Shown: positions 1 to 64,000 of the stretch, piece after piece
How the letters are laid out: every line of letters starts with the position of its first letter
Position numbering within the stretch: the first letter of the stretch is position 1
Source: a virus
DNA: 64,000 nt
Reading direction: 5' to 3' (one strand)
IMG/VR virus record: IMGVR_UViG_3300008116_000058
Coordinates: 1-64,000 of that record
Notes under the pieces: model-generated
What the model was told of the DNA's origin: nothing
Seen by the model: the letters and a program-made list of their open reading frames with translations, nothing else
The model's database searches: none
Made by a program: the position numbers and the translations under genes

Positions 1-1440
1 GAAACCAACCAAGATGGTGTTTTCAACCATGTATGGGTTCTTGTAGACTTGGAAACGACTTGCGAAGTTACCAACCTTGCTTACACCCATTGCGAACTTG
101 GCGCTGTCACCATCAGTGTTGACAACGAAGCCTGGAATTGACTCCAAGATTGTTGCAACGTCTGGTGAACAGACGAGGAAGTTAGCACCACCACGGAGGG
201 TCAATTGGTGAATCTTGTTGCTGACCTTTTGGATCTTGTTACCAAGAGTTTGGAACCAAGTTGACTTGGTGTAGTATCCACCGGTACCAGCGGTTGTGGT
301 ATCAGTGATGACTCCACTGTCGCTGATTTCACGGTTGATCTTAGCGCTCCAACGTGAGGTGGTTACGCTTGGAACGTTGGTGATCAACATGTCAAGGATT
401 TCGAGGTCGATTTCCATTGATACGTACTCACTCAAGAGAGCAGTCAATTCTGCCTCTGCGTCGATGCTGTGGTAAGCATTCAAGTCTTGAGCAAGTTCAG
501 GTGTCCAAACGGCCTTCAACTTACGGGTCTTGGCAACGATTGGCTCACTCTTCAACTCAAGGTTAACTTCAGGGATACCGATTGAGCTCAAGCTGTCGGT
601 TGTGGTCTTGTCTTCGAAATCACCACGATTGCTGTCCTTAGGTTGTACACTGTAGTTAACGGTCAAGCTAGCAGAAGCTGGGTTTGAACCGGAAACAACG
701 AAGGTTACTTCTGAACCATTGATTGAGGTCAATGATGGGAAGTAGGTGTTGATGCTACCTGCGGTGATGGTGAATGAACGAACACCGTTGGCGTCGAACA
801 CGTTACCAGCAGCACTTGAAGCACTGTACAAGTTGGTGGTGGTCAAAGTGAAAACTTCGCCAGCAGCAACAGATGCACTGAAGGTTGCGTCATAGTTAAC
901 GCCACTCAAACTTGACACAGCAGCGCGGGTAGCGGTGATGTGATTGATTGATTGATCGTTAATTGAGTAACCGAAACGACCTGCACCGTAGAGACCACCA
1001 GTTGCACTATCGGTTGAACCGAGCTTGGTGCCGGTACCGCCGAAGAGTGAACTATAGTTGTTTGATGCATCCTTAGTGAAAGCACCGTTGTTGGTACCAT
1101 ACTTGAAGTCTAAATAGAAGATAAGACCGCTTGGGAGGTTCATTGGTTGAACGCTCACAAACTCCTTAGCAGCGATTTCAGCAAACACACGGCGAACGAG
1201 TGGGAGAGCAACGCCTGCCCATTGTTCACTGTTTGATGAAGTACCGGTTGCGGTAGCTTCGTCAAGAAGTTGCTTTGCTTGGTTTTCAAGAAGGATTGAC
1301 ATGTTTGCCTTCTCGACGCCATTTAGGCCTTCGAGCAAACCAGTTTGATCCCACTTTGATTGTAGTCCACGGGTCTTGGCCATAAGCTCTGCCTGTGGAT
1401 TCATATTTGTTGTTAGAAGTGACTTTACATCAGCACTCAT
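1..1440 (-). CDS. 23: Major capsid protein, T4 gp23-like (3' end beyond window)
   Basis: Forms the hexameric lattice of the head. The frame is open from the ATG at 1440 to base 1, so 480 residues are visible and the C-terminus is missing. The segment KTRKLKAVWTPELAQDLNAY followed by IDAEAELTALLSEYVSMEID matches the most conserved part of T4 gp23 (KSRQLKAAYSIELAQDL, then MDADAELSGIL). Residues 58-61 read LLDE followed by Ala: an L-x-E site placed like the T4 gp21 cleavage site at E65/A66, so the first about 61 residues are probably removed at maturation. The middle (about 130-250) is a Ser/Thr/Gly-rich insertion unlike T4. A Shine-Dalgarno AGGA precedes the start. It is the last gene of the head run seen here, 42 bases after the scaffold gene. 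Family assignment is firm. Confidence 0.95.
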   Translation of the reverse strand, partial: MSADVKSLLTTNMNPQAELMAKTRGLQSKWDQTGLLEGLNGVEKANMSILLENQAKQLLDEATATGTSSNSEQWAGVALPLVRRVFAEIAAKEFVSVQPMNLPSGLIFYLDFKYGTNNGAFTKDASNNYSSLFGGTGTKLGSTDSATGGLYGAGRFGYSINDQSINHITATRAAVSSLSGVNYDATFSASVAAGEVFTLTTTNLYSASSAAGNVFDANGVRSFTITAGSINTYFPSLTSINGSEVTFVVSGSNPASASLTVNYSVQPKDSNRGDFEDKTTTDSLSSIGIPEVNLELKSEPIVAKTRKLKAVWTPELAQDLNAYHSIDAEAELTALLSEYVSMEIDLEILDMLITNVPSVTTSRWSAKINREISDSGVITDTTTAGTGGYYTKSTWFQTLGNKIQKVSNKIHQLTLRGGANFLVCSPDVATILESIPGFVVNTDGDSAKFAMGVSKVGNFASRFQVYKNPYMVENTILVGF

Positions 1441-1482
1441 AATATTATTCCTGTTTGTTTAATTTGTTGTTATCAGACTTTA

Positions 1483-2550
1483 TTACTTCTTAATGCCAGC
1501 GAGCGTCTTGAATCTCTCTGCCATTTGGTTACCACCAGCAACAATTGGTTGTGATGGTTTTGTACTTGCAACTGCCTTACTTGCCAAACCTTCGGTGATA
1601 GTAGTTGCAGTTGTATTTTTCTTCTTAACAACTGATCCACCCAAATTAAACGATTCGGCCATAATAGCATAGGTTAATTTAACCTCACGTACACTCGTAG
1701 TGAGATCAAAGTTTTCGACAACCTTCATCTTTTGTTCATTGTTCAAACTAAATTGCTTGAACAACTTGTTGGTATAAAGCAACTTGGCATTCAACAAGTT
1801 AACTTCATTGATTTGGCTGCGCAAAATTTCAACGGTCTTCATTGCTTCATCACGTTGTGCGGTGACTTCTGCAATTTGTTCCTCATAAACGGACTCATCC
1901 TTTTCAGAGTCGTCGTCATTCTTTTCCTTTTCTTCTGCCTCACCATCTTCCTTCTTGGCTTCACTTAGACCCTCTTCGGATTCAAGTTCAGCGAGAAGTT
2001 CGTCAAGAGAAATCTCTTCGATTTCTTCTGCGGCAGGAGCAGCTGCGGCATCAGGAGCAGGTGCTGGAGCAGGAGCAGCTGCGGCATTAGGATCCGCAGG
2101 AGCGGCTGGTGCAGCGGCCATTGGGGTATCAGACACAGGAGCAGCTGGAGCAGGTGTGTCAGACACAGGAGCAGGAGCAGGTGCTGGAACAGCAGTTGGA
2201 TCTGCTGGTGCAGCAGGAGCAGCCATCATGTTTGGATCGGCTGGAGCTGGTTCACCTTCTTCTTCCATTGCATCCTTTTCGAGTTCGGCAATAATTTCTT
2301 CCAATTCAGCATCACTGATTTGGTCTTCTTGTGCCATACCATCTTCTGATGGTTGTGTCATAGTGTCGTTTGAAGAAATAGCATTACCAGATGACATACC
2401 TTCATCTGCGGCTTCTTCCTTTAGTCTTTCTGCGAACAATGCTTGCACACGTTCACCGAAGGCTTCTTCAAGTGCTACCTTTGCATTTGCAAGAGCGGTA
2501 GCACGAACTGCCTTAGCGTCCGCAAGCGCTTCTTTTAATAGATCTGACAT
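1483..2550 (-). CDS. 22: Prohead scaffold core protein, T4 gp22-like
   Basis: 355 residues; internal scaffold around which the prohead assembles and which gp21 then degrades. The position between protease and capsid genes is that of T4 gene 22. The N-terminus (MSDLLKEALADAKAV) and residues 30-60 are helical and charged. Residues about 95-170 are an Ala/Pro low-complexity tract with repeated PAPAPAP and VSDTP units. The C-terminal third carries a predicted coiled coil and the block NLLNAKLLYTNKLFKQFSLN, which in my knowledge is typical of gp22 C-termini in marine T4-like phages. Several L-x-E sites would let the protease shred it. SD AAGGA precedes the ATG. The low-complexity part creates a long spurious open frame on the other strand. 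Confidence 0.85.
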   Translation of the reverse strand: MSDLLKEALADAKAVRATALANAKVALEEAFGERVQALFAERLKEEAADEGMSSGNAISSNDTMTQPSEDGMAQEDQISDAELEEIIAELEKDAMEEEGEPAPADPNMMAAPAAPADPTAVPAPAPAPVSDTPAPAAPVSDTPMAAAPAAPADPNAAAAPAPAPAPDAAAAPAAEEIEEISLDELLAELESEEGLSEAKKEDGEAEEKEKNDDDSEKDESVYEEQIAEVTAQRDEAMKTVEILRSQINEVNLLNAKLLYTNKLFKQFSLNNEQKMKVVENFDLTTSVREVKLTYAIMAESFNLGGSVVKKKNTTATTITEGLASKAVASTKPSQPIVAGGNQMAERFKTLAGIKK

Positions 2551-2704
2551 ATTATATTTTCCTTGTGGTTCTGAAGTTATTGAGGAGGAACTTCAATCGA
2601 ATTTTTTATTATTGTGGCAGCAAAGACTTTGCCGCATTTGAATATAAATATATACGTTTTTTTTAAAACATATAAAAATCTTCATGTTTGTATGGTATTA
2701 ACGT

Positions 2705-2713
2705 CTATTTATA
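2705..2713 (+). promoter_or_regulatory. Candidate late promoter motif CTATTTATA
   Basis: The only clear plus-strand copy of the motif found upstream of many minus-strand genes. It sits 14 bases before the ATG at 2728, which shows that the motif follows gene direction. Confidence 0.55.
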
Positions 2714-2727
2714 TAGCATCGTAATTT

Positions 2728-3243
2728 ATGTCTAAAGATTCAAAAACACAGCTTAAAACACTCATTAAGAAGTTGATATATGAGGTGTTAGATGAAGCTG
2801 AACGTGAAACTATCGTTGATAAAAAGGAGATTCAGTTGAATCCTCCTAATACATTTGAATCATATTTGAAACAAAACGTGGGTGTTTCATTTACAAATGA
2901 AGAAAGAGTAGCATCTACAGTTCCAAACATACGTACTCCCTTTTCACGTACCCAATTTGAAATTCGTTATAAAAGTACCGAAGATATTTTAAACGGTGGT
3001 AAAATGGAAAAGATTAACAAAACCACCGTAGTTAAAAAGATTCGTTCTGGAAACTTGTTGGCATATAAGAGTTTTACTTTGATTGAACCAACACAAAAAC
3101 CTGAATCCCCCGATCCAAAAAAGCCAGAACCAATCAAAGTGACAATTATTACATCTGACAGTTTCACTAATATCAAAGGTGATACACAACTGTTACCAGA
3201 TTTCCTTCAGAAAATAAATGACGCTGGCAATATAGGACTATAA
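2728..3243 (+). CDS. Hypothetical protein, plus-strand cassette gene 1
   Basis: 171 residues, not recognised. It is one of only three genes in the window on the plus strand. The N-terminal 35 residues are an amphipathic charged helix (KTLIKKLIYEVLDEAERE), a type of start shared by several head and neck genes here and containing an I-x-E protease-like site. The rest is a mixed alpha/beta sequence with a proline-rich stretch near residue 125. It ends one base before the next gene starts, so the two are probably co-transcribed from the motif at 2705. A structural or head-associated role is inferred only from location. Confidence 0.75.
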   Translation: MSKDSKTQLKTLIKKLIYEVLDEAERETIVDKKEIQLNPPNTFESYLKQNVGVSFTNEERVASTVPNIRTPFSRTQFEIRYKSTEDILNGGKMEKINKTTVVKKIRSGNLLAYKSFTLIEPTQKPESPDPKKPEPIKVTIITSDSFTNIKGDTQLLPDFLQKINDAGNIGL

Positions 3244-3244
3244 T

Positions 3245-4192
3245 ATGGACAAAATCAGTGGAATAGTACAAACACACAATCCAAATAAAGAAGGTAAACA
3301 TCCGCATTTGATCAATCGATCAAAAGCAAGTCACATGTTGAACCCACAGAAAGTGGAAGATACAGATACCAATTTGGTTCCTCTTAAAGATTGGAAACCC
3401 GGTGATATTGAAATGTTTGCAAGTATGGGGTTCTCAGGAGTAAACTCCGGAGACGAAGGATATCACATGGAAGAAGACAGTCTTCCTACAGAACTTGCAG
3501 ATGAAAAGAAGTTTACACGACGTATATCCAGAACCAAAGATCATAAATGGGTACTCGAAAAGAAAAGTTTTTCAGAACCAAATGGTTCTTACAAATTAGA
3601 AAAAGTATATGGTAAACTAATGGGTACCGATAAAAATCCCGGTCTATTAGATTATTTTGATACATTAACAAACGAATTGACAGAAAATCTATATTTATAC
3701 AAAAGTATGAAATTAAAATCTATCATAGAAAACCTTCCAGCATCAAAGATGTCACCACCTCAATCTGACATCACCGCAGTAAGTAAACACGCTGTTGCTG
3801 AAACTACACACCCAGAACCAGTCGCACAAGCACCAGTGGTTCAACGTGGTCTATCCAAAGAACAAAAGAAGATGCTTCAAGAGTTGGTGTTTGAATATAA
3901 CAAATACAATGAAGTGTTGGAAGCACGTAAAACTTTGATGGAAGTCGCCAATAAGATGGGAAACATCGGTGAACTATCAGAAGCATACTTGGTAGAAAAA
4001 CTTCATGAAGGTAACAAAGAAGAAAACGCATGGTTCGAAGAAAAGACCATTCGTAAACATACTAACGAAATCAAAAAGATGACCACCGAATTCAAGAAGA
4101 TGGCAGCTGACTGTGAATCAAAAATGAGAGAAATGCAAGGTCTATATCAAGAATGTGGCATGATGTTGGAACGTTATTTCCACATGGAATAA
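3245..4192 (+). CDS. Hypothetical protein with C-terminal coiled coil, cassette gene 2
   Basis: 315 residues, not recognised. The N-terminal half is polar without an obvious domain. Residues about 195-315 are rich in Lys, Glu and Met, strongly helical, and probably form a coiled coil (from LSKEQKKMLQELVFEYNKYN to the C-terminus). It follows the preceding gene with no gap and is closed by a strong terminator hairpin at 4213-4240. The pair lies opposite in direction to the head genes around it, which suggests an inserted or inverted cassette. No function is assigned. Confidence 0.75.
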   Translation: MDKISGIVQTHNPNKEGKHPHLINRSKASHMLNPQKVEDTDTNLVPLKDWKPGDIEMFASMGFSGVNSGDEGYHMEEDSLPTELADEKKFTRRISRTKDHKWVLEKKSFSEPNGSYKLEKVYGKLMGTDKNPGLLDYFDTLTNELTENLYLYKSMKLKSIIENLPASKMSPPQSDITAVSKHAVAETTHPEPVAQAPVVQRGLSKEQKKMLQELVFEYNKYNEVLEARKTLMEVANKMGNIGELSEAYLVEKLHEGNKEENAWFEEKTIRKHTNEIKKMTTEFKKMAADCESKMREMQGLYQECGMMLERYFHME

Positions 4193-4212
4193 TTAATGTA
4201 TAAATAAAAAAA

Positions 4213-4240
4213 GAAACCCACTCGAAAGAGTGGGTTTTTT
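4213..4240. terminator. Bidirectional rho-independent terminator
   Basis: Ten-base stem (AAACCCACTC / GAGTGGGTTT) with a GAAA loop, flanked by A and T runs, between the converging ends of the plus-strand cassette (4192) and the minus-strand gene ending at 4258. Confidence 0.85.
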
Positions 4241-4257
4241 GTTGTTCAGGTTAAGTA

Positions 4258-5406
4258 TCAGAAGTAATTCTTGTAATCAGATTTGAAGTTTTCTTCGAAC
4301 TTAGATTTGTCGAATGACAACGGCTCGCCAGGTTTGACAATATCAGAACCGGTCTTTGGTGTTGCCTTAGCTCTTGTACCAGCTGCGGCCGACTTTGTTC
4401 TTTCAATTCCAGCCTTCCTATCCTTTTCAGCAGCGGCCTTGTCATCATCCGCTTTCTTGAGCTTAGCTTGTTCCTCGTCACTGTCTTTTTTGGCCTTATC
4501 TACCTTTGCCTTTTCTTCATCATCCTTTTGAATCTGAGCCGTGTCGTCTTGACCATTCTTTGCGAGAGCAGTTAATTGATCAAAGATTTCTTTACCTCTT
4601 TTCTCATTTGGATTGACTGTAACAAATGTTCCGTCTTTTTGTCTATGACTCCACGCACCTTTTTCAAACTTGAAAATATTTGGAACGTTTCCAAGTTTTA
4701 CTTTTAACATCAAACCATCCTTGATATTAACAGTTGGGGTCAAATCAATGTCTTTAAACAAGGCTTCCACTTGTGCATCAACCTTCATACCAGAAACAAG
4801 TTTTCCATTAATAATATCAAAGATATCAAGAATATCCTTGATCACAGGCTTAACTTGTTCTTTTGTTGGACTTGCCACATTCAATGCTTTTAATGAAACT
4901 GATAATTGATTAAGTTTAGTCAAAAACGCTTTAATCAACTTCAAATCCTTTTCATTAACATTTGGATCCGCAGCAACATTTTTCTCACCACGACCTTCAA
5001 TGCCAGGTTGTGCATAAGTTGCATCCTCAGTAACAGGTGTTGCTGGAGTTTTTGGTAAACGAGGATTCATCACCTGACGTAATCCATAAGTAATGTTTAC
5101 CAACAATGGTATTAACGCCCCCAACTCCTTAGCAAATGTATTAATATCTGCCGAAGTCATTGCTTCTTTAACCAATTCTTTTCTCAACTGTTCAACATTA
5201 CCACCCAATTGTTTTTGAATAGATGCTTTGTTAAGATTACTCAATGCAACTGATTTAATTTTTTGAAGTAATGCTTTTGCATACTTAGCATCAGCAGGAT
5301 TTGACATCTTCAACGTTGACATCGTTTTAATACGATTAGCCAAACCGCCTGCAACCAATGGATTTTGTTTTACAGAAGTTAATTGTTTAGTCAAAACCGG
5401 AGTCAA
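4258..5406 (-). CDS. 3' part of a frameshifted head-module gene
   Basis: 382 residues from a TTG that is probably not a real start. The same frame is open and protein-like well upstream of it: a (Gly)n-Thr-Ala-Pro repeat, then a Pro-Glu-Pro-Thr-Lys-Pro-Gly repeat region, then the globular part beginning near TPVLTKQLTSVKQNP. It therefore continues the protein whose first part ends at 5403 in a different frame; one missing base near 5711-5722 separates them. The globular part is helical and not recognised. The C-terminus is very Lys/Asp/Ala-rich (KADDDKAAAEKDRKAG), followed by a basic tail ending in Phe. Read together, the gene would be 4258-7193, about 978 residues. A head-associated role is inferred from its place between scaffold and protease genes. 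Confidence 0.7.
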   Translation of the reverse strand: MTPVLTKQLTSVKQNPLVAGGLANRIKTMSTLKMSNPADAKYAKALLQKIKSVALSNLNKASIQKQLGGNVEQLRKELVKEAMTSADINTFAKELGALIPLLVNITYGLRQVMNPRLPKTPATPVTEDATYAQPGIEGRGEKNVAADPNVNEKDLKLIKAFLTKLNQLSVSLKALNVASPTKEQVKPVIKDILDIFDIINGKLVSGMKVDAQVEALFKDIDLTPTVNIKDGLMLKVKLGNVPNIFKFEKGAWSHRQKDGTFVTVNPNEKRGKEIFDQLTALAKNGQDDTAQIQKDDEEKAKVDKAKKDSDEEQAKLKKADDDKAAAEKDRKAGIERTKSAAAGTRAKATPKTGSDIVKPGEPLSFDKSKFEENFKSDYKNYF

Positions 5407-7193
5407 ATTAATTGGAGTACCACCGGCAAGTTTTGGCTCAGGTGTACCGGGCTTCGCTGGTTCTGGTTCTCCTGGCTTTGTTGGCTCAGGTTCACCGGGC
5501 TTCGCTGGTTCAGGTGTGCCTGGCTTCGTTGGCTCGGGTGTACTTGGAGTTGTTGGATCAGGTGTGCCTGGCTTTGGTTTTGGTGTTTTGCCACCGCCTC
5601 CACCGCCACCGCCTGGTGCGGTTCCACCGCCACCGCCTCCACCGCCTGGTGCGGTTCCACCGCCACCGCCTCCACCGCCTGGTGCGGTTCCACCGCCACC
5701 ACCTCCACCGCACCACCGCCTGGTGTAGCTGGGGTTGGAGGTGTTGAAGCTTCTTTATCATCTACAACAACATCTTTAGGAAATTCCAATTTATATTTTG
5801 GAAACTCTGCCATCAAACTTTCAATGATATCAACAGCAGTTTTTGCTTGTGGAATTTTCTTTAAATTGTCCACCAACTCTGAGGTTGATGCACCTTTTAC
5901 TTTAAATGTCTTTGCAACATCTTTTAGATATGTTGAAATTTCTTTTCCAATGTTAAACTTAAGATTCTCAACTGCTTTAAGTTGATTTGGATTCAATGTA
6001 GGTGCAGATGGAGTAACAGGAGTCGTTGGTGCTGTTGCAGGAGCAGATGTTGCCGGATCCGCTTCAGATAAAATATCTTGTACGATATTAGACAACATCA
6101 AAGATTCATTTTTAATTGAAGGAATTGCTCCTACAGTGGCTCCCACCGGAGCACCACCAGCTAAAGTTGCAACACCGGTTTTAACGCCAGCTCCAACGGA
6201 TGCTGATGCGCTTTCACCCTTTAACAAACCTAGACCTGTACGTAAAACAAAACTGACAGCCGTGGCAAGAATAAACACTTGTGAAGAAGCTAATACACCA
6301 AGACCCAATGTTCCTGCACTGATAGCTGCTGCAAAAGTTAACAAACCAATAATGATACCAGATTTAATTGGATTTTCACGTCCATATTTTCCTAATGCAT
6401 CGATGGTACTAAGAATGGTAGAAGTTTCTTTACCAGATGAATCTATCTTTGATAGTTTATCACGAAGCAACTTTTTCTTTACTTCAAACAAACGATCAAA
6501 ATCTTGTACTGGTTGAAGGTTTTGAAGTTTTGCCCATTGTGCATCAAATACTTCATTTAATTTACGTGCCAACTTTTCAACACCACCGACACCAGCAAAA
6601 GCAGTTCCGGTCAACATTGCTGGAGTTAAAAGTGTACCAGCAAATGCTAAATCACCTGCACCACTTGCAATTTGTTTACCCTTCTGCCAAATTCCACCGG
6701 CCCATCCACTCATCTTGACTGGAACAGAACCAACTTTATCAGGTATAGATTTATCAAATGTCTTGAGTTGACCTAAATAATCCCCCAAACTTCTTGTGAA
6801 GTTTTGGTTTCTGGCTTTAAGATATGCTTCGTTTCCTGCATCAGTTGTGGAACCTTTAACACCAAATTTATTTTGTACCCAATTGCCAAGTGTACCACCC
6901 AACTTACCACCGGTGGCTAACTTGTTGATACCAGCTCTAGCTTTTGCTCCCAAACCGGCAGCTTTTGCTGCAAATTGATCACCAAACTTTTCTTGAATAA
7001 GTTGTTCGGTAATCTCAAGATTTTCCAACTGAAGAATCAATTCTTTTTGAGCAGACAGTCCGTCAATATAGTGTTGAAAAAACTCTTTGGTTCTATCGCC
7101 AAAAAGTGATTCGTATTGATCAAAAAAAGCAACTTCCTCGGAAAGAAGTTGCTTGAAATATAAATTTTCAATTATCAGTTGAGTGTTGTTCAT
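5403..7193 (-). CDS. 5' part of a frameshifted head-module gene
   Basis: 596 residues as read. Residues 1-70 are helical and contain L-x-E/I-x-E sites (LIIE, LLSE). Residues about 75-120 are Gly/Ala/Lys-rich. About 260-330 contain two hydrophobic helices (IIIGLLTFAAAISAGTLGLG), so it may contact membrane or a hydrophobic core. From about residue 480 the frame enters the 33-base repeat and gives a nonsense-looking run of Val-Glu-Pro-His-Gln units to its stop at 5403, whereas the neighbouring frame gives clean Gly-rich and Pro-rich repeats. I conclude the true protein shifts frame at about 5711-5722. The start lies 3 bases after the gp21 stop. Function unknown; a gp67/gp68-like or injected head protein is possible by position. 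Confidence 0.75.
   Translation of the reverse strand: MNNTQLIIENLYFKQLLSEEVAFFDQYESLFGDRTKEFFQHYIDGLSAQKELILQLENLEITEQLIQEKFGDQFAAKAAGLGAKARAGINKLATGGKLGGTLGNWVQNKFGVKGSTTDAGNEAYLKARNQNFTRSLGDYLGQLKTFDKSIPDKVGSVPVKMSGWAGGIWQKGKQIASGAGDLAFAGTLLTPAMLTGTAFAGVGGVEKLARKLNEVFDAQWAKLQNLQPVQDFDRLFEVKKKLLRDKLSKIDSSGKETSTILSTIDALGKYGRENPIKSGIIIGLLTFAAAISAGTLGLGVLASSQVFILATAVSFVLRTGLGLLKGESASASVGAGVKTGVATLAGGAPVGATVGAIPSIKNESLMLSNIVQDILSEADPATSAPATAPTTPVTPSAPTLNPNQLKAVENLKFNIGKEISTYLKDVAKTFKVKGASTSELVDNLKKIPQAKTAVDIIESLMAEFPKYKLEFPKDVVVDDKEASTPPTPATPGGGAVEVVAVEPHQAVEAVAVEPHQAVEAVAVEPHQAVAVEAVAKHQNQSQAHLIQQLQVHPSQRSQAHLNQRSPVNLSQQSQENQNQRSPVHLSQNLPVVLQLI
5588..5722 (-). repeat. 33-base tandem repeat encoding Gly-rich linker
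   Basis: Units of 33 bases start at 5615, 5648 and 5681, with a partial unit before 5615. In the downstream gene frame each unit encodes Gly-Thr-Ala-Pro followed by seven Gly. The last unit is imperfect (one base short near 5711-5722), which causes the frame change described for the surrounding gene. Confidence 0.85.
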
Positions 7194-7196
7194 ATT

Positions 7197-7808
7197 TTAT
7201 TTAACTTCAGAGATTATATCGTGAATCAACGATTCAATTTTTGCGTATTTGTTTACAGTAGTATTTTGTACAGACTCATTCAATGCACCAGTTGGAAATA
7301 AAAATGCTCCTCTGGTCGATGGATTACTTACAAAATCAAATGCAATAAGTTCAAAATCGTCTTGAACTTCATCTGCATTTTCTCTTACATTTTTACGTAC
7401 ACTTCCTAAACCACGACTACTAATACCCAACTTAATACCGGCCTTAAAAAGTGCTTTTAAAATATTACCACTTGGTGTAGGAAGTATTTCTACTTTACCA
7501 ACCAAATCATCACCATTCCACATCATTTCAACAACGTTATGACTGACGTTTTGAAGATTGACAACGCTACTGTCCGGATGGTCAAGTTCACCCAATGCAC
7601 GGCGTTCTTTTACGAAGTTGTCTTCATACTTCTTGACTTCACGTTCCAAAATATCTTTTGGATATACACGACCGTTTTGATTCTTTGCGTTTGCACGTTG
7701 AAGAACACCTTGCACGATCATAGATTTTGATGGATCGTCAGTTGCTTCATTCAACTGTCCACCAATTGGTTCAAAGAAAATCCAACCTGTTTGTACTGTT
7801 TTATCCAT
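7197..7808 (-). CDS. 21: Prohead core protease, T4 gp21-like (peptidase family S80)
   Basis: 203 residues, close to T4 gp21 (212). It cleaves scaffold, capsid and internal proteins at L-x-E or I-x-E sites during head maturation. GELDHP at 73-78 supplies the catalytic His (H77), and the serine loop is GISSRG at 128-133. The early segment on making a new gene product with local variation (NQNGRVYPKDILEREVKKYE) is also typical of the family. L-N-E occurs at 19-21 and again near residue 178, which would permit self-cleavage. It lies between a gene with a capsid-targeting-like N-terminus (7811-8350) and the frameshifted head gene, with only 2-3 base gaps. Assignment firm. Confidence 0.93.
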   Translation of the reverse strand: MDKTVQTGWIFFEPIGGQLNEATDDPSKSMIVQGVLQRANAKNQNGRVYPKDILEREVKKYEDNFVKERRALGELDHPDSSVVNLQNVSHNVVEMMWNGDDLVGKVEILPTPSGNILKALFKAGIKLGISSRGLGSVRKNVRENADEVQDDFELIAFDFVSNPSTRGAFLFPTGALNESVQNTTVNKYAKIESLIHDIISEVK

Positions 7809-7810
7809 AA

Positions 7811-8350
7811 TTAAGCTTGTTTTTTCTGTTGTGGTTGTGCAACGTATTGTGTTTGTGGCATTGGCTTAGCGGTTTGAATTGCAACTTGTCCACCTTTTGT
7901 TGTTGCTTTTGTTCCCGGTTCAGCAGTTTTTGGTTCTTTAGGCTTTTCTATCTTTAATGGTTCACCTTGACCCAAAATTGTAATCTTGAATCCGGGCTTC
8001 AAAAAGTATTCCTTATCATCCTCGTCACGTAGAATTACTACATAACGATCATAAAAATAGTCAAGACTGGTACTTGTTACTGAGATTTCATAATCACGAA
8101 CAGGTTGACCGTATCCTTTGGATGCTTGTATTGATACCTTCTTACCCAAAACTCTATTGTTCAAATTTTGTAAGAATGCTGCTTTTGATTCAGCCGTTGT
8201 TCTTGCAATCTTTGCTTCAAAATCACTAAAATCTGAACTAACATTATAGTCTACAGAAGTAGCAGGCAATGGTTGACCGCCCGCAGTCGATGTACCAAAA
8301 TGTTGAGGATCGTTTTCGTCCTCGGTAAGTAATTTGACAAGTGAAATCAT
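7811..8350 (-). CDS. Putative internal head protein with capsid-targeting-like N-terminus
   Basis: 179 residues, no recognised domain. The first ten residues MISLVKLLTE end in L-T-E at positions 8-10, the spacing of the T4 internal-protein targeting sequence MKTYQEFIAE, which gp21 cleaves after E10. Three more genes in this window share the pattern. The middle (about 40-120) looks like a small beta-rich domain; the last 50 residues are Lys/Pro/Gln-rich and disordered. It lies directly upstream of the gp21 gene, where T4 keeps prohead core genes. A packaged core protein is inferred; the sequence itself only shows the N-terminal pattern and the location. Confidence 0.75.
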   Translation of the reverse strand: MISLVKLLTEDENDPQHFGTSTAGGQPLPATSVDYNVSSDFSDFEAKIARTTAESKAAFLQNLNNRVLGKKVSIQASKGYGQPVRDYEISVTSTSLDYFYDRYVVILRDEDDKEYFLKPGFKITILGQGEPLKIEKPKEPKTAEPGTKATTKGGQVAIQTAKPMPQTQYVAQPQQKKQA

Positions 8351-8351
8351 A

Positions 8352-9089
8352 TTATTGTATTTTTCTTAGTTTTTCACCAATAGACTTGAGTCTAGCTTTG
8401 ATTTCAGCCATTCTATCAGATGTACGTTTCCACAAAGTTTCATTTGGAACTTCCATCTCAGTCTTAAGTTTATGGTTAACACTCATTAAAAAGTCTACTT
8501 CTCTAAGCATCTTTGTGATTTCTTGAGTAATCAAAGAAACCTTATAAGAATTCTTCTTAGGATTTTCTTTCAAACGAATATAACGAGATACCGCCTCGTT
8601 TAACTTACTTTCCTTTTCAGTAAGATCTTTAATGCCCTTGGTTATTGTTCTAATAAACTTGGTCTTTTGATCTGGTGTTGCTTTTGAAATTTTCTTTTCA
8701 AAGTCAGCGTCATCTTTACCGGGATGTTTATCAGCCCAATCAGGAACACCGTCACCATCTGCATCTGGCTTTTTCTTCTTAACTTCCTTCTTTTTCTTTG
8801 GTGCCTTCTTTTCGTCAAGTTCTTCTTCTTTTTCTGCAAGCTTTGAACCGGGATTTTGTTTCAATGTAGCCTTAGTTGCACTATTACTACCACGTTGTCC
8901 AGGCGCTGCAAAAGCACGTGGAGTTTTAATGCCATCAATTCCACCAGTTCCACCAGTTCCACTAGTTGTTGATGTTTCATCAAGATCTTGTAGTTCTTGT
9001 TTAATCAATTTCTTGATAAGTTCTTTCAACTTGGCTTCATCTTCTCCGGTAATCAAATTTGGAGTCTCTGGTTTCTTTTCTTTACTCAT
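8352..9089 (-). CDS. Hypothetical head-module protein with acidic DxDGD motif
   Basis: 245 residues. It has a highly charged N-terminus containing KELIKKLIKQELQDLDE, a Gly/Thr linker (SGTGGTGGIDG), a Lys-rich stretch, then DADGDGVPDWADKHPGKDD at about 130-148, which resembles calcium-binding thrombospondin type 3 or EF-like loops. The C-terminal 100 residues are helical (ITQEITKMLREVDFLMSVNH). Its stop is next to the start of the gene at 7811-8350 and it begins 1 base after the upstream gene, so it belongs to the same head operon. No function is assigned. Confidence 0.75.
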   Translation of the reverse strand: MSKEKKPETPNLITGEDEAKLKELIKKLIKQELQDLDETSTTSGTGGTGGIDGIKTPRAFAAPGQRGSNSATKATLKQNPGSKLAEKEEELDEKKAPKKKKEVKKKKPDADGDGVPDWADKHPGKDDADFEKKISKATPDQKTKFIRTITKGIKDLTEKESKLNEAVSRYIRLKENPKKNSYKVSLITQEITKMLREVDFLMSVNHKLKTEMEVPNETLWKRTSDRMAEIKARLKSIGEKLRKIQ

Positions 9090-9090
9090 A

Positions 9091-9954
9091 TTATTTCAAG
9101 TTATTAAGTTCTTTGACCAATTCATATGACAATAATAATGCCATAATATGATTGTCTTTGACAACAGTAGAAGGTTTTACTTTATCCAAAACATTAGTGA
9201 TTTCTGTAAGTTTAATATAAACAACTTGATTATCTTTAATCTTGGATGTAGAATCTGATATAATTTTCTTAATCTTTTCAATTTCTTCACAAACGTATTT
9301 GGAAAGAGAATTGGTATTTGATACGTTAAGAATGTATTCACGAATAAGGTTCTTTTGATTGTCATCAAAATCCTTATACTTGGTATTCATACCTTCCAAC
9401 AACAATTTGTATGCGAGAAGACGAATATCCTCGCTTTGTTGTTTATAGTATTCCAACAATCCTTCATCATTATCAGACTTTTTAGTTACTGTTTTGCACA
9501 AAGACTCAATGATGGATTCTCTGGATTGAACTACTTCTTTAACGTCAAACTTGGATGATGTCTTATTTTCGAAGACTTTATAAATGGATGCAAAAATACG
9601 ATAATTCTTGATATTGGCTTTTAAGAAACTATCAATTGGATAGATTTCTTTTATCTCACGGATCAAATCGTACTTTTGTTGTGCTAGTCGTTTGTCATCT
9701 AATTGTGCCCGTGATTCCAATACCACACTGATTATTCTTTCAGCGTGAGAGGCATCTCTAGCTTTTTCGTTTAGTAGGAAATTGTATAGTTGATACTCTT
9801 TACCTAATTCGGTATTCTCAGAAAAATACTTAAAAAGAATTTGTTTGGCAGCTGATTCATCCTTACCCCCAATAATATCTGCTGTTATTTGACGGGTAAG
9901 CAGCTCAAACAAAATTCCCGTATTTTTGAACTTTGAATGCTTCGCTTTGTGCAT
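9091..9954 (-). CDS. Hypothetical head-module protein
   Basis: 287 residues, almost entirely predicted alpha helix, starting MHKAKHSKFKNTGILFELLT. It has no motif I recognise, no membrane segment and no signal. It lies between the portal gene and the small prohead genes, with a late-motif copy 16 bases before its ATG, so it may head the transcript that runs through the protease. The N-terminal block (about 1-60) resembles a helical regulatory fold, but I cannot name a family. Confidence 0.75.
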   Translation of the reverse strand: MHKAKHSKFKNTGILFELLTRQITADIIGGKDESAAKQILFKYFSENTELGKEYQLYNFLLNEKARDASHAERIISVVLESRAQLDDKRLAQQKYDLIREIKEIYPIDSFLKANIKNYRIFASIYKVFENKTSSKFDVKEVVQSRESIIESLCKTVTKKSDNDEGLLEYYKQQSEDIRLLAYKLLLEGMNTKYKDFDDNQKNLIREYILNVSNTNSLSKYVCEEIEKIKKIISDSTSKIKDNQVVYIKLTEITNVLDKVKPSTVVKDNHIMALLLSYELVKELNNLK

Positions 9955-9970
9955 ATTAGTAGTTATAATT

Positions 9971-9978
9971 TATAAATA
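9971..9978 (-). promoter_or_regulatory. Candidate late promoter motif TATTTATA
   Basis: On the coding strand, 16 bases before the ATG of the gene starting at 9954, in the short gap after the portal gene. Confidence 0.5.
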
Positions 9979-10010
9979 TATCAATTTTTGATGAAACTCC
10001 CATAATTGTA

Positions 10011-11918
10011 TTATTCTAGTATGTTAGATTCATCCATCATGGATTTTTGTTTATTTTCGGAAATCAATGTTTGTTTTTCTTGTTTTGCAGTCTTGAGATA
10101 TGAGTCTAAAGTAGTCAATTCCTTATTGATACTTTCAAGACTAAACGGTGAAGATCCTGTGAACTTATGATTTGGGGATCTATCTGCTTTAAAATCCCTA
10201 TTCATTTCAAGATGACCGAGTGGATCTTCTCCGAATGGATAATTACTGGCCTTTTTCAATCCTTTTTGAGACGGACGTTCATAGTCTGGCTTTGACTTTT
10301 CCTTCAATGTAGGAATTTCTGCACCACCAGCTTCTCCTCCACCAGCAGGAGCGGATTCACCGCCAGCTTCTCCACCGGTTTCACCGCCTCCACCACCGCC
10401 ACCGCCACCGCCTTCTTCTGGACTAACTTTTTGGAATGACTTGGCAGGATCATTACCTTCTTCTTCAATCTGTTTAAATCTGTATGTCTGTTTTGCGTCA
10501 TCAACAATATCGTTTTTGATATTGTTCATGTCATCATCTGACATATGGAAAATTTCGTTGTATACCCACTTTTTACTAAACAACTTATTATCCAACATGT
10601 CTTTAGCGACAGATACCTTATTTGACCAAATGTCGATCTTTTCCTTTTCAAATACCGTTGATGGATTGGTAAGTTCCAAACTAAAATCAACCAAACTTGA
10701 ATCTCTGTATCCTTGTGCATACAAGTGTACAATACCAATCTTGGTCAATTCACTGATAAGAATTTGTTGAATACGTTGAATTGTACGAGAAAAACGAACA
10801 TCTTCTTGTGCCAATGTAGCTTTACCACTCAAATCTTCATCATAACTCAAGAACGCCTTAGGTATCTTGAGAGCAGCCATCATTTTCTTACGCAGATATT
10901 CAATATCGTCCGTGCCAGTGAATTCCATGCCACTAAGAGATTCAATGCTGGTACCACTATCACCACCACGAACAGGAAGATAAAAATCTTCAACCATGTT
11001 TTGAAGATTGAAACGAAGATTGTAATCACCACTTTTTTCATCGATATATGGTACCTTTTTGGTTTTAGCAATCAACTTTTCCATATATGAGTCAATCTCG
11101 TTTGGAGGAATATTACCAACGTCAATCTTGAAAATACGTTTTTCAGGAGCACGCATAATACGATGAATCAACATTGCGTCTTCCATCAAACTCAATTGTT
11201 TCCAAACGCGACGAGCACCTTCCAACATACTCTTACCATATGGCAAGAAGTTACTATCACTCAATAAACGAAAATGTGCTACTTGATAGTTTTCAAGATC
11301 TTCGACCTTACCACCGTCAGGTAGGTTGACTTGAAATTTGATATAGTTCTTATTATACAAATCACTGTTTTCAACACGGGTTACATTATAAGCACTAATT
11401 GGCTCAATCATATAAACTCCGTACTCGGGACTGATATAAAGTCTAAGATAAAAATCGCCGTACTTACACATGTTACGAACATAACTCCAAAGGTTAAATT
11501 CGATATTCATGATATCATAATACAAGTTACGAAGTATCTGTTTGATATTATCATTTGGTGTATTGATCACCAAAACATCTCCCATTTCGTTACGTGTCAA
11601 TGATTCATCCGCGTAAATATCCAATGCAGAACTAAGAATTGGATCCATGTCCATCGTATCATAATCTCTGAATAATTCGATACGAGCGGCTTGATAACTA
11701 AGGGTGAAATCTCTACTATACTGATTGTACGCAGAAGTACGAATACGATTAAAACGGTCACGTAGTGTGTTTCTATCCGTAGCGTATGCTACTTCATCGG
11801 TATCTACTACCTTTAACTTTTTACCACCAACGTTACGTACAATAACGTCTGTAGAGAAAAGTCTCTTAAGACGAGCAAATAGTGATCTGCTCTTTAAATC
11901 TGTCGGTTGATCTGCCAT
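10011..11918 (-). CDS. 20: Portal vertex protein, T4 gp20-like
   Basis: 635 residues (T4 gp20 is 524). It forms the dodecameric DNA entry channel and initiates prohead assembly. It starts with Leu/Arg-rich KSRSLFARLKRLFS, followed by SRDFTLSYQAARIELFRDYD, TMDMDPILSSALDIYADESL and PYGKSMLEGARRVWKQL, blocks characteristic of gp20-type portals. The AEKR-type stretch MRAPEKRIFKIDVGNIPPNE is also diagnostic. The C-terminal 130 residues are an addition: a run of ten glycines near residue 507 in a Gly/Glu/Ala tract, then a helical tail. It is directly downstream of the large terminase, as in T4 relatives. Late-motif variant at 11940. Confidence 0.95.
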   Translation of the reverse strand: MADQPTDLKSRSLFARLKRLFSTDVIVRNVGGKKLKVVDTDEVAYATDRNTLRDRFNRIRTSAYNQYSRDFTLSYQAARIELFRDYDTMDMDPILSSALDIYADESLTRNEMGDVLVINTPNDNIKQILRNLYYDIMNIEFNLWSYVRNMCKYGDFYLRLYISPEYGVYMIEPISAYNVTRVENSDLYNKNYIKFQVNLPDGGKVEDLENYQVAHFRLLSDSNFLPYGKSMLEGARRVWKQLSLMEDAMLIHRIMRAPEKRIFKIDVGNIPPNEIDSYMEKLIAKTKKVPYIDEKSGDYNLRFNLQNMVEDFYLPVRGGDSGTSIESLSGMEFTGTDDIEYLRKKMMAALKIPKAFLSYDEDLSGKATLAQEDVRFSRTIQRIQQILISELTKIGIVHLYAQGYRDSSLVDFSLELTNPSTVFEKEKIDIWSNKVSVAKDMLDNKLFSKKWVYNEIFHMSDDDMNNIKNDIVDDAKQTYRFKQIEEEGNDPAKSFQKVSPEEGGGGGGGGGGETGGEAGGESAPAGGGEAGGAEIPTLKEKSKPDYERPSQKGLKKASNYPFGEDPLGHLEMNRDFKADRSPNHKFTGSSPFSLESINKELTTLDSYLKTAKQEKQTLISENKQKSMMDESNILE

Positions 11919-11939
11919 ACAATTGTATTATATTTCGTA

Positions 11940-11948
11940 AATAAATAG
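11940..11948 (-). promoter_or_regulatory. Candidate late promoter motif CTATTTATT
   Basis: 21 bases upstream of the portal ATG, in the gap to the terminase stop. Confidence 0.45.
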
Positions 11949-11958
11949 TGAAAGATCG

Positions 11959-13557
11959 TTATAATAACCAAGTTAAACTCTCTTTTTGATCTTTTAGTCC
12001 GGTAGGCATTTCCCACGACTGTTGTGCATTTGCGTTTTTTGTAGTATACACAGGAGAGCTTTGTTGTTCAGATCTATTGATACTACCCAACATATTACGA
12101 GTCATATCTATTGATTGTTGACGTAATTTCAAAGCGGTATCACGTACCCACAATCCAATTGCAAATGACATTACCAAATCATCATTGTAATTCTTCATTG
12201 CCTCGGCTTTACCATTATTCCAAATAAACGTATACAATTCATCAATTGTACGTGTTGACTGAATATTTATGGTCTTTTCACGCATATAACTTTCTAATCG
12301 TGAAATAATCAACTGTCTTGTTACAGATGTTGTAGTAAACCCCGGAGTCATCTTCTTTTCGACAGAATGGATTCGATTGGTCATTTGATGTTCCACGTCT
12401 ACATATTTTAAATCAGCACTACTATAAAACAAATTAGGATATTTTCTATCCAAGATTTGTTGAATTGTGCCCCAACCAATATTTAAATTTTCTACAATCA
12501 ACAAGGCGTTGTTATATTCTGTAGCAACATTGACCAACATATTGCCATAATCTTTGGTTCCAATTTGTCCTTTGTATTCCGCAACCTGCGTAAAACTTTC
12601 AATATCAATTACGTGAAATGCACTATAGTCGCCTCCATCACCACGAGCAACGTCCGCACATACCAAATATGAACGTGTATAGTCTGGATATTCCCACAAC
12701 CACAACAATTTATCCATACCTCTAGTTTCGACAGGAGCACGTACTTTTGTCTGTTTATAGAAATCAAGAATCGGCACATCAACTACAGTATTACCTGATG
12801 TAGCAAAGTCACAATCACATTCTTGTGCGGCCATCTTTGGACCAAGCAATTTTGTTTGTTCATCTCTCCAAGTTTGATCACGTTCAGGATGAAGATGCCA
12901 TGGCAAACGTATCGTGTGAAACTTATTCTTTTTACCTTCAGCTTCTACCCAAGTTTTATGAAAAAAGTTACCAACACCGTTTGGTGTTGATAACACGATT
13001 GCTTTACCACCAGTTGATAGTGTCGATTGTGCCGATGTCCAAATTTCATCGATGTTATCAATAAATGCGGCCTCGTCAATAATCAACATTGATAGTGCGG
13101 CCGAACGACCAGCGGTACCAGAAGATGATACGGCTTTAATTTGTGAACCATTCTTAAGACGCAATGATAGACGATTATCTTCGACACATGGAACTTTCAA
13201 CCAACTTGGAAGATTGTCATTGGCAAAACGTACACGGGTAACAATTTCTTTAGATGTTTCTTGTGTAATACTGATACACAAAATATTTTTGTCACTATTA
13301 AATACCATCAACCACAAACTATACGCACTACACAATGTGGTAATACCAAGCTGACGACTTTTTAAAATAATGTTATAGTCGTTATCAATAATCTCCTGTA
13401 GAGAATCATCTTGAAAAGGATATAATTCAAATGGTATTGTACCTCGTTTAGGATGTTGAATCTTGACGTACTTCTTCATAAAGTACATCGGGTTTTCAAG
13501 ACACTTTTTATATTCTGCCTTGATGATATCTCTTAACGATTTTTGATCATTCGACAT
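11959..13557 (-). CDS. 17: Terminase large subunit, T4 gp17-like
   Basis: 532 residues; ATPase and nuclease motor that packages DNA. Walker A is KSRQLGITT at 66-74, where T4 has SRQLGKTT: the usual Lys is Ile here, and K66/R68 in front may take over, as in other phages with the deviant form. Walker B is LIIDEA at 158-163, and VLSTPNG is the coupling motif. The RNase H-like nuclease starts at VCADVARGDGGDYSA (about 300), and NYNDDLVMS near residue 480 supplies its last acidic residues. The start overlaps the upstream gene by 11 bases, like T4 genes 16 and 17. Assignment firm. Confidence 0.95.
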   Translation of the reverse strand: MSNDQKSLRDIIKAEYKKCLENPMYFMKKYVKIQHPKRGTIPFELYPFQDDSLQEIIDNDYNIILKSRQLGITTLCSAYSLWLMVFNSDKNILCISITQETSKEIVTRVRFANDNLPSWLKVPCVEDNRLSLRLKNGSQIKAVSSSGTAGRSAALSMLIIDEAAFIDNIDEIWTSAQSTLSTGGKAIVLSTPNGVGNFFHKTWVEAEGKKNKFHTIRLPWHLHPERDQTWRDEQTKLLGPKMAAQECDCDFATSGNTVVDVPILDFYKQTKVRAPVETRGMDKLLWLWEYPDYTRSYLVCADVARGDGGDYSAFHVIDIESFTQVAEYKGQIGTKDYGNMLVNVATEYNNALLIVENLNIGWGTIQQILDRKYPNLFYSSADLKYVDVEHQMTNRIHSVEKKMTPGFTTTSVTRQLIISRLESYMREKTINIQSTRTIDELYTFIWNNGKAEAMKNYNDDLVMSFAIGLWVRDTALKLRQQSIDMTRNMLGSINRSEQQSSPVYTTKNANAQQSWEMPTGLKDQKESLTWLL

Positions 13558-14155
13558 GACTTAACTTCTCCAATTTCTTTTCAATCTTGAGAATCTGTTT
13601 ATCAATCTTTTTCAAATCGGCTTTCAGATCTTTCAAAATATTTTCTCTACGTTCAATCGTCCATTCATCCAAAGTTCCATCACCGTTTGGAAACGATATC
13701 TTTTGATGAGAAGATACAAAATCAAAACTTTCCTGCACCTTGGTACGAAACTCTTTGGCTTGACTCAATTGATTACGCAATAGTTTGTTTTGTTCATAAT
13801 CATCATACTTTCCTTCTACACGTAACTTGGTTTCAAACTTTGCAAGACATTCTTGACAACGACCGGTCTTATTATAAAGAATTTCATCATAACGATTGCC
13901 CCACCGAATATCCATATTACAATCTTTACAATGACGTTTGGTAGATTCAATCGTAGACGAACTGACATTGTTAATAGCACGTTTGGTGCCATTTTTCTTT
14001 ATCCACTTTTTACCATTTACGTCCTCCCAAATTTCACCCTCTTTACGAGATGCAAAATCGGAATCTGCAGTATAACCAACTTGAATAAAAGGACGTTCAC
14101 CATTGAGATAGTCCCTAACGATTGCCAAATTACTTTTTCCTGACGCTTTTTTCAT
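13547..14155 (-). CDS. Zinc-ribbon, coiled-coil protein upstream of terminase (small-terminase candidate)
   Basis: 202 residues. N-terminal 60 residues contain a beta-rich segment (EGEIWEDVNGKKWIKKNGTKR). Residues about 73-106 carry two Cys pairs, HCKDCN and RCQECL, spaced as in a zinc ribbon. Residues 165-200 form a strong Lys/Leu/Glu coiled coil. It overlaps the terminase start by 11 bases, the arrangement of T4 gene 16 (small subunit, 164 residues, also coiled coil), so a gp16-like role is a reasonable guess by position. I see no sequence match to known small terminases, and the zinc ribbon would be unusual there. Confidence 0.75.
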   Translation of the reverse strand: MKKASGKSNLAIVRDYLNGERPFIQVGYTADSDFASRKEGEIWEDVNGKKWIKKNGTKRAINNVSSSTIESTKRHCKDCNMDIRWGNRYDEILYNKTGRCQECLAKFETKLRVEGKYDDYEQNKLLRNQLSQAKEFRTKVQESFDFVSSHQKISFPNGDGTLDEWTIERRENILKDLKADLKKIDKQILKIEKKLEKLSHVE

Positions 14156-14176
14156 AACTTATATTTGTTTAATTAT

Positions 14177-14932
14177 TCATTCGATGAATGTATCATCAAA
14201 AACTTTAATAGCTTTCGAGTATGATTTTTTGGTTTCATCACTGACGTTATCTGTATATTGCCAGTTCCAAAATAACTCTTGTGGAGTATTAAATCCGTAA
14301 AATTCCAGTACAGCTTTTTGTGTTTGTGTAACATCTTTTCCATTCCAGTTTTGACCAATAGCAATAACACCAGCATCAATATTCTTAACAATATTGGATT
14401 CACCAAGGGTTGAATGACGGTTTTCAATCCACGTCAAACGTTCTATTAGTTTCTGATAAATACTGTTGGTCTGTCCCCAACGTATAGATGTAAAAAATAA
14501 AACTACATCACTCTCAAATAATGGTTTGCTAATCTTCCAAAGTTCATCTGATTTGTTATTGATACTTGCCCAACAACGATGATATCCAGTTGGATCTTTT
14601 TCTTTATCTTTTAACACCGCACCTTTTTCTCCACAATGATTGCCCCACTTGGATGACACATTTCCTTCACATACAAAAATATTGAGTTTGCTTGCATCAA
14701 TAAATTCACACTTATCACTACCCAATCTTTCACAAACTAACTTAGCCAATTTAGTTGACTTTGCTTCATCGTCCTTATGACCTTCCCAACGATTTGATGT
14801 GCCAATCAACAACACTTTCTTTTTGGTTTGAAGATACTTGATTGTGTTATCTAGCCGCAATTCATTTTTTTCCATGTCTTTTTGACTGGAATTCGCAGCA
14901 GCTTCAACCAAAAAATCGGAGAGTTTTACCAT
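14177..14932 (-). CDS. Flavodoxin-like (NADPH-dependent FMN reductase type) protein with capsid-targeting-like N-terminus
   Basis: 251 residues. From residue about 38 the sequence has a flavodoxin-like fold: KKVLLIGTSNRWEGHKDDEA (phosphate-binding loop after the first strand), a Cys pair region, then SDVVLFFTSIRWGQTNSIYQ, the family's active-site strand and loop, and a C-terminal helix. Such proteins bind FMN and use NAD(P)H. The first ten residues MVKLSDFLVE have L8-x-E10 exactly like the T4 internal-protein signal, and residues 11-37 form a linker, so cleavage would release the enzyme inside the head. Packaging is inferred; the fold call is fairly secure. It is flanked by the putative gp16 position and a tail structural gene; late motif 7 bases before the ATG. 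Confidence 0.8.
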   Translation of the reverse strand: MVKLSDFLVEAAANSSQKDMEKNELRLDNTIKYLQTKKKVLLIGTSNRWEGHKDDEAKSTKLAKLVCERLGSDKCEFIDASKLNIFVCEGNVSSKWGNHCGEKGAVLKDKEKDPTGYHRCWASINNKSDELWKISKPLFESDVVLFFTSIRWGQTNSIYQKLIERLTWIENRHSTLGESNIVKNIDAGVIAIGQNWNGKDVTQTQKAVLEFYGFNTPQELFWNWQYTDNVSDETKKSYSKAIKVFDDTFIE

Positions 14933-14939
14933 ATCGTCC

Positions 14940-14947
14940 TATAAATA
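14940..14947 (-). promoter_or_regulatory. Candidate late promoter motif TATTTATA
   Basis: Seven bases upstream of the flavodoxin-like gene ATG, in the gap after the structural gene. Confidence 0.5.
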
Positions 14948-14973
14948 TAATACAACAAGTCGTTTTTGTATTA

Positions 14974-17289
14974 TTAATTGTAATACGGCACCCTCTTGCC
15001 ATTGATCGATAACCAGCCATCCGGTGCTTTTAATGGACAAACCACATCAACGGTACCGGGAGTTGACGCCAATGTTGTACTAGTAACAGTCGCACTAACA
15101 GTTGCAGGTGCAGTAGTTGTAGGAACAGTAGCGGAGTCAGTAGCTTCCAAATCAGTAAACTTGCCTTTTTTATGATTTGTCCCATCTTGACCAATATCAA
15201 CATTGTTAATATTACCCACCGCCGTTGGTTTAATTTCCAATACGGTACTTGGGTTAATATAAACTTTTCCACCAATACCACCATCTGCCTGCGGACTAAT
15301 ACTTACAGTTCCTTTTTTAATATGAAACGTTGCATCGTTTGCAGTATGTGCGCCACTACCACTAACATCAAACTCGAAACGAGCTGCGTTTAACATGTAC
15401 AAACCTTGTTTTGGATTAGTTTGTTCGGTGGTAATAATCAAGTTGAATACTTTTAACCCATTAGTAGTATCGGATGAAATAACACCGGGAATAAGTTTAT
15501 TCAAAGATGATCCAGACGGATCAAACGACGTGATCGTTCTTAAATCAGAATATACTAAATTAGAGTTAACATCAAACAATTCTGATTTTATTTCAAACTG
15601 TTCACCCGCAACAGTTACAGGAAATGGTATACGAGACGTAAATATTTCAGGAGAAAAAGATGGTTCCGAATATGTCGATAACTGTAAGTCAGATAATGTG
15701 GATACACAATTTTTAGTGTATATTACCATCGTTCCATTAAACTGTTTACCAAATCGACTATAAAATGTATGAGGGTCTGGATGATACAACGACGATGACC
15801 GTTCATCCAAATAAATTTCTCCGACCTTAACTCCACGAACATTATCAAAATTTGGATCACCATTAACTTCGTTGATCAAAGAAGATGTTATGTAAAAACT
15901 AACACTTGCAGGTTGAGTTGTATCTGATTTGATAATTTTGGATCTGACTGAAAACTTATATGTAACATCTGGATAAAACCGCATGAAGTTACTGTCATAT
16001 GCCATTCCAGATTCATTCAACACCGAAGTTTGATCATATGGGGTGTATTCATGTGTAACACTTCCACCATTGGTATCATTTTTTACAATAATGTATTGTT
16101 CATTATTAGTGCTATTTGTAATAACCATTGCGTCCATCAAATATGATGAATCTCTAGTAAAACTGATTGTATTGGAACTACTAAACCAATAGTGATGTAA
16201 ATGTGTTGGGTTTGGAAATGATCCTAGACTTTTATAATAACTGTTTGGTGTGGCTGAATCTACTAAAGCCTGTGAATCAACAAAAGGTTCGTCTGCAATA
16301 ATCTCAAAATCACCGGCTGCACTTAAACTTCTACGATACAATTTGTGACGATAAATGTTACCAGAAAAAGTCTTTAGGTTAGTATATGTTACAAATGCAA
16401 CCGATTGATTGTATGATGAACTTGTAATAAATCTACCATCATACTTAACGTTTGTAATATTAGCAGACAAAGTACCATCTACAATATTTGAAATTATTTT
16501 CTTGTTTTTATTATCGACGTAATAAATTGGGTTCTTCAACTTGACCGTGTTTTCACTCAATACATCGGTAATAACGTTTGATGATGTTAAACTGGTTACA
16601 ATATCACCATCCAATTTAGTTGCATAGATATCTACCAATGCGTTTTTCATTGAAGATGAAACAACCAATGAACCATCTAAAAAAGTAAGACGATAATCAA
16701 TTGGAGTTGACCCGATATCAAACAATCCATAATCATCATTTTTCTTGGGGGTTACCGCATAAGTTGTAATTGGAGTATTATTAATAACTGTCAAATACCC
16801 CGAAGAATTGTCTGATGTAATTGGAACGAAAGTCGATGTTACTGACAATATGGGAGATTTATAAAATATGACCTTCGATGTATTTTGTACAGATGGATTG
16901 ATTTGAATATTACCAATCCAACGTATCAGTTTGTTTGTCTTTTCACGACCAACAATAATAACTTTACCAACACCATAAGGAGTATCGTTATAAACGTATA
17001 CCGATATTCTAACCGCGCCACCTTCCTTATAGGCGATGTTGTTGGTCTTAGCCACCTCAACATACAATGACCGACCCTGACTGTCTAAAACCTCAATTTG
17101 AATAGGACTATTAACTGCAAGTTTATCGGACCCATTTAACAAAAAAGTATTCTTACCAGCAGTAAACTTGGGTGAGTATTCCGATAATATAAAATACTCG
17201 GACAAAAACGAACTATCTTCAATATCGACTCGTAAATCAGATAAGTTCAGCTTTTGTCCGGTATTTCTTGCATTTGATATTAAAGCCAT
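14974..17289 (-). CDS. Predicted virion structural protein
   Basis: 771 residues from the ATG at 17289 (an upstream TTG at 17307 is also in frame but lies inside an inverted repeat). The sequence is beta-rich, Ser/Thr/Asn-rich, with no Cys clusters and no signal peptide, like phage tail or fibre proteins. The last 100 residues include a Thr/Val/Ala/Pro linker (about 720-755) and a compact end CPLKAPDGWLSINGKRVPYYN. No family recognised; a tail or neck appendage is inferred. A perfect 11-base inverted repeat covers its start. Confidence 0.7.
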   Translation of the reverse strand: MALISNARNTGQKLNLSDLRVDIEDSSFLSEYFILSEYSPKFTAGKNTFLLNGSDKLAVNSPIQIEVLDSQGRSLYVEVAKTNNIAYKEGGAVRISVYVYNDTPYGVGKVIIVGREKTNKLIRWIGNIQINPSVQNTSKVIFYKSPILSVTSTFVPITSDNSSGYLTVINNTPITTYAVTPKKNDDYGLFDIGSTPIDYRLTFLDGSLVVSSSMKNALVDIYATKLDGDIVTSLTSSNVITDVLSENTVKLKNPIYYVDNKNKKIISNIVDGTLSANITNVKYDGRFITSSSYNQSVAFVTYTNLKTFSGNIYRHKLYRRSLSAAGDFEIIADEPFVDSQALVDSATPNSYYKSLGSFPNPTHLHHYWFSSSNTISFTRDSSYLMDAMVITNSTNNEQYIIVKNDTNGGSVTHEYTPYDQTSVLNESGMAYDSNFMRFYPDVTYKFSVRSKIIKSDTTQPASVSFYITSSLINEVNGDPNFDNVRGVKVGEIYLDERSSSLYHPDPHTFYSRFGKQFNGTMVIYTKNCVSTLSDLQLSTYSEPSFSPEIFTSRIPFPVTVAGEQFEIKSELFDVNSNLVYSDLRTITSFDPSGSSLNKLIPGVISSDTTNGLKVFNLIITTEQTNPKQGLYMLNAARFEFDVSGSGAHTANDATFHIKKGTVSISPQADGGIGGKVYINPSTVLEIKPTAVGNINNVDIGQDGTNHKKGKFTDLEATDSATVPTTTAPATVSATVTSTTLASTPGTVDVVCPLKAPDGWLSINGKRVPYYN

Positions 17290-17314
17290 ATGTATTGTAA
17301 TTAACAATACATAT
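17288..17314. repeat. Perfect inverted repeat at gene start
   Basis: Arms ATATGTATTGT and ACAATACATAT (11 bases each) with a 5-base AATTA centre, overlapping the ATG of the structural gene. The right arm with the next two bases (ACAATACATATAG) recurs at 57274-57286. It may be an operator or a divergent promoter element. Confidence 0.6.
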
Positions 17315-17319
17315 AGAAA

Positions 17320-20300
17320 TCACTGGAAATTAATCCGTGAAAACCCAGCATCTTTGACGATCTCAAGACGGGTATCAACCATGTCTTTGAGTACATCCAA
17401 GTGACTAACAACCCAAACAAAGTCAAAATTACTCTTCAAGAATGAGAACAAATTAGCCATGGCAGACAAATGATCACTATCAGCACATCCAAACCCCTCA
17501 TCAATAGCAATAAAGTTAGGACGTGGTAGATTGGATACATTGATCAACGCAACTCTAATAGCCAACGAACTCACAAACTTCTCTAACCCACTTGCCAATT
17601 CCAAAGGCCACTTCTTGTCATCGTAAACAATGTATGCCATAATGTTCTTGCCATCAGTCTGAAACGAAACGGTAAACTCAACAATCTGATTAAGTATGTT
17701 GTTAACCTCAGATTCAATACCAGGCAACGCCTTAGAGATAATTTGATACTGAAGTCCATCTCTGGAAACGGCATCCACATAATAAGTGTAAGCATTATGA
17801 ATCTTTTCAGTCTCCTTCATTTCAGCAATCTTGGCTTCAATCTGAGACTTCTGATAGGTCCAATTGTTGATCTTACTCTTGGTGTCGGTAATATTAGAGT
17901 TAACATTACGAATGTTAAAGTCGATGTTCTTAATGTTTGCCTTAATGTCATCAATCGCCTTTTGAACCTTAAGATTCGATTCAATAGCGTCCTTTGCATC
18001 ATAATATTCTTTAATCTTAACTTCAATCGATTCCAACAAGTTCTTTTCCTTTACAATCGTATTCTCACGTTGTAATTGAAGATTTTCAAGATTAGAAATA
18101 TTCTTGGTTAACGTTGTTAGACTGTTAAGAAGATTTCTATACTCCTGAAATTGATTAGCAACAGTTTCAACGACACCCAACTTGTTTTTCACAGTAGTCA
18201 GTTTTTCAATCAGACCTTTAGCTTCAATCTTATCATTTTCAAGATCTTCTTTAGTCTTGATTGCATCTTGAACAAACACGTTGTTAACACAGAATGTACA
18301 ATTTGGATCATACTTGTGGTTTTCAAGTTTCTTCAACTTATCCAACTTATTTGTAACAATCAACTTCTTACGTTCCAACTGTCCTTCAATGTTAGACGCT
18401 TCCAATTTCAAAGTATTATACTCCGAATACTTGGACTCAATATCATCAGACTTGAACTTTTCAACCTTGTCATTGATTGGCTTGATGTCATTCTTCAACT
18501 TCTCAATGTTGGGAACCTCGGTATCATACTTCAACTGTTCACTGACGATTTTTCTGTCGGTATTAATACGTTGTGTTTCCAATCCACTTATATCAGTAGT
18601 TGTGACATTCACCTTGATCAACTGCTTAGTTGTCTCAGCAATCTTCTCATTTTCAACTTCACGACTATCCGTTAATGTTTTTAGTTCTTCGTCCTTTAAA
18701 CGAATAACAGATTCAGCATTATTGATATTGGTAGTCAATGTCTCCAACTCTGCGTTGTAATCGGTCTTGGCAAAGTTCTTCATCAAGATTGCCCATTCAC
18801 GCATCTTGTCATTTGCCAGTCCGTGCAACTTATCAAATATAGTAAGTCCCATAAACTGTGCCAATAGATCCTTACGTTCAGTCTGACCAAGATCAATGAA
18901 AGAACCAGTCTTACTGTTCTGAATACTCAATACAGTTAAAATAAAGTCATCATAAGTTCCAACATAATCACGAATCAAATCGTTAGTATTACGACGTGCT
19001 TCACCGTTGAGTTCAATTACTTGACCCTTTTCTTCTTTCCAAAAACGTACATCAACCTTGACGCTTCCTTTTTTATCAGCGTGACCAATACGTTCAATAA
19101 AGTAATCAACCTTATCAATTTCAAAGTTAAACTTACACTTGAACGACATCTTTTGTGTATTCATTACGTGAACGGCTTTAAAAGCACGATCACACTTGTC
19201 AAATATACAAAAGGATAATGCCGAAAGAATACTGGATTTGCCACTTGCGTTTGCAGCAAATAGTCCCACAACGTCTTTCATTTTGCTAAAATCAATTACA
19301 TTACCTTCGCCGTAACTGAACATATTATCAAACTCAAACCGTTTTGGCTTCCATCGAATATTCTTAGCGGTTAAATCCTTGACAATTTGATCATTCAACT
19401 CCTTGTTGATCTTTTCAACCTCACGAATCAAAGAGTCAGGAATATTAGTATGTTTATCTTGAAGATATTCCGCAATCAATTTGTTCTGATACGAAATATT
19501 TGAAAGACCGTGAATATTCAAATTTGGAACCGTTGAATTGTTCACACTTGAGGCCAACTGGTCCACACGTAGATAATTGATATCAACAATCTCAGTATGT
19601 TCACGAATCTGTGAGATGACCGTCTTGAGTTCAGTTGCAACCGACTCAAATGCTTTGATTCGAAGCGTGGTTTTCTTTGGAATATCCGTCAAATCGGTAA
19701 TCAAAGTTCCTTTGTTAACCTCGACAGTAAAATATCCATGGTCGTTCTTTACCTCAACGTGTTTGAATTTGAGAGTCTTCAAATCCCAATAAACAAACCC
19801 ATGACCTTTCAATTCTTCACCATGGTTCTGTTGAATCAATGAACCAGAATACACAACCACGGGTTTACGAATCTTTTCATCAATAACGTGATAGTTCTGA
19901 AGAATCTGATGACGATGAATATCACCCAACAAAATAATTTGATGTCCATCAAACAGTTCGTTTTTGGTGTTACTCGTAACTTTATACCCAATGTCAGTTA
20001 CAGCACTATCAACTGGTCCATGATATAGTCCAATATGATAAGAAGTGTTATTAACATAAATCTTGGGAATCTTTTCAAACTTAATATAATTCTCAGGTGA
20101 ATGTTCATCAAATACCGAGAAGTTATTGAACAAGATATCACCCAACTGATACACACCAGTATCCTTTAGATAAAAAAGATTTGGGTGTTTAAGAGCGTTA
20201 ACAATAGGACTCAAACTATCCAACCTGTTTTTGTTGGTTAGAGTTGCGTCATGGTTTCCAGCAGTAAGTATGGTTGGACGACGATCTGCCAAGTTTTTTA

Positions 20301-20529
20301 GAAACTGAGACGCAATTTCTACGCACTCAGGACTAAGATCACTCTTGTTGTGAAACACGTCACCCACCACACAAATAGCAGTGGTCTCGGGTGTCTTTTC
20401 AATTGCCTTATATAGGTTCTTGAACACCTCTGTATATTCCGCATGACGTTTAGTTAACAAAATATGAATGTCTGCCACGTGCAGAATATTCGTAAAGTTT
20501 GAAACGTCACAATTTAGTTTTGTAATCAT
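17320..20529 (-). CDS. Fused Mre11-Rad50 recombination nuclease (T4 gp47 + gp46 in one chain)
   Basis: 1069 residues in one uninterrupted frame. Residues 1-330 are a calcineurin-type phosphoesterase like gp47/SbcD: ADIH at 19-22, VGDVFHNK at 55-62, GNHD at 91-94, H170 in YHGP, and LGDIHRH at 201-207. Residues about 340-390 form a helical linker. From about 393 an SMC-type ATPase like gp46/SbcC begins: Walker A AANASGKSS at 425-433, Q-loop region, long coiled coil with a zinc hook CTFC near residue 700, signature ELASGLEKFVSSL and Walker B FIAIDEGFG followed by WVVSHLD near the end. In T4 and hosts these are two genes. The complex resects DNA ends for recombination-dependent replication. The family call is firm and the fusion is read directly. 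Confidence 0.95.
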   Translation of the reverse strand: MITKLNCDVSNFTNILHVADIHILLTKRHAEYTEVFKNLYKAIEKTPETTAICVVGDVFHNKSDLSPECVEIASQFLKNLADRRPTILTAGNHDATLTNKNRLDSLSPIVNALKHPNLFYLKDTGVYQLGDILFNNFSVFDEHSPENYIKFEKIPKIYVNNTSYHIGLYHGPVDSAVTDIGYKVTSNTKNELFDGHQIILLGDIHRHQILQNYHVIDEKIRKPVVVYSGSLIQQNHGEELKGHGFVYWDLKTLKFKHVEVKNDHGYFTVEVNKGTLITDLTDIPKKTTLRIKAFESVATELKTVISQIREHTEIVDINYLRVDQLASSVNNSTVPNLNIHGLSNISYQNKLIAEYLQDKHTNIPDSLIREVEKINKELNDQIVKDLTAKNIRWKPKRFEFDNMFSYGEGNVIDFSKMKDVVGLFAANASGKSSILSALSFCIFDKCDRAFKAVHVMNTQKMSFKCKFNFEIDKVDYFIERIGHADKKGSVKVDVRFWKEEKGQVIELNGEARRNTNDLIRDYVGTYDDFILTVLSIQNSKTGSFIDLGQTERKDLLAQFMGLTIFDKLHGLANDKMREWAILMKNFAKTDYNAELETLTTNINNAESVIRLKDEELKTLTDSREVENEKIAETTKQLIKVNVTTTDISGLETQRINTDRKIVSEQLKYDTEVPNIEKLKNDIKPINDKVEKFKSDDIESKYSEYNTLKLEASNIEGQLERKKLIVTNKLDKLKKLENHKYDPNCTFCVNNVFVQDAIKTKEDLENDKIEAKGLIEKLTTVKNKLGVVETVANQFQEYRNLLNSLTTLTKNISNLENLQLQRENTIVKEKNLLESIEVKIKEYYDAKDAIESNLKVQKAIDDIKANIKNIDFNIRNVNSNITDTKSKINNWTYQKSQIEAKIAEMKETEKIHNAYTYYVDAVSRDGLQYQIISKALPGIESEVNNILNQIVEFTVSFQTDGKNIMAYIVYDDKKWPLELASGLEKFVSSLAIRVALINVSNLPRPNFIAIDEGFGCADSDHLSAMANLFSFLKSNFDFVWVVSHLDVLKDMVDTRLEIVKDAGFSRINFQ

Positions 20530-20534
20530 ATATT

Positions 20535-21497
20535 TTATAAATTTATCTTCAAACGAAACAAAGATTCGAAATCTAAAACGGGAGAGTTATTTATAACTTC
20601 CCAAGTCTTTTCAAATCCGATTTCCGATGGATCTTTACCATCAAGTTTTACCAACTTTGTTTCAATACTGTTCTTCAACAAAAACTCACTTATTCTAATG
20701 GAGTCTGATAAAGCATCATTGTCCAAAACAATATTAACACTTTGTACTTTATTACTGATCAACGCAGATTTCAACTTATTTGAAAGTGTTTTTCCAAACA
20801 AAGGAATAGCGTTATTACGAATCGAAATTGCATCAAATGCACCTTCGACTAATGTAATCGGTTGGTTGTAATCTACAAACATCTCAAATCCGATAATGTC
20901 TTTTGAGCCAAAACTGTTTACATATTTCATTTTAGCATCTTCAAAAATGCTACGAGTTGAGTAAAAGTTTAATTGACCAGATGCATCATATGATGGAATT
21001 AAAACTCTTCCATGAAATTGACCACCCTCACAGTACCCAATATTATATCTCAATACATCATATTTGGTAATGTTTCTCGACTTTAAGTACTGAAGTGCAT
21101 GTCTACCAATCAAAGTAAGTTCGTCATCATAAAATGATCGATATTCTTTTGGAAGAACCAAGGGTACAACAGAAATACTCTTCTTCTCAGAAAAGATTTC
21201 CAAAATAGCGTTAATATCGTTCTGAGGAAGTTTTCGGTACGTCTCGGTATTTTTATAGATTTGACCAAGATATTCACCAGACAGTCCAAGTTTCTTGAAC
21301 AACGTTTTCAGAGATGTCCCAGATAACCCACACACCCAACAATGATATTTGCCGGTAACTGTATTTATTTCCAACTTTCGTTTGTAGTGTTTACAGACGG
21401 GACAATAATAAACCGCGTCAGTACCCTTACGAATCTTCGCAGATTGTTTGAGCGCTTTATTTAGAATTGTTACGACTTCCGTCTGATACAACAACAT
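20535..21497 (-). CDS. DNA primase, DnaG type (T4 gp61-like role)
   Basis: 320 residues. Zinc-binding domain C32-x2-C35 and C53-x2-C56 (CPVC, CWVC) as in CHC2-type primases. The catalytic Toprim domain includes LVEGAFDAI (Glu, about 210-218) and NIVLDNDALSD (Asp cluster, about 253-263). It lays RNA primers for lagging-strand synthesis with the replicative helicase, which is not in this window. It lies between the recombination fusion and the resolvase, 5 bases from the former. Assignment to the primase family is firm; the symbol is withheld since similarity to T4 gp61 itself was not tested. Confidence 0.9.
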   Translation of the reverse strand: MLLYQTEVVTILNKALKQSAKIRKGTDAVYYCPVCKHYKRKLEINTVTGKYHCWVCGLSGTSLKTLFKKLGLSGEYLGQIYKNTETYRKLPQNDINAILEIFSEKKSISVVPLVLPKEYRSFYDDELTLIGRHALQYLKSRNITKYDVLRYNIGYCEGGQFHGRVLIPSYDASGQLNFYSTRSIFEDAKMKYVNSFGSKDIIGFEMFVDYNQPITLVEGAFDAISIRNNAIPLFGKTLSNKLKSALISNKVQSVNIVLDNDALSDSIRISEFLLKNSIETKLVKLDGKDPSEIGFEKTWEVINNSPVLDFESLFRLKINL

Positions 21498-21537
21498 GGG
21501 TATACTGTATCAGATACCAAGTCCAAATCAACTTATT

Positions 21538-22041
21538 TTAAGGTTTAAATAAAGCGCATACCACGGCATCGTACATGTCACCGTTACGTTCGTCCCAACT
21601 TCCCTTTTTCTTTTTCTTGTCATATTTGTCAACTTCTAAGAAATTGACGATGTTGGCTTTAACGAACTCCTTGGATTTCATGCCTTTGATTCTGGCTTTA
21701 CCAAAAAGTTGTTTACGCATGGTGTTAACATTACATAGGTTAATTTTAACACCCATTTCTTCGGAAAGAATATACTCAAAAACCGCATTGAATCTTGCCA
21801 ATTTGATGATGGTTTGTTGAGTTGTACGACCACCCATAAATCCACTCAACGCGGCTTCCATATTAACAGATGTGATAACATCGTAATATTTGGTTGATTC
21901 CAGAAACTTTAAAACAAAAAAAGACTTCTCTTTGGAAGTCTCTAAATGTGATATATCTAAAAAGCCAGCGTCAATTATTTTACCGTTTTCTGAAACTGCC
22001 CATCCAACGGTAGACGTACTAGCGTCTAATCCTAATGTCAT
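21538..22041 (-). CDS. RuvC-like Holliday junction resolvase
   Basis: 167 residues. RNase H-like fold with the RuvC acidic residues: D6 in LGLDAST, E62 in NMEAALSG, and D155/D158 in NGDMYDAVVCA near the C-terminus. It would cut branched DNA before packaging, a role played in T4 by the unrelated gp49. A conserved Lys/Arg stretch (KKKKKGSWDERNG) precedes the last motif. It follows primase and recombination genes in the same direction, forming a small DNA-metabolism group inside the structural region. Confidence 0.85.
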   Translation of the reverse strand: MTLGLDASTSTVGWAVSENGKIIDAGFLDISHLETSKEKSFFVLKFLESTKYYDVITSVNMEAALSGFMGGRTTQQTIIKLARFNAVFEYILSEEMGVKINLCNVNTMRKQLFGKARIKGMKSKEFVKANIVNFLEVDKYDKKKKKGSWDERNGDMYDAVVCALFKP

Positions 22042-22059
22042 AACTTATTTTTTGTTTGA

Positions 22060-22356
22060 TTATGGCTTGTACTTTGTAGTATCTTTTACTCTGTAAAATC
22101 CCTCGCCTGGATTTTTTGCATCACCCAAAACTTTGTCTTTGAAGTTCTCTTTTTTGTTGGTAGCCATACCAATTGTAAATCCCGGTTCAATGGTCAAATC
22201 TATAGAAAGTTTTGAATATCCAAAATCTCCCTGAAGACCGAGAATAGCAGTGTTTGTACCAGCTTTCTTGGCATCAAATGCTCCACCAGTTTTGTCAGAA
22301 GCGTATCTTTGTTCAAGACTCTTTGTTAAAGAGGTTCTTTTGATTTGTTCGGCCAT
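22060..22356 (-). CDS. Small hypothetical protein
   Basis: 98 residues, not recognised. It has a charged N-terminal helix (EQIKRTSLTKSLEQRYASD), a Gly-containing middle and a beta-like segment (YSKLSIDLTIEPGFTIGM). It lies between the resolvase gene and a large adhesin gene with a late-motif copy upstream, so it may be a separate late transcript. It could be a virion component; nothing specific supports this. Confidence 0.65.
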   Translation of the reverse strand: MAEQIKRTSLTKSLEQRYASDKTGGAFDAKKAGTNTAILGLQGDFGYSKLSIDLTIEPGFTIGMATNKKENFKDKVLGDAKNPGEGFYRVKDTTKYKP

Positions 22357-22376
22357 AAATTTAGTCTATTGTTTAT

Positions 22377-22384
22377 TATAAATA
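22377..22384 (-). promoter_or_regulatory. Candidate late promoter motif TATTTATA
   Basis: In the 31-base gap between the adhesin gene and the 98-residue gene, 20 bases before the ATG at 22356. Confidence 0.5.
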
Positions 22385-22387
22385 TGA

Positions 22388-24727
22388 TTATACGTCCCAT
22401 TTAACCAAAAAATTTAGTGGATATTCACCAGTGTTTTTGATTGGAGACGACAATTTGGCTACTGCGACAAGATCAGACCCACTATATAGACCAATTGTTG
22501 TAATGTAGGGTGCCAAGTAAGATCCTGTAATATCCAATGAGGAACTTTCTTGATATGACAAGAAATCAGACTTAATACTAGGTATTCCATTTGTGTTAAC
22601 ATATTTTGATGTCTTTGATGTTATATATGAAACTACATCCGAAAGAGTTGTTCTTGTTGAAAATGGATTAATTAAATTATTGTATGCATCAAGACTCAAT
22701 GATCCTATAAAGAACTTCCATAGAATCTTAGCGTCTTCGATACTCACTTTTCCATCACCGTCAAAATCAAACTGTGATTCAAGACTAAACAATCGTGGTC
22801 TTAAAGAAGCATATTGTTGTTTCAAAGTATACTGTCCGTATTCATAATACGTTTTATAATATTCAAACAAACTACGTTCTGCACTATTTTCAATAACGTA
22901 TTCATCCCAGAAAGTATCATCCTGTTCAAAATTAGGATTGCCCGGAGTGTTGATATCGACAATATACAACAAAATCAAATTGATGTCTCTAAAGTCAACA
23001 TCACCGTTACCCAACAAATCAAATGTAGGTTTAATAACATCTAATGCGGTAGGATTGGTACTAATATTAAACTCACCAGAATCAACAACACAAATAACCG
23101 ACTTTTCATTGATTGTGTATTTACTACTATAGTTGATATCATACTTGTATTCGTTTGTATCAGTAGTTTTCAATACATTCGTAAATTGTGAACCGGTGTT
23201 TGAAAATACGATTTCACCGTTCTTGTAAAAGATGTTACCAGCATGGTAATTTGTTCTTAATGAACTTAATGTAGAAATATAAGCATGTCCACGCATGTTT
23301 TGTAGCGTTGACTGTGCAACCGATGGACTTACAACAAACGAATTGCTTGATGTAAAATCAGACATAATAAACGGAGAACCAACAACAATTGCAGTATCAC
23401 TGATTGCTACATCATATCCATATGACATGTAAGGATATCCAATCGCCTTCTTTTTATAATCATATGTTACCGGTACAACATTCGAACCGGTTCTTTCAAA
23501 CAATATAAATTGTCCGTTAATGACTTGAGTGTCATCGTAAGATTGACTAATTGAACTAGATACGGTTGATTTTACAGCTAATGGATTACTTGACGATACA
23601 CATCCAACAATAATCTTGTTATTAAACGTATCAACCGATAATCCCAATTTATTTTGTTTGAGAGTATTTTTATCACCAATATACTTCTCAACCAAATCCC
23701 AATAAACTTGTCCACTGTCAGCATAAATACCATTAGCTTCGGCAGTATTTAATGCACACTCGGTTTTCTTATAAATGTATACGGCACCTCTGTCATATTG
23801 TGTTGTGGATCCACTAAACTCATAATAACTTGCATCATACGGCGCACCAATTACAATTGTATCACCGTTAATTTGCATGTCAGTACCAAAACCATCCGCC
23901 GACTTCTTAACATACTGATACGAGTTTACATCGTCAAACGGTACCTTTTGTGACCCCGTAATTGATGAAAATGTATGTGTCAATGACCATCCACCAGATT
24001 GACTTTCAAATAAATAAACCTTAGGATTTTGTATTGTTGGATCTTCTGATATCAAAATTGAATTGGTTCCAGATTTATCAATTTTAACTAACGATCCAAA
24101 AGAATTACCAGCGGTGACCGCATCAATGTAAGTCGTTGGAGATCCGGGTATCGATATACTATTTGATCCTGTAGTATAACTGTAAACATATACTCGGTCA
24201 TATGCATTTGCACTCACCGTGATATATTTAGAATTAATCGCAACTGAATGACCAAAACTATTGTAAGACGTATTAATAGGTGATGGTATCTTTGATACAC
24301 TTAACAATGACGCTGCCAAAGTGCTGGCATTAGATGAAGATTGATTTAACAAATATACATCGGCCAAACTAGTATGAGAATATGGCGAACCACCATATGA
24401 CCCAGTAAAATTTTCATTACCAATTATAAAAATGTTATTACAAACATCAAACGCCAATCCATATGTATCTTTTGTAATTACACCAAATCCGCCGGTTCCA
24501 CTGCTACCTCCAGTTCCACCTGTACCAGATGTACCATATGCTTTCATGGACTGTGCAGTTCCATAGTAAGTATACACACCCTGTGTCGAATTAAATCGGT
24601 ATAAATCGATACTACCTGTTCCTGCCTGTGACGCATATTGTGGATTTGGATTTCCAATTGCAGCAAACTTACCGTGTGCTTCAACTTTATATCCAAACAT
24701 TGTTACTGGTCCAATAGTTCCATTCAT
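22388..24727 (-). CDS. FG-GAP beta-propeller plus dockerin-like structural protein
   Basis: 779 residues. Residues about 1-500 contain repeated units of the type FGxxVAI..DTIVIGAP (for example TDMQINGDTIVIGAPYDA and YGYDVAISDTAIVVGSPF), which match FG-GAP/integrin-alpha propeller blades. Residues about 590-680 hold two calcium-loop repeats, LLGNGDVDFRDINLIL and FDFDGDGKVSIEDAKIL, which resemble a dockerin type I pair. The C-terminus (about 740-779, GLYSGSDLVAVAKLSSP) is shared with the protein at 27594-28850 and may be the virion-attachment end. No signal peptide. Likely a tail or capsid adhesin; partner unknown. It starts 4 bases after the stop of the next adhesin gene. Confidence 0.8.
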   Translation of the reverse strand: MNGTIGPVTMFGYKVEAHGKFAAIGNPNPQYASQAGTGSIDLYRFNSTQGVYTYYGTAQSMKAYGTSGTGGTGGSSGTGGFGVITKDTYGLAFDVCNNIFIIGNENFTGSYGGSPYSHTSLADVYLLNQSSSNASTLAASLLSVSKIPSPINTSYNSFGHSVAINSKYITVSANAYDRVYVYSYTTGSNSISIPGSPTTYIDAVTAGNSFGSLVKIDKSGTNSILISEDPTIQNPKVYLFESQSGGWSLTHTFSSITGSQKVPFDDVNSYQYVKKSADGFGTDMQINGDTIVIGAPYDASYYEFSGSTTQYDRGAVYIYKKTECALNTAEANGIYADSGQVYWDLVEKYIGDKNTLKQNKLGLSVDTFNNKIIVGCVSSSNPLAVKSTVSSSISQSYDDTQVINGQFILFERTGSNVVPVTYDYKKKAIGYPYMSYGYDVAISDTAIVVGSPFIMSDFTSSNSFVVSPSVAQSTLQNMRGHAYISTLSSLRTNYHAGNIFYKNGEIVFSNTGSQFTNVLKTTDTNEYKYDINYSSKYTINEKSVICVVDSGEFNISTNPTALDVIKPTFDLLGNGDVDFRDINLILLYIVDINTPGNPNFEQDDTFWDEYVIENSAERSLFEYYKTYYEYGQYTLKQQYASLRPRLFSLESQFDFDGDGKVSIEDAKILWKFFIGSLSLDAYNNLINPFSTRTTLSDVVSYITSKTSKYVNTNGIPSIKSDFLSYQESSSLDITGSYLAPYITTIGLYSGSDLVAVAKLSSPIKNTGEYPLNFLVKWDV

Positions 24728-24731
24728 AATA

Positions 24732-27527
24732 TCAATTTGTTGTCACATTCCAACCTTTAGCAATTAGGTTAGTTTTTGCAGTAATACCCGCACCTGTAGG
24801 TGTAGCATTTGTTCCACCATCTAGTTTGATTATATAATTATTTGTTACCAATTGTGTATTGGATACTCCATTTGCATCCAATTTAATAAGTATGTCATTA
24901 ATTGCGGCAGCAGTTAAACCACAACCGTCGGCATACATCATTGTAGTATTTGACAATGTAGCAGGAAGATTCAAAGTTGTTACACTCGGTGAACTACGAA
25001 TATAAATCCACTCAAGTTTTGTACACGTACTCAAATTCACCGAAGGTAAAGATGTATTACCAGCGCTGACTTTTTTCAAATTGAGGAATGGTGTACAATC
25101 AAAAGGAACAGTAACATTACAGTTATACATATCGACCCATTCCAAATCGGTCAATCCACTAAACCCTGTTGGTAACGCCAATCCTGTGTTTGCGTAAAGT
25201 AACAACGTTTTCAACTTGATATTGTTTGTCAAATTCAATGTAGTCAATGAATTTCCGTTTGCAGCCAATATAGTTAGTCCTGTATTATTTGTTACATCCA
25301 ATGTGGACAAATTATCATCTTGACAATACAATTCTCTCAAAACTGTATTGTTGGTTACGTCGAGCGTAGATAGGTTGGAATTTCCACTTATTTGTAAAAT
25401 AACCAGAGCAGTTAATGCACTAATATCAAAAGTTGCACCAACCAAATTACAGTTCCAAACTTGTAATACATTCATAGCAGTACAAGTATTCAATCCGGTA
25501 ATTACAGTTAGATTAGAATTCAAGTACGTATACAATGTTGTCAATCCAGTATTACCAGTAACATTTAATGATGCAATATTGTTATCAGCGACGGTCAACA
25601 ATAACAACGGTGTACGTGAACTCAAATTTAATGTTCCGGACAAATTATTGTTTCTGAAACTTATAATTTCCAAATTTGGAAGATCAGATATTGTGATTGA
25701 ACTCAACGATGGATTATCCTCCAAAAGTAAATTCTTTAAGTTAGTAACTCCAATACCACTAATAGATGTCAATGATTGATTTGAAATCAGTAAACTTTCC
25801 AACGCCGTATAGTAATTGGTGTTTGATATCGTGGTGATTGGATTCGTAGTAGAATTAATTTGTATTGCTTTGATATTTGACACATCTATCAAAGTCTTGA
25901 AATCCGCAAGAGTTACATTTGGATTTGAAAATAAAATTGTACCACCATCTGTACCCCAATTCATTAATTGTGTTGAAGGAGAATAATCCAATCTATCCGC
26001 TGGATCAGATGCAATAATAGTCTTGGTTTCAGTATCAGATCCCGCAGTGTTTGTAGCAGTCAATGTAACATCATATGTTCCCTTGACCGTAAATGAGTAT
26101 GGATTAGGCGACGGATTTGTTGTTGTTTGCGCACCGGTGCCATCATCCAAATCCCACGAATATGTTAACGTACCAATTCCCGTGCTAGTGTTGGTAAACG
26201 TTACACCCAATGGGATGTCACCTGAAGATTTATCGATTGTGAAATTAGCAACAGGAATCGTTACGGCTGCAATTGTTACATATCCGGTCTTTGTATGTGT
26301 TGCACTACCACCGGCATTTGTAGCAGTTAAAGAAACAGTATATGTTCCAGGCGAACTATATGTTTTGGTTGGATTTTGTGATGTGCTTGTGGTACTATCA
26401 CCAAAATCCCATGCCCATGAAGTGACTGGATATGATGGATTACTTACTGTAGTACCATCAATAAACGACAACGAAGTTATTGTAGCATATCCAGTATTTG
26501 GTGTGGCAATAAAGTTTGGAGATGGTAACGGTATGGCAACAACTTCAATACAGTTAACTTTTGTTGTTGTACGTATTCCACCGCCACCGGTACCTGTGAG
26601 TGATACGGTATATATACCAGATGTACTGTATGTTTTGGTTGGATTTGCAGACGTACTTGTTGTTCCATCACCAAAGTCCCACAGATACGAATCGACATTT
26701 GTTGTAATGCTTGTGAAGGTTACAGTCAATGGAGTGTATCCATCAGGAGGAGTAAACGAAAAGTCAACTGTAGGTACTGGAATAACAGCATTAGCAACCA
26801 CATAATTTGTACGAGTTCTTGTTGTTGTGCCACCAAACCCAGTTACAGTTAAAGAAATCGTATATGTTCCCGGTTCTGTATAAACATGAGTAAATGTTGT
26901 AGATGATGTAGATGTATTACCGTCACCCAAATTCCACAAATACTCTGTGGCATTACCTTGTACGGCAGGAGTGAATACAACTGACAGTGGAGAAAATCCA
27001 GACAATGGTGAACCAGTAAAATTCACAGTTGGTGGGGAATATACATTTGAAGTCAAATCAACATAATTGATGAAATGAGTACCATCCACATACAAGTTGC
27101 CATATGTGTCATCAAAGAAAGTATAAACTTTATCCTTAGAATAATCCGTAATAACAACAGAATCTCTCAAAATAGAGTCACCAAAATAAACTCTTGGTAA
27201 AGTTATTCTGATGCAAGTGTTCTGTAATATTTTGAATACCTTATCGGTATCAGTTGTTTCCAATCCAAAGTTCTGAGCAATGTTTGGATTGTAATAAGAA
27301 TTTTTAACTAATTGATAAACAAGTCTCTTATAAGATCCGTTGGAGTTTTGTTCAGCTGCAGTAAAACCATACAACGCCGCCGAAGCGGAGTCATAAAAGT
27401 TATAACTACTACTTACAAAATAACCTTCTTCCACCGTTTGTATCGAACCACTGGAATTTAATGACCATGACTTGTTCGAAGTAAACGGTGTGCTAAAAAT
27501 TTCATTCGTCTGAATGTTCTTGATCAT
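24732..27527 (-). CDS. PKD-domain and leucine-rich-repeat adhesin
   Basis: 931 residues. Residues 1-160 form an N-terminal domain of phage-structural type. Residues about 165-500 are four PKD domains, each with the W(D/N)(F/L)GDGTTST core and a GTYTVSLT strand. Residues about 515-900 are leucine-rich repeats of about 22 residues with LxxLxVTNNTGLTxL patterns. PKD and LRR modules occur in bacterial surface adhesins; on a phage they suggest receptor or polysaccharide binding. There is no signal peptide and no membrane anchor, consistent with a virion protein. It sits in the tail module; an upstream motif variant TACTTATA lies 7 bases before the ATG. Confidence 0.88.
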   Translation of the reverse strand: MIKNIQTNEIFSTPFTSNKSWSLNSSGSIQTVEEGYFVSSSYNFYDSASAALYGFTAAEQNSNGSYKRLVYQLVKNSYYNPNIAQNFGLETTDTDKVFKILQNTCIRITLPRVYFGDSILRDSVVITDYSKDKVYTFFDDTYGNLYVDGTHFINYVDLTSNVYSPPTVNFTGSPLSGFSPLSVVFTPAVQGNATEYLWNLGDGNTSTSSTTFTHVYTEPGTYTISLTVTGFGGTTTRTRTNYVVANAVIPVPTVDFSFTPPDGYTPLTVTFTSITTNVDSYLWDFGDGTTSTSANPTKTYSTSGIYTVSLTGTGGGGIRTTTKVNCIEVVAIPLPSPNFIATPNTGYATITSLSFIDGTTVSNPSYPVTSWAWDFGDSTTSTSQNPTKTYSSPGTYTVSLTATNAGGSATHTKTGYVTIAAVTIPVANFTIDKSSGDIPLGVTFTNTSTGIGTLTYSWDLDDGTGAQTTTNPSPNPYSFTVKGTYDVTLTATNTAGSDTETKTIIASDPADRLDYSPSTQLMNWGTDGGTILFSNPNVTLADFKTLIDVSNIKAIQINSTTNPITTISNTNYYTALESLLISNQSLTSISGIGVTNLKNLLLEDNPSLSSITISDLPNLEIISFRNNNLSGTLNLSSRTPLLLLTVADNNIASLNVTGNTGLTTLYTYLNSNLTVITGLNTCTAMNVLQVWNCNLVGATFDISALTALVILQISGNSNLSTLDVTNNTVLRELYCQDDNLSTLDVTNNTGLTILAANGNSLTTLNLTNNIKLKTLLLYANTGLALPTGFSGLTDLEWVDMYNCNVTVPFDCTPFLNLKKVSAGNTSLPSVNLSTCTKLEWIYIRSSPSVTTLNLPATLSNTTMMYADGCGLTAAAINDILIKLDANGVSNTQLVTNNYIIKLDGGTNATPTGAGITAKTNLIAKGWNVTTN

Positions 27528-27593
27528 CTTCCATTATAAGTATAATCCAACAATGGATTTGATCACAATCCGATTGGATTTTAAACTAAACGA

Positions 27594-28850
27594 TTAAAAA
27601 TCAAGTCTGACTTTAATCAAAAGTTCATTGGAAAATGTCTTTTGAGCAGGTCTACTTAATTTAGCAATCGCTACCAATTCGTTATTGTTGTTATACAATC
27701 CAACGGAAGTTGGATAAACCTTAGGATCAGTTAAAAACTCTGTCTGTATAATATCACCACGTTGACGAATTTCACCGGTCACTTGATCGTCTTGTGCACG
27801 TTGATATGAGAACGTAGGATTGTTTGTATAATTGAAATCACGGTTCTTCACACGTACAAAGTAATGACGTGATGGAACGTATTCACTACGTCTTACACGC
27901 ATGTTGTCGCCTGAAGATTTAATTGCGTTATATACGGCTTCTTTATACAATGCATTTGAAGTAGCAGGTACTACATTTCCAACAGGAGCAGTTGTTCTTG
28001 TTGCAGAATTAGGAATTGTAATTAAAGCATTTGAACTAGCAAGACCACCGCCCCCAGTGTTGGTCAAAACATCATTCAAAAAGTCACAATTCAAAATCAC
28101 AATACCAGACTTTGGAAATACAAGGCCAATTCCCGTAGTTGGATGATATTGTGCATCCGATTTAGATCCAGTATAGTTGTTACTGGATGAAAGGAATCCG
28201 TTTGATGTTGCCATTGTACCGGTATAAGGACAATATGATGCTTCACCAGTAGTCTCACTATATTGACCCAAAATCAAATTATAATATGCAGCAGATCCAC
28301 TTTGTGTGGTGATACTGGAATCATCAATTAAACGAACAAATTGATTACTTACATCATTTTTCAAAGTTATTTGAAATTGACCCGGATCAATACCATCTCT
28401 GATCTTCTGAGAATTGTAAGATAGTACAATAAAGTCACTGCTCAAACTCACACTTGTTACACTAGATGCGGGAGTACTTTGTGATTTAACAGAAAAGTCT
28501 TCACCGTTATTGATAGCATTTACGTATTGTGTATAAATAGCCTTTGTTGGTGAAACTTTGATGTTGGTATATTCGTCGTAACTGGTTCCATACCCGTTCT
28601 TATTTCCATATGCAACACTTAGAATAAGATCGTTGGAACTAGATGTGGCTGCCAAACTTGGATATACGTCCAAATAATAGTAACCGTTATATACATCATA
28701 TCTGTTAGAACCAGAAATGGTAGCTTGCAAACTGCCTGATGCAACCGCACTTTGAGTTTGATAGACAGATCCGTTACTGAAAATACCCGTGGATACTTTT
28801 GTAGATCTTCCTACTACAATATCAGACTGTTCAAATTGTTTATAGATCAT
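27594..28850 (-). CDS. Tail/baseplate-associated structural protein
   Basis: 418 residues, beta-rich, no signal peptide. The C-terminal about 40 residues (SVGLYNNNNELVAIAKLSRP to LIKVRLDF) are shared with the end of the protein at 22388-24727. In my knowledge, such ends occur in structural proteins of marine T4-like phages. The middle contains REYVPSRHYFVRVKN-like segments (residues about 310-330). It lies 3 bases from the next structural gene. A baseplate or fibre component is inferred. Confidence 0.75.
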   Translation of the reverse strand: MIYKQFEQSDIVVGRSTKVSTGIFSNGSVYQTQSAVASGSLQATISGSNRYDVYNGYYYLDVYPSLAATSSSNDLILSVAYGNKNGYGTSYDEYTNIKVSPTKAIYTQYVNAINNGEDFSVKSQSTPASSVTSVSLSSDFIVLSYNSQKIRDGIDPGQFQITLKNDVSNQFVRLIDDSSITTQSGSAAYYNLILGQYSETTGEASYCPYTGTMATSNGFLSSSNNYTGSKSDAQYHPTTGIGLVFPKSGIVILNCDFLNDVLTNTGGGGLASSNALITIPNSATRTTAPVGNVVPATSNALYKEAVYNAIKSSGDNMRVRRSEYVPSRHYFVRVKNRDFNYTNNPTFSYQRAQDDQVTGEIRQRGDIIQTEFLTDPKVYPTSVGLYNNNNELVAIAKLSRPAQKTFSNELLIKVRLDF

Positions 28851-28853
28851 ATG

Positions 28854-29486
28854 TTAGGAAATTCTTACAGTGACAGGAATAACAACGGTACCGCCGCTTT
28901 CATTACCAACCACAGTAATTGTTGCGGAGGTTGTTACTGTCAATGATGTATTTGGCACAAACTTAAAACGGTTACCGACAACTACCTGTGAACTTGTACT
29001 AATCAAATCATTAGCAAAAGATGGAACTGTACTAGTAGTTGTATTTGCAGCATTGGTTTGATCAACAATCAAAGTACCAATCTTCTTATTGGACAAAATG
29101 GCAGTGTATCCAAGTGTAAGATTATATGCTGGGTTGGTTGTTGGAGAAATAATATTGTCAGACTTGTTATCCTTTTGAACGTCGATGGATTGAATATTCA
29201 AACTGATTACTGGTATAGATGTCACGCCTTGAGCAAGAGTGACCAACTTATACTTCATTGATTGAGTTTCGTCAGACAAAGGTTGAAACACTGGCGTATT
29301 TCTGATAGCAATATCATAATATGCACTACCCTGTGGATGGTTTGGATTATATAGACTGTAATCAACTTCATCATCTGCCAATGCAAATGATGTAATATTT
29401 AGATTGCCAGTCTGAGCCAAAAGCTCTCTACCCCTCTTTGTAAGGACCGCATCTACAGTGATTGATTTGTTATCGACGTATGCCAT
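28854..29486 (-). CDS. Virion structural protein
   Basis: 210 residues beginning MAYVDNKSITVDAVLTKRGR followed by ELLAQTGNLNITSFALADDE, a start I associate with baseplate or tail proteins of T4-like marine phages. The C-terminal 60 residues are Thr/Val-rich beta strands. No signal or membrane segments. Variant motif TACTTATA lies 11 bases before the ATG. Function beyond structural is not assigned. Confidence 0.75.
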   Translation of the reverse strand: MAYVDNKSITVDAVLTKRGRELLAQTGNLNITSFALADDEVDYSLYNPNHPQGSAYYDIAIRNTPVFQPLSDETQSMKYKLVTLAQGVTSIPVISLNIQSIDVQKDNKSDNIISPTTNPAYNLTLGYTAILSNKKIGTLIVDQTNAANTTTSTVPSFANDLISTSSQVVVGNRFKFVPNTSLTVTTSATITVVGNESGGTVVIPVTVRIS

Positions 29487-29536
29487 ATGTGTTTGTCTAT
29501 AAGTATTGTTTTAACTGTCTTTTTGTTTATTATTTT

Positions 29537-32500
29537 TTATTGAACTGTCAAAACTCCGTTGTTTCCAGTAGATACAGATGTATTGGTTACAACTGTACTG
29601 GTTACTGGAAGACTTTTATCTGGATTACCACATTCATCTACTGTGTAATTAACAGTTTGTTTTGATTTTACAAAATATCCATATTTGACACTATCATCGG
29701 AAATTACCTTAAATAAATCCCAACGGATAGGATTGTGTCTAGTTCCAAGGAAATTCTGAGTGGATCCTCTAAATGGAGTTGCTAACTCATATGGATACAA
29801 ATCATATGCTTTCTTTGGAGTTACAATCAATTTGTTGAGAACTTTAGTATAATATTGAATTGACCCATTGTAATCATACTCAGCCACAGATGAACTATAT
29901 GGCAACATCCAAGTAAAATGAGGTACCGATTCCGATACTTCAGTTCCCCTAGAACTGCTTAAAATATCAAAGTACATAATACCAAACGATGTACCCGTAT
30001 AAAGATCACTACTAACCCATAATTCTTCATCAGAGGTAACGTCGTTAATATAAGAATATCCCGCTTGGAAATTCTGGAAATTGTTGTTTATCAACAATGA
30101 TTGAGAAATAGGAACTGTAGAAATCGGTTTCTTATCAATGTACTGTTGATACAAACTAGAATTCTCAGTTTGATACTGATCATTTCTCCAAACGGTTATG
30201 TTTGCAGCCGAACAAGACTGTATTAAATTGGAGTACTGAACCGAATCTTCTATAATTTCAGAACGGATCGGTTTTGTAGGAAACTTAATACGTTCCAGAA
30301 TAGTTGGCTCAATCAAAATACCGTTCAACAAAATATTACGAGCAGCAATAACGTTTCGAATGGATTCAAATATACTTGAATCAAAATACAATTTGTAAAT
30401 ACTTGTAAATTCTTGATACAAAATTCTACCACTTGCTGTAGGTGAACCGTCTGCGTAATACGAAGCACGCATGTCTTCAAGAATATCATAACTTGATGAA
30501 AATTCTTGACGTGGATCTCCCAATTCACTCAATACATTTTTATCACCAAAATATCTTAAAATCTCTTCGTTTTTACTTGAAACGGGTGACATGAAAATAC
30601 CAACCAAAGGAGAATCAGTATCACTGTCAAATGGAGTACTCTTATCAAAAGGCGTTAACGCTGATACGGGTTGATGATCTTTGATCGAAATCTTGTTGTT
30701 CCACAACAAGTTAGGACCATAGTTAGACAACCTGTAAGATTGATTAACATTGTATTGAATGAAGTTATATGGGAACGCTGATGACGTTACTCCCAAACAA
30801 ACGTTTGCGTATGGATACAACGAACTGGTTGAATAACTTCCAGAATACATTGATCGAATAACCAATGTATCGTCATATAAATCAGGGTTATTCTCAATCG
30901 AACTATATGTTGTTTCTGCGCCAATTGATTTGGTTGGAAGATTATACAAATAGCAAATCAAAGTTCCTGACTTTGATTGATATTGATAGGTTTCAACCGA
31001 AGTACTTAACTGTCTTGGATAATTGTATGCCAATCGTAAATACAAATTATTTCGGATATCATCGTAATCCGACTCATAGTATGAATCAAAATTATTTGCG
31101 TGTTCCTTGAAATTATCATCGGTAATAGGAACTGTCCACAAATTAATTTTATCAATAGATCCACTAAACTGCGTTGATCCAAATCTTAAAAACTTTGAAG
31201 ACCCCTCACTAAATGCAACGTTTTGATCGTATTCAAATATATCAGATTTAGAAGAAATCAATCGAGCATCTCCATTTTCATTGATTTCAACAAACAAATC
31301 ATACTTTGTAGGTATATGATTGATATTTGATGACCCAGTATACAATGAAGAAATGTCATTTCTACGAATCATCACACTATAAACATTACCATCAAAAATT
31401 GGCAACAAATCAGAAGACAGTTCAGCATCTCCAATTTCAAATACGATTCGACCATTATTACTTAGAGATTCCTTGTACGCATAAACTCTATAATCATAAT
31501 CAGATGATGAATCTGGGAACTTTCTCAACAAATCAATTTGATTCTGTTGTGCGTAAGTTTTGCTGTAATTATTACTGAACGCAAACTTAAACTCGACAGT
31601 TTGTATCGAACTTGTATATGGTGTTAAAACATATGACTGAGGTGACAAGTTTAACAAATATTCGTGTCTATCAAAAGTGTACAATGATTGTGAAATATCA
31701 GAGTAAGCACCAAACTCACGAACACTGATAATATCTTGAGGAACACCATAACAAGCCAACAACAACTTCACACCTTCAATGGTGCCTTTTGCCTTCAATA
31801 TTGCAGGAAGACTATTCAAGATACGATTATTGATGATATTTGTTTTATCCGCAATAGATGCGTAATTTGTTCCAGCAATATAATTGTTGTTCAAACTCAC
31901 ATCGTTTACCGAAGATTGCATTTTCCAACCAAATGATGATAACATTCCGTCCAAAATTTTGTTTGGAATTACAGCATCGTTTCCAGTCACATTGTATGAC
32001 AACATTGGAAACTTGTCGATGTAGATATAAATGTTATCAAAGTGATGACCGATCATTGACAAAAAGATCAAGAAATCATCGTTATTTGAATCCGACAACA
32101 AATATGTTGGTAGGTTATTTATTAAACTGTCACGGTTGTTTCTATCGTATTCATCCGCCTCATCTTCATATGACTGAGGGAATCTATCTACATTGTTGTA
32201 TAAACTATTTGTAAACAAGTAGTACTCATATCCATCAAACGACAATTTGATATCGTTAATTTCTTTTGTTAACAATTCAATTTTATCGGTGATATATTGA
32301 TCAGAATATGTAGACGCATTTAGTGAATCCAATGAAGATTGTTTTATCTTGATCGACTTGAGTTTGTTCTTGTAAATGACAATTCTTGTTTTTGCAGAAG
32401 AATAAATTACAAAGTTTTCAAAGTTAGTATAATCCACATCAATTGTAGAAAATCTTTGTTTTAAGATAAGATCAATATCTTCTGCATTTGATGCGTCAGA

Positions 32501-33802
32501 TTGAGAATAGTTAACAGACAAAGATGTACGTTTATCATTAACCTTCAAATTAGTATTTGCTGGTTTGATTGTGAACGTATTGTACTTTGGAGTTGTAGTT
32601 AAAACAATGTTCTGTACGATTGGAGCGAGTGACGTATTGGTAATCCAAAACGTACTGTTAACTCCGATTGTATTTGGCAACTGGTCTTGTAGTTTTAACA
32701 CCAACGTGCCATCCGAGAAGACCTTAAATGACAAAATCTTGATCATCAAGTTTTGTCCAAAATTAATTGAATTTTTCAACGGACCAACATACTTTTTATC
32801 GTACTCTGTTTTAATGTCAATAAAGTACTGTTGAATCTGTTGATTGAAAATCGTATACAAGTAAGAGTAACAAATCAATGTGTCATTGTTATCAACATCA
32901 TGAATATTCTTGAGTCTAATCTTAATTGTCTCAGATACAATCGTATCCAATATTTTTGAATATTGTTCCGATGTATAACACTCTGCATAATTTTCATACA
33001 AGAATGTTTTGATATAATCGGCAATACCAATAAATCGAATATCCTTAGACAAGTTATTGACAGAATTGGCCGGAATGACGAAACCATTATATATTTCGTT
33101 CATCAACTTATACAATCCATCACCGCCGATGACTGCATATGCTTTATCGAATGTGTTTAAAATATCATCTGGAGTGCTGTTAACAAAATTAAGCAAATAA
33201 GTTTGTTTGAGATAATATTCAAAATATGGAATAACATCTCTGGCTTCAATTTTTCCGGTTACATAACAATCATATTCGCTCTGAAAATCAATTCGGTCTT
33301 GGTTATTAAAATTTTCCTTTTCAAGGATCAATGATGTTTTGATTTCCTTACGTGACGGTGAAATCTGTTTTATAACAAAACACTGTTTGTCATGTGTACC
33401 AACAATGTTTGACAAAAAGTTGTATACAACTCTATAACTGCCATTTTGTATACCGTATCTTGCCAAATCCAAACGTGGATCCAACAAAATCTTTGCATTC
33501 TCATACAACGTAAATGTTGGAATAAACTCGTCGTATGTAACAGAAATTGTATTATTTTGAATGTCTTGATACTCTAAAGTACGAGACTGAAACGTTTCAT
33601 CTTGATAAATTGGTTGCCAAAGATTGAGATTTTCTTGTGAATCGAACACTGACAATTCAATATAATCATCAATCTGTGATCCGTAAAACCTTTCTGGTGA
33701 CGGTGGAACCTTCTTCATTAAAGAAGAAATCTCATCAGGAAAATAAGATGAACTATTTACCTGATCAACATAATCTGTTGTGGTTGGAAAAGGATATGCC
33801 AT
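29537..33802 (-). CDS. Large baseplate/tail protein with LamG-like domain (gp7 position)
   Basis: 1421 residues. Residues about 590-720 contain a segment like tail protein I of P2-type phages (LPAILKAKGTIEGVKLLLAC, then YGVPQDIISVREFG). Residues about 740-930 look like a concanavalin/LamG sandwich (VEFKFAFSNNYSK, then FSGSIDKINLWTVPI). The remainder is mixed. Gene order (hub, gp25, gp6, then this after two others) makes it a candidate for the large baseplate wedge protein that T4 calls gp7, but I see no direct T4 gp7 signature. No signal peptide. Confidence 0.8.
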   Translation of the reverse strand: MAYPFPTTTDYVDQVNSSSYFPDEISSLMKKVPPSPERFYGSQIDDYIELSVFDSQENLNLWQPIYQDETFQSRTLEYQDIQNNTISVTYDEFIPTFTLYENAKILLDPRLDLARYGIQNGSYRVVYNFLSNIVGTHDKQCFVIKQISPSRKEIKTSLILEKENFNNQDRIDFQSEYDCYVTGKIEARDVIPYFEYYLKQTYLLNFVNSTPDDILNTFDKAYAVIGGDGLYKLMNEIYNGFVIPANSVNNLSKDIRFIGIADYIKTFLYENYAECYTSEQYSKILDTIVSETIKIRLKNIHDVDNNDTLICYSYLYTIFNQQIQQYFIDIKTEYDKKYVGPLKNSINFGQNLMIKILSFKVFSDGTLVLKLQDQLPNTIGVNSTFWITNTSLAPIVQNIVLTTTPKYNTFTIKPANTNLKVNDKRTSLSVNYSQSDASNAEDIDLILKQRFSTIDVDYTNFENFVIYSSAKTRIVIYKNKLKSIKIKQSSLDSLNASTYSDQYITDKIELLTKEINDIKLSFDGYEYYLFTNSLYNNVDRFPQSYEDEADEYDRNNRDSLINNLPTYLLSDSNNDDFLIFLSMIGHHFDNIYIYIDKFPMLSYNVTGNDAVIPNKILDGMLSSFGWKMQSSVNDVSLNNNYIAGTNYASIADKTNIINNRILNSLPAILKAKGTIEGVKLLLACYGVPQDIISVREFGAYSDISQSLYTFDRHEYLLNLSPQSYVLTPYTSSIQTVEFKFAFSNNYSKTYAQQNQIDLLRKFPDSSSDYDYRVYAYKESLSNNGRIVFEIGDAELSSDLLPIFDGNVYSVMIRRNDISSLYTGSSNINHIPTKYDLFVEINENGDARLISSKSDIFEYDQNVAFSEGSSKFLRFGSTQFSGSIDKINLWTVPITDDNFKEHANNFDSYYESDYDDIRNNLYLRLAYNYPRQLSTSVETYQYQSKSGTLICYLYNLPTKSIGAETTYSSIENNPDLYDDTLVIRSMYSGSYSTSSLYPYANVCLGVTSSAFPYNFIQYNVNQSYRLSNYGPNLLWNNKISIKDHQPVSALTPFDKSTPFDSDTDSPLVGIFMSPVSSKNEEILRYFGDKNVLSELGDPRQEFSSSYDILEDMRASYYADGSPTASGRILYQEFTSIYKLYFDSSIFESIRNVIAARNILLNGILIEPTILERIKFPTKPIRSEIIEDSVQYSNLIQSCSAANITVWRNDQYQTENSSLYQQYIDKKPISTVPISQSLLINNNFQNFQAGYSYINDVTSDEELWVSSDLYTGTSFGIMYFDILSSSRGTEVSESVPHFTWMLPYSSSVAEYDYNGSIQYYTKVLNKLIVTPKKAYDLYPYELATPFRGSTQNFLGTRHNPIRWDLFKVISDDSVKYGYFVKSKQTVNYTVDECGNPDKSLPVTSTVVTNTSVSTGNNGVLTVQ

Positions 33803-33819
33803 ATGACTATCAATATATA

Positions 33820-35457
33820 TTACCGAAGACGGGTAATCTGTATATTTGGTCCACCACCAAAAAACTGATTTCTTCCACCACCACTTGCGGATGACAATGA
33901 AGATGCGGTTACACCATATGCAGTCTGATTACTTTCATTAAGTGCTTTTCTAACCGTAATAGGTTGTGAACACTTTAACTGTAATACTTCCAGATTATAT
34001 GTACCTTCACCACCTTTACCGTCAAATATGTCAATTATCGCAGTATAGTTATTTGAAGAATTTGGTTGTTGACTGATTTGTACAGATCCACGTCCGGTCC
34101 ACTTGATACTCAAATTGGTATTGTATGGACCAACACCGTTATTTGAAAACTCACTTACAGTACGTGGTAATGTACCATGATACTGTTCATTAGAATACGT
34201 TACGGAAGTTCCACGTAACGTAATACGTAAGGTATGATCAACATTACCAGCAAACTTAAATATGGTCGTTGGATTAACGCAGTCTTCATTAGGTGTAACC
34301 GCCTGAACATTCATAATTGTGGGTTGAATACTTACCGGACATCTCATTGTAAATTCCCACCCGGTTCCATTAATAGGAGCCAATACAGTAACAGTTGCTA
34401 CTGATGGTGTTGATTTTGTTTTCTGGAAAGTAATTGTGGAAGCACCTTTACCCAAAATTTTAGCATCAGGTAATCCATCTTGTTGTAAAGCGTTTTTCAA
34501 ATCATTTGAATAAAGAGTATCATCACCACGATATCCTGTATCAGCTACTATATTGTTATCCCATTCAACAATAAATCTATCCGGCACACCACGTGCATCA
34601 CTGTTAAATGTAACTTCACCTATATCAGTTCCAAGATCAACGTATATAACGTATCTTCCTTTACTAAATTTTTTATTCGTTACAAATCCACCACATTTAA
34701 CATATTGTTCTTCAACTAGTTTCAGTATATTAACACTAGAAACGGGAGTTGTAGATACAACCTTTGCCGTTTGTATTATTGACAATTGTTGGGCCGGTAG
34801 TACAGAAGGTGGTGGAGGTGGTGGTACAGGCGCAGGTGGTAAATATGTAACAAATTCCAACGGTGGTGAAAATTGAATATCCGCCTGACGTACACATTGT
34901 TGTGGAGAAGGTATTAATCCTTTTTGAGCACCAACCAATGTAGTTGATTGCGTAGAACTATTATTAGTAACTGTTGTGGAATTATTTGCGGTACCAGATC
35001 CCAATCCCGTTGATGATGCGTCCGATTGTACTGCTTCTGATGATTTCAATGGCAAATAAGGAAATACAGTATTGAAATCGGAAGGCAATTTTCCTTCACC
35101 CGCTTTAATACGTAATCCAATGATGATATCTTTACTTGCAGAAATCAAAGCGTCTTTACCAGACGAGTTGGCCATGTTTGACAACTCGGATGTTAAAGTG
35201 TCAATCTGAGATTGTAATTTTGTTTTCTCAGATTTTAATGTTGACACAACCGCATCTTCTTTAACTGGAATATCTTTGAACTCTTCAATATCAACTGTAT
35301 ATATGTTTGATACTGAAGTATTTTCGTATACTTCTCTTGTTAATGTGACAGACAAATACTTCTCAGTTGAATCAACAATAACCAAATTACCAAACTCGTC
35401 AAACTGATTAGCATATGATCCATCACGTTTAAATGTACTTTGTGTTTCTGTAATCAT
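33820..35457 (-). CDS. Baseplate/tail structural protein
   Basis: 545 residues. An N-terminal beta-rich segment is followed by a short coiled coil (about 80-100, LKSEKTKLQSQIDTLTSELS). Then come a Ser/Thr linker, a proline run (PPAPVPPPPPPSVLP, about 205-220) and a C-terminal beta-rich half; residues near 270-300 contain TDIGEVTFNSDARGVPDRF. It overlaps the start-stop of the upstream gene by 4 bases, so translation is probably coupled. No family recognised. Confidence 0.75.
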   Translation of the reverse strand: MITETQSTFKRDGSYANQFDEFGNLVIVDSTEKYLSVTLTREVYENTSVSNIYTVDIEEFKDIPVKEDAVVSTLKSEKTKLQSQIDTLTSELSNMANSSGKDALISASKDIIIGLRIKAGEGKLPSDFNTVFPYLPLKSSEAVQSDASSTGLGSGTANNSTTVTNNSSTQSTTLVGAQKGLIPSPQQCVRQADIQFSPPLEFVTYLPPAPVPPPPPPSVLPAQQLSIIQTAKVVSTTPVSSVNILKLVEEQYVKCGGFVTNKKFSKGRYVIYVDLGTDIGEVTFNSDARGVPDRFIVEWDNNIVADTGYRGDDTLYSNDLKNALQQDGLPDAKILGKGASTITFQKTKSTPSVATVTVLAPINGTGWEFTMRCPVSIQPTIMNVQAVTPNEDCVNPTTIFKFAGNVDHTLRITLRGTSVTYSNEQYHGTLPRTVSEFSNNGVGPYNTNLSIKWTGRGSVQISQQPNSSNNYTAIIDIFDGKGGEGTYNLEVLQLKCSQPITVRKALNESNQTAYGVTASSLSSASGGGRNQFFGGGPNIQITRLR

Positions 35458-37124
35458 CTTATTACTTTAAAATAAGTATTGTTGTCAAACACTTCTACAG
35501 CACCATTTACTTCGGTCTTGATTAAAATCTTGAAATATCTTTCTTGTGGCAAAGATGACATGTCCAGCATAAAATAATTACCGTATGCGTCACAACTCAA
35601 CTTTGTACCTTCATCAAAATCAATAATAACTTCCTCGGTTTCAGTGTCCTTGATTGAATACTGAGAGTCAGTTGGTAAATATTTTGGTGTTAAAAATGCA
35701 GTTTGTTGTGTTGCTTTAGTAAAATTCTTTAGAGGAAAACGTTCTCTTGCAAACACGTTAATTCTAGCAACGCTGTCACTCTTGTATTGTTTCTTGACAT
35801 TCTTTAATATCACTGACAATTGTACATCATTTGTGATTGGACTTAGACTTCCTGTCGTATATACACTATCATCATATACCACGTCCAAATAAGGTGTATA
35901 AATCGTATTAGTTTCTTTACTGTAGAAGCCTAGGTTTCCATTTGAAATATTTTGGGTGTTAAGTTCTTCAGACGTTAACAAAATGAATCCTTCATTTGGA
36001 ATACATCCACACATCCAAGACTTAACAATTGGAGTTACATCCATTTTAATGTCAGATGCTTCATATCCAAAACTCTGTGATGTAATCAAAGAACTTCCAG
36101 TTGTCAACGTAGAACAAAAACTTGATGTGGGAACCGTTGTCGTATTTGGAACCGAATAATACCACGTACCACCACCATTACCAAATGCAATTGATTTATT
36201 AGACTCATTAGTCAAATAATCATACAAATCAACGCTTGGGTTTGAAGGATACCAACGTGTACCGTCTGTATAATCTCTATAATTCCAACTTGCACCGGTT
36301 GTAGATCCGTTGTCAGCAAATCTTCCATCACCCATTTCCCAACTTTGACTAATTGGATATGAATAAATTGTGTATTCTAATGGAAGTTCCTGTTGTTTCA
36401 GAACCTTCATATTGAGTACAAATTTAGGATCGGTAATATCCCCGGATGAAATAGAGCTTGATACATCAGATACATCAAACTTTAACATTGCTCGACTAAA
36501 CTTTGAATAACTTGTAAATGCAAACTTGGGGTTATAATAAGAATAACTACCAGATATATCACCGTCTAAATTTCCAGACACACCATACAAACTACCAGAA
36601 AAAACGGTTACAATACCGGTCAAACTTCCTGATACTGTTCCACTCACAGAAGATCCAGATAAACTTCCAGACAAATTAGTTACGCTTCCACTTACGGATG
36701 TTAAAGATACTGTCTGAGTAGTATACGAGGCACCGTTCAAAGTGGCACTTGATACATATCCAGACACGCTCCCAGTTACATTTCCGGTAAATTGTGATGT
36801 GGTGAAATTAGCACACGACGATGTTACATTGACAGATCCAACCATATTTCCATAAACCACCGTAGAACTATCAGAATCATCTGACAAAATTACGTTGGTA
36901 GTACTGCCAGAAAAGTATCCAATCAACGACCCATAAAAGTTTATGGTATTGTTAAGAAGGTTGTCGTTGGAATCCAAACTGCCAGATTGATAATTGGTTA
37001 CAGATCGGCTACGAGCGGCAACACAACTAATATTAACCAACTCATCAATACCAAAATTCTTATTTTCAGAATTTGATAAATTGGTTATGTATGTGTCTTT
37101 AGATGGATAGATAAAAATATGCAT
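35454..37124 (-). CDS. DNRLRE-like protein with Ser/Gly/Val repeat insertion
   Basis: 556 residues. The start IYPSKDTYITNLSNSENKNF and the later SRAMLKFDVSDVSS match the two ends of a DNRLRE-type (CBM-like) beta domain found in secreted adhesins. Between them (about 55-190) lies a low-complexity run of short S-G-S-[VL]-[ST]-G units that could form a beta solenoid. The C-terminal 100 residues resemble an extra immunoglobulin-like domain. It overlaps the downstream gene by 4 bases and lies just after gp6. An exposed fibre or baseplate decoration is inferred. Confidence 0.8.
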   Translation of the reverse strand: MHIFIYPSKDTYITNLSNSENKNFGIDELVNISCVAARSRSVTNYQSGSLDSNDNLLNNTINFYGSLIGYFSGSTTNVILSDDSDSSTVVYGNMVGSVNVTSSCANFTTSQFTGNVTGSVSGYVSSATLNGASYTTQTVSLTSVSGSVTNLSGSLSGSSVSGTVSGSLTGIVTVFSGSLYGVSGNLDGDISGSYSYYNPKFAFTSYSKFSRAMLKFDVSDVSSSISSGDITDPKFVLNMKVLKQQELPLEYTIYSYPISQSWEMGDGRFADNGSTTGASWNYRDYTDGTRWYPSNPSVDLYDYLTNESNKSIAFGNGGGTWYYSVPNTTTVPTSSFCSTLTTGSSLITSQSFGYEASDIKMDVTPIVKSWMCGCIPNEGFILLTSEELNTQNISNGNLGFYSKETNTIYTPYLDVVYDDSVYTTGSLSPITNDVQLSVILKNVKKQYKSDSVARINVFARERFPLKNFTKATQQTAFLTPKYLPTDSQYSIKDTETEEVIIDFDEGTKLSCDAYGNYFMLDMSSLPQERYFKILIKTEVNGAVEVFDNNTYFKVIR

Positions 37125-37125
37125 A

Positions 37126-39081
37126 TTATACGGCTGTTGCTTTAATGTCTACGTCTGGAAACTTCAACTCAAACACACACGGATCAAGTGATGGATATAC
37201 AATTTTATTGACCGTTGCCGCATCAATGTTGTATTCAACATCCGAATAATTACCGTTTCTGGATGTTAAGTTGTTAATCCTCAGTTGTGCAACCGACTGT
37301 ACACCTTCGATTCTAGCAATCTCCAATTCTAACTGACTCAAATTGATGGGTTGATTGAATCCCCACAAATCAATATTAAAAAAGTCTTTTACTGCCTGAA
37401 CGCAATTCGATAAAACTTCTTTCTTATTGAAATTGTTGTATGTTACAATCTTAAATTCAACTCCAACATTGATGATATATCCATCAATCAAATTAATACC
37501 GTCAGTCATCATACGATAACGACTCAAGTATTGACGGAGATTATACAACAAAGCTGAATTTGGTTTCGTTAAGTTTTTATTTACGTCATAACTTAACAAG
37601 TAAACATTAACTGAAAATGGATTTTTTAGGTTGCCACTAATTTGTCTATTACTTAACACTTCATTTTGTTGTGTCAACTCACCATCCACAATGGAATTTG
37701 CATTGAGATTGTTATCAGAAATTACAGTGGCTTTTGCTACAGATCCAAACTTGGATGGCATAGCGTAACAACGTGCGATATAATCGTCTGCGGTCACTAC
37801 ACGATTTTGTGCAGCAAAAAATGCAGTGGCATTTTGTTTAATTTCGTCATTTGATTCTGGTCCATCACCACCGACAGCAGGTATATTGTTTTCGGCTGCC
37901 AAAGAGTTTCTGACCACTTGAAACAAATTCTGTTCTGCGGTAGACATCACGGAAATGTCGTTTTCATACTCAACACTGACAATTTTGTTGATATCTCCAG
38001 TTTGACTATTAGATTCTACACCACCACCAACCAAATATTTGACAGTGAATTGCGTTCCTTGTCTAGGATATACACCAAATGAGTCTGAATTGACAATGTT
38101 TGATGGATCAATGTTGGCATTTAAATTACCAAGATTTGATAAACTAACTCCTAAAATTTCTGCGGAAGGTATAATTATTTCGTCATTAACACCATCATTA
38201 CCGGGACCAAATTCAAGATAAGTCAAATTGTTTTGATCAATATTGGTGACAAACTTACGTTGAGTCCGTAACAACTTAACAATATTTGGAACAGAGGATT
38301 GATATTGAATAAAACGATCATCATTCAAAGATGTATTCTCATACGATGTTAACACAATATCTTGTGCGAGATATTCAACTTCATACCAAGAAACATTATC
38401 CTGATCACGTACATCTAAAATTTCCAAGACATTCGATTCATCCAAAAACAATTTGTAGTAAGGAACATTCTCATTGACAACAAATGTCTTTGTTACAATT
38501 TGTCCAGAAATGCCATTTGCAGTTTTCTTAATCAAAAAGAACTGTGGAATTCCAAAATCATCTCTGGAACTAACTGTGATTTCTCTTGGTGAATTGGACG
38601 TATCAACTGAAAAGTCAATGACATCTGTTGTTACAAATCCTAATCCATTACTGTTAATAAGTTGCATTCCAGCCTTAATTCTAAGGGTATATTTTTCATC
38701 TGGAATGTAATCACCGTCGTTAGTTTTTATTGCCGGTACCAACTGATATACATCAAGGTTTGTCAAAGACGGACGAGAAACCTTGGGTTTATAGCCAAGA
38801 AACTTAGATAATGCCAATACATTCTTACGTTCCTCAGTGTATGGAAACAGACTTTCTTTGAACTGTTGATCCAAATAAAAAGACAAAACATCACCAACAT
38901 ACGCTGCCATATCGATGAAGATTGTTCCCGGTGAAGAATCAGAAAAGTCCTGATAATTCTTTGGAAAATACGTCTTGGTATAGTCGATAAGATTTTTCTT
39001 GAACTGTGAAAAATCCCTGTTCAAATAAGATATGTCCTTATTTGTCAACGGTTTAAACGTTTTCTGTGTTGTTGATGCCAT
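37126..39081 (-). CDS. 6: Baseplate wedge protein, T4 gp6-like (baseplate J family)
   Basis: 651 residues, close to T4 gp6 (660). The start KDISYLNRDFSQFKKNLIDY is followed by the invariant-looking PGTIFIDMAAYVGDVLSFYL and YTEERKNVLALSKFLGYKP, a signature of gp6/baseplate-J proteins. In the C-terminal half AEQNLFQVVRNSLAAENNIP is followed by DYIARCYAMPSKFGSVAKA, also typical. It forms the dimeric ring that ties baseplate wedges together. It is next to gp25 as expected for sheath-initiator neighbours. Firm. Confidence 0.92.
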   Translation of the reverse strand: MASTTQKTFKPLTNKDISYLNRDFSQFKKNLIDYTKTYFPKNYQDFSDSSPGTIFIDMAAYVGDVLSFYLDQQFKESLFPYTEERKNVLALSKFLGYKPKVSRPSLTNLDVYQLVPAIKTNDGDYIPDEKYTLRIKAGMQLINSNGLGFVTTDVIDFSVDTSNSPREITVSSRDDFGIPQFFLIKKTANGISGQIVTKTFVVNENVPYYKLFLDESNVLEILDVRDQDNVSWYEVEYLAQDIVLTSYENTSLNDDRFIQYQSSVPNIVKLLRTQRKFVTNIDQNNLTYLEFGPGNDGVNDEIIIPSAEILGVSLSNLGNLNANIDPSNIVNSDSFGVYPRQGTQFTVKYLVGGGVESNSQTGDINKIVSVEYENDISVMSTAEQNLFQVVRNSLAAENNIPAVGGDGPESNDEIKQNATAFFAAQNRVVTADDYIARCYAMPSKFGSVAKATVISDNNLNANSIVDGELTQQNEVLSNRQISGNLKNPFSVNVYLLSYDVNKNLTKPNSALLYNLRQYLSRYRMMTDGINLIDGYIINVGVEFKIVTYNNFNKKEVLSNCVQAVKDFFNIDLWGFNQPINLSQLELEIARIEGVQSVAQLRINNLTSRNGNYSDVEYNIDAATVNKIVYPSLDPCVFELKFPDVDIKATAV

Positions 39082-39083
39082 AA

Positions 39084-39473
39084 TTAGTTATTTTCCAAAA
39101 ACATTTCAATTTGTGTCTGATCATTATTCACAGAAATAGTCAAATTGATGTATAGTCTATAAATATCGACATCTTCTCTTTTTAAAACCTTAACATCAAT
39201 ATTGTCTATTGTTGCCATCGGAATCCAAAAATTAATGTCGCTAGTCAATGATTGTTTAACCCGTTGAGATAAAGTCGTATCGTTTGGATCAAATACAAAA
39301 CTATTCAATGAGTGACCAAATGTAGGTTGCATACGACGCTCTCCCTTCTTGGTACTCAATAAATTACGAATGTTGTTCTTTACCTGTTCTAACGTATATA
39401 TGGTTTGATTAAAAAATCCCCCACTTCCGTTTTGAATGGGTAACGTCAACCCAATTGGATACAACGTAGTCAT
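39084..39473 (-). CDS. 25: Baseplate wedge / sheath initiator, gp25 family
   Basis: 129 residues (T4 gp25 132). Core motif GERRMQPTFGHSLNSFVFDP matches the E-R-x-M-x-P-x-F-G signature of the GPW/gp25 family, which seeds sheath polymerisation on the baseplate. It starts one base from the stop of the upstream gene and is immediately followed by gp6. Firm. Confidence 0.93.
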   Translation of the reverse strand: MTTLYPIGLTLPIQNGSGGFFNQTIYTLEQVKNNIRNLLSTKKGERRMQPTFGHSLNSFVFDPNDTTLSQRVKQSLTSDINFWIPMATIDNIDVKVLKREDVDIYRLYINLTISVNNDQTQIEMFLENN

Positions 39474-39474
39474 A

Positions 39475-39894
39475 TTACATCATTGATACTGAAGCAGATG
39501 TTGTTGTACCACCAGACTTCTTTTTATCAATCGCCTTCATCAATGCAGAATAATTTTTTGTCAAAGCTTGTGCCACCGGAGCAGGTGCATGATCCAAATT
39601 GTCCATCACAGATGGTGGTGACGATAATGACGATGCAACCATGTCACCTTCTCTTGGAATACCACCCACAGTTTCATTCAATGCTTTGTTTAAAAGTTCA
39701 TTTTGTGTGTACTTTTTGAACTCTCTTTTGACTGGCTGTTCCTTAACAATCGGTTTCTTCGATGCACTAACCGTTGTTTCTGTGACTTTCTGACTCTTTT
39801 GAGTGAAAATCTCAGCCATGACTTCTGGTAACGCGGCACGGACTTCTTCCTGTACCATCTCTCTTATTAGTTGTCTCAATGATTCTTTTGTCAT
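39475..39894 (-). CDS. Small baseplate-region hypothetical protein
   Basis: 139 residues from the ATG at 39894 (an upstream alternative at 39912 adds six residues). The N-terminus MTKESLRQLIREMVQEEVRA is an amphipathic helix with an I-x-E site. The centre is Lys/Pro-rich and the C-terminus disordered with Ser/Thr. Between the hub-like gene and gp25, where T4 relatives keep gp53-like or chaperone genes. No recognised domain. Confidence 0.7.
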   Translation of the reverse strand: MTKESLRQLIREMVQEEVRAALPEVMAEIFTQKSQKVTETTVSASKKPIVKEQPVKREFKKYTQNELLNKALNETVGGIPREGDMVASSLSSPPSVMDNLDHAPAPVAQALTKNYSALMKAIDKKKSGGTTTSASVSMM

Positions 39895-39932
39895 AGTAAT
39901 ATTAAATATCAAATTTGATAGTGTAAAATGAC

Positions 39933-41648
39933 TTATATTTGAATTTGACTTATATCGGAAACTTGTCTTCCACGTCTGTCAAAATTGTTAAATCCACCCG
40001 GAACACCCTCGCCTGTTTCAGTATTGATACTAACAGGTTCGGCACCATCAGTTATTTTACCACCATTTTGACCCGGCGCATATCCACCACCAGTCAAAAA
40101 TACACGTCTACTCAATAATGTTGAAAGTCTTTTTTGGAGTTCTTCCAAATCAAATAACTGAACCGGTACTTGTGTAAAAGGTAAAACTGCCCCTCCAGCA
40201 TCAGGATGTGAGTGATAGTACCAATGAACGTGAGTTTTTAACCACTCACACAAGTCAAATAACCAATCAACAGCGGTTTGTCCAAGTAACGCTGGTTCAT
40301 TAGTTTCGTTATATTGACCCAAATAAATAGCAGGACTGTTAATTACTGTTTTTGTATTTGTACTAATCACTACCTGTTCATGTGCATCTACGGTATATTC
40401 GCTGTCGGTAACAATAGCATATCTCTTCTTAGAAAAATGAAACGTTTCGGCAAATCTACTACTTAAGATTATACGATCCGTGTTAAGGACATATTGGTCC
40501 TTGTTCAATATTGGATAAGAAAACGTAGTGGCATTATTAGGAGCAAACGCAGTTACTTCTTCTCCCGTTTGATCTCCTGACACTCCAAACATCTTTTTGT
40601 AACATGTGGTTACATATTTTGAAATCGTACAACCGGACGTAATATGAATCGATGTACCGTCATTGTTAATATCCTCCAACAAATAACCACCAGTATTTCT
40701 TTCTGGGTGAGTTAAATCATCTTCATCAATTGGAGTAATTTTAGGTAATTTTGGATGTAATTGAATTTCTTCTGTCTTTTTTAACGGACGTTGACGGTTC
40801 CTAAAAATAATCATAGGATTACCACCACCGACTTCATATTTGTTGTTAAAAAAATTATTCTTTTTCTTATTACCTATGTTATAATCAAAATATCCATTTT
40901 TAAAATTGTGTGCGGGATTGTTATCATATGCTTTATCATTTTCACGATTATCGTCATATGCACCAAATCTTATTGATTGTCCAAACCTACTCTCTATTAC
41001 GGTATCGCCTTCAAATCGTCTCAATGATCTGATATTTGGATTATGAAGAAAGTATCTTCCCAATGCTCCTTCAAATCCATATCCACCCTGAGCACGTAAC
41101 TTACTTACTGGTCCTTTATAATCAATAAACGGATCCGTATCGCTTTTGTATTCCTCACGGTTACCCATATTGGCACCATAAGTCAATTCAAACGCTATAT
41201 CAGCGTTGTTGTTTACAAAGTTCTTATAGTTTATTTTGCGGGTGTAATACAGATTGTTATTGTACTTAACCACACCCACAATTTCATTAACCAACGGATA
41301 TTCAGAGATATTATTCTCCAAAGGCATTGCCCATGACAATCCTTCCTTAGGCAAGGTTGTTTGAGAATTCAATAGACGTACTTTTACACGTCCTATCCAT
41401 GTATAATCATAATCATCAATAGAAGGTTTTTGACCGATGTAATTTTCAGGCCATTGATCCGGATCCAAATAGTGTCCATTTTCTATAATCTCAGGATGAG
41501 ATTCGTCCAAAATAATATCCAACACCACCGCTGGTTCATATTGAGGAGTGGATGCAACATCTGTTAACAAAAATTTAAGATCACGTTTTGTTGCCAAAAG
41601 ATTTACATCTTTTGACTGATCCATTGCGATTGGAGAGTTTGTACTCAT
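39933..41648 (-). CDS. Baseplate hub/spike protein with OB-fold (gp5/VgrG-like)
   Basis: 571 residues. Residues about 80-160 look like the OB-fold of gp5/VgrG proteins: YTWIGRVKVRLLNSQTTLPK, then LSWAMPLENN and GVVKYNNNLYYT. A C-terminal part near residues 440-500 (PALLGQTAVDWLFDLCEWLK, then HVHWYYHSHPDAG) resembles ends of phage spike proteins with possible metal-binding His. No lysozyme domain is visible, unlike T4 gp5. The assignment rests on the OB pattern and the location before gp25/gp6. Confidence 0.7.
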   Translation of the reverse strand: MSTNSPIAMDQSKDVNLLATKRDLKFLLTDVASTPQYEPAVVLDIILDESHPEIIENGHYLDPDQWPENYIGQKPSIDDYDYTWIGRVKVRLLNSQTTLPKEGLSWAMPLENNISEYPLVNEIVGVVKYNNNLYYTRKINYKNFVNNNADIAFELTYGANMGNREEYKSDTDPFIDYKGPVSKLRAQGGYGFEGALGRYFLHNPNIRSLRRFEGDTVIESRFGQSIRFGAYDDNRENDKAYDNNPAHNFKNGYFDYNIGNKKKNNFFNNKYEVGGGNPMIIFRNRQRPLKKTEEIQLHPKLPKITPIDEDDLTHPERNTGGYLLEDINNDGTSIHITSGCTISKYVTTCYKKMFGVSGDQTGEEVTAFAPNNATTFSYPILNKDQYVLNTDRIILSSRFAETFHFSKKRYAIVTDSEYTVDAHEQVVISTNTKTVINSPAIYLGQYNETNEPALLGQTAVDWLFDLCEWLKTHVHWYYHSHPDAGGAVLPFTQVPVQLFDLEELQKRLSTLLSRRVFLTGGGYAPGQNGGKITDGAEPVSINTETGEGVPGGFNNFDRRGRQVSDISQIQI

Positions 41649-41649
41649 A

Positions 41650-42018
41650 TCAAGATTTGTTTATATTTATTTGACCGCCTGATTTTTCAATCACTTTAAT
41701 TTCTTGCATAATCTGACGTTTTTCTTCTTCGGTCAAAAACCCTGTCATTTCTCCGTCTGCACCAACTGTTTGTCGGCTCATGATACGTTGAATAACCGCA
41801 GCTAACTTAACTAATTGTTCGTCATTTTTTACTTGAACATCCAAATATTCCTTTATCAAAGGAACAATCATCAAAGCATCATTTGCAGTTTTAATCATCG
41901 AACGCAAATCACTGATCAATATGTCAAGTTGATCCCGATTGTTCTCAGAATTCTTAACTATATCCTTACACAAATCAGAAAATTTCTTGTTTTTGTATAT
42001 TTCAATATCATTGTCCAT
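41650..42018 (-). CDS. Small helical hypothetical protein
   Basis: 122 residues, nearly all helical: DLCKDIVKNSENNRDQLDIL and a C-terminal TEEEKRQIMQEIKVIEKSGG. No recognised family. It starts directly after a terminator and late-motif pair and ends one base before the hub-like gene, so it is probably the first gene of the baseplate transcript. Confidence 0.7.
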   Translation of the reverse strand: MDNDIEIYKNKKFSDLCKDIVKNSENNRDQLDILISDLRSMIKTANDALMIVPLIKEYLDVQVKNDEQLVKLAAVIQRIMSRQTVGADGEMTGFLTEEEKRQIMQEIKVIEKSGGQININKS

Positions 42019-42034
42019 ATTCAGTACTTACTGT

Positions 42035-42043
42035 TATAAATAG
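42035..42043 (-). promoter_or_regulatory. Candidate late promoter motif CTATTTATA
   Basis: Immediately after the terminator at 42044-42070 and 16 bases before the ATG at 42018. An insulated start for the baseplate genes. Confidence 0.6.
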
Positions 42044-42070
42044 AAAAACCACCCCTTTTGGAGTGGTTTT
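42044..42070 (-). terminator. Rho-independent terminator after the late sigma gene
   Basis: Stem AAACCACTCC / GGGGTGGTTT with an AAAA loop and a T run on the minus strand, 24 bases after the stop of the gp55-like gene. Confidence 0.85.
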
Positions 42071-42093
42071 CCTTATTTTATTTTAGCAGACTA

Positions 42094-42990
42094 CTAGAGG
42101 TTGCCATTATTTACATACGACTTGGTGATATTGTTCTGATAGTTTTTCATTCGATTAATCACCTTAGTAATCTGTTGCGTCTTACATGAAGAAATCTCAC
42201 GAATGTACAAGTACAATGCCTTTTTGTTAAAGGCATCAATACGATCACTGTTGCGGAAAAGTTCAATCACCGCATTAGCAATATTGATATCACGTTGTTT
42301 GGTAAAAATCTTACCCACATTCTTTTCCCAATAGTTCACCATTAGTTGAAGAAACTCACGGTTTTCTTCTTCTCTATAGTGACAATCTTCGTGTTGCAAC
42401 TTGTAAGTATTTTCACCGTTATCATCGCCTATTTCAACATGTTGGTTGAATCGTTTGTAATTACTATTATTCTGAAAAATCAGATAGTTCTTAGCAATAA
42501 TACTGAAATAACTAAACGCCTTACCTTTACCGCTCTCAAACTTATGAATATTGGCAACCAAATGAGCAACAGTTTCCTTTTGTACTTCCAAAGGACTTGT
42601 CTCAAAATAACAGAACTTAAACGTGTTAAACACGTTTTCAACTAACTTTTCAAACGCATACTTGATCTTAGTATTGTAGATTTCATCACGTTGTGATTGA
42701 TCATCACTGGTATTATATTCGATAATTGCGTCCTCAGTCTCGGATGTAAAATACATCTTTTCCTTGGGTTTACGAACCCTCTTTGTTTTCTTAGTTTTTG
42801 TGGTTTCGATAATCGGTGTTTCCGCAATAGTAACAACTGGGGTCTTAATTTTTGCGGAACGAATCTTCTTTGTCTTCTTTTTTACAACCTTGGTTACAGA
42901 ACGAACTGGTGTTCGTTTGGTTTTCTTCTTTATGATCTTAGTATTCTTCTTGACTGTCTTTTTATTAGTTTGTTTCTTTGTCTTGAACAT
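42094..42990 (-). CDS. 55: Late-transcription sigma factor, T4 gp55-like
   Basis: 298 residues (T4 gp55 185). The first about 85 residues are an extremely Lys/Arg/Thr-rich extension (TNKKTVKKNTKIIKKKTKRT). The core from about 95 resembles region 2 of sigma factors: ALEKLVENVFNTFKF-like helix, then FESGKGKAFSYFSIIAKNYL and the HCHYREEENREFLQL-like block; this matches the [20 protein letters not shown] part of gp55 in layout. It would direct host RNA polymerase to late promoters, plausibly the CTATTTATA motif described here. It overlaps the upstream membrane-protein gene by 26 bases. Confidence 0.8.
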   Translation of the reverse strand: MFKTKKQTNKKTVKKNTKIIKKKTKRTPVRSVTKVVKKKTKKIRSAKIKTPVVTIAETPIIETTKTKKTKRVRKPKEKMYFTSETEDAIIEYNTSDDQSQRDEIYNTKIKYAFEKLVENVFNTFKFCYFETSPLEVQKETVAHLVANIHKFESGKGKAFSYFSIIAKNYLIFQNNSNYKRFNQHVEIGDDNGENTYKLQHEDCHYREEENREFLQLMVNYWEKNVGKIFTKQRDINIANAVIELFRNSDRIDAFNKKALYLYIREISSCKTQQITKVINRMKNYQNNITKSYVNNGNL

Positions 42991-43249
42991 TGGAGTTAGT
43001 CCTTTGATTGAGTTTTTCTAGTATCAAATATAAATCAGAAAAGACTCCGCCTACATCGTCGTCCTTTTCAAAAATCTGTTTATCATCAACCAACTTTATT
43101 TGACGATACACCTCATTTATATCATCCTTGAATTCTACTATCCAACTCTCATATATGTCAATTTTATTTTGACAATTATATGTCACATAACCAAGTATCA
43201 CAGTTGTTGCAACAAATAGTCCCAACAACAAACTTAAAATAATAATCAT
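42965..43249 (-). CDS. Small single-span membrane protein
   Basis: 94 residues from the ATG at 43249. The longer open frame to 43294 adds an Arg-rich stretch that is only the out-of-frame image of the acidic tail of the upstream gene. Residues 1-25 form one hydrophobic span (MIIILSLLLGLFVATTVILGY), followed by an acidic helical cytoplasmic or periplasmic part. It overlaps the sigma gene by 26 bases. Lysis-related roles (for example spanin-like) are possible, but nothing specific is seen. Confidence 0.7.
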   Translation of the reverse strand: MIIILSLLLGLFVATTVILGYVTYNCQNKIDIYESWIVEFKDDINEVYRQIKLVDDKQIFEKDDDVGGVFSDLYLILEKLNQRTNSNVQDKETN

Positions 43250-43254
43250 AACTT

Positions 43255-43398
43255 TTATTCTTCTTCCTCGTTCTCGTCTTCTTCTTCCGTACAATAGTTT
43301 GTTAAATAGATCAACGCTTCATCAACTAAATCCCAATCTTTTGTAGTTTTGGCTTCTTTTAGAATTTGAACGATTTCGCAGGTTTCTTCTTGACTCAT
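43255..43398 (-). CDS. Small acidic hypothetical protein
   Basis: 47 residues starting MSQEETCEIVQILKEAKTTK with an Asp/Glu-only tail (EEEDENEEEE). One helix, then an acidic end. It stops 5 bases before the membrane-protein ATG, so the two are probably co-translated. Too short for a family call; the clean start and tight spacing support it. Confidence 0.6.
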   Translation of the reverse strand: MSQEETCEIVQILKEAKTTKDWDLVDEALIYLTNYCTEEEDENEEEE

Positions 43399-43488
43399 AT
43401 ACTGTTAACAAAATTATTTTTAAGTCTGTACGTTTATACAGACAAAATTAAATAGTATTAATGAATGTAAACGTCAAAAAAAATTGAT

Positions 43489-44547
43489 TTATCTCTGTAC
43501 GAAATATCTCTTAAAGAAGTCATCGCCCTGATTATCCATCTTTTTGAGTTCTTCTTTAGTTATATTTTGCAATTCAGTTTCGTCGATTTTACCGTCGTTA
43601 TTTGTATCGTATTTTTCAACGATTTGAGTTGCCTCTTGTGTGTTTACTGGTTCGATTGGTGTAATAGACTGTTCAACAACAGGTGTGGTTACAATCTTTT
43701 TGGGTGGCTCTTCAATTGGTTTTGGTGTCTGTTTCTTATCGTCCGGAATATAAATAGCGTATTCTTTACTAACTGCCATGTTGTATGCCAATATCAACGC
43801 AACCGCTAGTGGATCGAATACAAAAATCAATACTAGAATAAACCATTTGACGACTGTATTTAAGTTCATATTCAGCTCGTCCGCAACAAATTTGAAAGTC
43901 TGAATGTCTTTATTAGATGCAGTGTTCAACTTAAGATCTGCAATCTTTTTGTCAATAGTATCTATCGTGGCAGAATACCCGGATGACTTATCATTCTCCG
44001 TTTTAATGTTTTTGTCCGTTTGATCAATCAATTCCATAGTCTGATCTTGTACCTGACGAAACTGGATTGGATTACGTGCCAATAACGCATTTGTATTGAT
44101 CTCACTTAATCTGGACTCCTGTGTTTTTCTTAATGCTGATAATGAATCAATACGTAATTTAACTTCATTGATTTTTGATTGTTCTTGTTTCTTTTGATCT
44201 TCCAACAATTTGATACTGTCCATCATCATAGTGTATTTGATAGAAGACTGTTGATATGCACTGGTAAGATATCCAAATATACCCAACGACGTAATCAACA
44301 TAAGAATGAATACCGCACCACATAAATAAGATTTTAACATCCATTGGGACTTTTTCCAAAATCTATATAAGAATGATGTTGCAACCAATTTACCCAATTC
44401 AAGCGAAGAAGCCATCACCATAGCGGCAATAGACGCACCGGAAAACAATAATCCGATACCCCAAATGGAGAAAAAAGCGGCACATCCAGCAATGAATAAT
44501 GCTGAAAAGCCAAGTAACAGATTAAAGTTCAGTATGTTTCTGTTCAT
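43489..44547 (-). CDS. Multi-span membrane protein with coiled coil and EF-hand
   Basis: 352 residues. Hydrophobic spans at about 8-30, 33-52, 73-97 and 236-262. A long charged coiled coil (about 105-225, LLEDQKKQEQSKINEVKLRI and following) lies between spans three and four, probably on one membrane side. A C-terminal soluble tail has a Pro-rich linker and one canonical EF-hand loop DTNNDGKIDETEL. Calcium-dependent control of a phage membrane protein would be unusual. Function unknown. Late motif 4 bases before the ATG, behind the Hsp20 terminator. Confidence 0.8.
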   Translation of the reverse strand: MNRNILNFNLLLGFSALFIAGCAAFFSIWGIGLLFSGASIAAMVMASSLELGKLVATSFLYRFWKKSQWMLKSYLCGAVFILMLITSLGIFGYLTSAYQQSSIKYTMMMDSIKLLEDQKKQEQSKINEVKLRIDSLSALRKTQESRLSEINTNALLARNPIQFRQVQDQTMELIDQTDKNIKTENDKSSGYSATIDTIDKKIADLKLNTASNKDIQTFKFVADELNMNLNTVVKWFILVLIFVFDPLAVALILAYNMAVSKEYAIYIPDDKKQTPKPIEEPPKKIVTTPVVEQSITPIEPVNTQEATQIVEKYDTNNDGKIDETELQNITKEELKKMDNQGDDFFKRYFVQR

Positions 44548-44551
44548 AGTA

Positions 44552-44559
44552 TATAAATA
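44552..44559 (-). promoter_or_regulatory. Candidate late promoter motif TATTTATA
   Basis: Only four bases before the ATG at 44547 and just after the Hsp20 terminator. Confidence 0.55.
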
Positions 44560-44570
44560 TCAAACAAAGT

Positions 44571-44599
44571 AAAAAACCCCCACCTATTAGGGTGGGGGT
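44571..44599 (-). terminator. Rho-independent terminator after Hsp20
   Basis: Nine-base GC stem (ACCCCCACC / GGTGGGGGT), short loop, followed on the minus strand by a T run. Confidence 0.9.
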
Positions 44600-44619
44600 C
44601 ACATAACTTATTTGTTTAT

Positions 44620-45108
44620 TCACTTCACAGTGATCTTTTTGACATCTGGCTTAACCGGCTTAACCTTAGGTAACGTAATGGTTAACATACCATTTTGAAA
44701 CTCGGCTTCAACCTTGTCTTTAGAAATATTATCACCCAAAGTAAAACTTCGACGAAAACTTGAACGTTTCAACTCACGACGTATGTACGTTCCAGTTTCA
44801 CCAGAAACCTTATCTGGTACGGTTAACTTGTTTCCTACAACAGTCAAGACGTTAGCTTCAAGTTCGACATTTACATCCGATTTATCCAGACCGGGAATTT
44901 CAGCTTCAATTACCACACGATCTGAAAAATCAATAACATTTACCTTTGGATACGATCCCTTTTCAAAAAAGTCCACACCAAAATCTTGCGTGAAGTTAGG
45001 GACGTTAGCAGCGAAGAATTCATCGAAGATTCTATCAAATGGAGTTAAAAACTCATCACGATGAACTGCACGAAGTGCATTTTTATTGATCTTACTTAGA
45101 TTACTCAT
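44620..45108 (-). CDS. hsp20: Small heat-shock protein, Hsp20/alpha-crystallin family
   Basis: 162 residues. The alpha-crystallin domain spans about 50-150: PKVNVIDFSDRVVIEAEIPG, the A-x-x-x-G-L-like VEAEFQNGMLTITLPK, and a C-terminal tail KKITVK. Such holdase chaperones are known accessory genes in T4-like cyanophages. SD AAAGGA lies 12 bases before the ATG. The mRNA leader forms three successive hairpins (45126-45194), and a strong terminator follows, so it is an independent unit. Confidence 0.93.
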   Translation of the reverse strand: MSNLSKINKNALRAVHRDEFLTPFDRIFDEFFAANVPNFTQDFGVDFFEKGSYPKVNVIDFSDRVVIEAEIPGLDKSDVNVELEANVLTVVGNKLTVPDKVSGETGTYIRRELKRSSFRRSFTLGDNISKDKVEAEFQNGMLTITLPKVKPVKPDVKKITVK

Positions 45109-45125
45109 ATTATATTTCCTTTCGT

Positions 45126-45194
45126 TAATAGTCCTTTTGGACCTATTATCTCTTAATCTTTTGGACTTAAGAGGGTAAAACGCTTTGTCTTACC
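45126..45194 (-). promoter_or_regulatory. Three-hairpin leader of the hsp20 mRNA
   Basis: On the minus strand: hairpin one 45174-45194 (GGTAA/TTACC ends), hairpin two 45150-45173 (CTCTTAA/TTAAGAG, 7 base pairs), hairpin three 45126-45149 (TAATAG-TCC/GGA-CTATTA). Hairpins two and three share the loop GTCCAAAAG. The SD follows hairpin three directly and is not itself paired. Could act as a thermosensor or stabilising leader; function inferred. Confidence 0.5.
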
Positions 45195-45214
45195 AAACAA
45201 TATATAGTGAAAAC

Positions 45215-45925
45215 CTAGATAAAATATTCAGTTTTGTTGGAAAAATCAAACTCTGGAATCCATATATTCATAGGACCATGTACCCCAAACGTATTTCTTT
45301 GTAGGTTCATATCCACTGTACATTCTCTTGAGAATTTACACGCAACTTCGTATGGTGCAAATACACACCCATGTTTTTCATACAATAACGCATTGTGAAC
45401 ACATATAACAAGATCCTCAGCACAGTAACCATTGTTGTGATGTTTATAGTAATCACCATGCGTTGTGGCAACAAAAGGAACATATTCTTTTGTAGGAACT
45501 TCCAAAAGTCTCTTTGATCTAAAAGAAAATCCTCCATTTCCAACACGTCGTGTGACTCCACTCGGATCTAAAAAATGACCTTCAATTAAAGGCCATGGTG
45601 CACCAATATAATCATAATTGTAAAAATTATCATCCCAAGCATCGGCATTAACAATAAATCCATCTGTCTGAACTATTAAACAATATTTGGTATCAATGTA
45701 TCGATGCAAGTCATAAATCATAAAATGACTATATGCCTCCGTGGATGTTAAATGTGGACAGTGTTCTACTTTAATCCCGTCTTCATCAGAAACAGTATAT
45801 TCATGTGTAATGAATTTTGCATCTGCAAATTCCATTTGATTCATACAATATCGCATAGACATCAACGATTGTTGAAGTCGTACTGAAGACACACACACCA
45901 AAGTTACATCGTTCAACTTTTTCAT
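45215..45925 (-). CDS. Glycosyltransferase-like protein (DUF5672 type)
   Basis: 236 residues. DUF5672-like pattern: VTLVCVSSVRLQQSLMSMRY, then CLIVQTDGFIVNADAWDDNF with the D-x-D-like core, YDYIGAPWPLIEGHF, and RVGNGGFSFRSKRLL; such proteins are annotated as putative glycosyltransferases. It overlaps the next gene by 4 bases, forming a two-gene glycosylation unit. The acceptor is unknown: phage particle, or host surface glycan. Confidence 0.85.
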   Translation of the reverse strand: MKKLNDVTLVCVSSVRLQQSLMSMRYCMNQMEFADAKFITHEYTVSDEDGIKVEHCPHLTSTEAYSHFMIYDLHRYIDTKYCLIVQTDGFIVNADAWDDNFYNYDYIGAPWPLIEGHFLDPSGVTRRVGNGGFSFRSKRLLEVPTKEYVPFVATTHGDYYKHHNNGYCAEDLVICVHNALLYEKHGCVFAPYEVACKFSRECTVDMNLQRNTFGVHGPMNIWIPEFDFSNKTEYFI

Positions 45926-47202
45926 AAATTATTTTGCATTTGATGTATAGTTCTATCAAATTCATCCAAAATATACAATTTACAATAATATGACTCTTGC
46001 GTTATTACACTAAAATTAACAGAGACACTTGGAGAAGATGGTTGTTTCAATAACGTCTCAATTAAATTTTTTTCTAAAATTTGAGACACCATTAGTTTAT
46101 GTTTTGAATTATATATTTCAACTCTCAAAGAGTGTGTATTATCACGATATAATACAGATGTATCAATAACAACGTTCTTGGTTATAGTTTTTAAATCGGA
46201 ATAACTATTGGTTTTTCCACACACATAATTTTGATTATATGGTGTTGGTGCATTTTTTCCAGATAATGTATGTACAGAAACAGTCCGATCTAGAAAATTA
46301 ATACCGGAATACCTTTCGTAATCTCTAATCGATCTAACTGATCCCATTTGATATGTCTTAGGAATAGATACATTCACGTCATCTTCCATCTGAAATAACA
46401 CTCTGTTTCTCTTATGCGATTGATTGTCACGTTCCCACCAAGATTTTTCTACAACCGAGTGTTTTGTTAAATCGTGATCATCCCAATGTTTTATTCTAGC
46501 AGACCGTGTATATTCGTGCCACAAAACAACCTTATGTGGATGATACAAATCATAACCATGAGTGAACGCACGAACAGCAATGCTTATTTCTTCGCCATAA
46601 AAATAATACTCAGGATCATGTGGAACTTCATCACAAAAAGATCCATCAGTAAATGCAAAATGAGCAGAATAGAATCTTGCAGGAATAGGCCGAGTTAGTT
46701 TATCATGATCTGTAATCGGATTTGGTACGAATATTACAGTGCCTTCATCTGTAAACGTATGAAAGTCCATTTTCCAAGGAACTTGTTCAAAAGATTCTTT
46801 GAGTTCAAATGGATCAAATGCAGGCGCATATGTGGTGATAATAGGCTTCTTACTTCCCATATCAACACACTGCGCATACATTTCTTTTAATAAGGTATCC
46901 CATCCCTGTACAAACCTGTGATGAGAGTCTAATTGTAATGTGTATCTTTCTCCGTTATAGTAACGTTGAATCAAATTTCTTGCCCAACATGCCCCTTTAC
47001 TTTTATAGTAAGGAACATCGATGATATTGATGTTTGGATAGTTCTGTAAAAAACTTAAATTTTCAACATCATCATGTTGCCAACAAATACAGAGATTTAA
47101 ATTTTCTGGATTATTGGCAGTTTCAAACATATCCACAATGGTTGGTACCAATTCTGGATCTCTATAAGAGGCTATTTGTACAAAAATTGATTCATCGTTC
47201 AT
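45922..47202 (-). CDS. GlcNAc-transferase-like glycosyltransferase
   Basis: 426 residues. The N-terminal 260 residues fit the PF11397-type family: IFVQIASYRDPELVPTIVDM, CICWQHDDVENLSF, KGACWARNLIQRYYNGERYT, and the metal-binding LQLDSHHRF (D-x-H). HFAFTDGSFCDEVPHDPEYY and FYGEEISIAVRAFTHGYDL are also typical. The C-terminal 120 residues form an added beta domain. It probably transfers N-acetylglucosamine to a hydroxyl acceptor. Coupled by a 4-base overlap to the DUF5672 gene. Confidence 0.88.
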   Translation of the reverse strand: MNDESIFVQIASYRDPELVPTIVDMFETANNPENLNLCICWQHDDVENLSFLQNYPNINIIDVPYYKSKGACWARNLIQRYYNGERYTLQLDSHHRFVQGWDTLLKEMYAQCVDMGSKKPIITTYAPAFDPFELKESFEQVPWKMDFHTFTDEGTVIFVPNPITDHDKLTRPIPARFYSAHFAFTDGSFCDEVPHDPEYYFYGEEISIAVRAFTHGYDLYHPHKVVLWHEYTRSARIKHWDDHDLTKHSVVEKSWWERDNQSHKRNRVLFQMEDDVNVSIPKTYQMGSVRSIRDYERYSGINFLDRTVSVHTLSGKNAPTPYNQNYVCGKTNSYSDLKTITKNVVIDTSVLYRDNTHSLRVEIYNSKHKLMVSQILEKNLIETLLKQPSSPSVSVNFSVITQESYYCKLYILDEFDRTIHQMQNNL

Positions 47203-47205
47203 AAC

Positions 47206-47865
47206 TTAATTTTCGAGCTTCCACATATCATATTCACATCTACATGATATATAGTCAGCAACGTGAAGTAGACGCGGCAAATTTGTCTTCAGTTCATGTT
47301 CTGGATTATATGACTTCAAATATGAAGAGTTAGCTTCATGGTACAAACCATCAGACAACTTGATTGCCAATGTCTCCTTCCAAGTACAAGGAATTTGATA
47401 TTGTTGTAGAATGAACAACGCACGATCAACCACGTCCATATATTGTAGATTGGGGTTGAACTTAAAAATCTCACCACGATTCTTTCGATGCCAATCGCTC
47501 TCTTGAATCTGATAATACTCGCCCTGTTCCTTGTCACCCAACTTTCCAAGATCATGATGGATGGCAGAAAACGCCAACTCTTCATCAGTGAAGTCGATAG
47601 TACCACCACGGGCTTCATACAACTTCTTGACACCAAAGGAAGTAGTCAAAACATTCATGATGTGGTCAAGGTAACCACCAACATAAGCGTTGTGGAAATG
47701 TTCCTTTGCGCTCGCAGGTGCCATGATGGCACGATAACCGTACTCATTCTCACTATACAGGTATTGCAACTTTTGAAGTCGTTCACCGGAGAAGAATTTT
47801 TCGAGTTGTTTTAGAAATTTTTCGTAATTAGCAAAAAGCTCTTTTTCAGTATAAGATTTTGTCAT
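47206..47865 (-). CDS. HD-domain phosphohydrolase
   Basis: 219 residues from the ATG at 47865 (SD AGG 9 bases upstream); an in-frame TTG at 47901 is less likely. HD-domain residues: H68 in GGYLDH, H103-H104-D105 in AIHHDLGKLGD, and a later Asp in KLSDGLYH. Such enzymes hydrolyse nucleotide or nucleic-acid phosphates; substrate unknown. A TTGACT box with a poor-spaced TATAGG lies just upstream and could be an early promoter. Confidence 0.85.
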   Translation of the reverse strand: MTKSYTEKELFANYEKFLKQLEKFFSGERLQKLQYLYSENEYGYRAIMAPASAKEHFHNAYVGGYLDHIMNVLTTSFGVKKLYEARGGTIDFTDEELAFSAIHHDLGKLGDKEQGEYYQIQESDWHRKNRGEIFKFNPNLQYMDVVDRALFILQQYQIPCTWKETLAIKLSDGLYHEANSSYLKSYNPEHELKTNLPRLLHVADYISCRCEYDMWKLEN

Positions 47866-47916
47866 GAAATACATCCTATACTGAAAAAGAGAATAAGTCA
47901 ATTTTTTATTTACGTG

Positions 47917-48705
47917 TTATAAAATTGCAACACTGCTCGTAAATTCAGCAGACCCGTATGGCGTAGTTAATAAAACTGATGTAATTACATCGTTCACGTT
48001 GATTTTAGAAAATCCCCCAGACGTTGTAGTATAAACAAAAACGTTAACGGTCTTATTATCATCATATGTTAATGTAGTTTGGTCATTTACAAATTGTGTA
48101 CCATCGACATATACCCAATTAGAACTTGAATCTGGATGATCACGTAAATTAGTAACCGTTGGTGTTACCGTTGCTGGTGCAAAAACATACTCAATACTAC
48201 TTGTGAATTCGCCATCCGATGTTACAACTGTAAAAGTTCCATTTGTATTTACATCGGTTGGAATAGAAAATCCAATTTGATTATTGTTATATACATAAAC
48301 CGGATCACATTTTGATGTATTAAAATATATTTGTGTATCACCTGTAATAAAGTGAGTTCCAAACATGTATATCCATTGACCAGATGGTCCAGATGTTGGA
48401 GCAAATGATGTAATTGTAGGGGTGACAGGGGATGGTGGAACTGGTGTATTAACCGTTAATGTGGCAATATCACTTGTAGTAGTACCGTCAACATTAGTTA
48501 CAGTTGCATTATAATTGCCAGCGTCATTCAATGTAGTCGTTTGAATAATATAAGTATTACCCGTGGCGCCTACGATTTCGACATTATCTTTGAACCACTG
48601 ATAACTAAGTGGACCTTCATCTGAAACGTTAACATTAAATACAGCACCATCGCCCAGTAAAATTGTTTGACTGGATGGTTGTTCGATAATTATAGGAGTT
48701 GGCAT
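47917..48705 (-). CDS. Ig-like plus IPT/TIG domain protein (possible capsid decoration)
   Basis: 262 residues. Residues 1-92 form one I-set immunoglobulin domain (Q-P-S-S-Q, LSYQWFKDN, LNDAGNYNATVTN). Residues about 97-175 and 180-262 are IPT/TIG domains (ITSFAPTSGPSGQWIYMFGT; VTNLRDHPDSSSNWVYVDGT). No signal peptide. T4 decorates its head with the Ig-repeat protein Hoc; a similar role fits but is inferred. It lies between PhoH and HD genes rather than in the structural block. Late motif 7 bases before the ATG. Confidence 0.85.
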   Translation of the reverse strand: MPTPIIIEQPSSQTILLGDGAVFNVNVSDEGPLSYQWFKDNVEIVGATGNTYIIQTTTLNDAGNYNATVTNVDGTTTSDIATLTVNTPVPPSPVTPTITSFAPTSGPSGQWIYMFGTHFITGDTQIYFNTSKCDPVYVYNNNQIGFSIPTDVNTNGTFTVVTSDGEFTSSIEYVFAPATVTPTVTNLRDHPDSSSNWVYVDGTQFVNDQTTLTYDDNKTVNVFVYTTTSGGFSKINVNDVITSVLLTTPYGSAEFTSSVAIL

Positions 48706-48712
48706 ATTTTAA

Positions 48713-48720
48713 TATAAATA
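48713..48720 (-). promoter_or_regulatory. Candidate late promoter motif TATTTATA
   Basis: Seven bases upstream of the Ig/IPT gene ATG, in the short gap after phoH. Confidence 0.5.
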
Positions 48721-48726
48721 CTAGTT

Positions 48727-49452
48727 TTATGTAGATCTTTTCAATTTTTTTATGATGAATCGAACTAAAGCACTTCTTACAATATCATCTTCATCAAACT
48801 TAAATGTATAAATTCCATTTTCACAACTTTCTTGGTCGTCAAATGAATTCATCATTTTTAAAAACCCACTTTTTCCATTTATATCACTTTGATCCGGATC
48901 GCCCAATATAAATACTTTGCTAAATTCACCAACACGTGTAACAAGGGTCACCAGTTCTTTGTATGTCATGTTTTGAGATTCGTCTGCGATAATACATCTA
49001 GCATTCCAATTTAATCCTCTCAAAAATCCAATGGGGATACTATCAATTCGTTGTTCTTTTTGAAGAGAATCAATACTGGCTTTATTCGTCAACTCAGACA
49101 ACTTTTCAAGAAGTGGTTGAATGTATGGCGCCATCTTTTCATCAGCTTCACCTGGCAAAAAGCCAAGTTTACTATCAGAACTTTCAACGGCACTTCTCAA
49201 ATATAAAAGATCACTAACTCGTTTTTGATTGAGTAATAGTAACGAAGATAATATCGCCATATATGTTTTTGAAGTGCCGGCCGGACCACTTACAAACATC
49301 AATTTGGTGTTTTTGTCTAATGCGATATCTAAAAATTGTTTCTGTTTGGTTGTTAACTCTCGTTGATATATTTCAATCTCATTCTTAATTTTATGTTTTT
49401 GAGGGACTATTGGACTCTTATCTTCACCGGGTTGTTTTTTATTCTTTTTCAT
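48727..49452 (-). CDS. phoH: PhoH-like ATPase
   Basis: 241 residues. Walker A SGPAGTSKT at 55-63, Walker B CIIADESQNM near 150-158, and the sensor FILGDPDQSD. Matches PhoH/helicase superfamily I-like P-loop ATPases frequent in marine phages; proposed roles include RNA metabolism, but the phage function is unknown. It overlaps the upstream gene by 14 bases, which suggests coupled translation. Confidence 0.9.
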   Translation of the reverse strand: MKKNKKQPGEDKSPIVPQKHKIKNEIEIYQRELTTKQKQFLDIALDKNTKLMFVSGPAGTSKTYMAILSSLLLLNQKRVSDLLYLRSAVESSDSKLGFLPGEADEKMAPYIQPLLEKLSELTNKASIDSLQKEQRIDSIPIGFLRGLNWNARCIIADESQNMTYKELVTLVTRVGEFSKVFILGDPDQSDINGKSGFLKMMNSFDDQESCENGIYTFKFDEDDIVRSALVRFIIKKLKRST

Positions 49453-49774
49453 TCAGTTTTTTAGGTTTAACTGCATTATCCAATAACATTTCGACATGTT
49501 TTACTCGTCCACACAATTCATATTTTTCTTCTTGAAGATAAAAATTGTAAACATTTTGAATATTATCTCGAAATGCTTCTCGGGAAATAGTAATTACAAA
49601 ATCGGAATTTTTAAAATTAAATACTTCTACCATCGGTAGATTTTTTTGAATCGCAAACTCAATAGATGATATAACACGTTCAGTTAAGTCCGTTTTATTA
49701 GACTGAACATACAACTCCAATTCTTTGAAATCAGAGGGCAACACAAATGGTTTATATTTTGTTTTACCTGCCAT
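49439..49774 (-). CDS. Hypothetical protein coupled to phoH
   Basis: 111 residues, not recognised. Mixed alpha/beta; the core VISSIEFAIQKNLPMVEVFN is followed by FVITISREAFRDNIQ, which suggests a compact fold. The end overlaps the phoH start by 14 bases. Preceded by terminator plus late motif (49783-49842), so it starts a late transcript with phoH. Confidence 0.7.
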   Translation of the reverse strand: MAGKTKYKPFVLPSDFKELELYVQSNKTDLTERVISSIEFAIQKNLPMVEVFNFKNSDFVITISREAFRDNIQNVYNFYLQEEKYELCGRVKHVEMLLDNAVKPKKLNEKE

Positions 49775-49782
49775 ATAACACT

Positions 49783-49790
49783 AATAAATA
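49783..49790 (-). promoter_or_regulatory. Candidate late promoter motif TATTTATT
   Basis: Eight bases before the ATG at 49774 and downstream of the terminator at 49815-49842. Confidence 0.5.
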
Positions 49791-49814
49791 TCCTTACGCG
49801 TCAGATAAAACCAA

Positions 49815-49842
49815 TAAAAAACGCCATCGTAAGATGGCGTTT
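49815..49842 (-). terminator. Rho-independent terminator
   Basis: Stem AACGCCATC / GATGGCGTT with TTAC loop and T run on the minus strand; closes the 49870-50270 gene pair. Confidence 0.9.
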
Positions 49843-49869
49843 GTAAATCGTAGTAGTTTTACTTGTTGT

Positions 49870-50085
49870 TTAGTTCTTCTTAACCTTAGTCTTAGTTTTG
49901 ACACTAAGATCAGGAGCGGTTTGTGCCGGAATCAGATTGCTCAACTCAACGATTCGGAACTTGGCAGTAGACTTCCAAGAATTCTTTGTTCTATCTGAAG
50001 CGTACTCAAAGGTCTTACTCTTTGCGATCAAATCATTGATCTCCGCAACAGATCCAGCGTTCTTAATTTGTTCACGTAGTCCCAT
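49870..50085 (-). CDS. Small helical hypothetical protein
   Basis: 71 residues: MGLREQIKNAGSVAEINDLI, helical, with a Lys-rich end (KTKTKVKKN). Five bases after the upstream gene and followed by a terminator. No family recognised; possibly nucleic-acid binding by charge only. Confidence 0.7.
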   Translation of the reverse strand: MGLREQIKNAGSVAEINDLIAKSKTFEYASDRTKNSWKSTAKFRIVELSNLIPAQTAPDLSVKTKTKVKKN

Positions 50086-50090
50086 AACTT

Positions 50091-50270
50091 TTACCAGATA
50101 CGATGCTTCTTATCATCCTTTTCAACCACCTCGACAACTGAGCCATCAGGCCAGCGTTTGACGATTGACTTCCAGTGCATCAGTTCCTCGGACGCATCTG
50201 CGGGGGTATCATACTCCGTATCAGACACTCGGAGACCACTACGTACAACTACATACTTCTTCTTTTCCAT
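50091..50270 (-). CDS. Small hypothetical protein
   Basis: 59 residues, MEKKKYVVVRSGLRVSDTEY to KHRIW. Beta-rich with clear protein-like composition (WKSIVKRWPDGSVVEVVEKD). Downstream of a good sigma70-type promoter at 50320-50347 and 5 bases before the next small gene; the pair looks like an early operon. No function assigned. Confidence 0.7.
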   Translation of the reverse strand: MEKKKYVVVRSGLRVSDTEYDTPADASEELMHWKSIVKRWPDGSVVEVVEKDDKKHRIW

Positions 50271-50319
50271 ATGTGTAACTTCTTTATTTGTTAATGTTTG
50301 TACTACGACTTACACCATC

Positions 50320-50347
50320 ATCATATCTCAGAATTTAAAAATGTCAA
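50320..50347 (-). promoter_or_regulatory. Sigma70-type promoter
   Basis: On the minus strand TTGACA, 16-base spacer, TATGAT. Expected start about 50313, 43 bases before the gene at 50270. Candidate early promoter. Confidence 0.65.
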
Positions 50348-50354
50348 CATCTTT

Positions 50355-50663
50355 TTACCAAACTCGATGATTTTCTCTGATGACTTCGTATCCATCACGT
50401 TCCGATAGATGCCAATGTCTAACAACTCTTCCCATTTCATCTATTGTTTCAAGATCGTCAGGTACTGTTAACACTCTCAAATCCGCTCCTTCACCATTGA
50501 CACGTTCCTGAAGGAATTCGACCGCATGAATTAATTCTGGCAATGTCCGGTCTTCATAACAATAATATGAATGTGGTTCATCAACATTTAGCAATTCACA
50601 TGCTATGGTAGACAGTTTATATCCACAATTTATTCCTCTTGAACGATTTACGACAATCTTCAT
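50355..50663 (-). CDS. Hypothetical protein
   Basis: 102 residues from the ATG at 50663. An ATG two codons upstream (50669) overlaps the late motif, so the inner start is preferred. Mixed alpha/beta with SYYCYEDRTLPELIHAVEFL and a C-terminal RHWHLSERDGYEVIRENHRV. Not recognised. Confidence 0.65.
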   Translation of the reverse strand: MKIVVNRSRGINCGYKLSTIACELLNVDEPHSYYCYEDRTLPELIHAVEFLQERVNGEGADLRVLTVPDDLETIDEMGRVVRHWHLSERDGYEVIRENHRVW

Positions 50664-50666
50664 ATA

Positions 50667-50674
50667 CATAAATA
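50667..50674 (-). promoter_or_regulatory. Candidate late promoter motif TATTTATG
   Basis: Three bases upstream of the preferred ATG at 50663; overlaps an alternative in-frame ATG. Confidence 0.4.
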
Positions 50675-50688
50675 TATAATTATTTCAA

Positions 50689-51093
50689 TTATGTTTGAAA
50701 TTTATAAGAACCACCATCAGGATGAATGACCACACTTTCATAATAAAAGGATTGCATAATATCATCCGTCGCATTATAGATAGTTACTCCGCCAATCGGC
50801 CAACTCATTTCATCTGGTGTATGTGTCTTATAAAGATAAAGTTTGTAATAATCTGGATATTTGGCAACTAAAACTCTCGTACCTTTCAACGTAAATCGGT
50901 CAACCTTACTATCATCTTTTACATCCAAAAATATCCAATGTTCTGTACTTGAAGTCTTTGTGACCGTCCGTTGTACCGATTTGAAATATTTACTATTTCC
51001 TACATCATATACAGGTTCATTTGCCTTTTGTTTTGGTTTTCTAGTAACCTTCTTAGGTTTATCTTTGTTTTTAGTTTTTACTGGTTTCTTCAT
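50689..51093 (-). CDS. Hypothetical protein with basic N-terminus
   Basis: 134 residues. The first 30 are Lys/Pro-rich (TKNKDKPKKVTRKPKQK) and probably disordered or nucleic-acid binding. The remainder is beta-rich with HWIFLDVKDDSKVDRFTLKG and PDYYKLYLYKTHTPDEMSWP. No recognised family. A 175-base AT-rich gap precedes it. Confidence 0.65.
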   Translation of the reverse strand: MKKPVKTKNKDKPKKVTRKPKQKANEPVYDVGNSKYFKSVQRTVTKTSSTEHWIFLDVKDDSKVDRFTLKGTRVLVAKYPDYYKLYLYKTHTPDEMSWPIGGVTIYNATDDIMQSFYYESVVIHPDGGSYKFQT

Positions 51094-51211
51094 TTTTAGT
51101 GCTTAGTAAAAAATTGATAATTAGTAATAATTCGATCTTAACAATTGCGTTGAATACAATTTTAATAGTTCAATTTCGAATAACAGTTTGAATATAAGTA
51201 CCTCCGTAAAA

Positions 51212-51243
51212 CAAAAAAACCAAAAACTTTCGTTTGTGGTTTG
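51212..51243 (-). terminator. Rho-independent terminator
   Basis: Hairpin AAACCACAAAC / GTTTTTGGTTT (with G-T pairs) followed by a T run on the minus strand, after the 66-residue gene. Confidence 0.75.
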
Positions 51244-51269
51244 AATTTTCTATTTTGATAAATTAATTA

Positions 51270-51470
51270 CTATTCTGTCTCTACATCAGCCGCCAATGGA
51301 AGTCCTCCAGCATCTTCCACAACCGCTTTGATTTCATTTTCCAACTCCTTGATGCGTTCCTTATATCCAGCTGCTACATCCTTAAAATCCTTCTTGGTAT
51401 GTAGTAGTTTTTCAGTAAGTTCGTATACTTTCTTCTGTGCTTCTTGCTTTGATAATTTGATGTTACTCAT
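51270..51470 (-). CDS. Small coiled-coil protein
   Basis: 66 residues from the ATG at 51470. One long helix, KLSKQEAQKKVYELTEKLLH and YKERIKELENEIKAVVEDAG, with heptad pattern. Possibly a DNA-binding or assembly partner; unknown. Divergent from the plus-strand gene at 51484. Confidence 0.65.
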   Translation of the reverse strand: MSNIKLSKQEAQKKVYELTEKLLHTKKDFKDVAAGYKERIKELENEIKAVVEDAGGLPLAADVETE

Positions 51471-51483
51471 AACAAACATACAT

Positions 51484-51717
51484 ATGTATTGTGGTATGGA
51501 AGAGGTAAATTTTCACGATATAAATATTCACAACCATCGTATCACAATCTGGGCAGATCGATTCGTTGTACTACGTCACCCAGAAAAATGTGATCTATAC
51601 GAAGATGAAACTTGTCGTGAGAAAATGATCAAGTACCTAACCGACGAAGGTTACATTGATCCCGAAAAACATAACTGTATCGTAATTGATAGTTACATCG
51701 ACTTTGAACCGGAATAA
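51484..51717 (+). CDS. Small acidic hypothetical protein (plus strand)
   Basis: 77 residues (73 if the second ATG at 51496 is used). MEEVNFHDINIHNHRITIWA, then YEDETCREKMIKYLTDEGYI; protein-like alpha/beta composition with an acidic end. It ends 3 bases before the tmRNA 3' end on the opposite strand, so transcripts would converge. No promoter motif seen. Function unknown. Confidence 0.5.
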   Translation: MYCGMEEVNFHDINIHNHRITIWADRFVVLRHPEKCDLYEDETCREKMIKYLTDEGYIDPEKHNCIVIDSYIDFEPE

Positions 51718-51720
51718 AAA

Positions 51721-52120
51721 TGGTGGACGTGGGCGGAGTCGAACCGCCGTCTTCAAAAATCGTTATACATCAGACTACACGCTTAGATACTTTTCGTTAC
51801 GTCAACACACATCTAAAATATCAAACTGTGTATGATCGGTGTTTGGAAAGATTTAAATGACAATCCCAAACGTATTGTCATCGTGCCTGATAGTTTACAC
51901 TCATCACAATTATCAGACATCATTGCAATGAATGTGCAGCAACTTAGGCTGCGAGTGCCAAACCACTCTTCTTAGAGGTCTTCTTAGAAGTGAAGTTGTA
52001 GCTGATTACCTTGCTCTTCTTATTAGCAGTTAATTTTTTGATAGATGATTTAAGAGGCCAACTATCGTCCTCTACGTGCCTAACGTACACTAACTCCTGA
52101 ATCGAAACCAGTACACGCCC
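51721..52120 (-). ncRNA. ssrA: tmRNA (transfer-messenger RNA)
   Basis: 400 bases with encoded CCA. 5' end GGGCGTG pairs with CACGTCC at the 3' end (7 base pairs, discriminator A), followed by the tRNA-like GGTTTCGATTC and a 3' T-arm GGCGG-TTCGACT-CCGCC. The internal reading frame runs 51947-52027 with stop TAA at 51944: resume codon GCU preceded by TTAACT, 27 residues starting A-N-K-K-S-K and ending G-L-A-L-A-A, with seven Lys. The stop lies in the loop of a hairpin (GCAGC/GCTGC) as in helix 5 of known tmRNAs. tmRNA rescues stalled ribosomes and tags products for proteolysis. Its partner SmpB is not in this window. A late-motif copy lies 16 bases upstream. Confidence 0.93.
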
Positions 52121-52135
52121 ATGAAAAAGAACACA

Positions 52136-52143
52136 AATAAATA
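52136..52143 (-). promoter_or_regulatory. Candidate late promoter motif TATTTATT upstream of tmRNA
   Basis: Ends 16 bases before the tmRNA 5' end, directly after the stop of the sulfotransferase-like gene. Confidence 0.45.
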
Positions 52144-52773
52144 TCAGATAAATTCTCTCTGATATCCAAATTCATTAAATACATCTTTGTATAGATCCCA
52201 CACAAAATCAAGTTCTTTTTGAGTATAATAACTTTTATAATCTGTCATTTGTGAATTCTTCGGATCCCGTCGCAATTCAAACGTTTGAGAATTGCCTTCA
52301 AACTGATAATTATTAGTAGTCAATCCATTTACCAAAGTGTTTGTGTGCGGATCTGTAAAATCTAAAAATGGCAATTTGTGCAAATCTTCAATCATATGTT
52401 CAACACGTATGTAAAAATCAGGTTTACTACTGTGTCTAATGATAAAATGTTCTTCAGACCTATCGTTACACTCTTCATTAAGATATTCTGAAAATGGTTT
52501 TTTTGCAACATAATTTCCAGTTTCTGGATCCTCTCCAAAATGACGTAAATGCCATGTTGATACTATTTTTGCATAAGGATTTCTTATATTGCATACTAAC
52601 GTATAATTATCACACCCCGGTGGGATATCTGTTTCGTGTGTATATGACTCAGTAACCGGTATATTTAATCTATAATTATAGAATTTATAGTATGCAAGAA
52701 TTTCAGATACAGATCGACTAGCAGTTCGGGTTGGTAACCACCATACTACTTTTAAGTCGTGATTGACATTCAT
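52144..52773 (-). CDS. Sulfotransferase-family protein
   Basis: 209 residues. WWLPTRTASRSVSEILAYYK near the N-terminus corresponds to the 5'-phosphosulfate loop of PAPS-dependent sulfotransferases, and CNIRNPYAKIVSTWHLRHFG to the 3'-phosphate motif (RNPYxRxxSxW). The end YYTQKELDFVWDLYKDVFNE resembles carbohydrate sulfotransferase C-termini. It would sulfate a glycan or small molecule. Between tmRNA and two tRNAs, near methyltransferase genes. Confidence 0.8.
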   Translation of the reverse strand: MNVNHDLKVVWWLPTRTASRSVSEILAYYKFYNYRLNIPVTESYTHETDIPPGCDNYTLVCNIRNPYAKIVSTWHLRHFGEDPETGNYVAKKPFSEYLNEECNDRSEEHFIIRHSSKPDFYIRVEHMIEDLHKLPFLDFTDPHTNTLVNGLTTNNYQFEGNSQTFELRRDPKNSQMTDYKSYYTQKELDFVWDLYKDVFNEFGYQREFI

Positions 52774-52781
52774 TATAATTT

Positions 52782-52855
52782 TGGAGCGGGTAGCCGGAAT
52801 CGAACCGGCACATCGACCTTGGCAAGGTTGCAGGCTACCACTACATCATACCCGC
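52782..52855 (-). tRNA. tRNA-Gly(GCC)
   Basis: 74 bases with encoded CCA. Acceptor GCGGGTA/TACCCGC, anticodon loop TTGCCAA, canonical T-loop TTCGATT. Typical bacterial tRNA-Gly. Confidence 0.95.
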
Positions 52856-52867
52856 GCTCTTTAAATT

Positions 52868-52942
52868 TGGTGGACCGTAAGGGAATCGAACCCTTCCCTA
52901 AAGCTTGCAAAGCTCCTGTGCTACCACTATCACTAACAGCCC
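52868..52942 (-). tRNA. tRNA-Ala(TGC)
   Basis: 75 bases with encoded CCA. Acceptor GGGCTGT/ACGGTCC with G-U pairs, anticodon loop TTTGCAA, T-loop TTCGATT. Confidence 0.95.
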
Positions 52943-52952
52943 ATTAATGTCA

Positions 52953-52961
52953 CATAAATAG
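52953..52961 (-). promoter_or_regulatory. Candidate late promoter motif CTATTTATG upstream of tRNA-Ala
   Basis: Ends 11 bases before the tRNA-Ala 5' end; suggests the RNA pair Ala-Gly and the tmRNA can be transcribed late. Confidence 0.4.
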
Positions 52962-52991
52962 TATTGATAAGTCTAAACCACAAAATTATAA

Positions 52992-53972
52992 TTAGGATTC
53001 TTTCCAACAAAATAACAATCCATAATTAGAAAAATTAGTATTACCATCAATTTTAAACCCACATCTATCAATTTTTTTAACCATTTTATCATACATGATT
53101 TTATATTCATTAATATTCATGAAATGATATTCAATTACCATTCTATCGACATTATATTTTAAATATGACTCTTCAATTCGGTCTATAATAGAATATTCGG
53201 ATCCTTCACAATCTAATTTTAGAAAATCGATTTTAGAAATATTATTGTCGAATATATATTGCATCACATCAATCGTTTGAACACTGGTCAACTCAAATAT
53301 GTCATTATCTCTAATATAATTAGAGTCTTGTTTTTTTATAGTATTGTCAAACGTTTCAAGACATGACGATATACCATCCGATCTAATATAAAAGTTTTCA
53401 ACGTGTGTTTTATTACTCAATGCAATCGTATCAACTTTTACGTTTGTGAATTTATGACTGGCAATTGTATTTGATAATTTATAATTCGGTTCTATACTAT
53501 AAACAAATTTAGCACCATCATACAAAGATTTATATGTAAAAAATCCAATATTTGATCCAACATCGACCACAACATCATTAGTTTTTACAAAACATTTAGG
53601 GTGATTATAAACACGATTACAAAAAATTTCATATAGTGGTATTGCAAGCAAATGAGTCGTCGTACATTTTAATCCAATATCTTTAAAATATCCACGTGAG
53701 TCGATGTTACTCAGATTGATACATCCATCAAAGTTTTCAACTTTAAATAAAAGTTCATTTTCATATTCGTCATACACTTCATATATTTTATGAACGACGT
53801 TTTGCGGAGTACGAACCCATAACAACTCATTGGGATATACATCAACTAATATATTAAAAAAAATTAACTTGGTATAACCATCCAACACTTTTACTTTAAC
53901 TTTATTTGGTCTACCATCGTAAGTAAAATTTATTTTACAGCCGTTATCAGAAAAACTATGAAATGTAATCAT
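52992..53972 (-). CDS. FkbM-family methyltransferase
   Basis: 326 residues. The SAM-binding core starts near 125: VVVDVGSNIGFFTYKSLYDG (motif I, DVGSNIG), KFVYSIEPN, then IDFLKLDCEGSEYSIIDRIE, the diagnostic LKxDxEGxE of FkbM enzymes. The N-terminal 120 residues are a beta-rich added domain. O-methylation of a sugar is the usual role. The coding region is very AT-rich compared with neighbours, which suggests recent acquisition. Confidence 0.88.
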   Translation of the reverse strand: MITFHSFSDNGCKINFTYDGRPNKVKVKVLDGYTKLIFFNILVDVYPNELLWVRTPQNVVHKIYEVYDEYENELLFKVENFDGCINLSNIDSRGYFKDIGLKCTTTHLLAIPLYEIFCNRVYNHPKCFVKTNDVVVDVGSNIGFFTYKSLYDGAKFVYSIEPNYKLSNTIASHKFTNVKVDTIALSNKTHVENFYIRSDGISSCLETFDNTIKKQDSNYIRDNDIFELTSVQTIDVMQYIFDNNISKIDFLKLDCEGSEYSIIDRIEESYLKYNVDRMVIEYHFMNINEYKIMYDKMVKKIDRCGFKIDGNTNFSNYGLLFCWKES

Positions 53973-54048
53973 AACAATTTATATATTATGAGTCAAACCC
54001 TTATCTTTTATTATTATTTATAAATAATTGCGTTATATACGATCAACT

Positions 54049-54783
54049 TTATGTAAATAACATCCATTGATTATCATATACTAAAACATTATCAATCACA
54101 ATAGATCCAAATAACTTATTTTCAATTTTATTACGCATTTTAATATTCAACTCAAACTGTTTTGCTGCCCGAATCACATCATGTCGTACATCGTCCCAAT
54201 ACCAGTCATCGCCAAACAATACCATATTAGGACGCATCAATTGTTCATAACAATCTATTATTTCATTATAAGTTTCATTCTTATAGTGTGCACTATCCAG
54301 AAAAATTATAGATGGTAAACTAGATATACGATTATGATAACGCATTCTAGCTAACAATTTTATTCCAGTAAGAGATGTACAATTAATCGGTACAATTTTA
54401 TTTCGATACTCGTAAGTATTTGCTAAAAACCGTTTGTAAATCGTAGGAATACCATTTTCAAACTGTAAAAACTTATATCCTTCACTCTTAGATTCCAAAT
54501 CCCACATATTTGTGTCACCTGTAAATGGATCTATGCATACCACCGAAGAACTGTGTAATCCACATCTATTCAATGATTCAATAATCCGTATACAACTACC
54601 ACCTACCATTGATCCTATTTCTAGAACTGACTCTGGTAAATATTCAGTAAACAAACTATCTAATAAAGCAGGCGTTACATTCGTGTGTGGGTATGAGTTG
54701 TCTATATATTTTATCACATCACAGTTTGTATACGGTGTGATATTATTATAAATCGTATGATTTAATTCTTTATATATTGACAT
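54049..54783 (-). CDS. Class I SAM-dependent methyltransferase (CmcI/Methyltransf_24 type)
   Basis: 244 residues. VLEIGSMVGGSCIRIIESLN is the SAM loop, VVCIDPFTGDTNMWDLES follows, and IIFLDSAHYKNETYNEIIDC is the D-x-x-H block of the CmcI/cephalosporin-hydroxylase-like family; NMVLFGDDWYWDDVRHDVIR completes it. Probably methylates a saccharide. AT-rich like the FkbM gene downstream. Confidence 0.85.
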   Translation of the reverse strand: MSIYKELNHTIYNNITPYTNCDVIKYIDNSYPHTNVTPALLDSLFTEYLPESVLEIGSMVGGSCIRIIESLNRCGLHSSSVVCIDPFTGDTNMWDLESKSEGYKFLQFENGIPTIYKRFLANTYEYRNKIVPINCTSLTGIKLLARMRYHNRISSLPSIIFLDSAHYKNETYNEIIDCYEQLMRPNMVLFGDDWYWDDVRHDVIRAAKQFELNIKMRNKIENKLFGSIVIDNVLVYDNQWMLFT

Positions 54784-55105
54784 ACATTTTAAATATACTC
54801 AAATCAACTTCGTTAAACTTGATGTTGATTTTGTCACAACCCCAGTTGGTTGTCATGCATCTTTTTTAGCTTGATCAACAATTTTTTGTAATAAAATTGC
54901 GTGTTCCGATAATAAACCTTTCAGTGTTTATATATAGTGTACGTCAAACTAAAAATTAAATTGGATGACCACGACTTGCGAATATACGAGGATTTCACGA
55001 AAACGTTCTTGATTATCTGTTAACAGCTACATCAATATCTATCTCGTCAACTTCAGTCTTCTCCACCTCAACTGGTGGTGTTTTATAATTCTATATCACT
55101 AATGG
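54784..55105 (-). other. 322-base stretch without a clear gene
   Basis: No convincing ORF. On the minus strand near 55020-55085 a short run of 24 codons, ending PPVEVEKTEVDEIDIDVAVN-R-stop, looks protein-like but lacks an ATG and may be a gene remnant. A CACTATATAT box occurs near 54935. Otherwise AT-rich without strong hairpins. Confidence 0.4.
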
Positions 55106-55315
55106 TCAAATCTTTTCAACAATAATATTGTCTGTCACCGGTTTGCCAAGACATACTCTTGTGTTACAAACCATACAAATCAAATTATTCGTCATAACAG
55201 TTATTAAAGAACCCTTGATAATACCAAGTTCCTGCAATCTTTGACTAACAACGTTAACCTCGACTATTCGTCCTTTTTCACCAGCTTTTAATTCGGTTAA
55301 CTTATATCTCTTCAT
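55106..55315 (-). CDS. feoA: FeoA-domain protein
   Basis: 69 residues. YKLTELKAGEKGRIVEVN, QRLQELGIIKGSLITVM and KPVTDNIIVEKI match the whole FeoA/SH3-like domain (LxELxxGExGxIxxI...LxxLGI..G). In bacteria FeoA is a cytoplasmic partner of the FeoB ferrous-iron transporter; stand-alone copies may regulate. The ATG lies 5 bases after the encoded CCA of tRNA-Gln, so both are probably on one transcript. Full length and intact. Confidence 0.85.
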   Translation of the reverse strand: MKRYKLTELKAGEKGRIVEVNVVSQRLQELGIIKGSLITVMTNNLICMVCNTRVCLGKPVTDNIIVEKI

Positions 55316-55320
55316 TAAAA

Positions 55321-55394
55321 TGGTTGCCCGAACTGGATTTGAACCAATACAAAGAGAGTCAAAGTCTCTTGTGCTACCATTACACTATCGGGCA
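55321..55394 (-). tRNA. tRNA-Gln(TTG)
   Basis: 74 bases with encoded CCA. Acceptor TGCCCGA/TCGGGCA, anticodon loop CTTTGAC, T-loop TTCAAAT. Confidence 0.93.
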
Positions 55395-55406
55395 ATTAAA
55401 ATCTAC

Positions 55407-55532
55407 TTACTTCTTACGTCGATGTCCTCTAACAGTACTCGACTTCACTCTAACATAAGATGTTCCACCTTTACGACGAATCTTTCGAACCGTCGATTTT
55501 CTATGATGTGTTCTTCTCCATGTTGTTGCCAT
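55407..55532 (-). CDS. Small Arg/Lys/His-rich protein A
   Basis: 41 residues, MATTWRRTHHRKSTVRKIRR to GHRRKK; about 40 percent basic. Strong SD AAGGA before the ATG. It aligns with the next gene product (H-x-R-K...R-x-I...G-T-x-x-V-R-V-K-x-S-x-T-V...R-R), so the two are paralogues from a tandem duplication. Protamine-like composition suggests nucleic-acid binding, for example in the head or on host DNA. Confidence 0.65.
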   Translation of the reverse strand: MATTWRRTHHRKSTVRKIRRKGGTSYVRVKSSTVRGHRRKK

Positions 55533-55540
55533 ATATTTCC

Positions 55541-55669
55541 TTACTTAGTACGACGTTTAGCGTGAACCGTCTTCGAATGTTTGACTCGGACTGTCTTAGT
55601 TCCAGTCTTCGTCTTGATCGTCCTATTATGTCCCTTTCGGGAGTGCGCCTTAACTGATTTAGTTCCCAT
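55541..55669 (-). CDS. Small Arg/Lys/His-rich protein B
   Basis: 42 residues, MGTKSVKAHSRKGHNRTIKT to KRRTK; strongly basic. SD AAAGGA 7 bases upstream. Eight bases from its paralogue at 55407-55532 and just downstream of tRNA-Gly. Function unknown; nucleic-acid binding inferred from charge. Confidence 0.65.
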   Translation of the reverse strand: MGTKSVKAHSRKGHNRTIKTKTGTKTVRVKHSKTVHAKRRTK

Positions 55670-55688
55670 ATATTTTCCTTTCTTAAAT

Positions 55689-55762
55689 TGGAGCGGGTAG
55701 TGAGAATCGAACTCACGCATAGGCTTTGGAAGAGCTTCAGGCTACCATTACATCATACCCGC
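55689..55762 (-). tRNA. tRNA-Gly(TCC)
   Basis: 74 bases with encoded CCA. Acceptor GCGGGTA/TACCCGC identical to tRNA-Gly(GCC), anticodon loop CTTCCAA with one A-C mismatch in the stem, T-loop TTCGATT. Confidence 0.9.
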
Positions 55763-55767
55763 AAAAT

Positions 55768-55857
55768 TGGCGGTTGGGGAAGGATTTGAACCTTCGGGGG
55801 CTTTAAGACCCCGGAGCTTTAGCAAAGCTCTGCATTAGACCACTCTGCCACCCAACC
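55768..55857 (-). tRNA. tRNA-Ser(GCT)
   Basis: 90 bases with encoded CCA, class II with long variable arm (CGGGGTC...GCCCCCG). Anticodon loop TTGCTAA, T-loop TTCAAAT. Confidence 0.95.
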
Positions 55858-55862
55858 ATAAA

Positions 55863-56369
55863 TCATGTTTTATTTTGAACATTATATCCATTATGTTCAA
55901 GAACATCTTTACACAATTTAATAAAATCGTCAAGCAATAAATCTCCTTTTGCCATATTAGCATCTTTACACGCTAAACCCAAATTGTCAATATCACATCC
56001 ACCACCTTTAGATACTGGTATTATGTGATCACAATTGTAAGTTTTTGGCTCTAAAAGATCTATTTTTCTGCCTGTCAAATAACATACCGGATTGTTTGTT
56101 ATTTTTGTTTCAAATTCTTTAATTGAAAAGTCTAAACTTTTTCGTTTTCCTTTTCCTATTCGTCTACCATTTACAAAACTAAAGTTATCTTTTTTCCGTC
56201 TCAATATACCTTTTAAGGTTTTTCTATTTGATTTGTTTCTTGTTTTTGTTTTTTCTTTTTGACCAACACCACAATGGTATGAAATAGTTCCTTTTGAACA
56301 CTTCAACAACTTTTGTATCTCTTTGTACGATTTGCCTTGTTTTCTCAATTCTAATATTAATGGTTTCAC
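55863..56369 (-). CDS. HNH endonuclease with N-terminal helix-turn-helix
   Basis: 168 residues from a GTG at 56369 (a TTG at 56396 would add nine residues; no ATG is in frame). N-terminal resolvase-like HTH: LILELRKQGKSYKEIQKLLK, then CSKGTISYH. Lys/Arg-rich middle. The C-terminal HNH domain has CYLTGRKI, NCDHIIPVSKGGGCDIDNLG with D-H core, and KDANMAKGDLLLDDF. Free-standing homing-type endonucleases are common in T4-like genomes; this one sits between two tRNA-Ser genes. Confidence 0.88.
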   Translation of the reverse strand: MKPLILELRKQGKSYKEIQKLLKCSKGTISYHCGVGQKEKTKTRNKSNRKTLKGILRRKKDNFSFVNGRRIGKGKRKSLDFSIKEFETKITNNPVCYLTGRKIDLLEPKTYNCDHIIPVSKGGGCDIDNLGLACKDANMAKGDLLLDDFIKLCKDVLEHNGYNVQNKT

Positions 56370-56439
56370 ATTAATATATAGTTTGGGTTCGAACAAAAAT
56401 TAATAATAATTATTCGAACTCGTTTTTATTTTCAAAGAA

Positions 56440-56527
56440 TGGCGGTGAAGGAGGGATTTGAACCCCCGGTGGTTTTACCCACTGCAGTTTTCAAGACTGC
56501 TGCAATAAACCGCTCTGCCACCTCACC
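56440..56527 (-). tRNA. tRNA-Ser(TGA)
   Basis: 88 bases with encoded CCA, class II. Anticodon loop CTTGAAA, variable arm GTGGG...CCACC region, T-loop TTCAAAT. Confidence 0.95.
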
Positions 56528-56529
56528 GT

Positions 56530-56630
56530 TTAAAATTGTCTACCGTTCGAAGCCGCCTTCATAGAATTACCTATGAGTCTAAGCGGAGTATATCTCCTCG
56601 TCCACCGTGTGGTTACGTTCAAACTAGCAA
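56530..56630 (-). ncRNA. Possible structured RNA between tRNA-Leu and tRNA-Ser
   Basis: Not a recognisable tRNA. The minus strand can form CCAC/GTGG, GGAG/CTCC and CATAG/CTATG hairpins, the last enclosed by CCGC/GCGG, and its ends TTGCTA and TAG-A-CAA can pair. Spacing equals one tRNA slot. May be a decayed tRNA or a small stable RNA. Confidence 0.3.
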
Positions 56631-56632
56631 AT

Positions 56633-56716
56633 TGGTGGGCGTAGTAGGATTTGAACCTACACGGATCGCTCCATGAGTTCCTAAGACTCACGTGTCTTCC
56701 ATTTCACCATACGCCC
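56633..56716 (-). tRNA. tRNA-Leu(TAG)
   Basis: 84 bases with encoded CCA, class II. Acceptor GGGCGTA/TACGCCC, anticodon loop CTTAGGA, T-loop TTCAAAT. Confidence 0.95.
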
Positions 56717-56722
56717 GTAAAT

Positions 56723-56799
56723 TGGTCGGAGTGACAGGATTTGAACCTGCAACAACTTGCTCCCAAAGCAAGTGCTCTACCAAGTTGAGCTACACTCCG
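56723..56799 (-). tRNA. tRNA-Pro(TGG)
   Basis: 77 bases with encoded CCA. Acceptor CGGAGTG/CACTCCG, anticodon loop TTTGGGA, T-loop TTCAAAT. Confidence 0.95.
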
Positions 56800-56809
56800 A
56801 TAAAAATTT

Positions 56810-56974
56810 TCAATGAACACCAAGAAGATCCAAATACTTTGTCTCCGGTTGTGGTAGAATTTCATCTGCCACAGTCATAATTGCCTTATAGTAAGCATAT
56901 GACGGATACTGTTCCGTAATCTTCATGTTCTTAAGATACTCGAAAAGAACTTTATTGTCAACATCAATTTCCAT
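56810..56974 (-). CDS. Small hypothetical protein inside the tRNA array
   Basis: 54 residues, MEIDVDNKVLFEYLKNMKIT to YLDLLGVH, helical and slightly acidic. Purine-rich GAAAGAAA before the ATG can serve as SD. It fills the space between tRNA-Val and tRNA-Pro. No family recognised. Confidence 0.6.
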   Translation of the reverse strand: MEIDVDNKVLFEYLKNMKITEQYPSYAYYKAIMTVADEILPQPETKYLDLLGVH

Positions 56975-56994
56975 ATTTTTCTTTCTTTAAAAAT

Positions 56995-57069
56995 TGGTAC
57001 ACGGTGAGGGATTTGAACCCCCGACAGCCACGGTGTAAACGTGGTGCTCTGCCGCTGAGCTAACCGTGC
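56995..57069 (-). tRNA. tRNA-Val(TAC)
   Basis: 75 bases with encoded CCA. Acceptor GCACGGT/ACCGTGT (G-U first pair), anticodon loop TTTACAC, T-loop TTCAAAT. Confidence 0.95.
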
Positions 57070-57086
57070 ATCTCAATCGTTCATAC

Positions 57087-57114
57087 ATACTAACACCGAA
57101 TCTGAAAATGTCAA
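57087..57114 (-). promoter_or_regulatory. Sigma70-type promoter upstream of tRNA-Val
   Basis: TTGACA, 16-base spacer, TAGTAT on the minus strand; expected start about 57080, 11 bases before the tRNA. Likely drives the tRNA array down to 55.3 kb. Confidence 0.55.
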
Positions 57115-57129
57115 TGATCTTTTCAAACA

Positions 57130-57286
57130 AAAAACCGTTGATCTTTTGGACCAACGGTTTCAAATCTGAGCAATTGTTTTTTAACCGTTAGTCTAGTTTA
57201 GCTTGCGCTAGGGAGTAGCGATGGACTTGGTTGTCCACTGGCTACACTTGACTGTACGGATAAATTCATTATGACAATACATATAG
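57130..57286 (-). ncRNA. Candidate small RNA with terminator downstream of GDP-fucose synthase
   Basis: Begins with CTATATGTATTGT (57274-57286), also present at 17304-17316. The minus strand then forms GTAGC-CAG-TGGAC/GTCCA-TC-GCTAC with an AACCAA loop, and TAGC-GCAA-GCTA. It ends with a strong terminator at 57133-57161. No ORF. Either a structured 3' UTR or an independent sRNA. Confidence 0.45.
57133..57161 (-). terminator. Rho-independent terminator
   Basis: Nine-base stem AAACCGTTG / CAACGGTTT, followed by a T run on the minus strand. Confidence 0.85.
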
Positions 57287-57293
57287 TTAAATT

Positions 57294-58226
57294 TCACAAA
57301 TGTACATTATTTTTGAACCAAAAGTAAGTTTTTTCCAAACCGTCCATCAAATTTGTACGAGGTTTCCATCCCATCGATAAGATTTTAGAACTGTCCATGA
57401 TCTTACGTGGCGTACCATCAGGTTTGGCAGTATCCCATACAACTTCACCTTCATACCCCACAACTTTACATACAGCTTCAGTTGCCTCTTTAATGGTAAT
57501 ATCAGATCCATATCCCACGTTGATATGTTGATCAGCGCTGTAATTTTCCATCAAAAACACACACGCTTCCGCTAAATCATCAACATACAAAAACTCTCTC
57601 ATAGGAGTTCCACTTCCCCAACAAACAACTTGAGAATCATTCTTGATTTTTGCCAAATGGAATTTACGAATCAATGCGGGTAACACATGAGAGTTAATTG
57701 GATCGAAGTTGTCCTTGATACCATACAGATTGCATGGCATAGCACTGATAAAATCACACCCATATTGTTGACGATACGCTTGACATGTACGTATACCGGC
57801 AATCTTTGCAAGAGCATACCACTGATTGGTTGGTTCTAATTCACCGGTTAACAGATACTCTTCCTTAATTGGTTGCTGTGCAAACTTCGGATAAATACAA
57901 CTGCTACCCAAAAACAACAATTTGTTTACGTTATATACGTATGACGCATTAATGATGTTATTTTGTATCTGTAAATTATTGTATATAAAATCAGCTGGGT
58001 ATGTACTGTTGGCAATAATACCGCCAACTTTTGCTGCTGCCATTATCACATACTCTGGCTTTGTAGTTTCAAAAAATTTATTTACAGATTGTTGATTGGT
58101 AAGATCCAATCCATTATGACCCACACCTATTAAATTCGTATAACCATTATTCAATAGTGTTCGCCAAATAGCAGATCCAACCATTCCGTTATGTCCGGCT
58201 ACATAAATCTTCGAACCTTTATTCAT
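57294..58226 (-). CDS. fcl: GDP-L-fucose synthase
   Basis: 310 residues from the ATG at 58226; the longer frame runs back through a terminator. NADP-binding GHNGMVGSA at 11-19, then LDLTNQQSVNKFFE, VGGIIANSTYPADFIYNNLQ, GSSCIYPKFAQQPIKEEYLL (Ser) and YALAKIAGIR (Tyr, Lys). These match GDP-4-keto-6-deoxymannose epimerase/reductase, which makes GDP-L-fucose. With the glycosyltransferases it implies sugar supply for a surface glycan. GDP-mannose dehydratase (Gmd) is not in this window. Confidence 0.93.
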   Translation of the reverse strand: MNKGSKIYVAGHNGMVGSAIWRTLLNNGYTNLIGVGHNGLDLTNQQSVNKFFETTKPEYVIMAAAKVGGIIANSTYPADFIYNNLQIQNNIINASYVYNVNKLLFLGSSCIYPKFAQQPIKEEYLLTGELEPTNQWYALAKIAGIRTCQAYRQQYGCDFISAMPCNLYGIKDNFDPINSHVLPALIRKFHLAKIKNDSQVVCWGSGTPMREFLYVDDLAEACVFLMENYSADQHINVGYGSDITIKEATEAVCKVVGYEGEVVWDTAKPDGTPRKIMDSSKILSMGWKPRTNLMDGLEKTYFWFKNNVHL

Positions 58227-58264
58227 AGTCTTAATGGTACATATCAAATAACATATTATTAAAA

Positions 58265-58290
58265 TGAAAAAACCACCCAAAGGTGGTTTT
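58265..58290 (-). terminator. Rho-independent terminator
   Basis: Stem AACCACC / GGTGGTT followed by a T run on the minus strand; lies just after the stop of the 77-residue gene (58297) and before fcl. Confidence 0.85.
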
Positions 58291-58296
58291 CTTTTT

Positions 58297-58530
58297 TCAT
58301 CCATTCAAACGTGGCTTGTCACAACAATTGCTAAGTTTTAGAATTTCATCAAGTGACTCTTTAACCCGAATAGGTTCATGACGATTCTTGATAAAAATCA
58401 AACTGTGAACCTTGGACGGTTCAATGTTAATAACCATATCCAAGTTAATCAAATTTGGATTATACTCACGTTGCTTAGCGTTACCGTCATGACTAGGATC
58501 AAGTACGTTGAGTTTAATAAAGTGTGCCAT
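58297..58530 (-). CDS. Small hypothetical protein
   Basis: 77 residues, MAHFIKLNVLDPSHDGNAKQ and a core MVINIEPSKVHSLIFIKNRH, with two Cys near the end (NCCDK). Looks like a small beta-rich domain. Isolated unit: late motif 10 bases before the ATG, terminator after. Not recognised. Confidence 0.7.
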   Translation of the reverse strand: MAHFIKLNVLDPSHDGNAKQREYNPNLINLDMVINIEPSKVHSLIFIKNRHEPIRVKESLDEILKLSNCCDKPRLNG

Positions 58531-58540
58531 AAATTGTGTC

Positions 58541-58549
58541 TATAAATAG
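58541..58549 (-). promoter_or_regulatory. Candidate late promoter motif CTATTTATA
   Basis: Directly after the hairpin at 58552-58582 and 10 bases before the ATG at 58530. Confidence 0.55.
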
Positions 58550-58551
58550 TT

Positions 58552-58582
58552 AACCGGCAATGACATTACATCATTGCCGGTT
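58552..58582 (-). terminator. Hairpin, probable terminator of the porin-like gene
   Basis: Twelve-base perfect stem AACCGGCAATGA / TCATTGCCGGTT with a 7-base loop; no long T run, so termination strength is uncertain. Confidence 0.6.
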
Positions 58583-58607
58583 GTTTGTCAACTATTATCG
58601 TCTAGAA

Positions 58608-59303
58608 TTAGAAGGTCAACTTAAGACCACCGGAATAAACGACGGTTCCAGAGAACTCACGATTTGCCCAATTATACTTGGCAGCATTGAAATCGTTATC
58701 GAACCATCCAACTTCAGCAAATGGAGTCAAAGTACCCCAAGCAAAAGTGAACGGACGAGCAACAGTGCCCTTAAAGCTAAGGGACTTGTAGTCATTAACG
58801 TATCCATACTCAGCAGCTGGGGTGACAGTCACACCATAAAACAAATTCTGAGTACGGCTAAGTCCAACGAACACGCCTTGCTGATTAAGGTCAATATCGA
58901 ATGCACCACGAACATATGGAGTAACATATGGGTTGTTCAAGGCAACCTTGGCACCAAACTCAGTAGAGTTAGGAATACCAAATCCGCCAGCTTGGTGACG
59001 AGTAACATCAGCGGTAGTACGCAATGAAAACTTCTCGGTCAAACCAAAACTCTTACCAGCACCAAGTGTCCAGTGACTCTGATCTTGATCACCAGTTGGT
59101 AGCAACACACCACCAGCATACACATCAGCATACTTTAGACTCTTGATTGCGTTGACACCAACAAACGGAGTTCCCCCAGAACGAGAAACACCATTGACCA
59201 CATAGTGGTTATTATAGCCAGCTTCGACTCCAATACTAGAGTCATTAGCCTTAGCGATTAGGGCAGCACAAAGAACTGCCAATACTGCGATCATCTTCTT
59301 CAT
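58608..59303 (-). CDS. Outer-membrane beta-barrel (porin-like) protein with signal peptide
   Basis: 231 residues. Signal peptide: MKKMIAVLAVLCAALIAKAN, cleavage expected after AKA. The mature part alternates hydrophobic/polar strands (YADVYAGGVLLPTG, TPYVRGAFDIDLN, TLTPFAEVGWFDNDF) and ends in Phe, as outer-membrane barrels do; NHYVVNGVSRSGGTPFVGVN resembles the start of TorF/Gcw_chp-type barrels. SD AAAGGA. A perfect sigma70 promoter lies about 110 bases upstream, so it is probably expressed early by host polymerase. A phage-made barrel could block superinfection or alter uptake; this is inferred. Confidence 0.88.
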   Translation of the reverse strand: MKKMIAVLAVLCAALIAKANDSSIGVEAGYNNHYVVNGVSRSGGTPFVGVNAIKSLKYADVYAGGVLLPTGDQDQSHWTLGAGKSFGLTEKFSLRTTADVTRHQAGGFGIPNSTEFGAKVALNNPYVTPYVRGAFDIDLNQQGVFVGLSRTQNLFYGVTVTPAAEYGYVNDYKSLSFKGTVARPFTFAWGTLTPFAEVGWFDNDFNAAKYNWANREFSGTVVYSGGLKLTF

Positions 59304-59413
59304 ATATGTTTATTTCCTTTCGTTACTACACTTTTTATAACTACCTTAACACTCATTAAGTTTGTTATAGATTGATGTGATTCAAAGATACACATTCAAT
59401 CATGTACGTGGAC

Positions 59414-59442
59414 AATATACCGTTAAACACCAAAAGTGTCAA
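59414..59442 (-). promoter_or_regulatory. Consensus sigma70 promoter of the porin-like gene
   Basis: TTGACA, 17-base spacer, TATATT on the minus strand. Expected start about 59407, giving a leader of about 100 bases with no ORF. Confidence 0.8.
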
Positions 59443-59514
59443 CGAATTTTTTCCAGTGATATATAGTTTTTACTTTTTTGAAAACTACGACGTTTTTTAG
59501 ACCATATATACGCA

Positions 59515-59546
59515 CAAAAAAAGCCAAACAACTTAATGTTTGACTT
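59515..59546 (-). terminator. Rho-independent terminator after tRNA-Leu(TAA)
   Basis: Stem AGTCAAAC / GTTTGGCT followed by seven T on the minus strand; ends the 59.5-60.8 kb tRNA run. Confidence 0.8.
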
Positions 59547-59552
59547 TAAATT

Positions 59553-59641
59553 TGGTACCACCGGCCGGACTTGAACCGGCACAGGATTTTACTCCCTGCG
59601 GATTTTAAGTCCGCTGTGTCTGCCTATTTCACCACGGTGGC
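59553..59641 (-). tRNA. tRNA-Leu(TAA)
   Basis: 89 bases with encoded CCA, class II. Anticodon loop CTTAAAA, T-loop TTCAAGT, acceptor GCCACCG/CGGTGGT. Confidence 0.93.
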
Positions 59642-59651
59642 ACTATTAAAT

Positions 59652-59735
59652 TGGTGGGTATGGAGGGAGTCGAACCCCCACGCCTTTCGGCGGTTGATTT
59701 TGAGTCAACTACGTCTGCCATTCCGTCACATACCC
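59652..59735 (-). tRNA. tRNA-Leu(CAA)
   Basis: 84 bases with encoded CCA, class II. Acceptor GGGTATG/CATACCC, anticodon loop CTCAAAA, T-loop TTCGACT. Confidence 0.95.
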
Positions 59736-59739
59736 GTAA

Positions 59740-59834
59740 ATCATCAAACTCATCGTGCTTCCTACCTACACTACGCCTCCTCATTGATTTGAGAGAGTGA
59801 CGGACCTTGAACCCGTCCCTATGCGTTTGAAAAA
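59740..59834 (-). other. tRNA-derived remnant
   Basis: One tRNA-sized slot. Only a T-arm-like GACGG-GTTCAAGGT-CCGTC (9-base loop) is visible; no anticodon arm or acceptor pairing was found. Confidence 0.3.
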
Positions 59835-59926
59835 TGGTAGCCTCATGCAGAATCGAACTGCCCAGAACGCCAATCGAGCGATTATAGAGATTATAAGTCT
59901 CCCCATGCACCTTACATCTTGAGGCC
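59835..59926 (-). tRNA. tRNA with UAU anticodon and long variable arm (Ile-UAU or unassigned)
   Basis: 92 bases with encoded CCA. Acceptor GGCCTCA/TGAGGCT pairs over all seven positions (first G-U). Anticodon arm GGAGA-CTTATAA-TCTCT gives TAT. A 23-base variable region contains CGC/GCG, and the T-loop is TTCGATT with one stem mismatch. A long variable arm is a Leu/Ser/Tyr feature; an Ile anticodon on such a body is atypical, so charging identity is uncertain. Confidence 0.75.
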
Positions 59927-59932
59927 ACTAAA

Positions 59933-59979
59933 TGGTAGCGGGGGGAAACCGGCCAGATACCAGACTTCTGACACCCCGC
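59933..59979 (-). pseudogene. Truncated 47-base tRNA minigene
   Basis: Keeps a GCGGGG/CCCCGC acceptor, a D-arm (GTCAG/CTGGC with GG in the loop) and an encoded CCA, but the anticodon arm and most of the T-arm are missing. Probably a deletion remnant; a functional minihelix is possible. Confidence 0.5.
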
Positions 59980-60000
59980 AAAATTGTTAAAGAACTAAAA

Positions 60001-60072
60001 TGGTAGCTGGTATGGGTGCTGACCCCACTTAGAAAATCTTATGAGGATTCTCCGTTTACCGAAACCCCAGCC
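60001..60072 (-). tRNA. tRNA-Met(CAT), copy 1 (unusual T-loop)
   Basis: 72 bases with encoded CCA. Anticodon arm GAATC-CTCATAA-GATTT. T-loop is GTCAGCA (54 and 58 both G). Acceptor GGCTGGG/ACCAGCT has a G-A mismatch at 7-66. Could be elongator Met or Ile2 (lysidine-modified). Confidence 0.75.
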
Positions 60073-60080
60073 ATTAAAAT

Positions 60081-60163
60081 TGGTAGCGGAGGTGGGAGTC
60101 GAACCCACCATAGCTTTCGCCGTGGTTATGAGCCACGCTAGCGTCCCTCGGCTTGTCCCCGCA
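60081..60163 (-). tRNA. tRNA-Met/Ile2(CAT), copy 2
   Basis: 83 bases with encoded CCA. Anticodon arm CGTGG-CTCATAA-CCACG, canonical T-loop TTCGACT, a GC-GAAA-GC mini-arm in the variable region. First acceptor pair is T-T (mismatch), as initiator tRNAs are unpaired there, but the anticodon stem lacks the three G-C pairs of initiators. Confidence 0.8.
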
Positions 60164-60164
60164 G

Positions 60165-60350
60165 TCCTATTAAATTTTAAAGAACCAAATTGAAATTGGG
60201 TCGGATGTATCTATTGAACACTTTATCCATCCGACAAACAAAGTGTACCATGTACTAGCCCCGCAACCAAGAAGTTTTTTAAGAGATCTTCAATACTCTA
60301 GGGGTTGTGGTTTAACCCTCCACCATGTTGTTTACGAGAAACAACCAAAT
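60165..60350 (-). other. Stretch with hairpins but no assignable gene
   Basis: No ORF. Minus strand: TTGTTT/AAACAA hairpin after tRNA-Glu, then TCGGATG/CATCCGA (7 base pairs) followed by C-CCA at about 60198-60240, resembling a truncated tRNA of about 40 bases. Confidence 0.3.
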
Positions 60351-60426
60351 TGGTAGTCCATAGGAGAATCGAACTCCTATTAACAGGTTGAAAACCTGCT
60401 GTCCTAAACCATTAGACGAATGGACC
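60351..60426 (-). tRNA. tRNA-Glu(TTC)
   Basis: 76 bases with encoded CCA. Acceptor GGTCCAT/ATGGACT, anticodon loop TTTTCAA, T-loop TTCGATT; body like bacterial tRNA-Glu. Confidence 0.95.
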
Positions 60427-60434
60427 GTTAAAAT

Positions 60435-60507
60435 TGGAGCAGGTCCGAGGAATCACACCTCACCAACTCACTAGAATGTGAGCATGCTCTCATTACATCT
60501 GACCCGC
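60435..60507 (-). tRNA. Degenerate Gly-like tRNA with six-base anticodon loop
   Basis: 73 bases with encoded CCA; acceptor GCGGGTC/GACCTGC and D-arm resemble the two tRNA-Gly genes. The anticodon arm CTCAC/GTGAG leaves only ATTCTA in the loop, so the anticodon (perhaps TCT) is uncertain. T-loop TGTGATT with D-loop GA instead of GG. Confidence 0.55.
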
Positions 60508-60509
60508 GT

Positions 60510-60825
60510 TAAAATTCTGGAAGGACTCCTGACTACCTTCAATTTTCACAATACTACATGCATTCGTCCACAGTCCACATGGTCAATTACTCCGTGTGTT
60601 GATGACTGGTGGGCCTTATTTTCCCCACAACGACCTACGATATATCAGATATTATATTAGCTACGATGTCGTTACGCTTGGATTTCGGTTGATCGACCTA
60701 GATCCGCCATAGACTTGCCACATAGTATTATTACTCATACCTTGCCTTGGTTCTTCACCTCAGCAGTGCGTTACCCCTATAAGAAGAGTTATTCCGCCAC
60801 TAGAAATTGTCAAAGATCTAATATA
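60510..60825 (-). ncRNA. Candidate structured RNA region under a strong promoter
   Basis: About 315 bases without an ORF or tRNA, transcribed from the sigma70-type promoter at 60832-60859. Strong local structures on the minus strand include AACGAC...GTCGTT closing a 45-base arm and GTGGG/CCCAC with a GAAAATAAGG loop. It runs into the Gly-like tRNA. No known RNA family recognised. Confidence 0.35.
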
Positions 60826-60831
60826 CCCTAG

Positions 60832-60859
60832 AGTATATATAGAGTGTTGAACTTGTCAA
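60832..60859 (-). promoter_or_regulatory. Sigma70-type promoter
   Basis: TTGACA, 16-base spacer, TATACT on the minus strand, between tRNA-Lys(TTT) and the structured region. Confidence 0.65.
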
Positions 60860-60870
60860 CACAAAAAATT

Positions 60871-60945
60871 TGGTGCGTCCGGCGAGACTTGAACTCGCAA
60901 CCAACAGATTAAAAGTCTGCTGCTCTACCATTGAGCTACGAACGC
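60871..60945 (-). tRNA. tRNA-Lys(TTT)
   Basis: 75 bases with encoded CCA. Acceptor GCGTTCG/CGGACGC, anticodon loop CTTTTAA, T-loop TTCAAGT. Confidence 0.95.
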
Positions 60946-60951
60946 GTTTGT

Positions 60952-61062
60952 TTAAAGATCATCATCTTCGTACCTAGAATTCATACCACAGAACCTAGCA
61001 ACCATCAAGAGAAAAATGATGTAAATTGTAAGTCCGATAAGAAGTCCAAGTGCCAGTTTCAT
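60952..61062 (-). CDS. Tiny single-span membrane protein
   Basis: 36 residues: MKLALGLLIGLTIYIIFLLM span, then RFCGMNSRYEDDDL. SD AGGA upstream. A sigma70-type promoter at 61072-61100 ends within 10 bases of the ATG. Possibly a lysis- or membrane-acting early peptide; function unknown. Confidence 0.6.
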   Translation of the reverse strand: MKLALGLLIGLTIYIIFLLMVARFCGMNSRYEDDDL

Positions 61063-61071
61063 TATGGATAC

Positions 61072-61100
61072 ATCCTACACCGAGAATGTTGTTCTGTCAA
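61072..61100 (-). promoter_or_regulatory. Sigma70-type promoter
   Basis: TTGACA, 17-base spacer, TAGGAT on the minus strand, just before the 36-residue gene and tRNA-Lys(TTT). The implied leader is only a few bases. Confidence 0.55.
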
Positions 61101-61279
61101 CTGTTTTTGTGAGAATTTTCTTTGATCCAATCAAGACGGTGTTTGTTCACCCAATCTGTTAGTGCTTTTTCAAATCCAATATCAGCGTTGGCTTTTTCAG
61201 ATTCGATCCACTTGTGTTTAAGAATTTCATCCCGTATCTTAAGATATTTTGCATATGAAGATGTCGGTTTGGAACTCAT
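61097..61279 (-). CDS. Small basic helical protein
   Basis: 60 residues from the ATG at 61279 (the longer frame runs into tRNA-Cys). SSYAKYLKIRDEILKHKWIE, then EKALTDWVNKHRLDWIKENS: helical, Lys/Trp-containing. Late motif 5 bases before the ATG. Not recognised. Confidence 0.65.
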   Translation of the reverse strand: MSSKPTSSYAKYLKIRDEILKHKWIESEKANADIGFEKALTDWVNKHRLDWIKENSHKNS

Positions 61280-61284
61280 ACTCA

Positions 61285-61293
61285 AATAAATAG
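61285..61293 (-). promoter_or_regulatory. Candidate late promoter motif CTATTTATT
   Basis: Five bases before the ATG at 61279; a further TATTTATA copy lies at 61325-61332 next to tRNA-Cys. Confidence 0.5.
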
Positions 61294-61336
61294 TTGTTCG
61301 TAACAAAACCGTTACATTTGAATGTATAAATAAAAT

Positions 61337-61411
61337 TGGAGTTCCGTGTTGGATTTGCACCAACCTAATGCTGTTTTGCAGACAGCCGCCTAACTACTCG
61401 ACCAACGAAAC
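61337..61411 (-). tRNA. tRNA-Cys(GCA)
   Basis: 75 bases with encoded CCA. Acceptor GTTTCGT/ACGGAAC, anticodon loop CTGCAAA, T-loop TGCAAAT. Confidence 0.92.
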
Positions 61412-61417
61412 ATAAAG

Positions 61418-61496
61418 TGGGGTGTACGGCGGGATTCGAACCCGTATCTGCCAGACTCACAATCTGGGGCATTAAACCAGTTATGCTACATACACC
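61418..61496 (-). tRNA. tRNA-His(GTG)
   Basis: 79 bases including an encoded G at position -1 opposite C73, as in bacterial tRNA-His, and encoded CCA. Acceptor GTGTATG/CGTACAC, anticodon loop TTGTGAG, T-loop TTCGAAT. Confidence 0.92.
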
Positions 61497-61504
61497 ATTA
61501 AAAA

Positions 61505-61578
61505 TGGAGCCTCCAGCTGGTATCGATCCAGCGTTTCATCATTACCAATGATGTGTAATACCTTTATACTATGAAGGC
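61505..61578 (-). tRNA. tRNA-Thr(GGT)
   Basis: 74 bases with encoded CCA. Acceptor GCCTTCA/TGGAGGC, anticodon loop TTGGTAA, T-loop ATCGATA (T54 replaced by A). Confidence 0.9.
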
Positions 61579-61583
61579 AAAAG

Positions 61584-61661
61584 TGGTACTGCCGGTAGGA
61601 GTCGAACCTACAACCTTCTGATCCGTAGTCAGATGCTCTAATCCAATTGAGCTACGACAGC
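61584..61661 (-). tRNA. tRNA-Arg(ACG)
   Basis: 78 bases with encoded CCA. Acceptor GCTGTCG/CGGCAGT, anticodon loop CTACGGA, T-loop TTCGACT. Needs host TadA to read CGC/CGA through inosine. Confidence 0.93.
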
Positions 61662-61670
61662 ATTATAAAT

Positions 61671-61747
61671 TGGCGCACCCGGAGGGACTCTAACCCCCAA
61701 CCTTTCCGGTAGAAACGGATGGCTCTATACAATTGAGCTACGAGTGC
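61671..61747 (-). tRNA. tRNA-Arg(TCT)
   Basis: 77 bases with encoded CCA. Acceptor GCACTCG/CGGGTGC, anticodon loop TTTCTAC. T-loop TTAGAGT (C56 to A) with D-loop G18-T19, a compensating change. Confidence 0.9.
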
Positions 61748-61757
61748 GTTAAAATTA

Positions 61758-62159
61758 TTAGTTATGCATATTACTACCAGCTCCATATCCATTTTGTAAT
61801 TTTGGAGTATTTAAGATTTCATCTTTTGGATCTGGATACACACTGAAAAAATAATGAATGTCATCATTCTTTTTATTTGTGGAATATAATAAAAAATTTA
61901 CATTACCATTTGGATGTCCTCTACCGTCAAATATATAATAATATTCAGGATCAGTGCCAGATAAGGCTGCTTTTGGCACATCTTTAACATATTTAAAGAA
62001 CACCTCCGAAGATATTCTATATACATTATCATCATCACCTAATGTATTTTGCATCCACATAGCCGGTTCTGTAGAATCATCACCCAATCCAAATTGACAT
62101 ATTAATCCTACACAATTACCCAAATATTGTTCTTTTAGTAAACTTGATAATTTAATCAT
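61758..62159 (-). CDS. Putative internal head protein with capsid-targeting-like N-terminus
   Basis: 133 residues from the ATG at 62159. MIKLSSLLKE (L8-K9-E10) matches the ten-residue pattern of T4 internal proteins. The remainder (QYLGNCVGLICQFGLGDDST, then YYYIFDGRGHPNGNVNFLLY and HYFFSVYPDP) is a small beta-rich domain of unknown function. It lies among tRNA genes; late motif 3 bases before the ATG. Confidence 0.75.
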   Translation of the reverse strand: MIKLSSLLKEQYLGNCVGLICQFGLGDDSTEPAMWMQNTLGDDDNVYRISSEVFFKYVKDVPKAALSGTDPEYYYIFDGRGHPNGNVNFLLYSTNKKNDDIHYFFSVYPDPKDEILNTPKLQNGYGAGSNMHN

Positions 62160-62162
62160 AAC

Positions 62163-62170
62163 TATAAATA
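62163..62170 (-). promoter_or_regulatory. Candidate late promoter motif TATTTATA
   Basis: Three bases upstream of the ATG at 62159. Confidence 0.5.
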
Positions 62171-62188
62171 TATCAAACTTATTTAAGA

Positions 62189-62262
62189 TGGTAGGCAATC
62201 ACGGTTCCGCCCCGTGGTCTTTCGATTATCAGTCGAATGCTCTACTATTGAGCTAAATGCCT
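62189..62262 (-). tRNA. tRNA-Ile(GAT)
   Basis: 74 bases with encoded CCA. Acceptor AGGCATT/ATTGCCT (one T-T mismatch), anticodon loop CTGATAA. T-loop GGCGGAA and D-loop AG instead of GG: unusual elbow, 19-56 still G-C. Confidence 0.88.
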
Positions 62263-62268
62263 ATTAAA

Positions 62269-62347
62269 TGGCGAGGGTAGCCGGATTCGAACCGAGCAAG
62301 TCTGCACAGTGACAGTGTGCTATGTTAGCCAATTACACTATACCCCC
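62269..62347 (-). tRNA. tRNA-Asp(GTC)
   Basis: 79 bases with encoded CCA. Acceptor GGGGGTA/TACCCTC, anticodon loop CTGTCAC, T-loop TTCGAAT. Confidence 0.93.
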
Positions 62348-62359
62348 ATTAAAATTAAT

Positions 62360-62462
62360 CACCAACACGATAGTTAGCTCATAGGCATATTCGGTTATTG
62401 TTCGTCGTCAACAATAATCCCGCTATCTCTTTTACCACACGACCTGCTTCATAGAGTTGGTG
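62360..62462 (-). ncRNA. Candidate 103-base stable RNA in the tRNA array
   Basis: Ends pair perfectly over seven bases (CACCAAC / GTTGGTG). Inside are GATAG/CTATC and a perfect hairpin TATTGTT-GACGACG-AACAATA. No T-loop, no CCA, no anticodon arm, no ORF. Placed exactly between tRNA-Lys(CTT) and tRNA-Asp. Comparable in setting to the stable RNAs C and D in the T4 tRNA cluster. Confidence 0.5.
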
Positions 62463-62466
62463 AAAT

Positions 62467-62544
62467 TGGTGCAAGTGATGGGATTTGAACCCACAACCTT
62501 TCGGGTAAGAGCCGAATACTCTGATCCAGTTGAGTTACACTTGC
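62467..62544 (-). tRNA. tRNA-Lys(CTT)
   Basis: 78 bases with encoded CCA. Acceptor GCAAGTG/CACTTGC, anticodon loop CTCTTAC, T-loop TTCAAAT. Confidence 0.93.
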
Positions 62545-62545
62545 A

Positions 62546-62660
62546 TAAATGGTTTTCCTAGGATTTCACAGTTGTTCTCTTGTTTCGTGCCCTACTCCAA
62601 GATCTATCTAGTTCCGCCAGGTGCACCGAAATTTTGGTATCACCTGTAAAATTTGTATCT
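62546..62660 (-). other. Structured leader before tRNA-Lys(CTT)
   Basis: No ORF. Minus strand begins with hairpin CAGGTG...CACCTG enclosing ACC/GGT. Lies between the promoter at 62684-62711 and the tRNA; either a leader or another small RNA. Confidence 0.3.
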
Positions 62661-62683
62661 ATTATTGTCAACGAACGATAAAC

Positions 62684-62711
62684 ATCTTACCACACTTTAT
62701 TGTTCCGTCAA
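62684..62711 (-). promoter_or_regulatory. Sigma70-type promoter of the tRNA run
   Basis: TTGACG, 16-base spacer, TAAGAT on the minus strand; a second TTGACA lies at 62666-62671 with a weaker -10. Confidence 0.55.
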
Positions 62712-62730
62712 CAATATTCTTAAAAAAATT

Positions 62731-63483
62731 TTAAGTACTAACTGGTTTCTTTGGATAAGGTTGAACTGGTTTAACCAAGTTTGCCAGAATGTTCTTTCCT
62801 TCACTAGAGTTTGTACCGGATAAAATGTAAATATACTTATGTTTACCGTAATCAATCCGTAATTCAAACGGACTGTCAGGATTTGTTTTTAAATCACGAA
62901 CTGCATCTCCAGCAGTTTTAAATCCATATTTTTCTATCTGCGGTTTTCTATTAACCCATCTATCTTCATTTTTATCCCACAAACGTTTTCTAGTTCTACT
63001 CTTACCTAGATAAATTGCGTTTGTAGCTTGATATACAGTGCCAGTGTGTCCTTGTTCACTATCAGACCGAGTAATAATTACTTTTACTTTAGGATAATTT
63101 TGTTTGATCGTTTTATTACCTAATCCAATTACGTATGATGCCAAATTATTTTTTAATTCAGGTATTTCTTTCACTTCTGGTTTTAGATATAATCTTAACA
63201 ATTCTAATAATTCATTCTGTTTAAGTAAACTATTACCTTTATCATCCACAGCTATTTCTTGAAAATCTTGTGGCTTGGTAGTCTGTCCATATACAATAAC
63301 CCCAACCATATCTACATTGCCATCAGGCATCTTGTACATCACACCATAATTAACAGTAACCGCTGTTGGATACTTCTTTAGATAATGTTTGTTTATAAAG
63401 TCTATAACCTCAGACTTACTCTTTGGTTCTAGATATACACTATCTTTTAGAGATTCTATCAACAAACTCTTAAATGTTATCAT
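62731..63483 (-). CDS. Putative internal head protein with capsid-targeting-like N-terminus
   Basis: 250 residues from the ATG at 63483; an in-frame upstream start (63591) would cross the late motif. MITFKSLLIE (L8-I9-E10) fits the targeting pattern. Residues about 10-130 are alpha/beta (SEVIDFINKHYLKKYPTAVT; VDMVGVIVYGQTTKPQDFQE). Residues 140-245 contain NAIYLGKSRTRKRLWDKNED and FELRIDYGKHKYIYILSGTN, basic and possibly nucleic-acid binding. The C-terminus is Pro/Lys-rich. No family recognised. A packaged DNA- or RNA-acting protein is possible. Confidence 0.75.
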   Translation of the reverse strand: MITFKSLLIESLKDSVYLEPKSKSEVIDFINKHYLKKYPTAVTVNYGVMYKMPDGNVDMVGVIVYGQTTKPQDFQEIAVDDKGNSLLKQNELLELLRLYLKPEVKEIPELKNNLASYVIGLGNKTIKQNYPKVKVIITRSDSEQGHTGTVYQATNAIYLGKSRTRKRLWDKNEDRWVNRKPQIEKYGFKTAGDAVRDLKTNPDSPFELRIDYGKHKYIYILSGTNSSEGKNILANLVKPVQPYPKKPVST

Positions 63484-63487
63484 ATCG

Positions 63488-63496
63488 TATAAATAG
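63488..63496 (-). promoter_or_regulatory. Candidate late promoter motif CTATTTATA
   Basis: Four bases upstream of the ATG at 63483. Confidence 0.5.
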
Positions 63497-63738
63497 TAAA
63501 CATTGAGGATTTCACGGGGGATAATTACTTCTAGAGAGTAAGTCCCAAACGGCTGTATAGCCTTACCGTTCCACATTTTATACTCCTTCACCAGAGGGAA
63601 TCGAACCCCAGAGAAATGTGTCTATCTCAAAAATCACGACATGAATCACGACATGATGACGCGATAGATAAAAATTAGTCCAATAAATTGATATCACGTC
63701 ACAATCTATTTCAAAAAAGTATTCTGAACAAATCAACT

Positions 63739-63888
63739 TTATATGAGTGGTAGCTGCACCCACTCTCCGTCTTCCCAAGTTTCTCGTCTGGCCACATCTA
63801 AGGGCATCCACTTGGATAGTTGATATCGGAGTATAGAGGCAATAACTCTTTGTTCAGATATGAACAATCCTTTACAAGTCTTGTTCAA
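63739..63888 (-). CDS. Possible small protein with TTG start
   Basis: 49 residues, ending YQLSKWMPLDVARRETWEDG then EWVQLPLI; the composition is protein-like. No ATG in frame; a TTG at 63888 directly follows tRNA-Phe. It may be the end of a decayed gene. Confidence 0.35.
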   Translation of the reverse strand: MNKTCKGLFISEQRVIASILRYQLSKWMPLDVARRETWEDGEWVQLPLI

Positions 63889-63892
63889 AAAA

Positions 63893-63968
63893 TGGCCCGA
63901 TAGGTTGGTAACGCTCCAACGTCCCTTCGTCTTCAGCGAAGTGCTAATACTATCTCAGCTACTACCGG
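63893..63968 (-). tRNA. tRNA-Phe(GAA)
   Basis: 76 bases with encoded CCA. Acceptor CCGGTAG/CTATCGG, anticodon arm CTTCG-CTGAAGA-CGAAG. T-loop AGCGTTA and D-loop AG instead of GG; 19-56 still G-C. Confidence 0.87.
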
Positions 63969-64000
63969 ATTATAAATTAAATTGACAAGTCAAAGGAATC

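Follow-up and report, generated by a model that had tools for sequence, protein, structure and literature searches.

Two overlapping open reading frames among the head genes of an uncultured phage raise the question of whether this virus encodes two proteins at this point, or a single protein whose gene merely appears broken. The DNA analysed (the window) is a stretch of 64,000 nucleotides taken from a virus record (G000) of 80,068 bases. The first frame, ORF1 (5403-7193, minus strand), starts at an ATG and encodes 596 residues that make up the N-terminal part of the gene. The second, ORF2 (4258-5406, minus strand), has a TTG start and, in the -1 frame relative to ORF1, encodes the C-terminal part in 382 residues. 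The initial annotation described the pair as one head gene split by a frame change inside a Gly-rich tandem repeat, and proposed an assembly or sequencing error, a phase-variable switch by repeat slippage or programmed shifting as the cause.

Both ORFs were recovered at these positions, and the frame of the first is indeed lost in a 33-base repeat, with a Gly-rich and then PEPTKPG continuation in another frame. ORF1 is sensible to approximately position 5711 (...TPPTPATPGGGA), after which it runs through out-of-frame VEPHQ-type repeats to its stop. The point of frame loss falls in a GC-rich, Gly-coding tandem repeat of 33-base units (5591-5711, minus strand; 3.7 copies with 95% matches), made up of GGN runs with T-A-P. 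Immediately past a stop at 5757, the -1 frame opens and stays open as far as the stop at 4260; it contains, in order, Gly runs spaced by T-A-P, PEPTKPG repeats and the second half of the protein. A second tandem repeat with 24/48-base units (5433-5574, minus strand) encodes the PEPTKPG/PEPAKPG segment in this -1 frame. The listed overlap of the two ORFs is four bases; the two frames are open together over about 350 bases. When the complete record was searched for the split-gene stretch, a single match was found, in addition to a weak match located in the portal gene, at its Gly run.

We used the N-terminal half as a query against 2.9 million viral contigs and obtained 14 loci, four of which (L003-L006) match at 100% identity, with 483/483 residues of the sensible part of ORF1 (5745-7193) identical. 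The C-terminal half identified three loci (L017-L019), located on the same contigs as L003-L005, which match the translated region 4261-5433 at 100% identity. All three near-identical contigs that reach past the repeat (L003, L004 and L005) contain a single 990-codon ORF in place of the window's two. Chance is not a concern for this observation, since both frames correspond to a single uninterrupted ORF in these contigs. At the nucleotide level, the window aligns with L003 over 13104 bases with 1 mismatch, with L004 over 12391 bases with 0 mismatches and with L005 over 13193 bases with 0 mismatches. Each of the three overlaps contains one gap, in which the same 37 bases, placed at 5711, are missing from the window. 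The fourth contig, L006, shows 1 mismatch to the window in 7542 bases and carries the same 37 bases, with its contig end inside the repeat. A further 16178 bases of the L005 record (L030) correspond to window 13194-29371 at 100% identity and without gaps, so that over about 29.4 kb the sole difference between the window and this record is at the repeat. Each of the four near-identical contigs has a different metagenome number, which does not by itself make the samples independent; among the papers searched, none mentions these numbers. The 30 bases spanning the window's own junction occur in 0 other viral contig records (a count that excludes the window itself, as its own record may be absent from the scans), compared with 5 for the left flank and 3 for the right flank.

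We therefore favour, with a probability of roughly 0.8, one uninterrupted gene of about 990 codons in the virus, with the window's contig in error at the GC-rich repeat, or built there on a faulty read. The two halves of the protein would be joined by a long low-complexity linker, Gly-rich at first and then composed of Pro, Glu and Lys, that is encoded by the 33- and 24-base repeats; absence of 37 bases from the contig would abolish the frame and make the gene appear as two overlapping ORFs. The 990-codon ORFs likewise uphold the description of the locus as one gene. The notion that the final repeat unit is one base short holds for the frame (37 is 36 plus 1, and not a multiple of three) and fails for the size, since the window is 37 bases short of the complete allele. 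A separate reading takes the ORFs of 596 and 382 codons at face value, as two distinct overlapping genes. ORF2, however, has only TTG codons as nominal starts ahead of its first ATG at 5322, the last hundred codons of ORF1 are a wrong frame of the repeat, and the two ORFs are fused in the close relatives L003-L005. This leaves two genes with next to no likelihood.

With a profile scan, the number of related loci rose to 19. Eight of these cross the repeat linker (L003, L004, L005, L009, L010, L012, L014 and L016), and three more distant loci (L025-L027) span this position and have no tandem repeat there. The frame is open across the point in 11/11 relatives that arrive from an intact frame; among these records the break at the repeat is seen in the window only, the contig end of L013 apart. 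This count was made after setting aside the five contigs that end inside the linker (L006, L007, L008, L011 and L013), two that end ahead of it (L015 and L028) and L029, in which a separate single base is lost further upstream. The 11 relatives represent fewer than 11 independent lineages, because L003, L004 and L005 are near-identical and both L025-L027 and the pair L009/L010 are identical over their shared stretches. That 5/19 related contigs terminate within the linker indicates that it is hard to assemble, and it is at this hard-to-assemble 33-base repeat that the window is broken. Length differences between related contigs in the linker amount to 114, 15, 21, 24, 12, 3 and 6 bases, all of which are multiples of three (the difference of 6 sits close to the contig end of L011). 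The exception is L013, where the last bases at the contig end are short by 1 base (and a further 3), and the frame is left there.

These relatives also bear on a phase-variable on/off switch operating through tandem-repeat slippage. The tandem repeat is located exactly where the frame is lost, as such a switch would have it, but its units are 33, 24 and 48 bases long and whole-unit gain or loss never alters the frame. An off state is absent from all other records that cross the repeat, L013 leaving the frame only at its contig end. We consider a switch very improbable. Programmed -1 ribosomal frameshifting within the repeat would account for the -1 position of ORF2 and for the stretch of about 350 bases over which both frames are open. 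Relatives nevertheless encode the same protein in one frame, with no shift needed, and neither a slippery heptamer of the form X XXY YYZ (0 in any frame of the overlap, 5405-5757) nor a homopolymer of 5 or more was detected in the overlap, making programmed shifting extremely improbable; given the intact ORF in close relatives, any such shift would have to be specific to the window. Of the three causes offered by the initial annotation, these two are thus disfavoured, and assembly or sequencing error provides the best fit to the 37-base gap, its identical flanks and its 1 base of end homology.

An analysis of the sequence surrounding the gap gives some insight into the nature of the loss. The homology available at the ends for losses at this place is 13 bases for a loss of 30, 15 for 33 and 8 for 36, compared with 1 for the 37 bases found missing. 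Simple slippage is therefore expected to yield an in-frame product, and the 37-base loss is not an ordinary slippage product. It looks like either an in-frame 36-base contraction combined with one missing base, or a homology-free join. Folding of the repeat strand in L003 did not reveal any excess structure (z -0.40). There are 8 non-overlapping short motifs of the two-tetrad G-quadruplex type in 150 bases of the repeat; this count indicates only a G-rich stretch.

The junction also raises the question of whether the deletion is a real variant in the sampled population, with some or all virions carrying the 37-base loss and making a truncated protein with a nonsense tail. In support of this, apart from the missing bases the contig does not differ from its relatives and gives no other sign of poor quality, and linker length truly varies between relatives. 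Repeats furthermore evolve faster than the rest of a genome, such that identical flanks are compatible with a real variant, and a pure repeat collapse in the assembly graph would not be expected to leave a junction with only 1 homologous base. Against it stand the frame kept in every relative that crosses the point from an intact frame, the seven in-frame length differences (the L013 contig end excepted) and the near absence of homology that could drive a 37-base loss. On balance we regard a real deletion variant as unlikely. The short version could even be a circulating allele, whereby a large head-associated protein is truncated by rare non-unit deletions in the Gly-rich repeat, with the virus surviving the loss of the protein's C-terminal half; we hold this to be quite improbable. 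If true, that half would be dispensable or conditionally useful.

Returning to an error in a single record, the 37-base loss would have arisen in sequencing or assembly rather than in the virus. Given the 1-base-homology junction, this requires a faulty read, a chimera or the closing of a gap, which may have occurred in a stretch that assembles badly. Comparable cases have been described. Assembly errors give rise to numerous false frameshifts, and these vary from one nearly identical genome to the next, according to the part of PMC11017572 drawn on here. As in the present case, nearly identical genomes differ in gene breakage and the break is local to one assembly; the part drawn on covers bacterial genomes, whereas our case is one virus record judged from its assembled sequence (PMC11017572). 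Annotation of the split as two genes, a pseudogene, a switch or a recoding event is best avoided, and nothing in our analyses marks the locus as mechanistically new.

The pe/ppe proteins of Mycobacterium tuberculosis, including pe_pgrs, are Gly-rich. They are unrelated to the protein described here, whose phage gene encodes Gly runs separated by T-A-P and a repeat of Pro, Glu and Lys. The resemblance is at the level of the genes: in the portion of PMC12817950 cited here, mycobacterial pe/ppe genes are subject to frequent misassembly and their structural variants are mostly in frame. Repetitive coding sequence, real length changes that mostly keep the frame and assemblies that are often wrong are shared between the pe/ppe genes of Mycobacterium tuberculosis, pe_pgrs included, and the locus in the window, as far as that portion goes (PMC12817950).

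A comparison with the more distant loci reveals that L025-L027, at 47% identity, contain the gene as one ORF of 1125 codons without a tandem-repeat linker. The linker repeat is therefore a later or dispensable addition. The linker might act as a flexible spacer, the length of which is free to vary in frame. Separately, L029 is one base short near its position 6226 when compared with L025-L027, which are identical to each other, and its copy of the gene is broken at residue about 177, outside any repeat. This shows that single records easily carry such breaks.

The genes surrounding the split gene are those of a T4-type head module, with prohead protease, portal and terminase located nearby (PF03420, PF07230 and PF03237, respectively). 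The split gene is adjoined by a prohead core serine protease of the T4 gp21 type (7197..7808, minus strand; PF03420, E 1e-30; phrog_207, E 2.4e-57). Upstream and on the same strand are found a portal protein of the T4 gp20 type (10011..11918, minus strand; PF07230, E 2.4e-70), which contains a Gly run of its own near 10382-10412, and a T4-like terminase large subunit (11959..13557, minus strand; PF03237, E 7.4e-14). Downstream of the split gene, at the position where a T4 scaffold gene would sit, is an ORF (1483-2550, minus strand) for which no meaningful match was obtained in the PHROGs or Pfam scans. We presume it to be scaffold-like, a name taken from its position. Between the minus-strand head genes, the window contains two plus-strand ORFs of 171 and 315 codons (2728-4192), with only weak family matches.

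The portal gene provides a separate observation. L006 lacks 162 bases of this gene (window 10405-10567), in a loss that ends at the Gly run and remains in frame. This loss has 1 base of homology and abuts a GGN run, and is thus of the same character as that in the window; its junction shares the hexamer GTGCGG with the window junction at 5711.

The intact protein itself yielded little by way of homology. Only weak matches were found in PHROGs and Pfam, none of them meaningful. Among PDB sequences, all hits were at E 0.0013 or weaker, with the best stretches wholly or mostly in the low-complexity linker. A tblastn search of 50,697 records of cultured phages gave no match for either half, and 0/266 pattern stretches from bacterial and archaeal genomes encode a relative. 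For the intact 990-residue protein of L003, an AlphaFold model based on 10 rows was too poor for a fold search (mean pLDDT 45.8, pTM 0.27). Helices dominate the secondary structure predicted from this poor model, and the linker falls within an unstructured stretch at about 483-610. The designation as a head gene agrees with the neighbourhood, but the protein has no match to a characterised head-protein family. The intact gene probably encodes an uncharacterised, helical protein of the T4-like head module, going by this model and the gene's surroundings, and the product may act inside the phage head.

A possible link to the adjacent protease is provided by the motif L-S-E-A at residues 375-378 (6060..6071, minus strand), in which Ser, Glu and Ala (residues 376-378) show no variation across 10 aligned sequences. 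The prohead protease of T4 and other phages cleaves after Glu, as stated in the part of PMC5694885 consulted. Because T4-type proteases cut at this residue, S376-E377-A378 is a possible candidate prohead-protease site, and the neighbouring enzyme could perhaps cut the protein at S-E|A. The arrangement recalls the T4 core and internal head proteins, which in the same part of that source are cut by the gp21 protease (PMC5694885), in that the gene adjoins a gp21-type protease, contains a conserved Ser-Glu-Ala and has a T4-type portal nearby. Unlike the T4 head proteins, the protein described here has no family match to any of them, and its cleavage site is a prediction from sequence.

In-frame variation of linker length, together with changes in C-terminal domain order, in an uncharacterised protein is possibly worth a later look. 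The genes compared for domain order are located at L003:5912-8881, L009:3065-5947 and L014:6001-8802. Two C-terminal domains, directly behind the Gly/Pro repeat linker, swap their order between relatives: A-B is found in L003, L016 and L025, and B-A in L009 and L014. The first pair matches residues 589-724 of L003 to 715-849 of L009 (E 1.4e-28), and the second matches 752-831 of L003 to 629-708 of L009 (E 7e-19).

Follow-up and report, generated by a model that had tools for sequence, protein, structure and literature searches.

The flavoprotein encoded on the minus strand at 14177-14932 begins with ten residues that resemble a T4-type capsid-targeting sequence (CTS), and the enzyme is probably packaged in the virion head by means of this tag and released into the host together with the DNA. 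It is best read as a new cargo of a known T4-type targeting system. The window, i.e., the whole stretch of DNA analysed, covers 64 kb out of an 80,068-bp virus record. The flavoprotein family is uncharacterised and NAD(P)H:FMN/quinone-reductase-like, and its carriers are uncultured T4-like viruses of (mostly freshwater) bacteria. A packaged flavoprotein had been proposed in an earlier note on this DNA, and it is the reading best supported by the present analysis, which found a tag confined to viral copies, conservation at the T4 CTS positions, the same tag on effector-like proteins, a gp21 protease and a matching site in the major capsid protein.

Gene and Genomic Setting

The minus strand of the window carries a T4-like head/tail module with a large terminase, a portal, a gp21-type protease and, at the left end, a gp23-type capsid protein. 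The features that bear on the gene and on processing are as follows.

1258..1269, minus strand: LLDE^A (^ marks a predicted cut) at residue 61 of the major capsid protein (ORF 1-1440, minus strand), probably corresponding to the site at which T4 gp23 is processed
7197..7808, minus strand: gp21-type prohead protease, the presumed processing enzyme (phrog_207, E=2e-57)
14177..14932, minus strand, stop codon included: flavoprotein gene, 251 aa, decapeptide-tagged, intact ORF with ATG start
14940..14947, minus strand: TATTTATA, 7 nt before the start codon, in coding-strand reading (the plus strand reads TATAAATA)

The start codon is well defined, with an in-frame stop two codons 5' of the ATG and no alternative start between them, and the upstream in-frame stop is also present in near relatives. 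The neighbours of the gene are the terminase (11959-13557), the portal (10011-11918) and the gp21 protease. The location in a head/tail region, as first described, thus holds in this window, where terminase, portal and protease adjoin, but not in the relative G001, in which the gene lies about 65 kb or more away from the head genes and still has the tag. The capsid protein of G001 has LIDE^V at the site corresponding to LLDE^A, and the specificity of the protease presumably matches the tag. Elsewhere in the window, positions 17320-20529 read in translation as one ORF of 1069 aa, an apparent fusion of an SbcD-like phosphoesterase and an SbcC-like ATPase (T4 gp47 and gp46).

The late motif that the earlier note saw at 14940-14947, TATAAATA, lies on the plus strand, opposite the flavoprotein gene. 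A T4-type late promoter is rejected here because the gene strand reads TATTTATA and TATAAATA precedes only 2 of the 68 phage genes. On the coding strand, TATTTATA precedes 13 of the 68 within 60 nt, mostly at 3-20 nt from the start codon (e.g., window 14940-14947, 22377-22384 and 48713-48720).

The N-Terminal Decapeptide

In T4, residues 4 and 7 of the CTS determine targeting and residues 8 and 10 determine processing, with cleavage after L/I-X-E (PMC9026906). The N-terminus of the flavoprotein reads MVKLSDFLVE^AAANSS and comprises two parts.

14903..14932, minus strand: capsid-targeting-like decapeptide MVKLSDFLVE, predicted cut after Glu10, from position conservation and the pattern on unrelated proteins
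14876..14902, minus strand: variable linker, residues 11-19 (AAANSSQKD), largely missing in cellular relatives

Every close viral relative whose 5' end is intact has the decapeptide (102/102), and the close phage copies match M[IV]xLxD[FLI]LxE, followed by a variable linker some nine residues long. Residues L4, L8 and E10 are invariant or nearly so, and position 7 is F, L or I. The 49 distinct 5' ends use six codons for Leu4, three for Leu8 and two for Glu10, so that codons 4, 8 and 10 are under purifying selection; residues 5, 9 and 12-15 are free to vary. The ten-residue signal proposed earlier is borne out as a tag conserved in viruses only, with the T4 CTS positions and selection at residues 4, 8 and 10, and its cleavage is predicted. 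The 27 residues once assigned to a linker shrink to about nine (11-19). The helix at residues 20-35 belongs to the conserved domain, since the cellular relatives have it and most of them start there, near residue 20 of the phage protein (the first domain helix). Along the whole protein, variability is greatest at residues 11-24.

More distant phages carry variants of the tag on the same enzyme (MMSFSKYITE, MRSFSSFINE, MIKLKDLLSE, MSRFLKLLEE and MNLEQIYTQVILE), which are recognised only by loose regular expressions with a background of 0-2% at internal sites. In one viral clade (L121, L129, L140, L147, L165 and L168) the enzyme has no tag. A gp21-type protease is nevertheless encoded in three records of this clade (G011, G013 and G016), so the enzyme need not be packaged to be useful; G011 and G016 also have other tag-like N-termini. 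The flavoprotein tree suggests several changes of the tag. Independent gain on separate lineages is not claimed, because AU tests do not reject uniting the tagged clades (p 0.38 and 0.63).

Fold and Predicted Flavin Site

22 of 66 relatives match Pfam FMN_red (E<0.01; best E 5.6e-7) and three relatives score just below the cut-off; the window protein itself gave no match to Pfam, NCBIfam or PHROG models. The AlphaFold (AF2) model built from this 66-sequence alignment has a mean pLDDT of 92.9 and a pTM of 0.89; it replaced an initial, poor model from 17 close sequences (pLDDT 64). In a Foldseek search of the PDB, all of the top 50 fold matches are flavodoxin-like flavoproteins, including SP1951 with FMN (the best, E=1e-7), RosB, NQO1/2, azoreductases, ArsH, WrbA and SsuE, at moderate TM-scores of about 0.4-0.6. 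The model and the structure search, both matching FMN enzymes, agree with the flavodoxin-like fold named at the outset, and the modelled fold is flavodoxin/FMN-reductase-like with predicted FMN binding. In the PDB sequence search, a partial, C-terminal match to NE0241 (E=0.0035) was dismissed as chance and nothing else was credible.

14180..14875, minus strand: flavodoxin-like/FMN_red-like domain, residues 20-251 (AF2, Foldseek against PDB, cellular homologs, Pfam FMN_red in relatives)
14756..14803, minus strand: predicted FMN-phosphate loop, residues 44-59 (GTSNRW...KS), with T45, S46, R48, K58 and S59 invariant
14573..14671, minus strand: loop with three cysteines, C88, C100 and C120, invariant in 66 viral and cellular sequences
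14465..14488, minus strand: SIRWGQTN loop, predicted flavin contact, with R151, W152 and G153 invariant in 66 sequences
14339..14356, minus strand: GQNWNG loop, predicted isoalloxazine contact, with N195 and W196 nearly invariant

The flavin and phosphate contacts of these loops are presumed by analogy to the FMN_red family. TSxR...KS, RWG and the cysteines 88, 100 and 120 are unchanged across phage and chromosomal sequences in the alignment. The three-cysteine loop is a possible metal or Fe-S site, and we take it to occupy the same place as the cysteine loop of iron-sulfur flavoproteins (Isf). The Isf signature is a compact C-x2-C-x2-C-x4-7-C motif. Membership of Isf is rejected, as the spacing here is C-x11-C-x19-C with only three cysteines; a cluster with other spacing is possible.

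Relatives in Viruses and Cells

Two scans of IMG/VR each confirmed at least 500 related viral loci, and a tblastn search of cultured phages gave no match to the flavoprotein. A GTDB scan found 36 loci in cellular assemblies that encode relatives with 49-62% identity, from CPR bacteria, DPANN archaea, Sulfurovum, Methanoregula and others. The cellular copies look chromosomal because the neighbours in the nine cellular contigs inspected appear to be ordinary cellular genes. In L104, the enzyme appears joined to a 5'-nucleotidase. This fusion was discounted as probably an artefact of assembly or deletion, since a similar nucleotidase gene stands downstream in L086.

The Same Tag on Other Proteins

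A test pattern for the tag, derived from flavoproteins only, was applied to 20 genomes. Besides the flavoproteins, 13 unrelated proteins of this phage and three relatives (G000-G003) start with it; the remaining 16 genomes gave no such protein, and 0 of 7039 internal Met in the 20 genomes matched. A close variant of the pattern was found on 0 of 365 ORFs in cellular contigs. Across 103 largely redundant loci, a similar pattern stands on 188 ORFs, against 0 of 5581 internal Met. Between different tagged families, similarity beyond the tag is undetectable, except in one weak pair in G001. Three tagged proteins lie in the window.

7811..8350, minus strand: tagged protein MISLVKLLTE, 179 aa, adjoining the protease (tag pattern)
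61758..62159, minus strand: tagged protein MIKLSSLLKE, 133 aa, no family (tag pattern)
62731..63483, minus strand: tagged Mom-family protein MITFKSLLIE, 250 aa, its start an internal Met of the ORF (PF25680, 1e-26)

The Mom-family protein is possibly a packaged DNA-modification or acetyltransferase-like enzyme. Past the right edge of the window, this phage encodes a tagged ART-PolyVal ADP-ribosyltransferase (PF18760) at L204:187-1014 (G000 64187-65014), possibly the counterpart of Alt, the ejected, gp21-processed ADP-ribosyltransferase of T4 (PMC5694885). The tagged proteins of G001 include a PARP-type transferase, a GNAT-lysozyme and a LigT/Acb1-like protein, and a further relative has a tagged J-domain protein.

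Several other arrangements were observed. At L194:12646-17045 (G001 72646-77045), five tagged genes, including those of the GNAT-lysozyme and the LigT/Acb1-like protein, fall within 4.4 kb and look like an effector island. In relatives, the flavoprotein gene is one of three tagged genes in succession (L208:17578-19910; G003 77578-79910). The third gene of this row encodes 344 aa and its family was counted 60 times in the 103 loci; its SVKIDG is reminiscent of a ligase nucleotidyl motif, and there is no Pfam match. In the cultured Flavobacterium phage immuto (L315:9869-10456), an NT5C-like nucleotidase has the tag-like N-terminus MGNLADLLLE. A second recurring N-terminal type, roughly M-x3-5-LxxLI[KR]E-x2-3-EV, is carried by several proteins in these phages and in cultured Immutovirus (window 39475-39894, MTKESLRQLIREMVQEEV; G000 69050-69610; G001 18706, 19482 and 196268; L315:13189; L316:31525). 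With its L/I-X-E site, it may be another head-core tag.

Proposed Mechanism and Alternative Explanations

According to the proposed mechanism, the phage would have placed a T4-type capsid-targeting sequence ahead of a cellular-type flavoenzyme. During assembly, residues 1-10 would dock the enzyme in the prohead core, the gp21-type protease of the phage would cut behind Glu10 (FLVE^A), and the freed enzyme of about 27 kDa would be kept in the head and leave it together with the DNA at ejection. Once inside the next host, the enzyme would bind FMN and function as a small reductase, with flavin, quinone or thiol/Fe-S chemistry, ahead of any phage gene expression. We infer each of these steps, from packaging and cleavage to ejection, FMN binding and catalysis, as well as the benefit that the phage would gain.

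The same protein could instead be an ordinary enzyme of phage metabolism, made and used inside the infected cell, with an N-terminal helix that helps in assembly or tethering and has nothing to do with the head. The untagged viral clade in phages with a gp21-type protease, where the enzyme can be useful unpackaged, and the presumably cytoplasmic cellular relatives are consistent with this explanation. We regard it as improbable, as the tag is conserved at the T4 CTS positions, stands also on unrelated effector-like proteins (ADP-ribosyltransferases and LigT/Acb1), and is accompanied by a matching protease. A packaged protein might also do its work inside the head rather than in the host, for example as part of the core or by guarding the redox state of capsid cysteines. 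The position of the window gene between terminase and neck/tail genes would fit this, and T4 has some core proteins with L-X-E sites that function and are destroyed within the head (PMC5694885). However, a structural role needs none of the predicted FMN-site and Cys residues that are invariant from phage to cellular enzymes, and the G001 gene lies far from the head genes, which makes action within the head very unlikely. Least probable of all is a dead flavin site in a binding or decoy protein with a flavodoxin fold. The window protein has no sequence-family match, a large insertion with three cysteines and a flavin binding that is predicted, but all predicted flavin-contact positions are equally conserved in phage and chromosomal copies.

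For the packaged and ejected enzyme, an altered redox state of the host is a conceivable effect; the effect on host nucleotide synthesis that the earlier note suggested is speculation without specific support. A wider proposal, which we put forward tentatively and hold to be rather doubtful, is that one shared N-terminal tag lets T4-like phages of (mostly freshwater) bacteria bring in a flavin reductase made beforehand, together with ADP-ribosyltransferases, anti-CBASS-like phosphoesterases and acetyltransferases. At entry, the reductase would then either disable an early host defence that depends on redox state or prime the reductant of the host. The only reason to favour counter-defence is that the other proteins bearing this tag resemble effectors. 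If the packaged reading is true, a virion-borne redox enzyme would be conserved in at least 500 viral loci without a family entry, and the tag would allow a sequence-based readout of the packaged effector set in uncultured T4-like phages. Phage action on the host before gene expression would become testable even for phages that have not been grown. An ejected redox effector would also be a chemistry newly added to virion effectors, among which a non-exhaustive literature search found no description of an ejected flavoprotein or of redox chemistry.

Comparison With Known Systems

The nearest systems for the tag are the internal proteins IPI-IPIII and Alt of T4, which are targeted by a CTS, processed by gp21 and ejected. 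Features in common are an N-terminal propeptide of ten residues whose determinants lie at 4/7 and 8/10, an L/I-X-E cut after Glu (predicted here), a gp21-type protease and ADP-ribosyltransferases that bear the tag. Unlike in T4, the tag here reads M[IV]xLxx[LFI]LxE, and the predicted cargo is a flavin redox enzyme without a known T4 counterpart.

The enzyme itself shares its fold with the FMN_red/Flavodoxin_2 NAD(P)H-dependent oxidoreductases (SP1951, SsuE, ArsH, AzoR, NQO1/2 and WrbA), and likewise the loops predicted to hold phosphate and flavin. The flavoprotein differs from them in an identity of about 10-17%, in a 33-residue loop with three invariant Cys, in scores below or near the family cut-off and, in the phage copies, in the added tag. 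The Synechococcus phage S-N03 NADPH-dependent oxidoreductase and the WrbA-like protein of Myoviridae sp. ctgXL3 likewise combine a flavodoxin-like fold with a tailed phage, but these FMN oxidoreductases have only 10-14% identity to the flavoprotein. The chromosomal homologs of CPR, DPANN, Sulfurovum and Methanoregula are uncharacterised and share 49-62% identity over residues ~20-251, with the same Cys and flavin-loop residues, whereas the N-terminal tag is absent from them.
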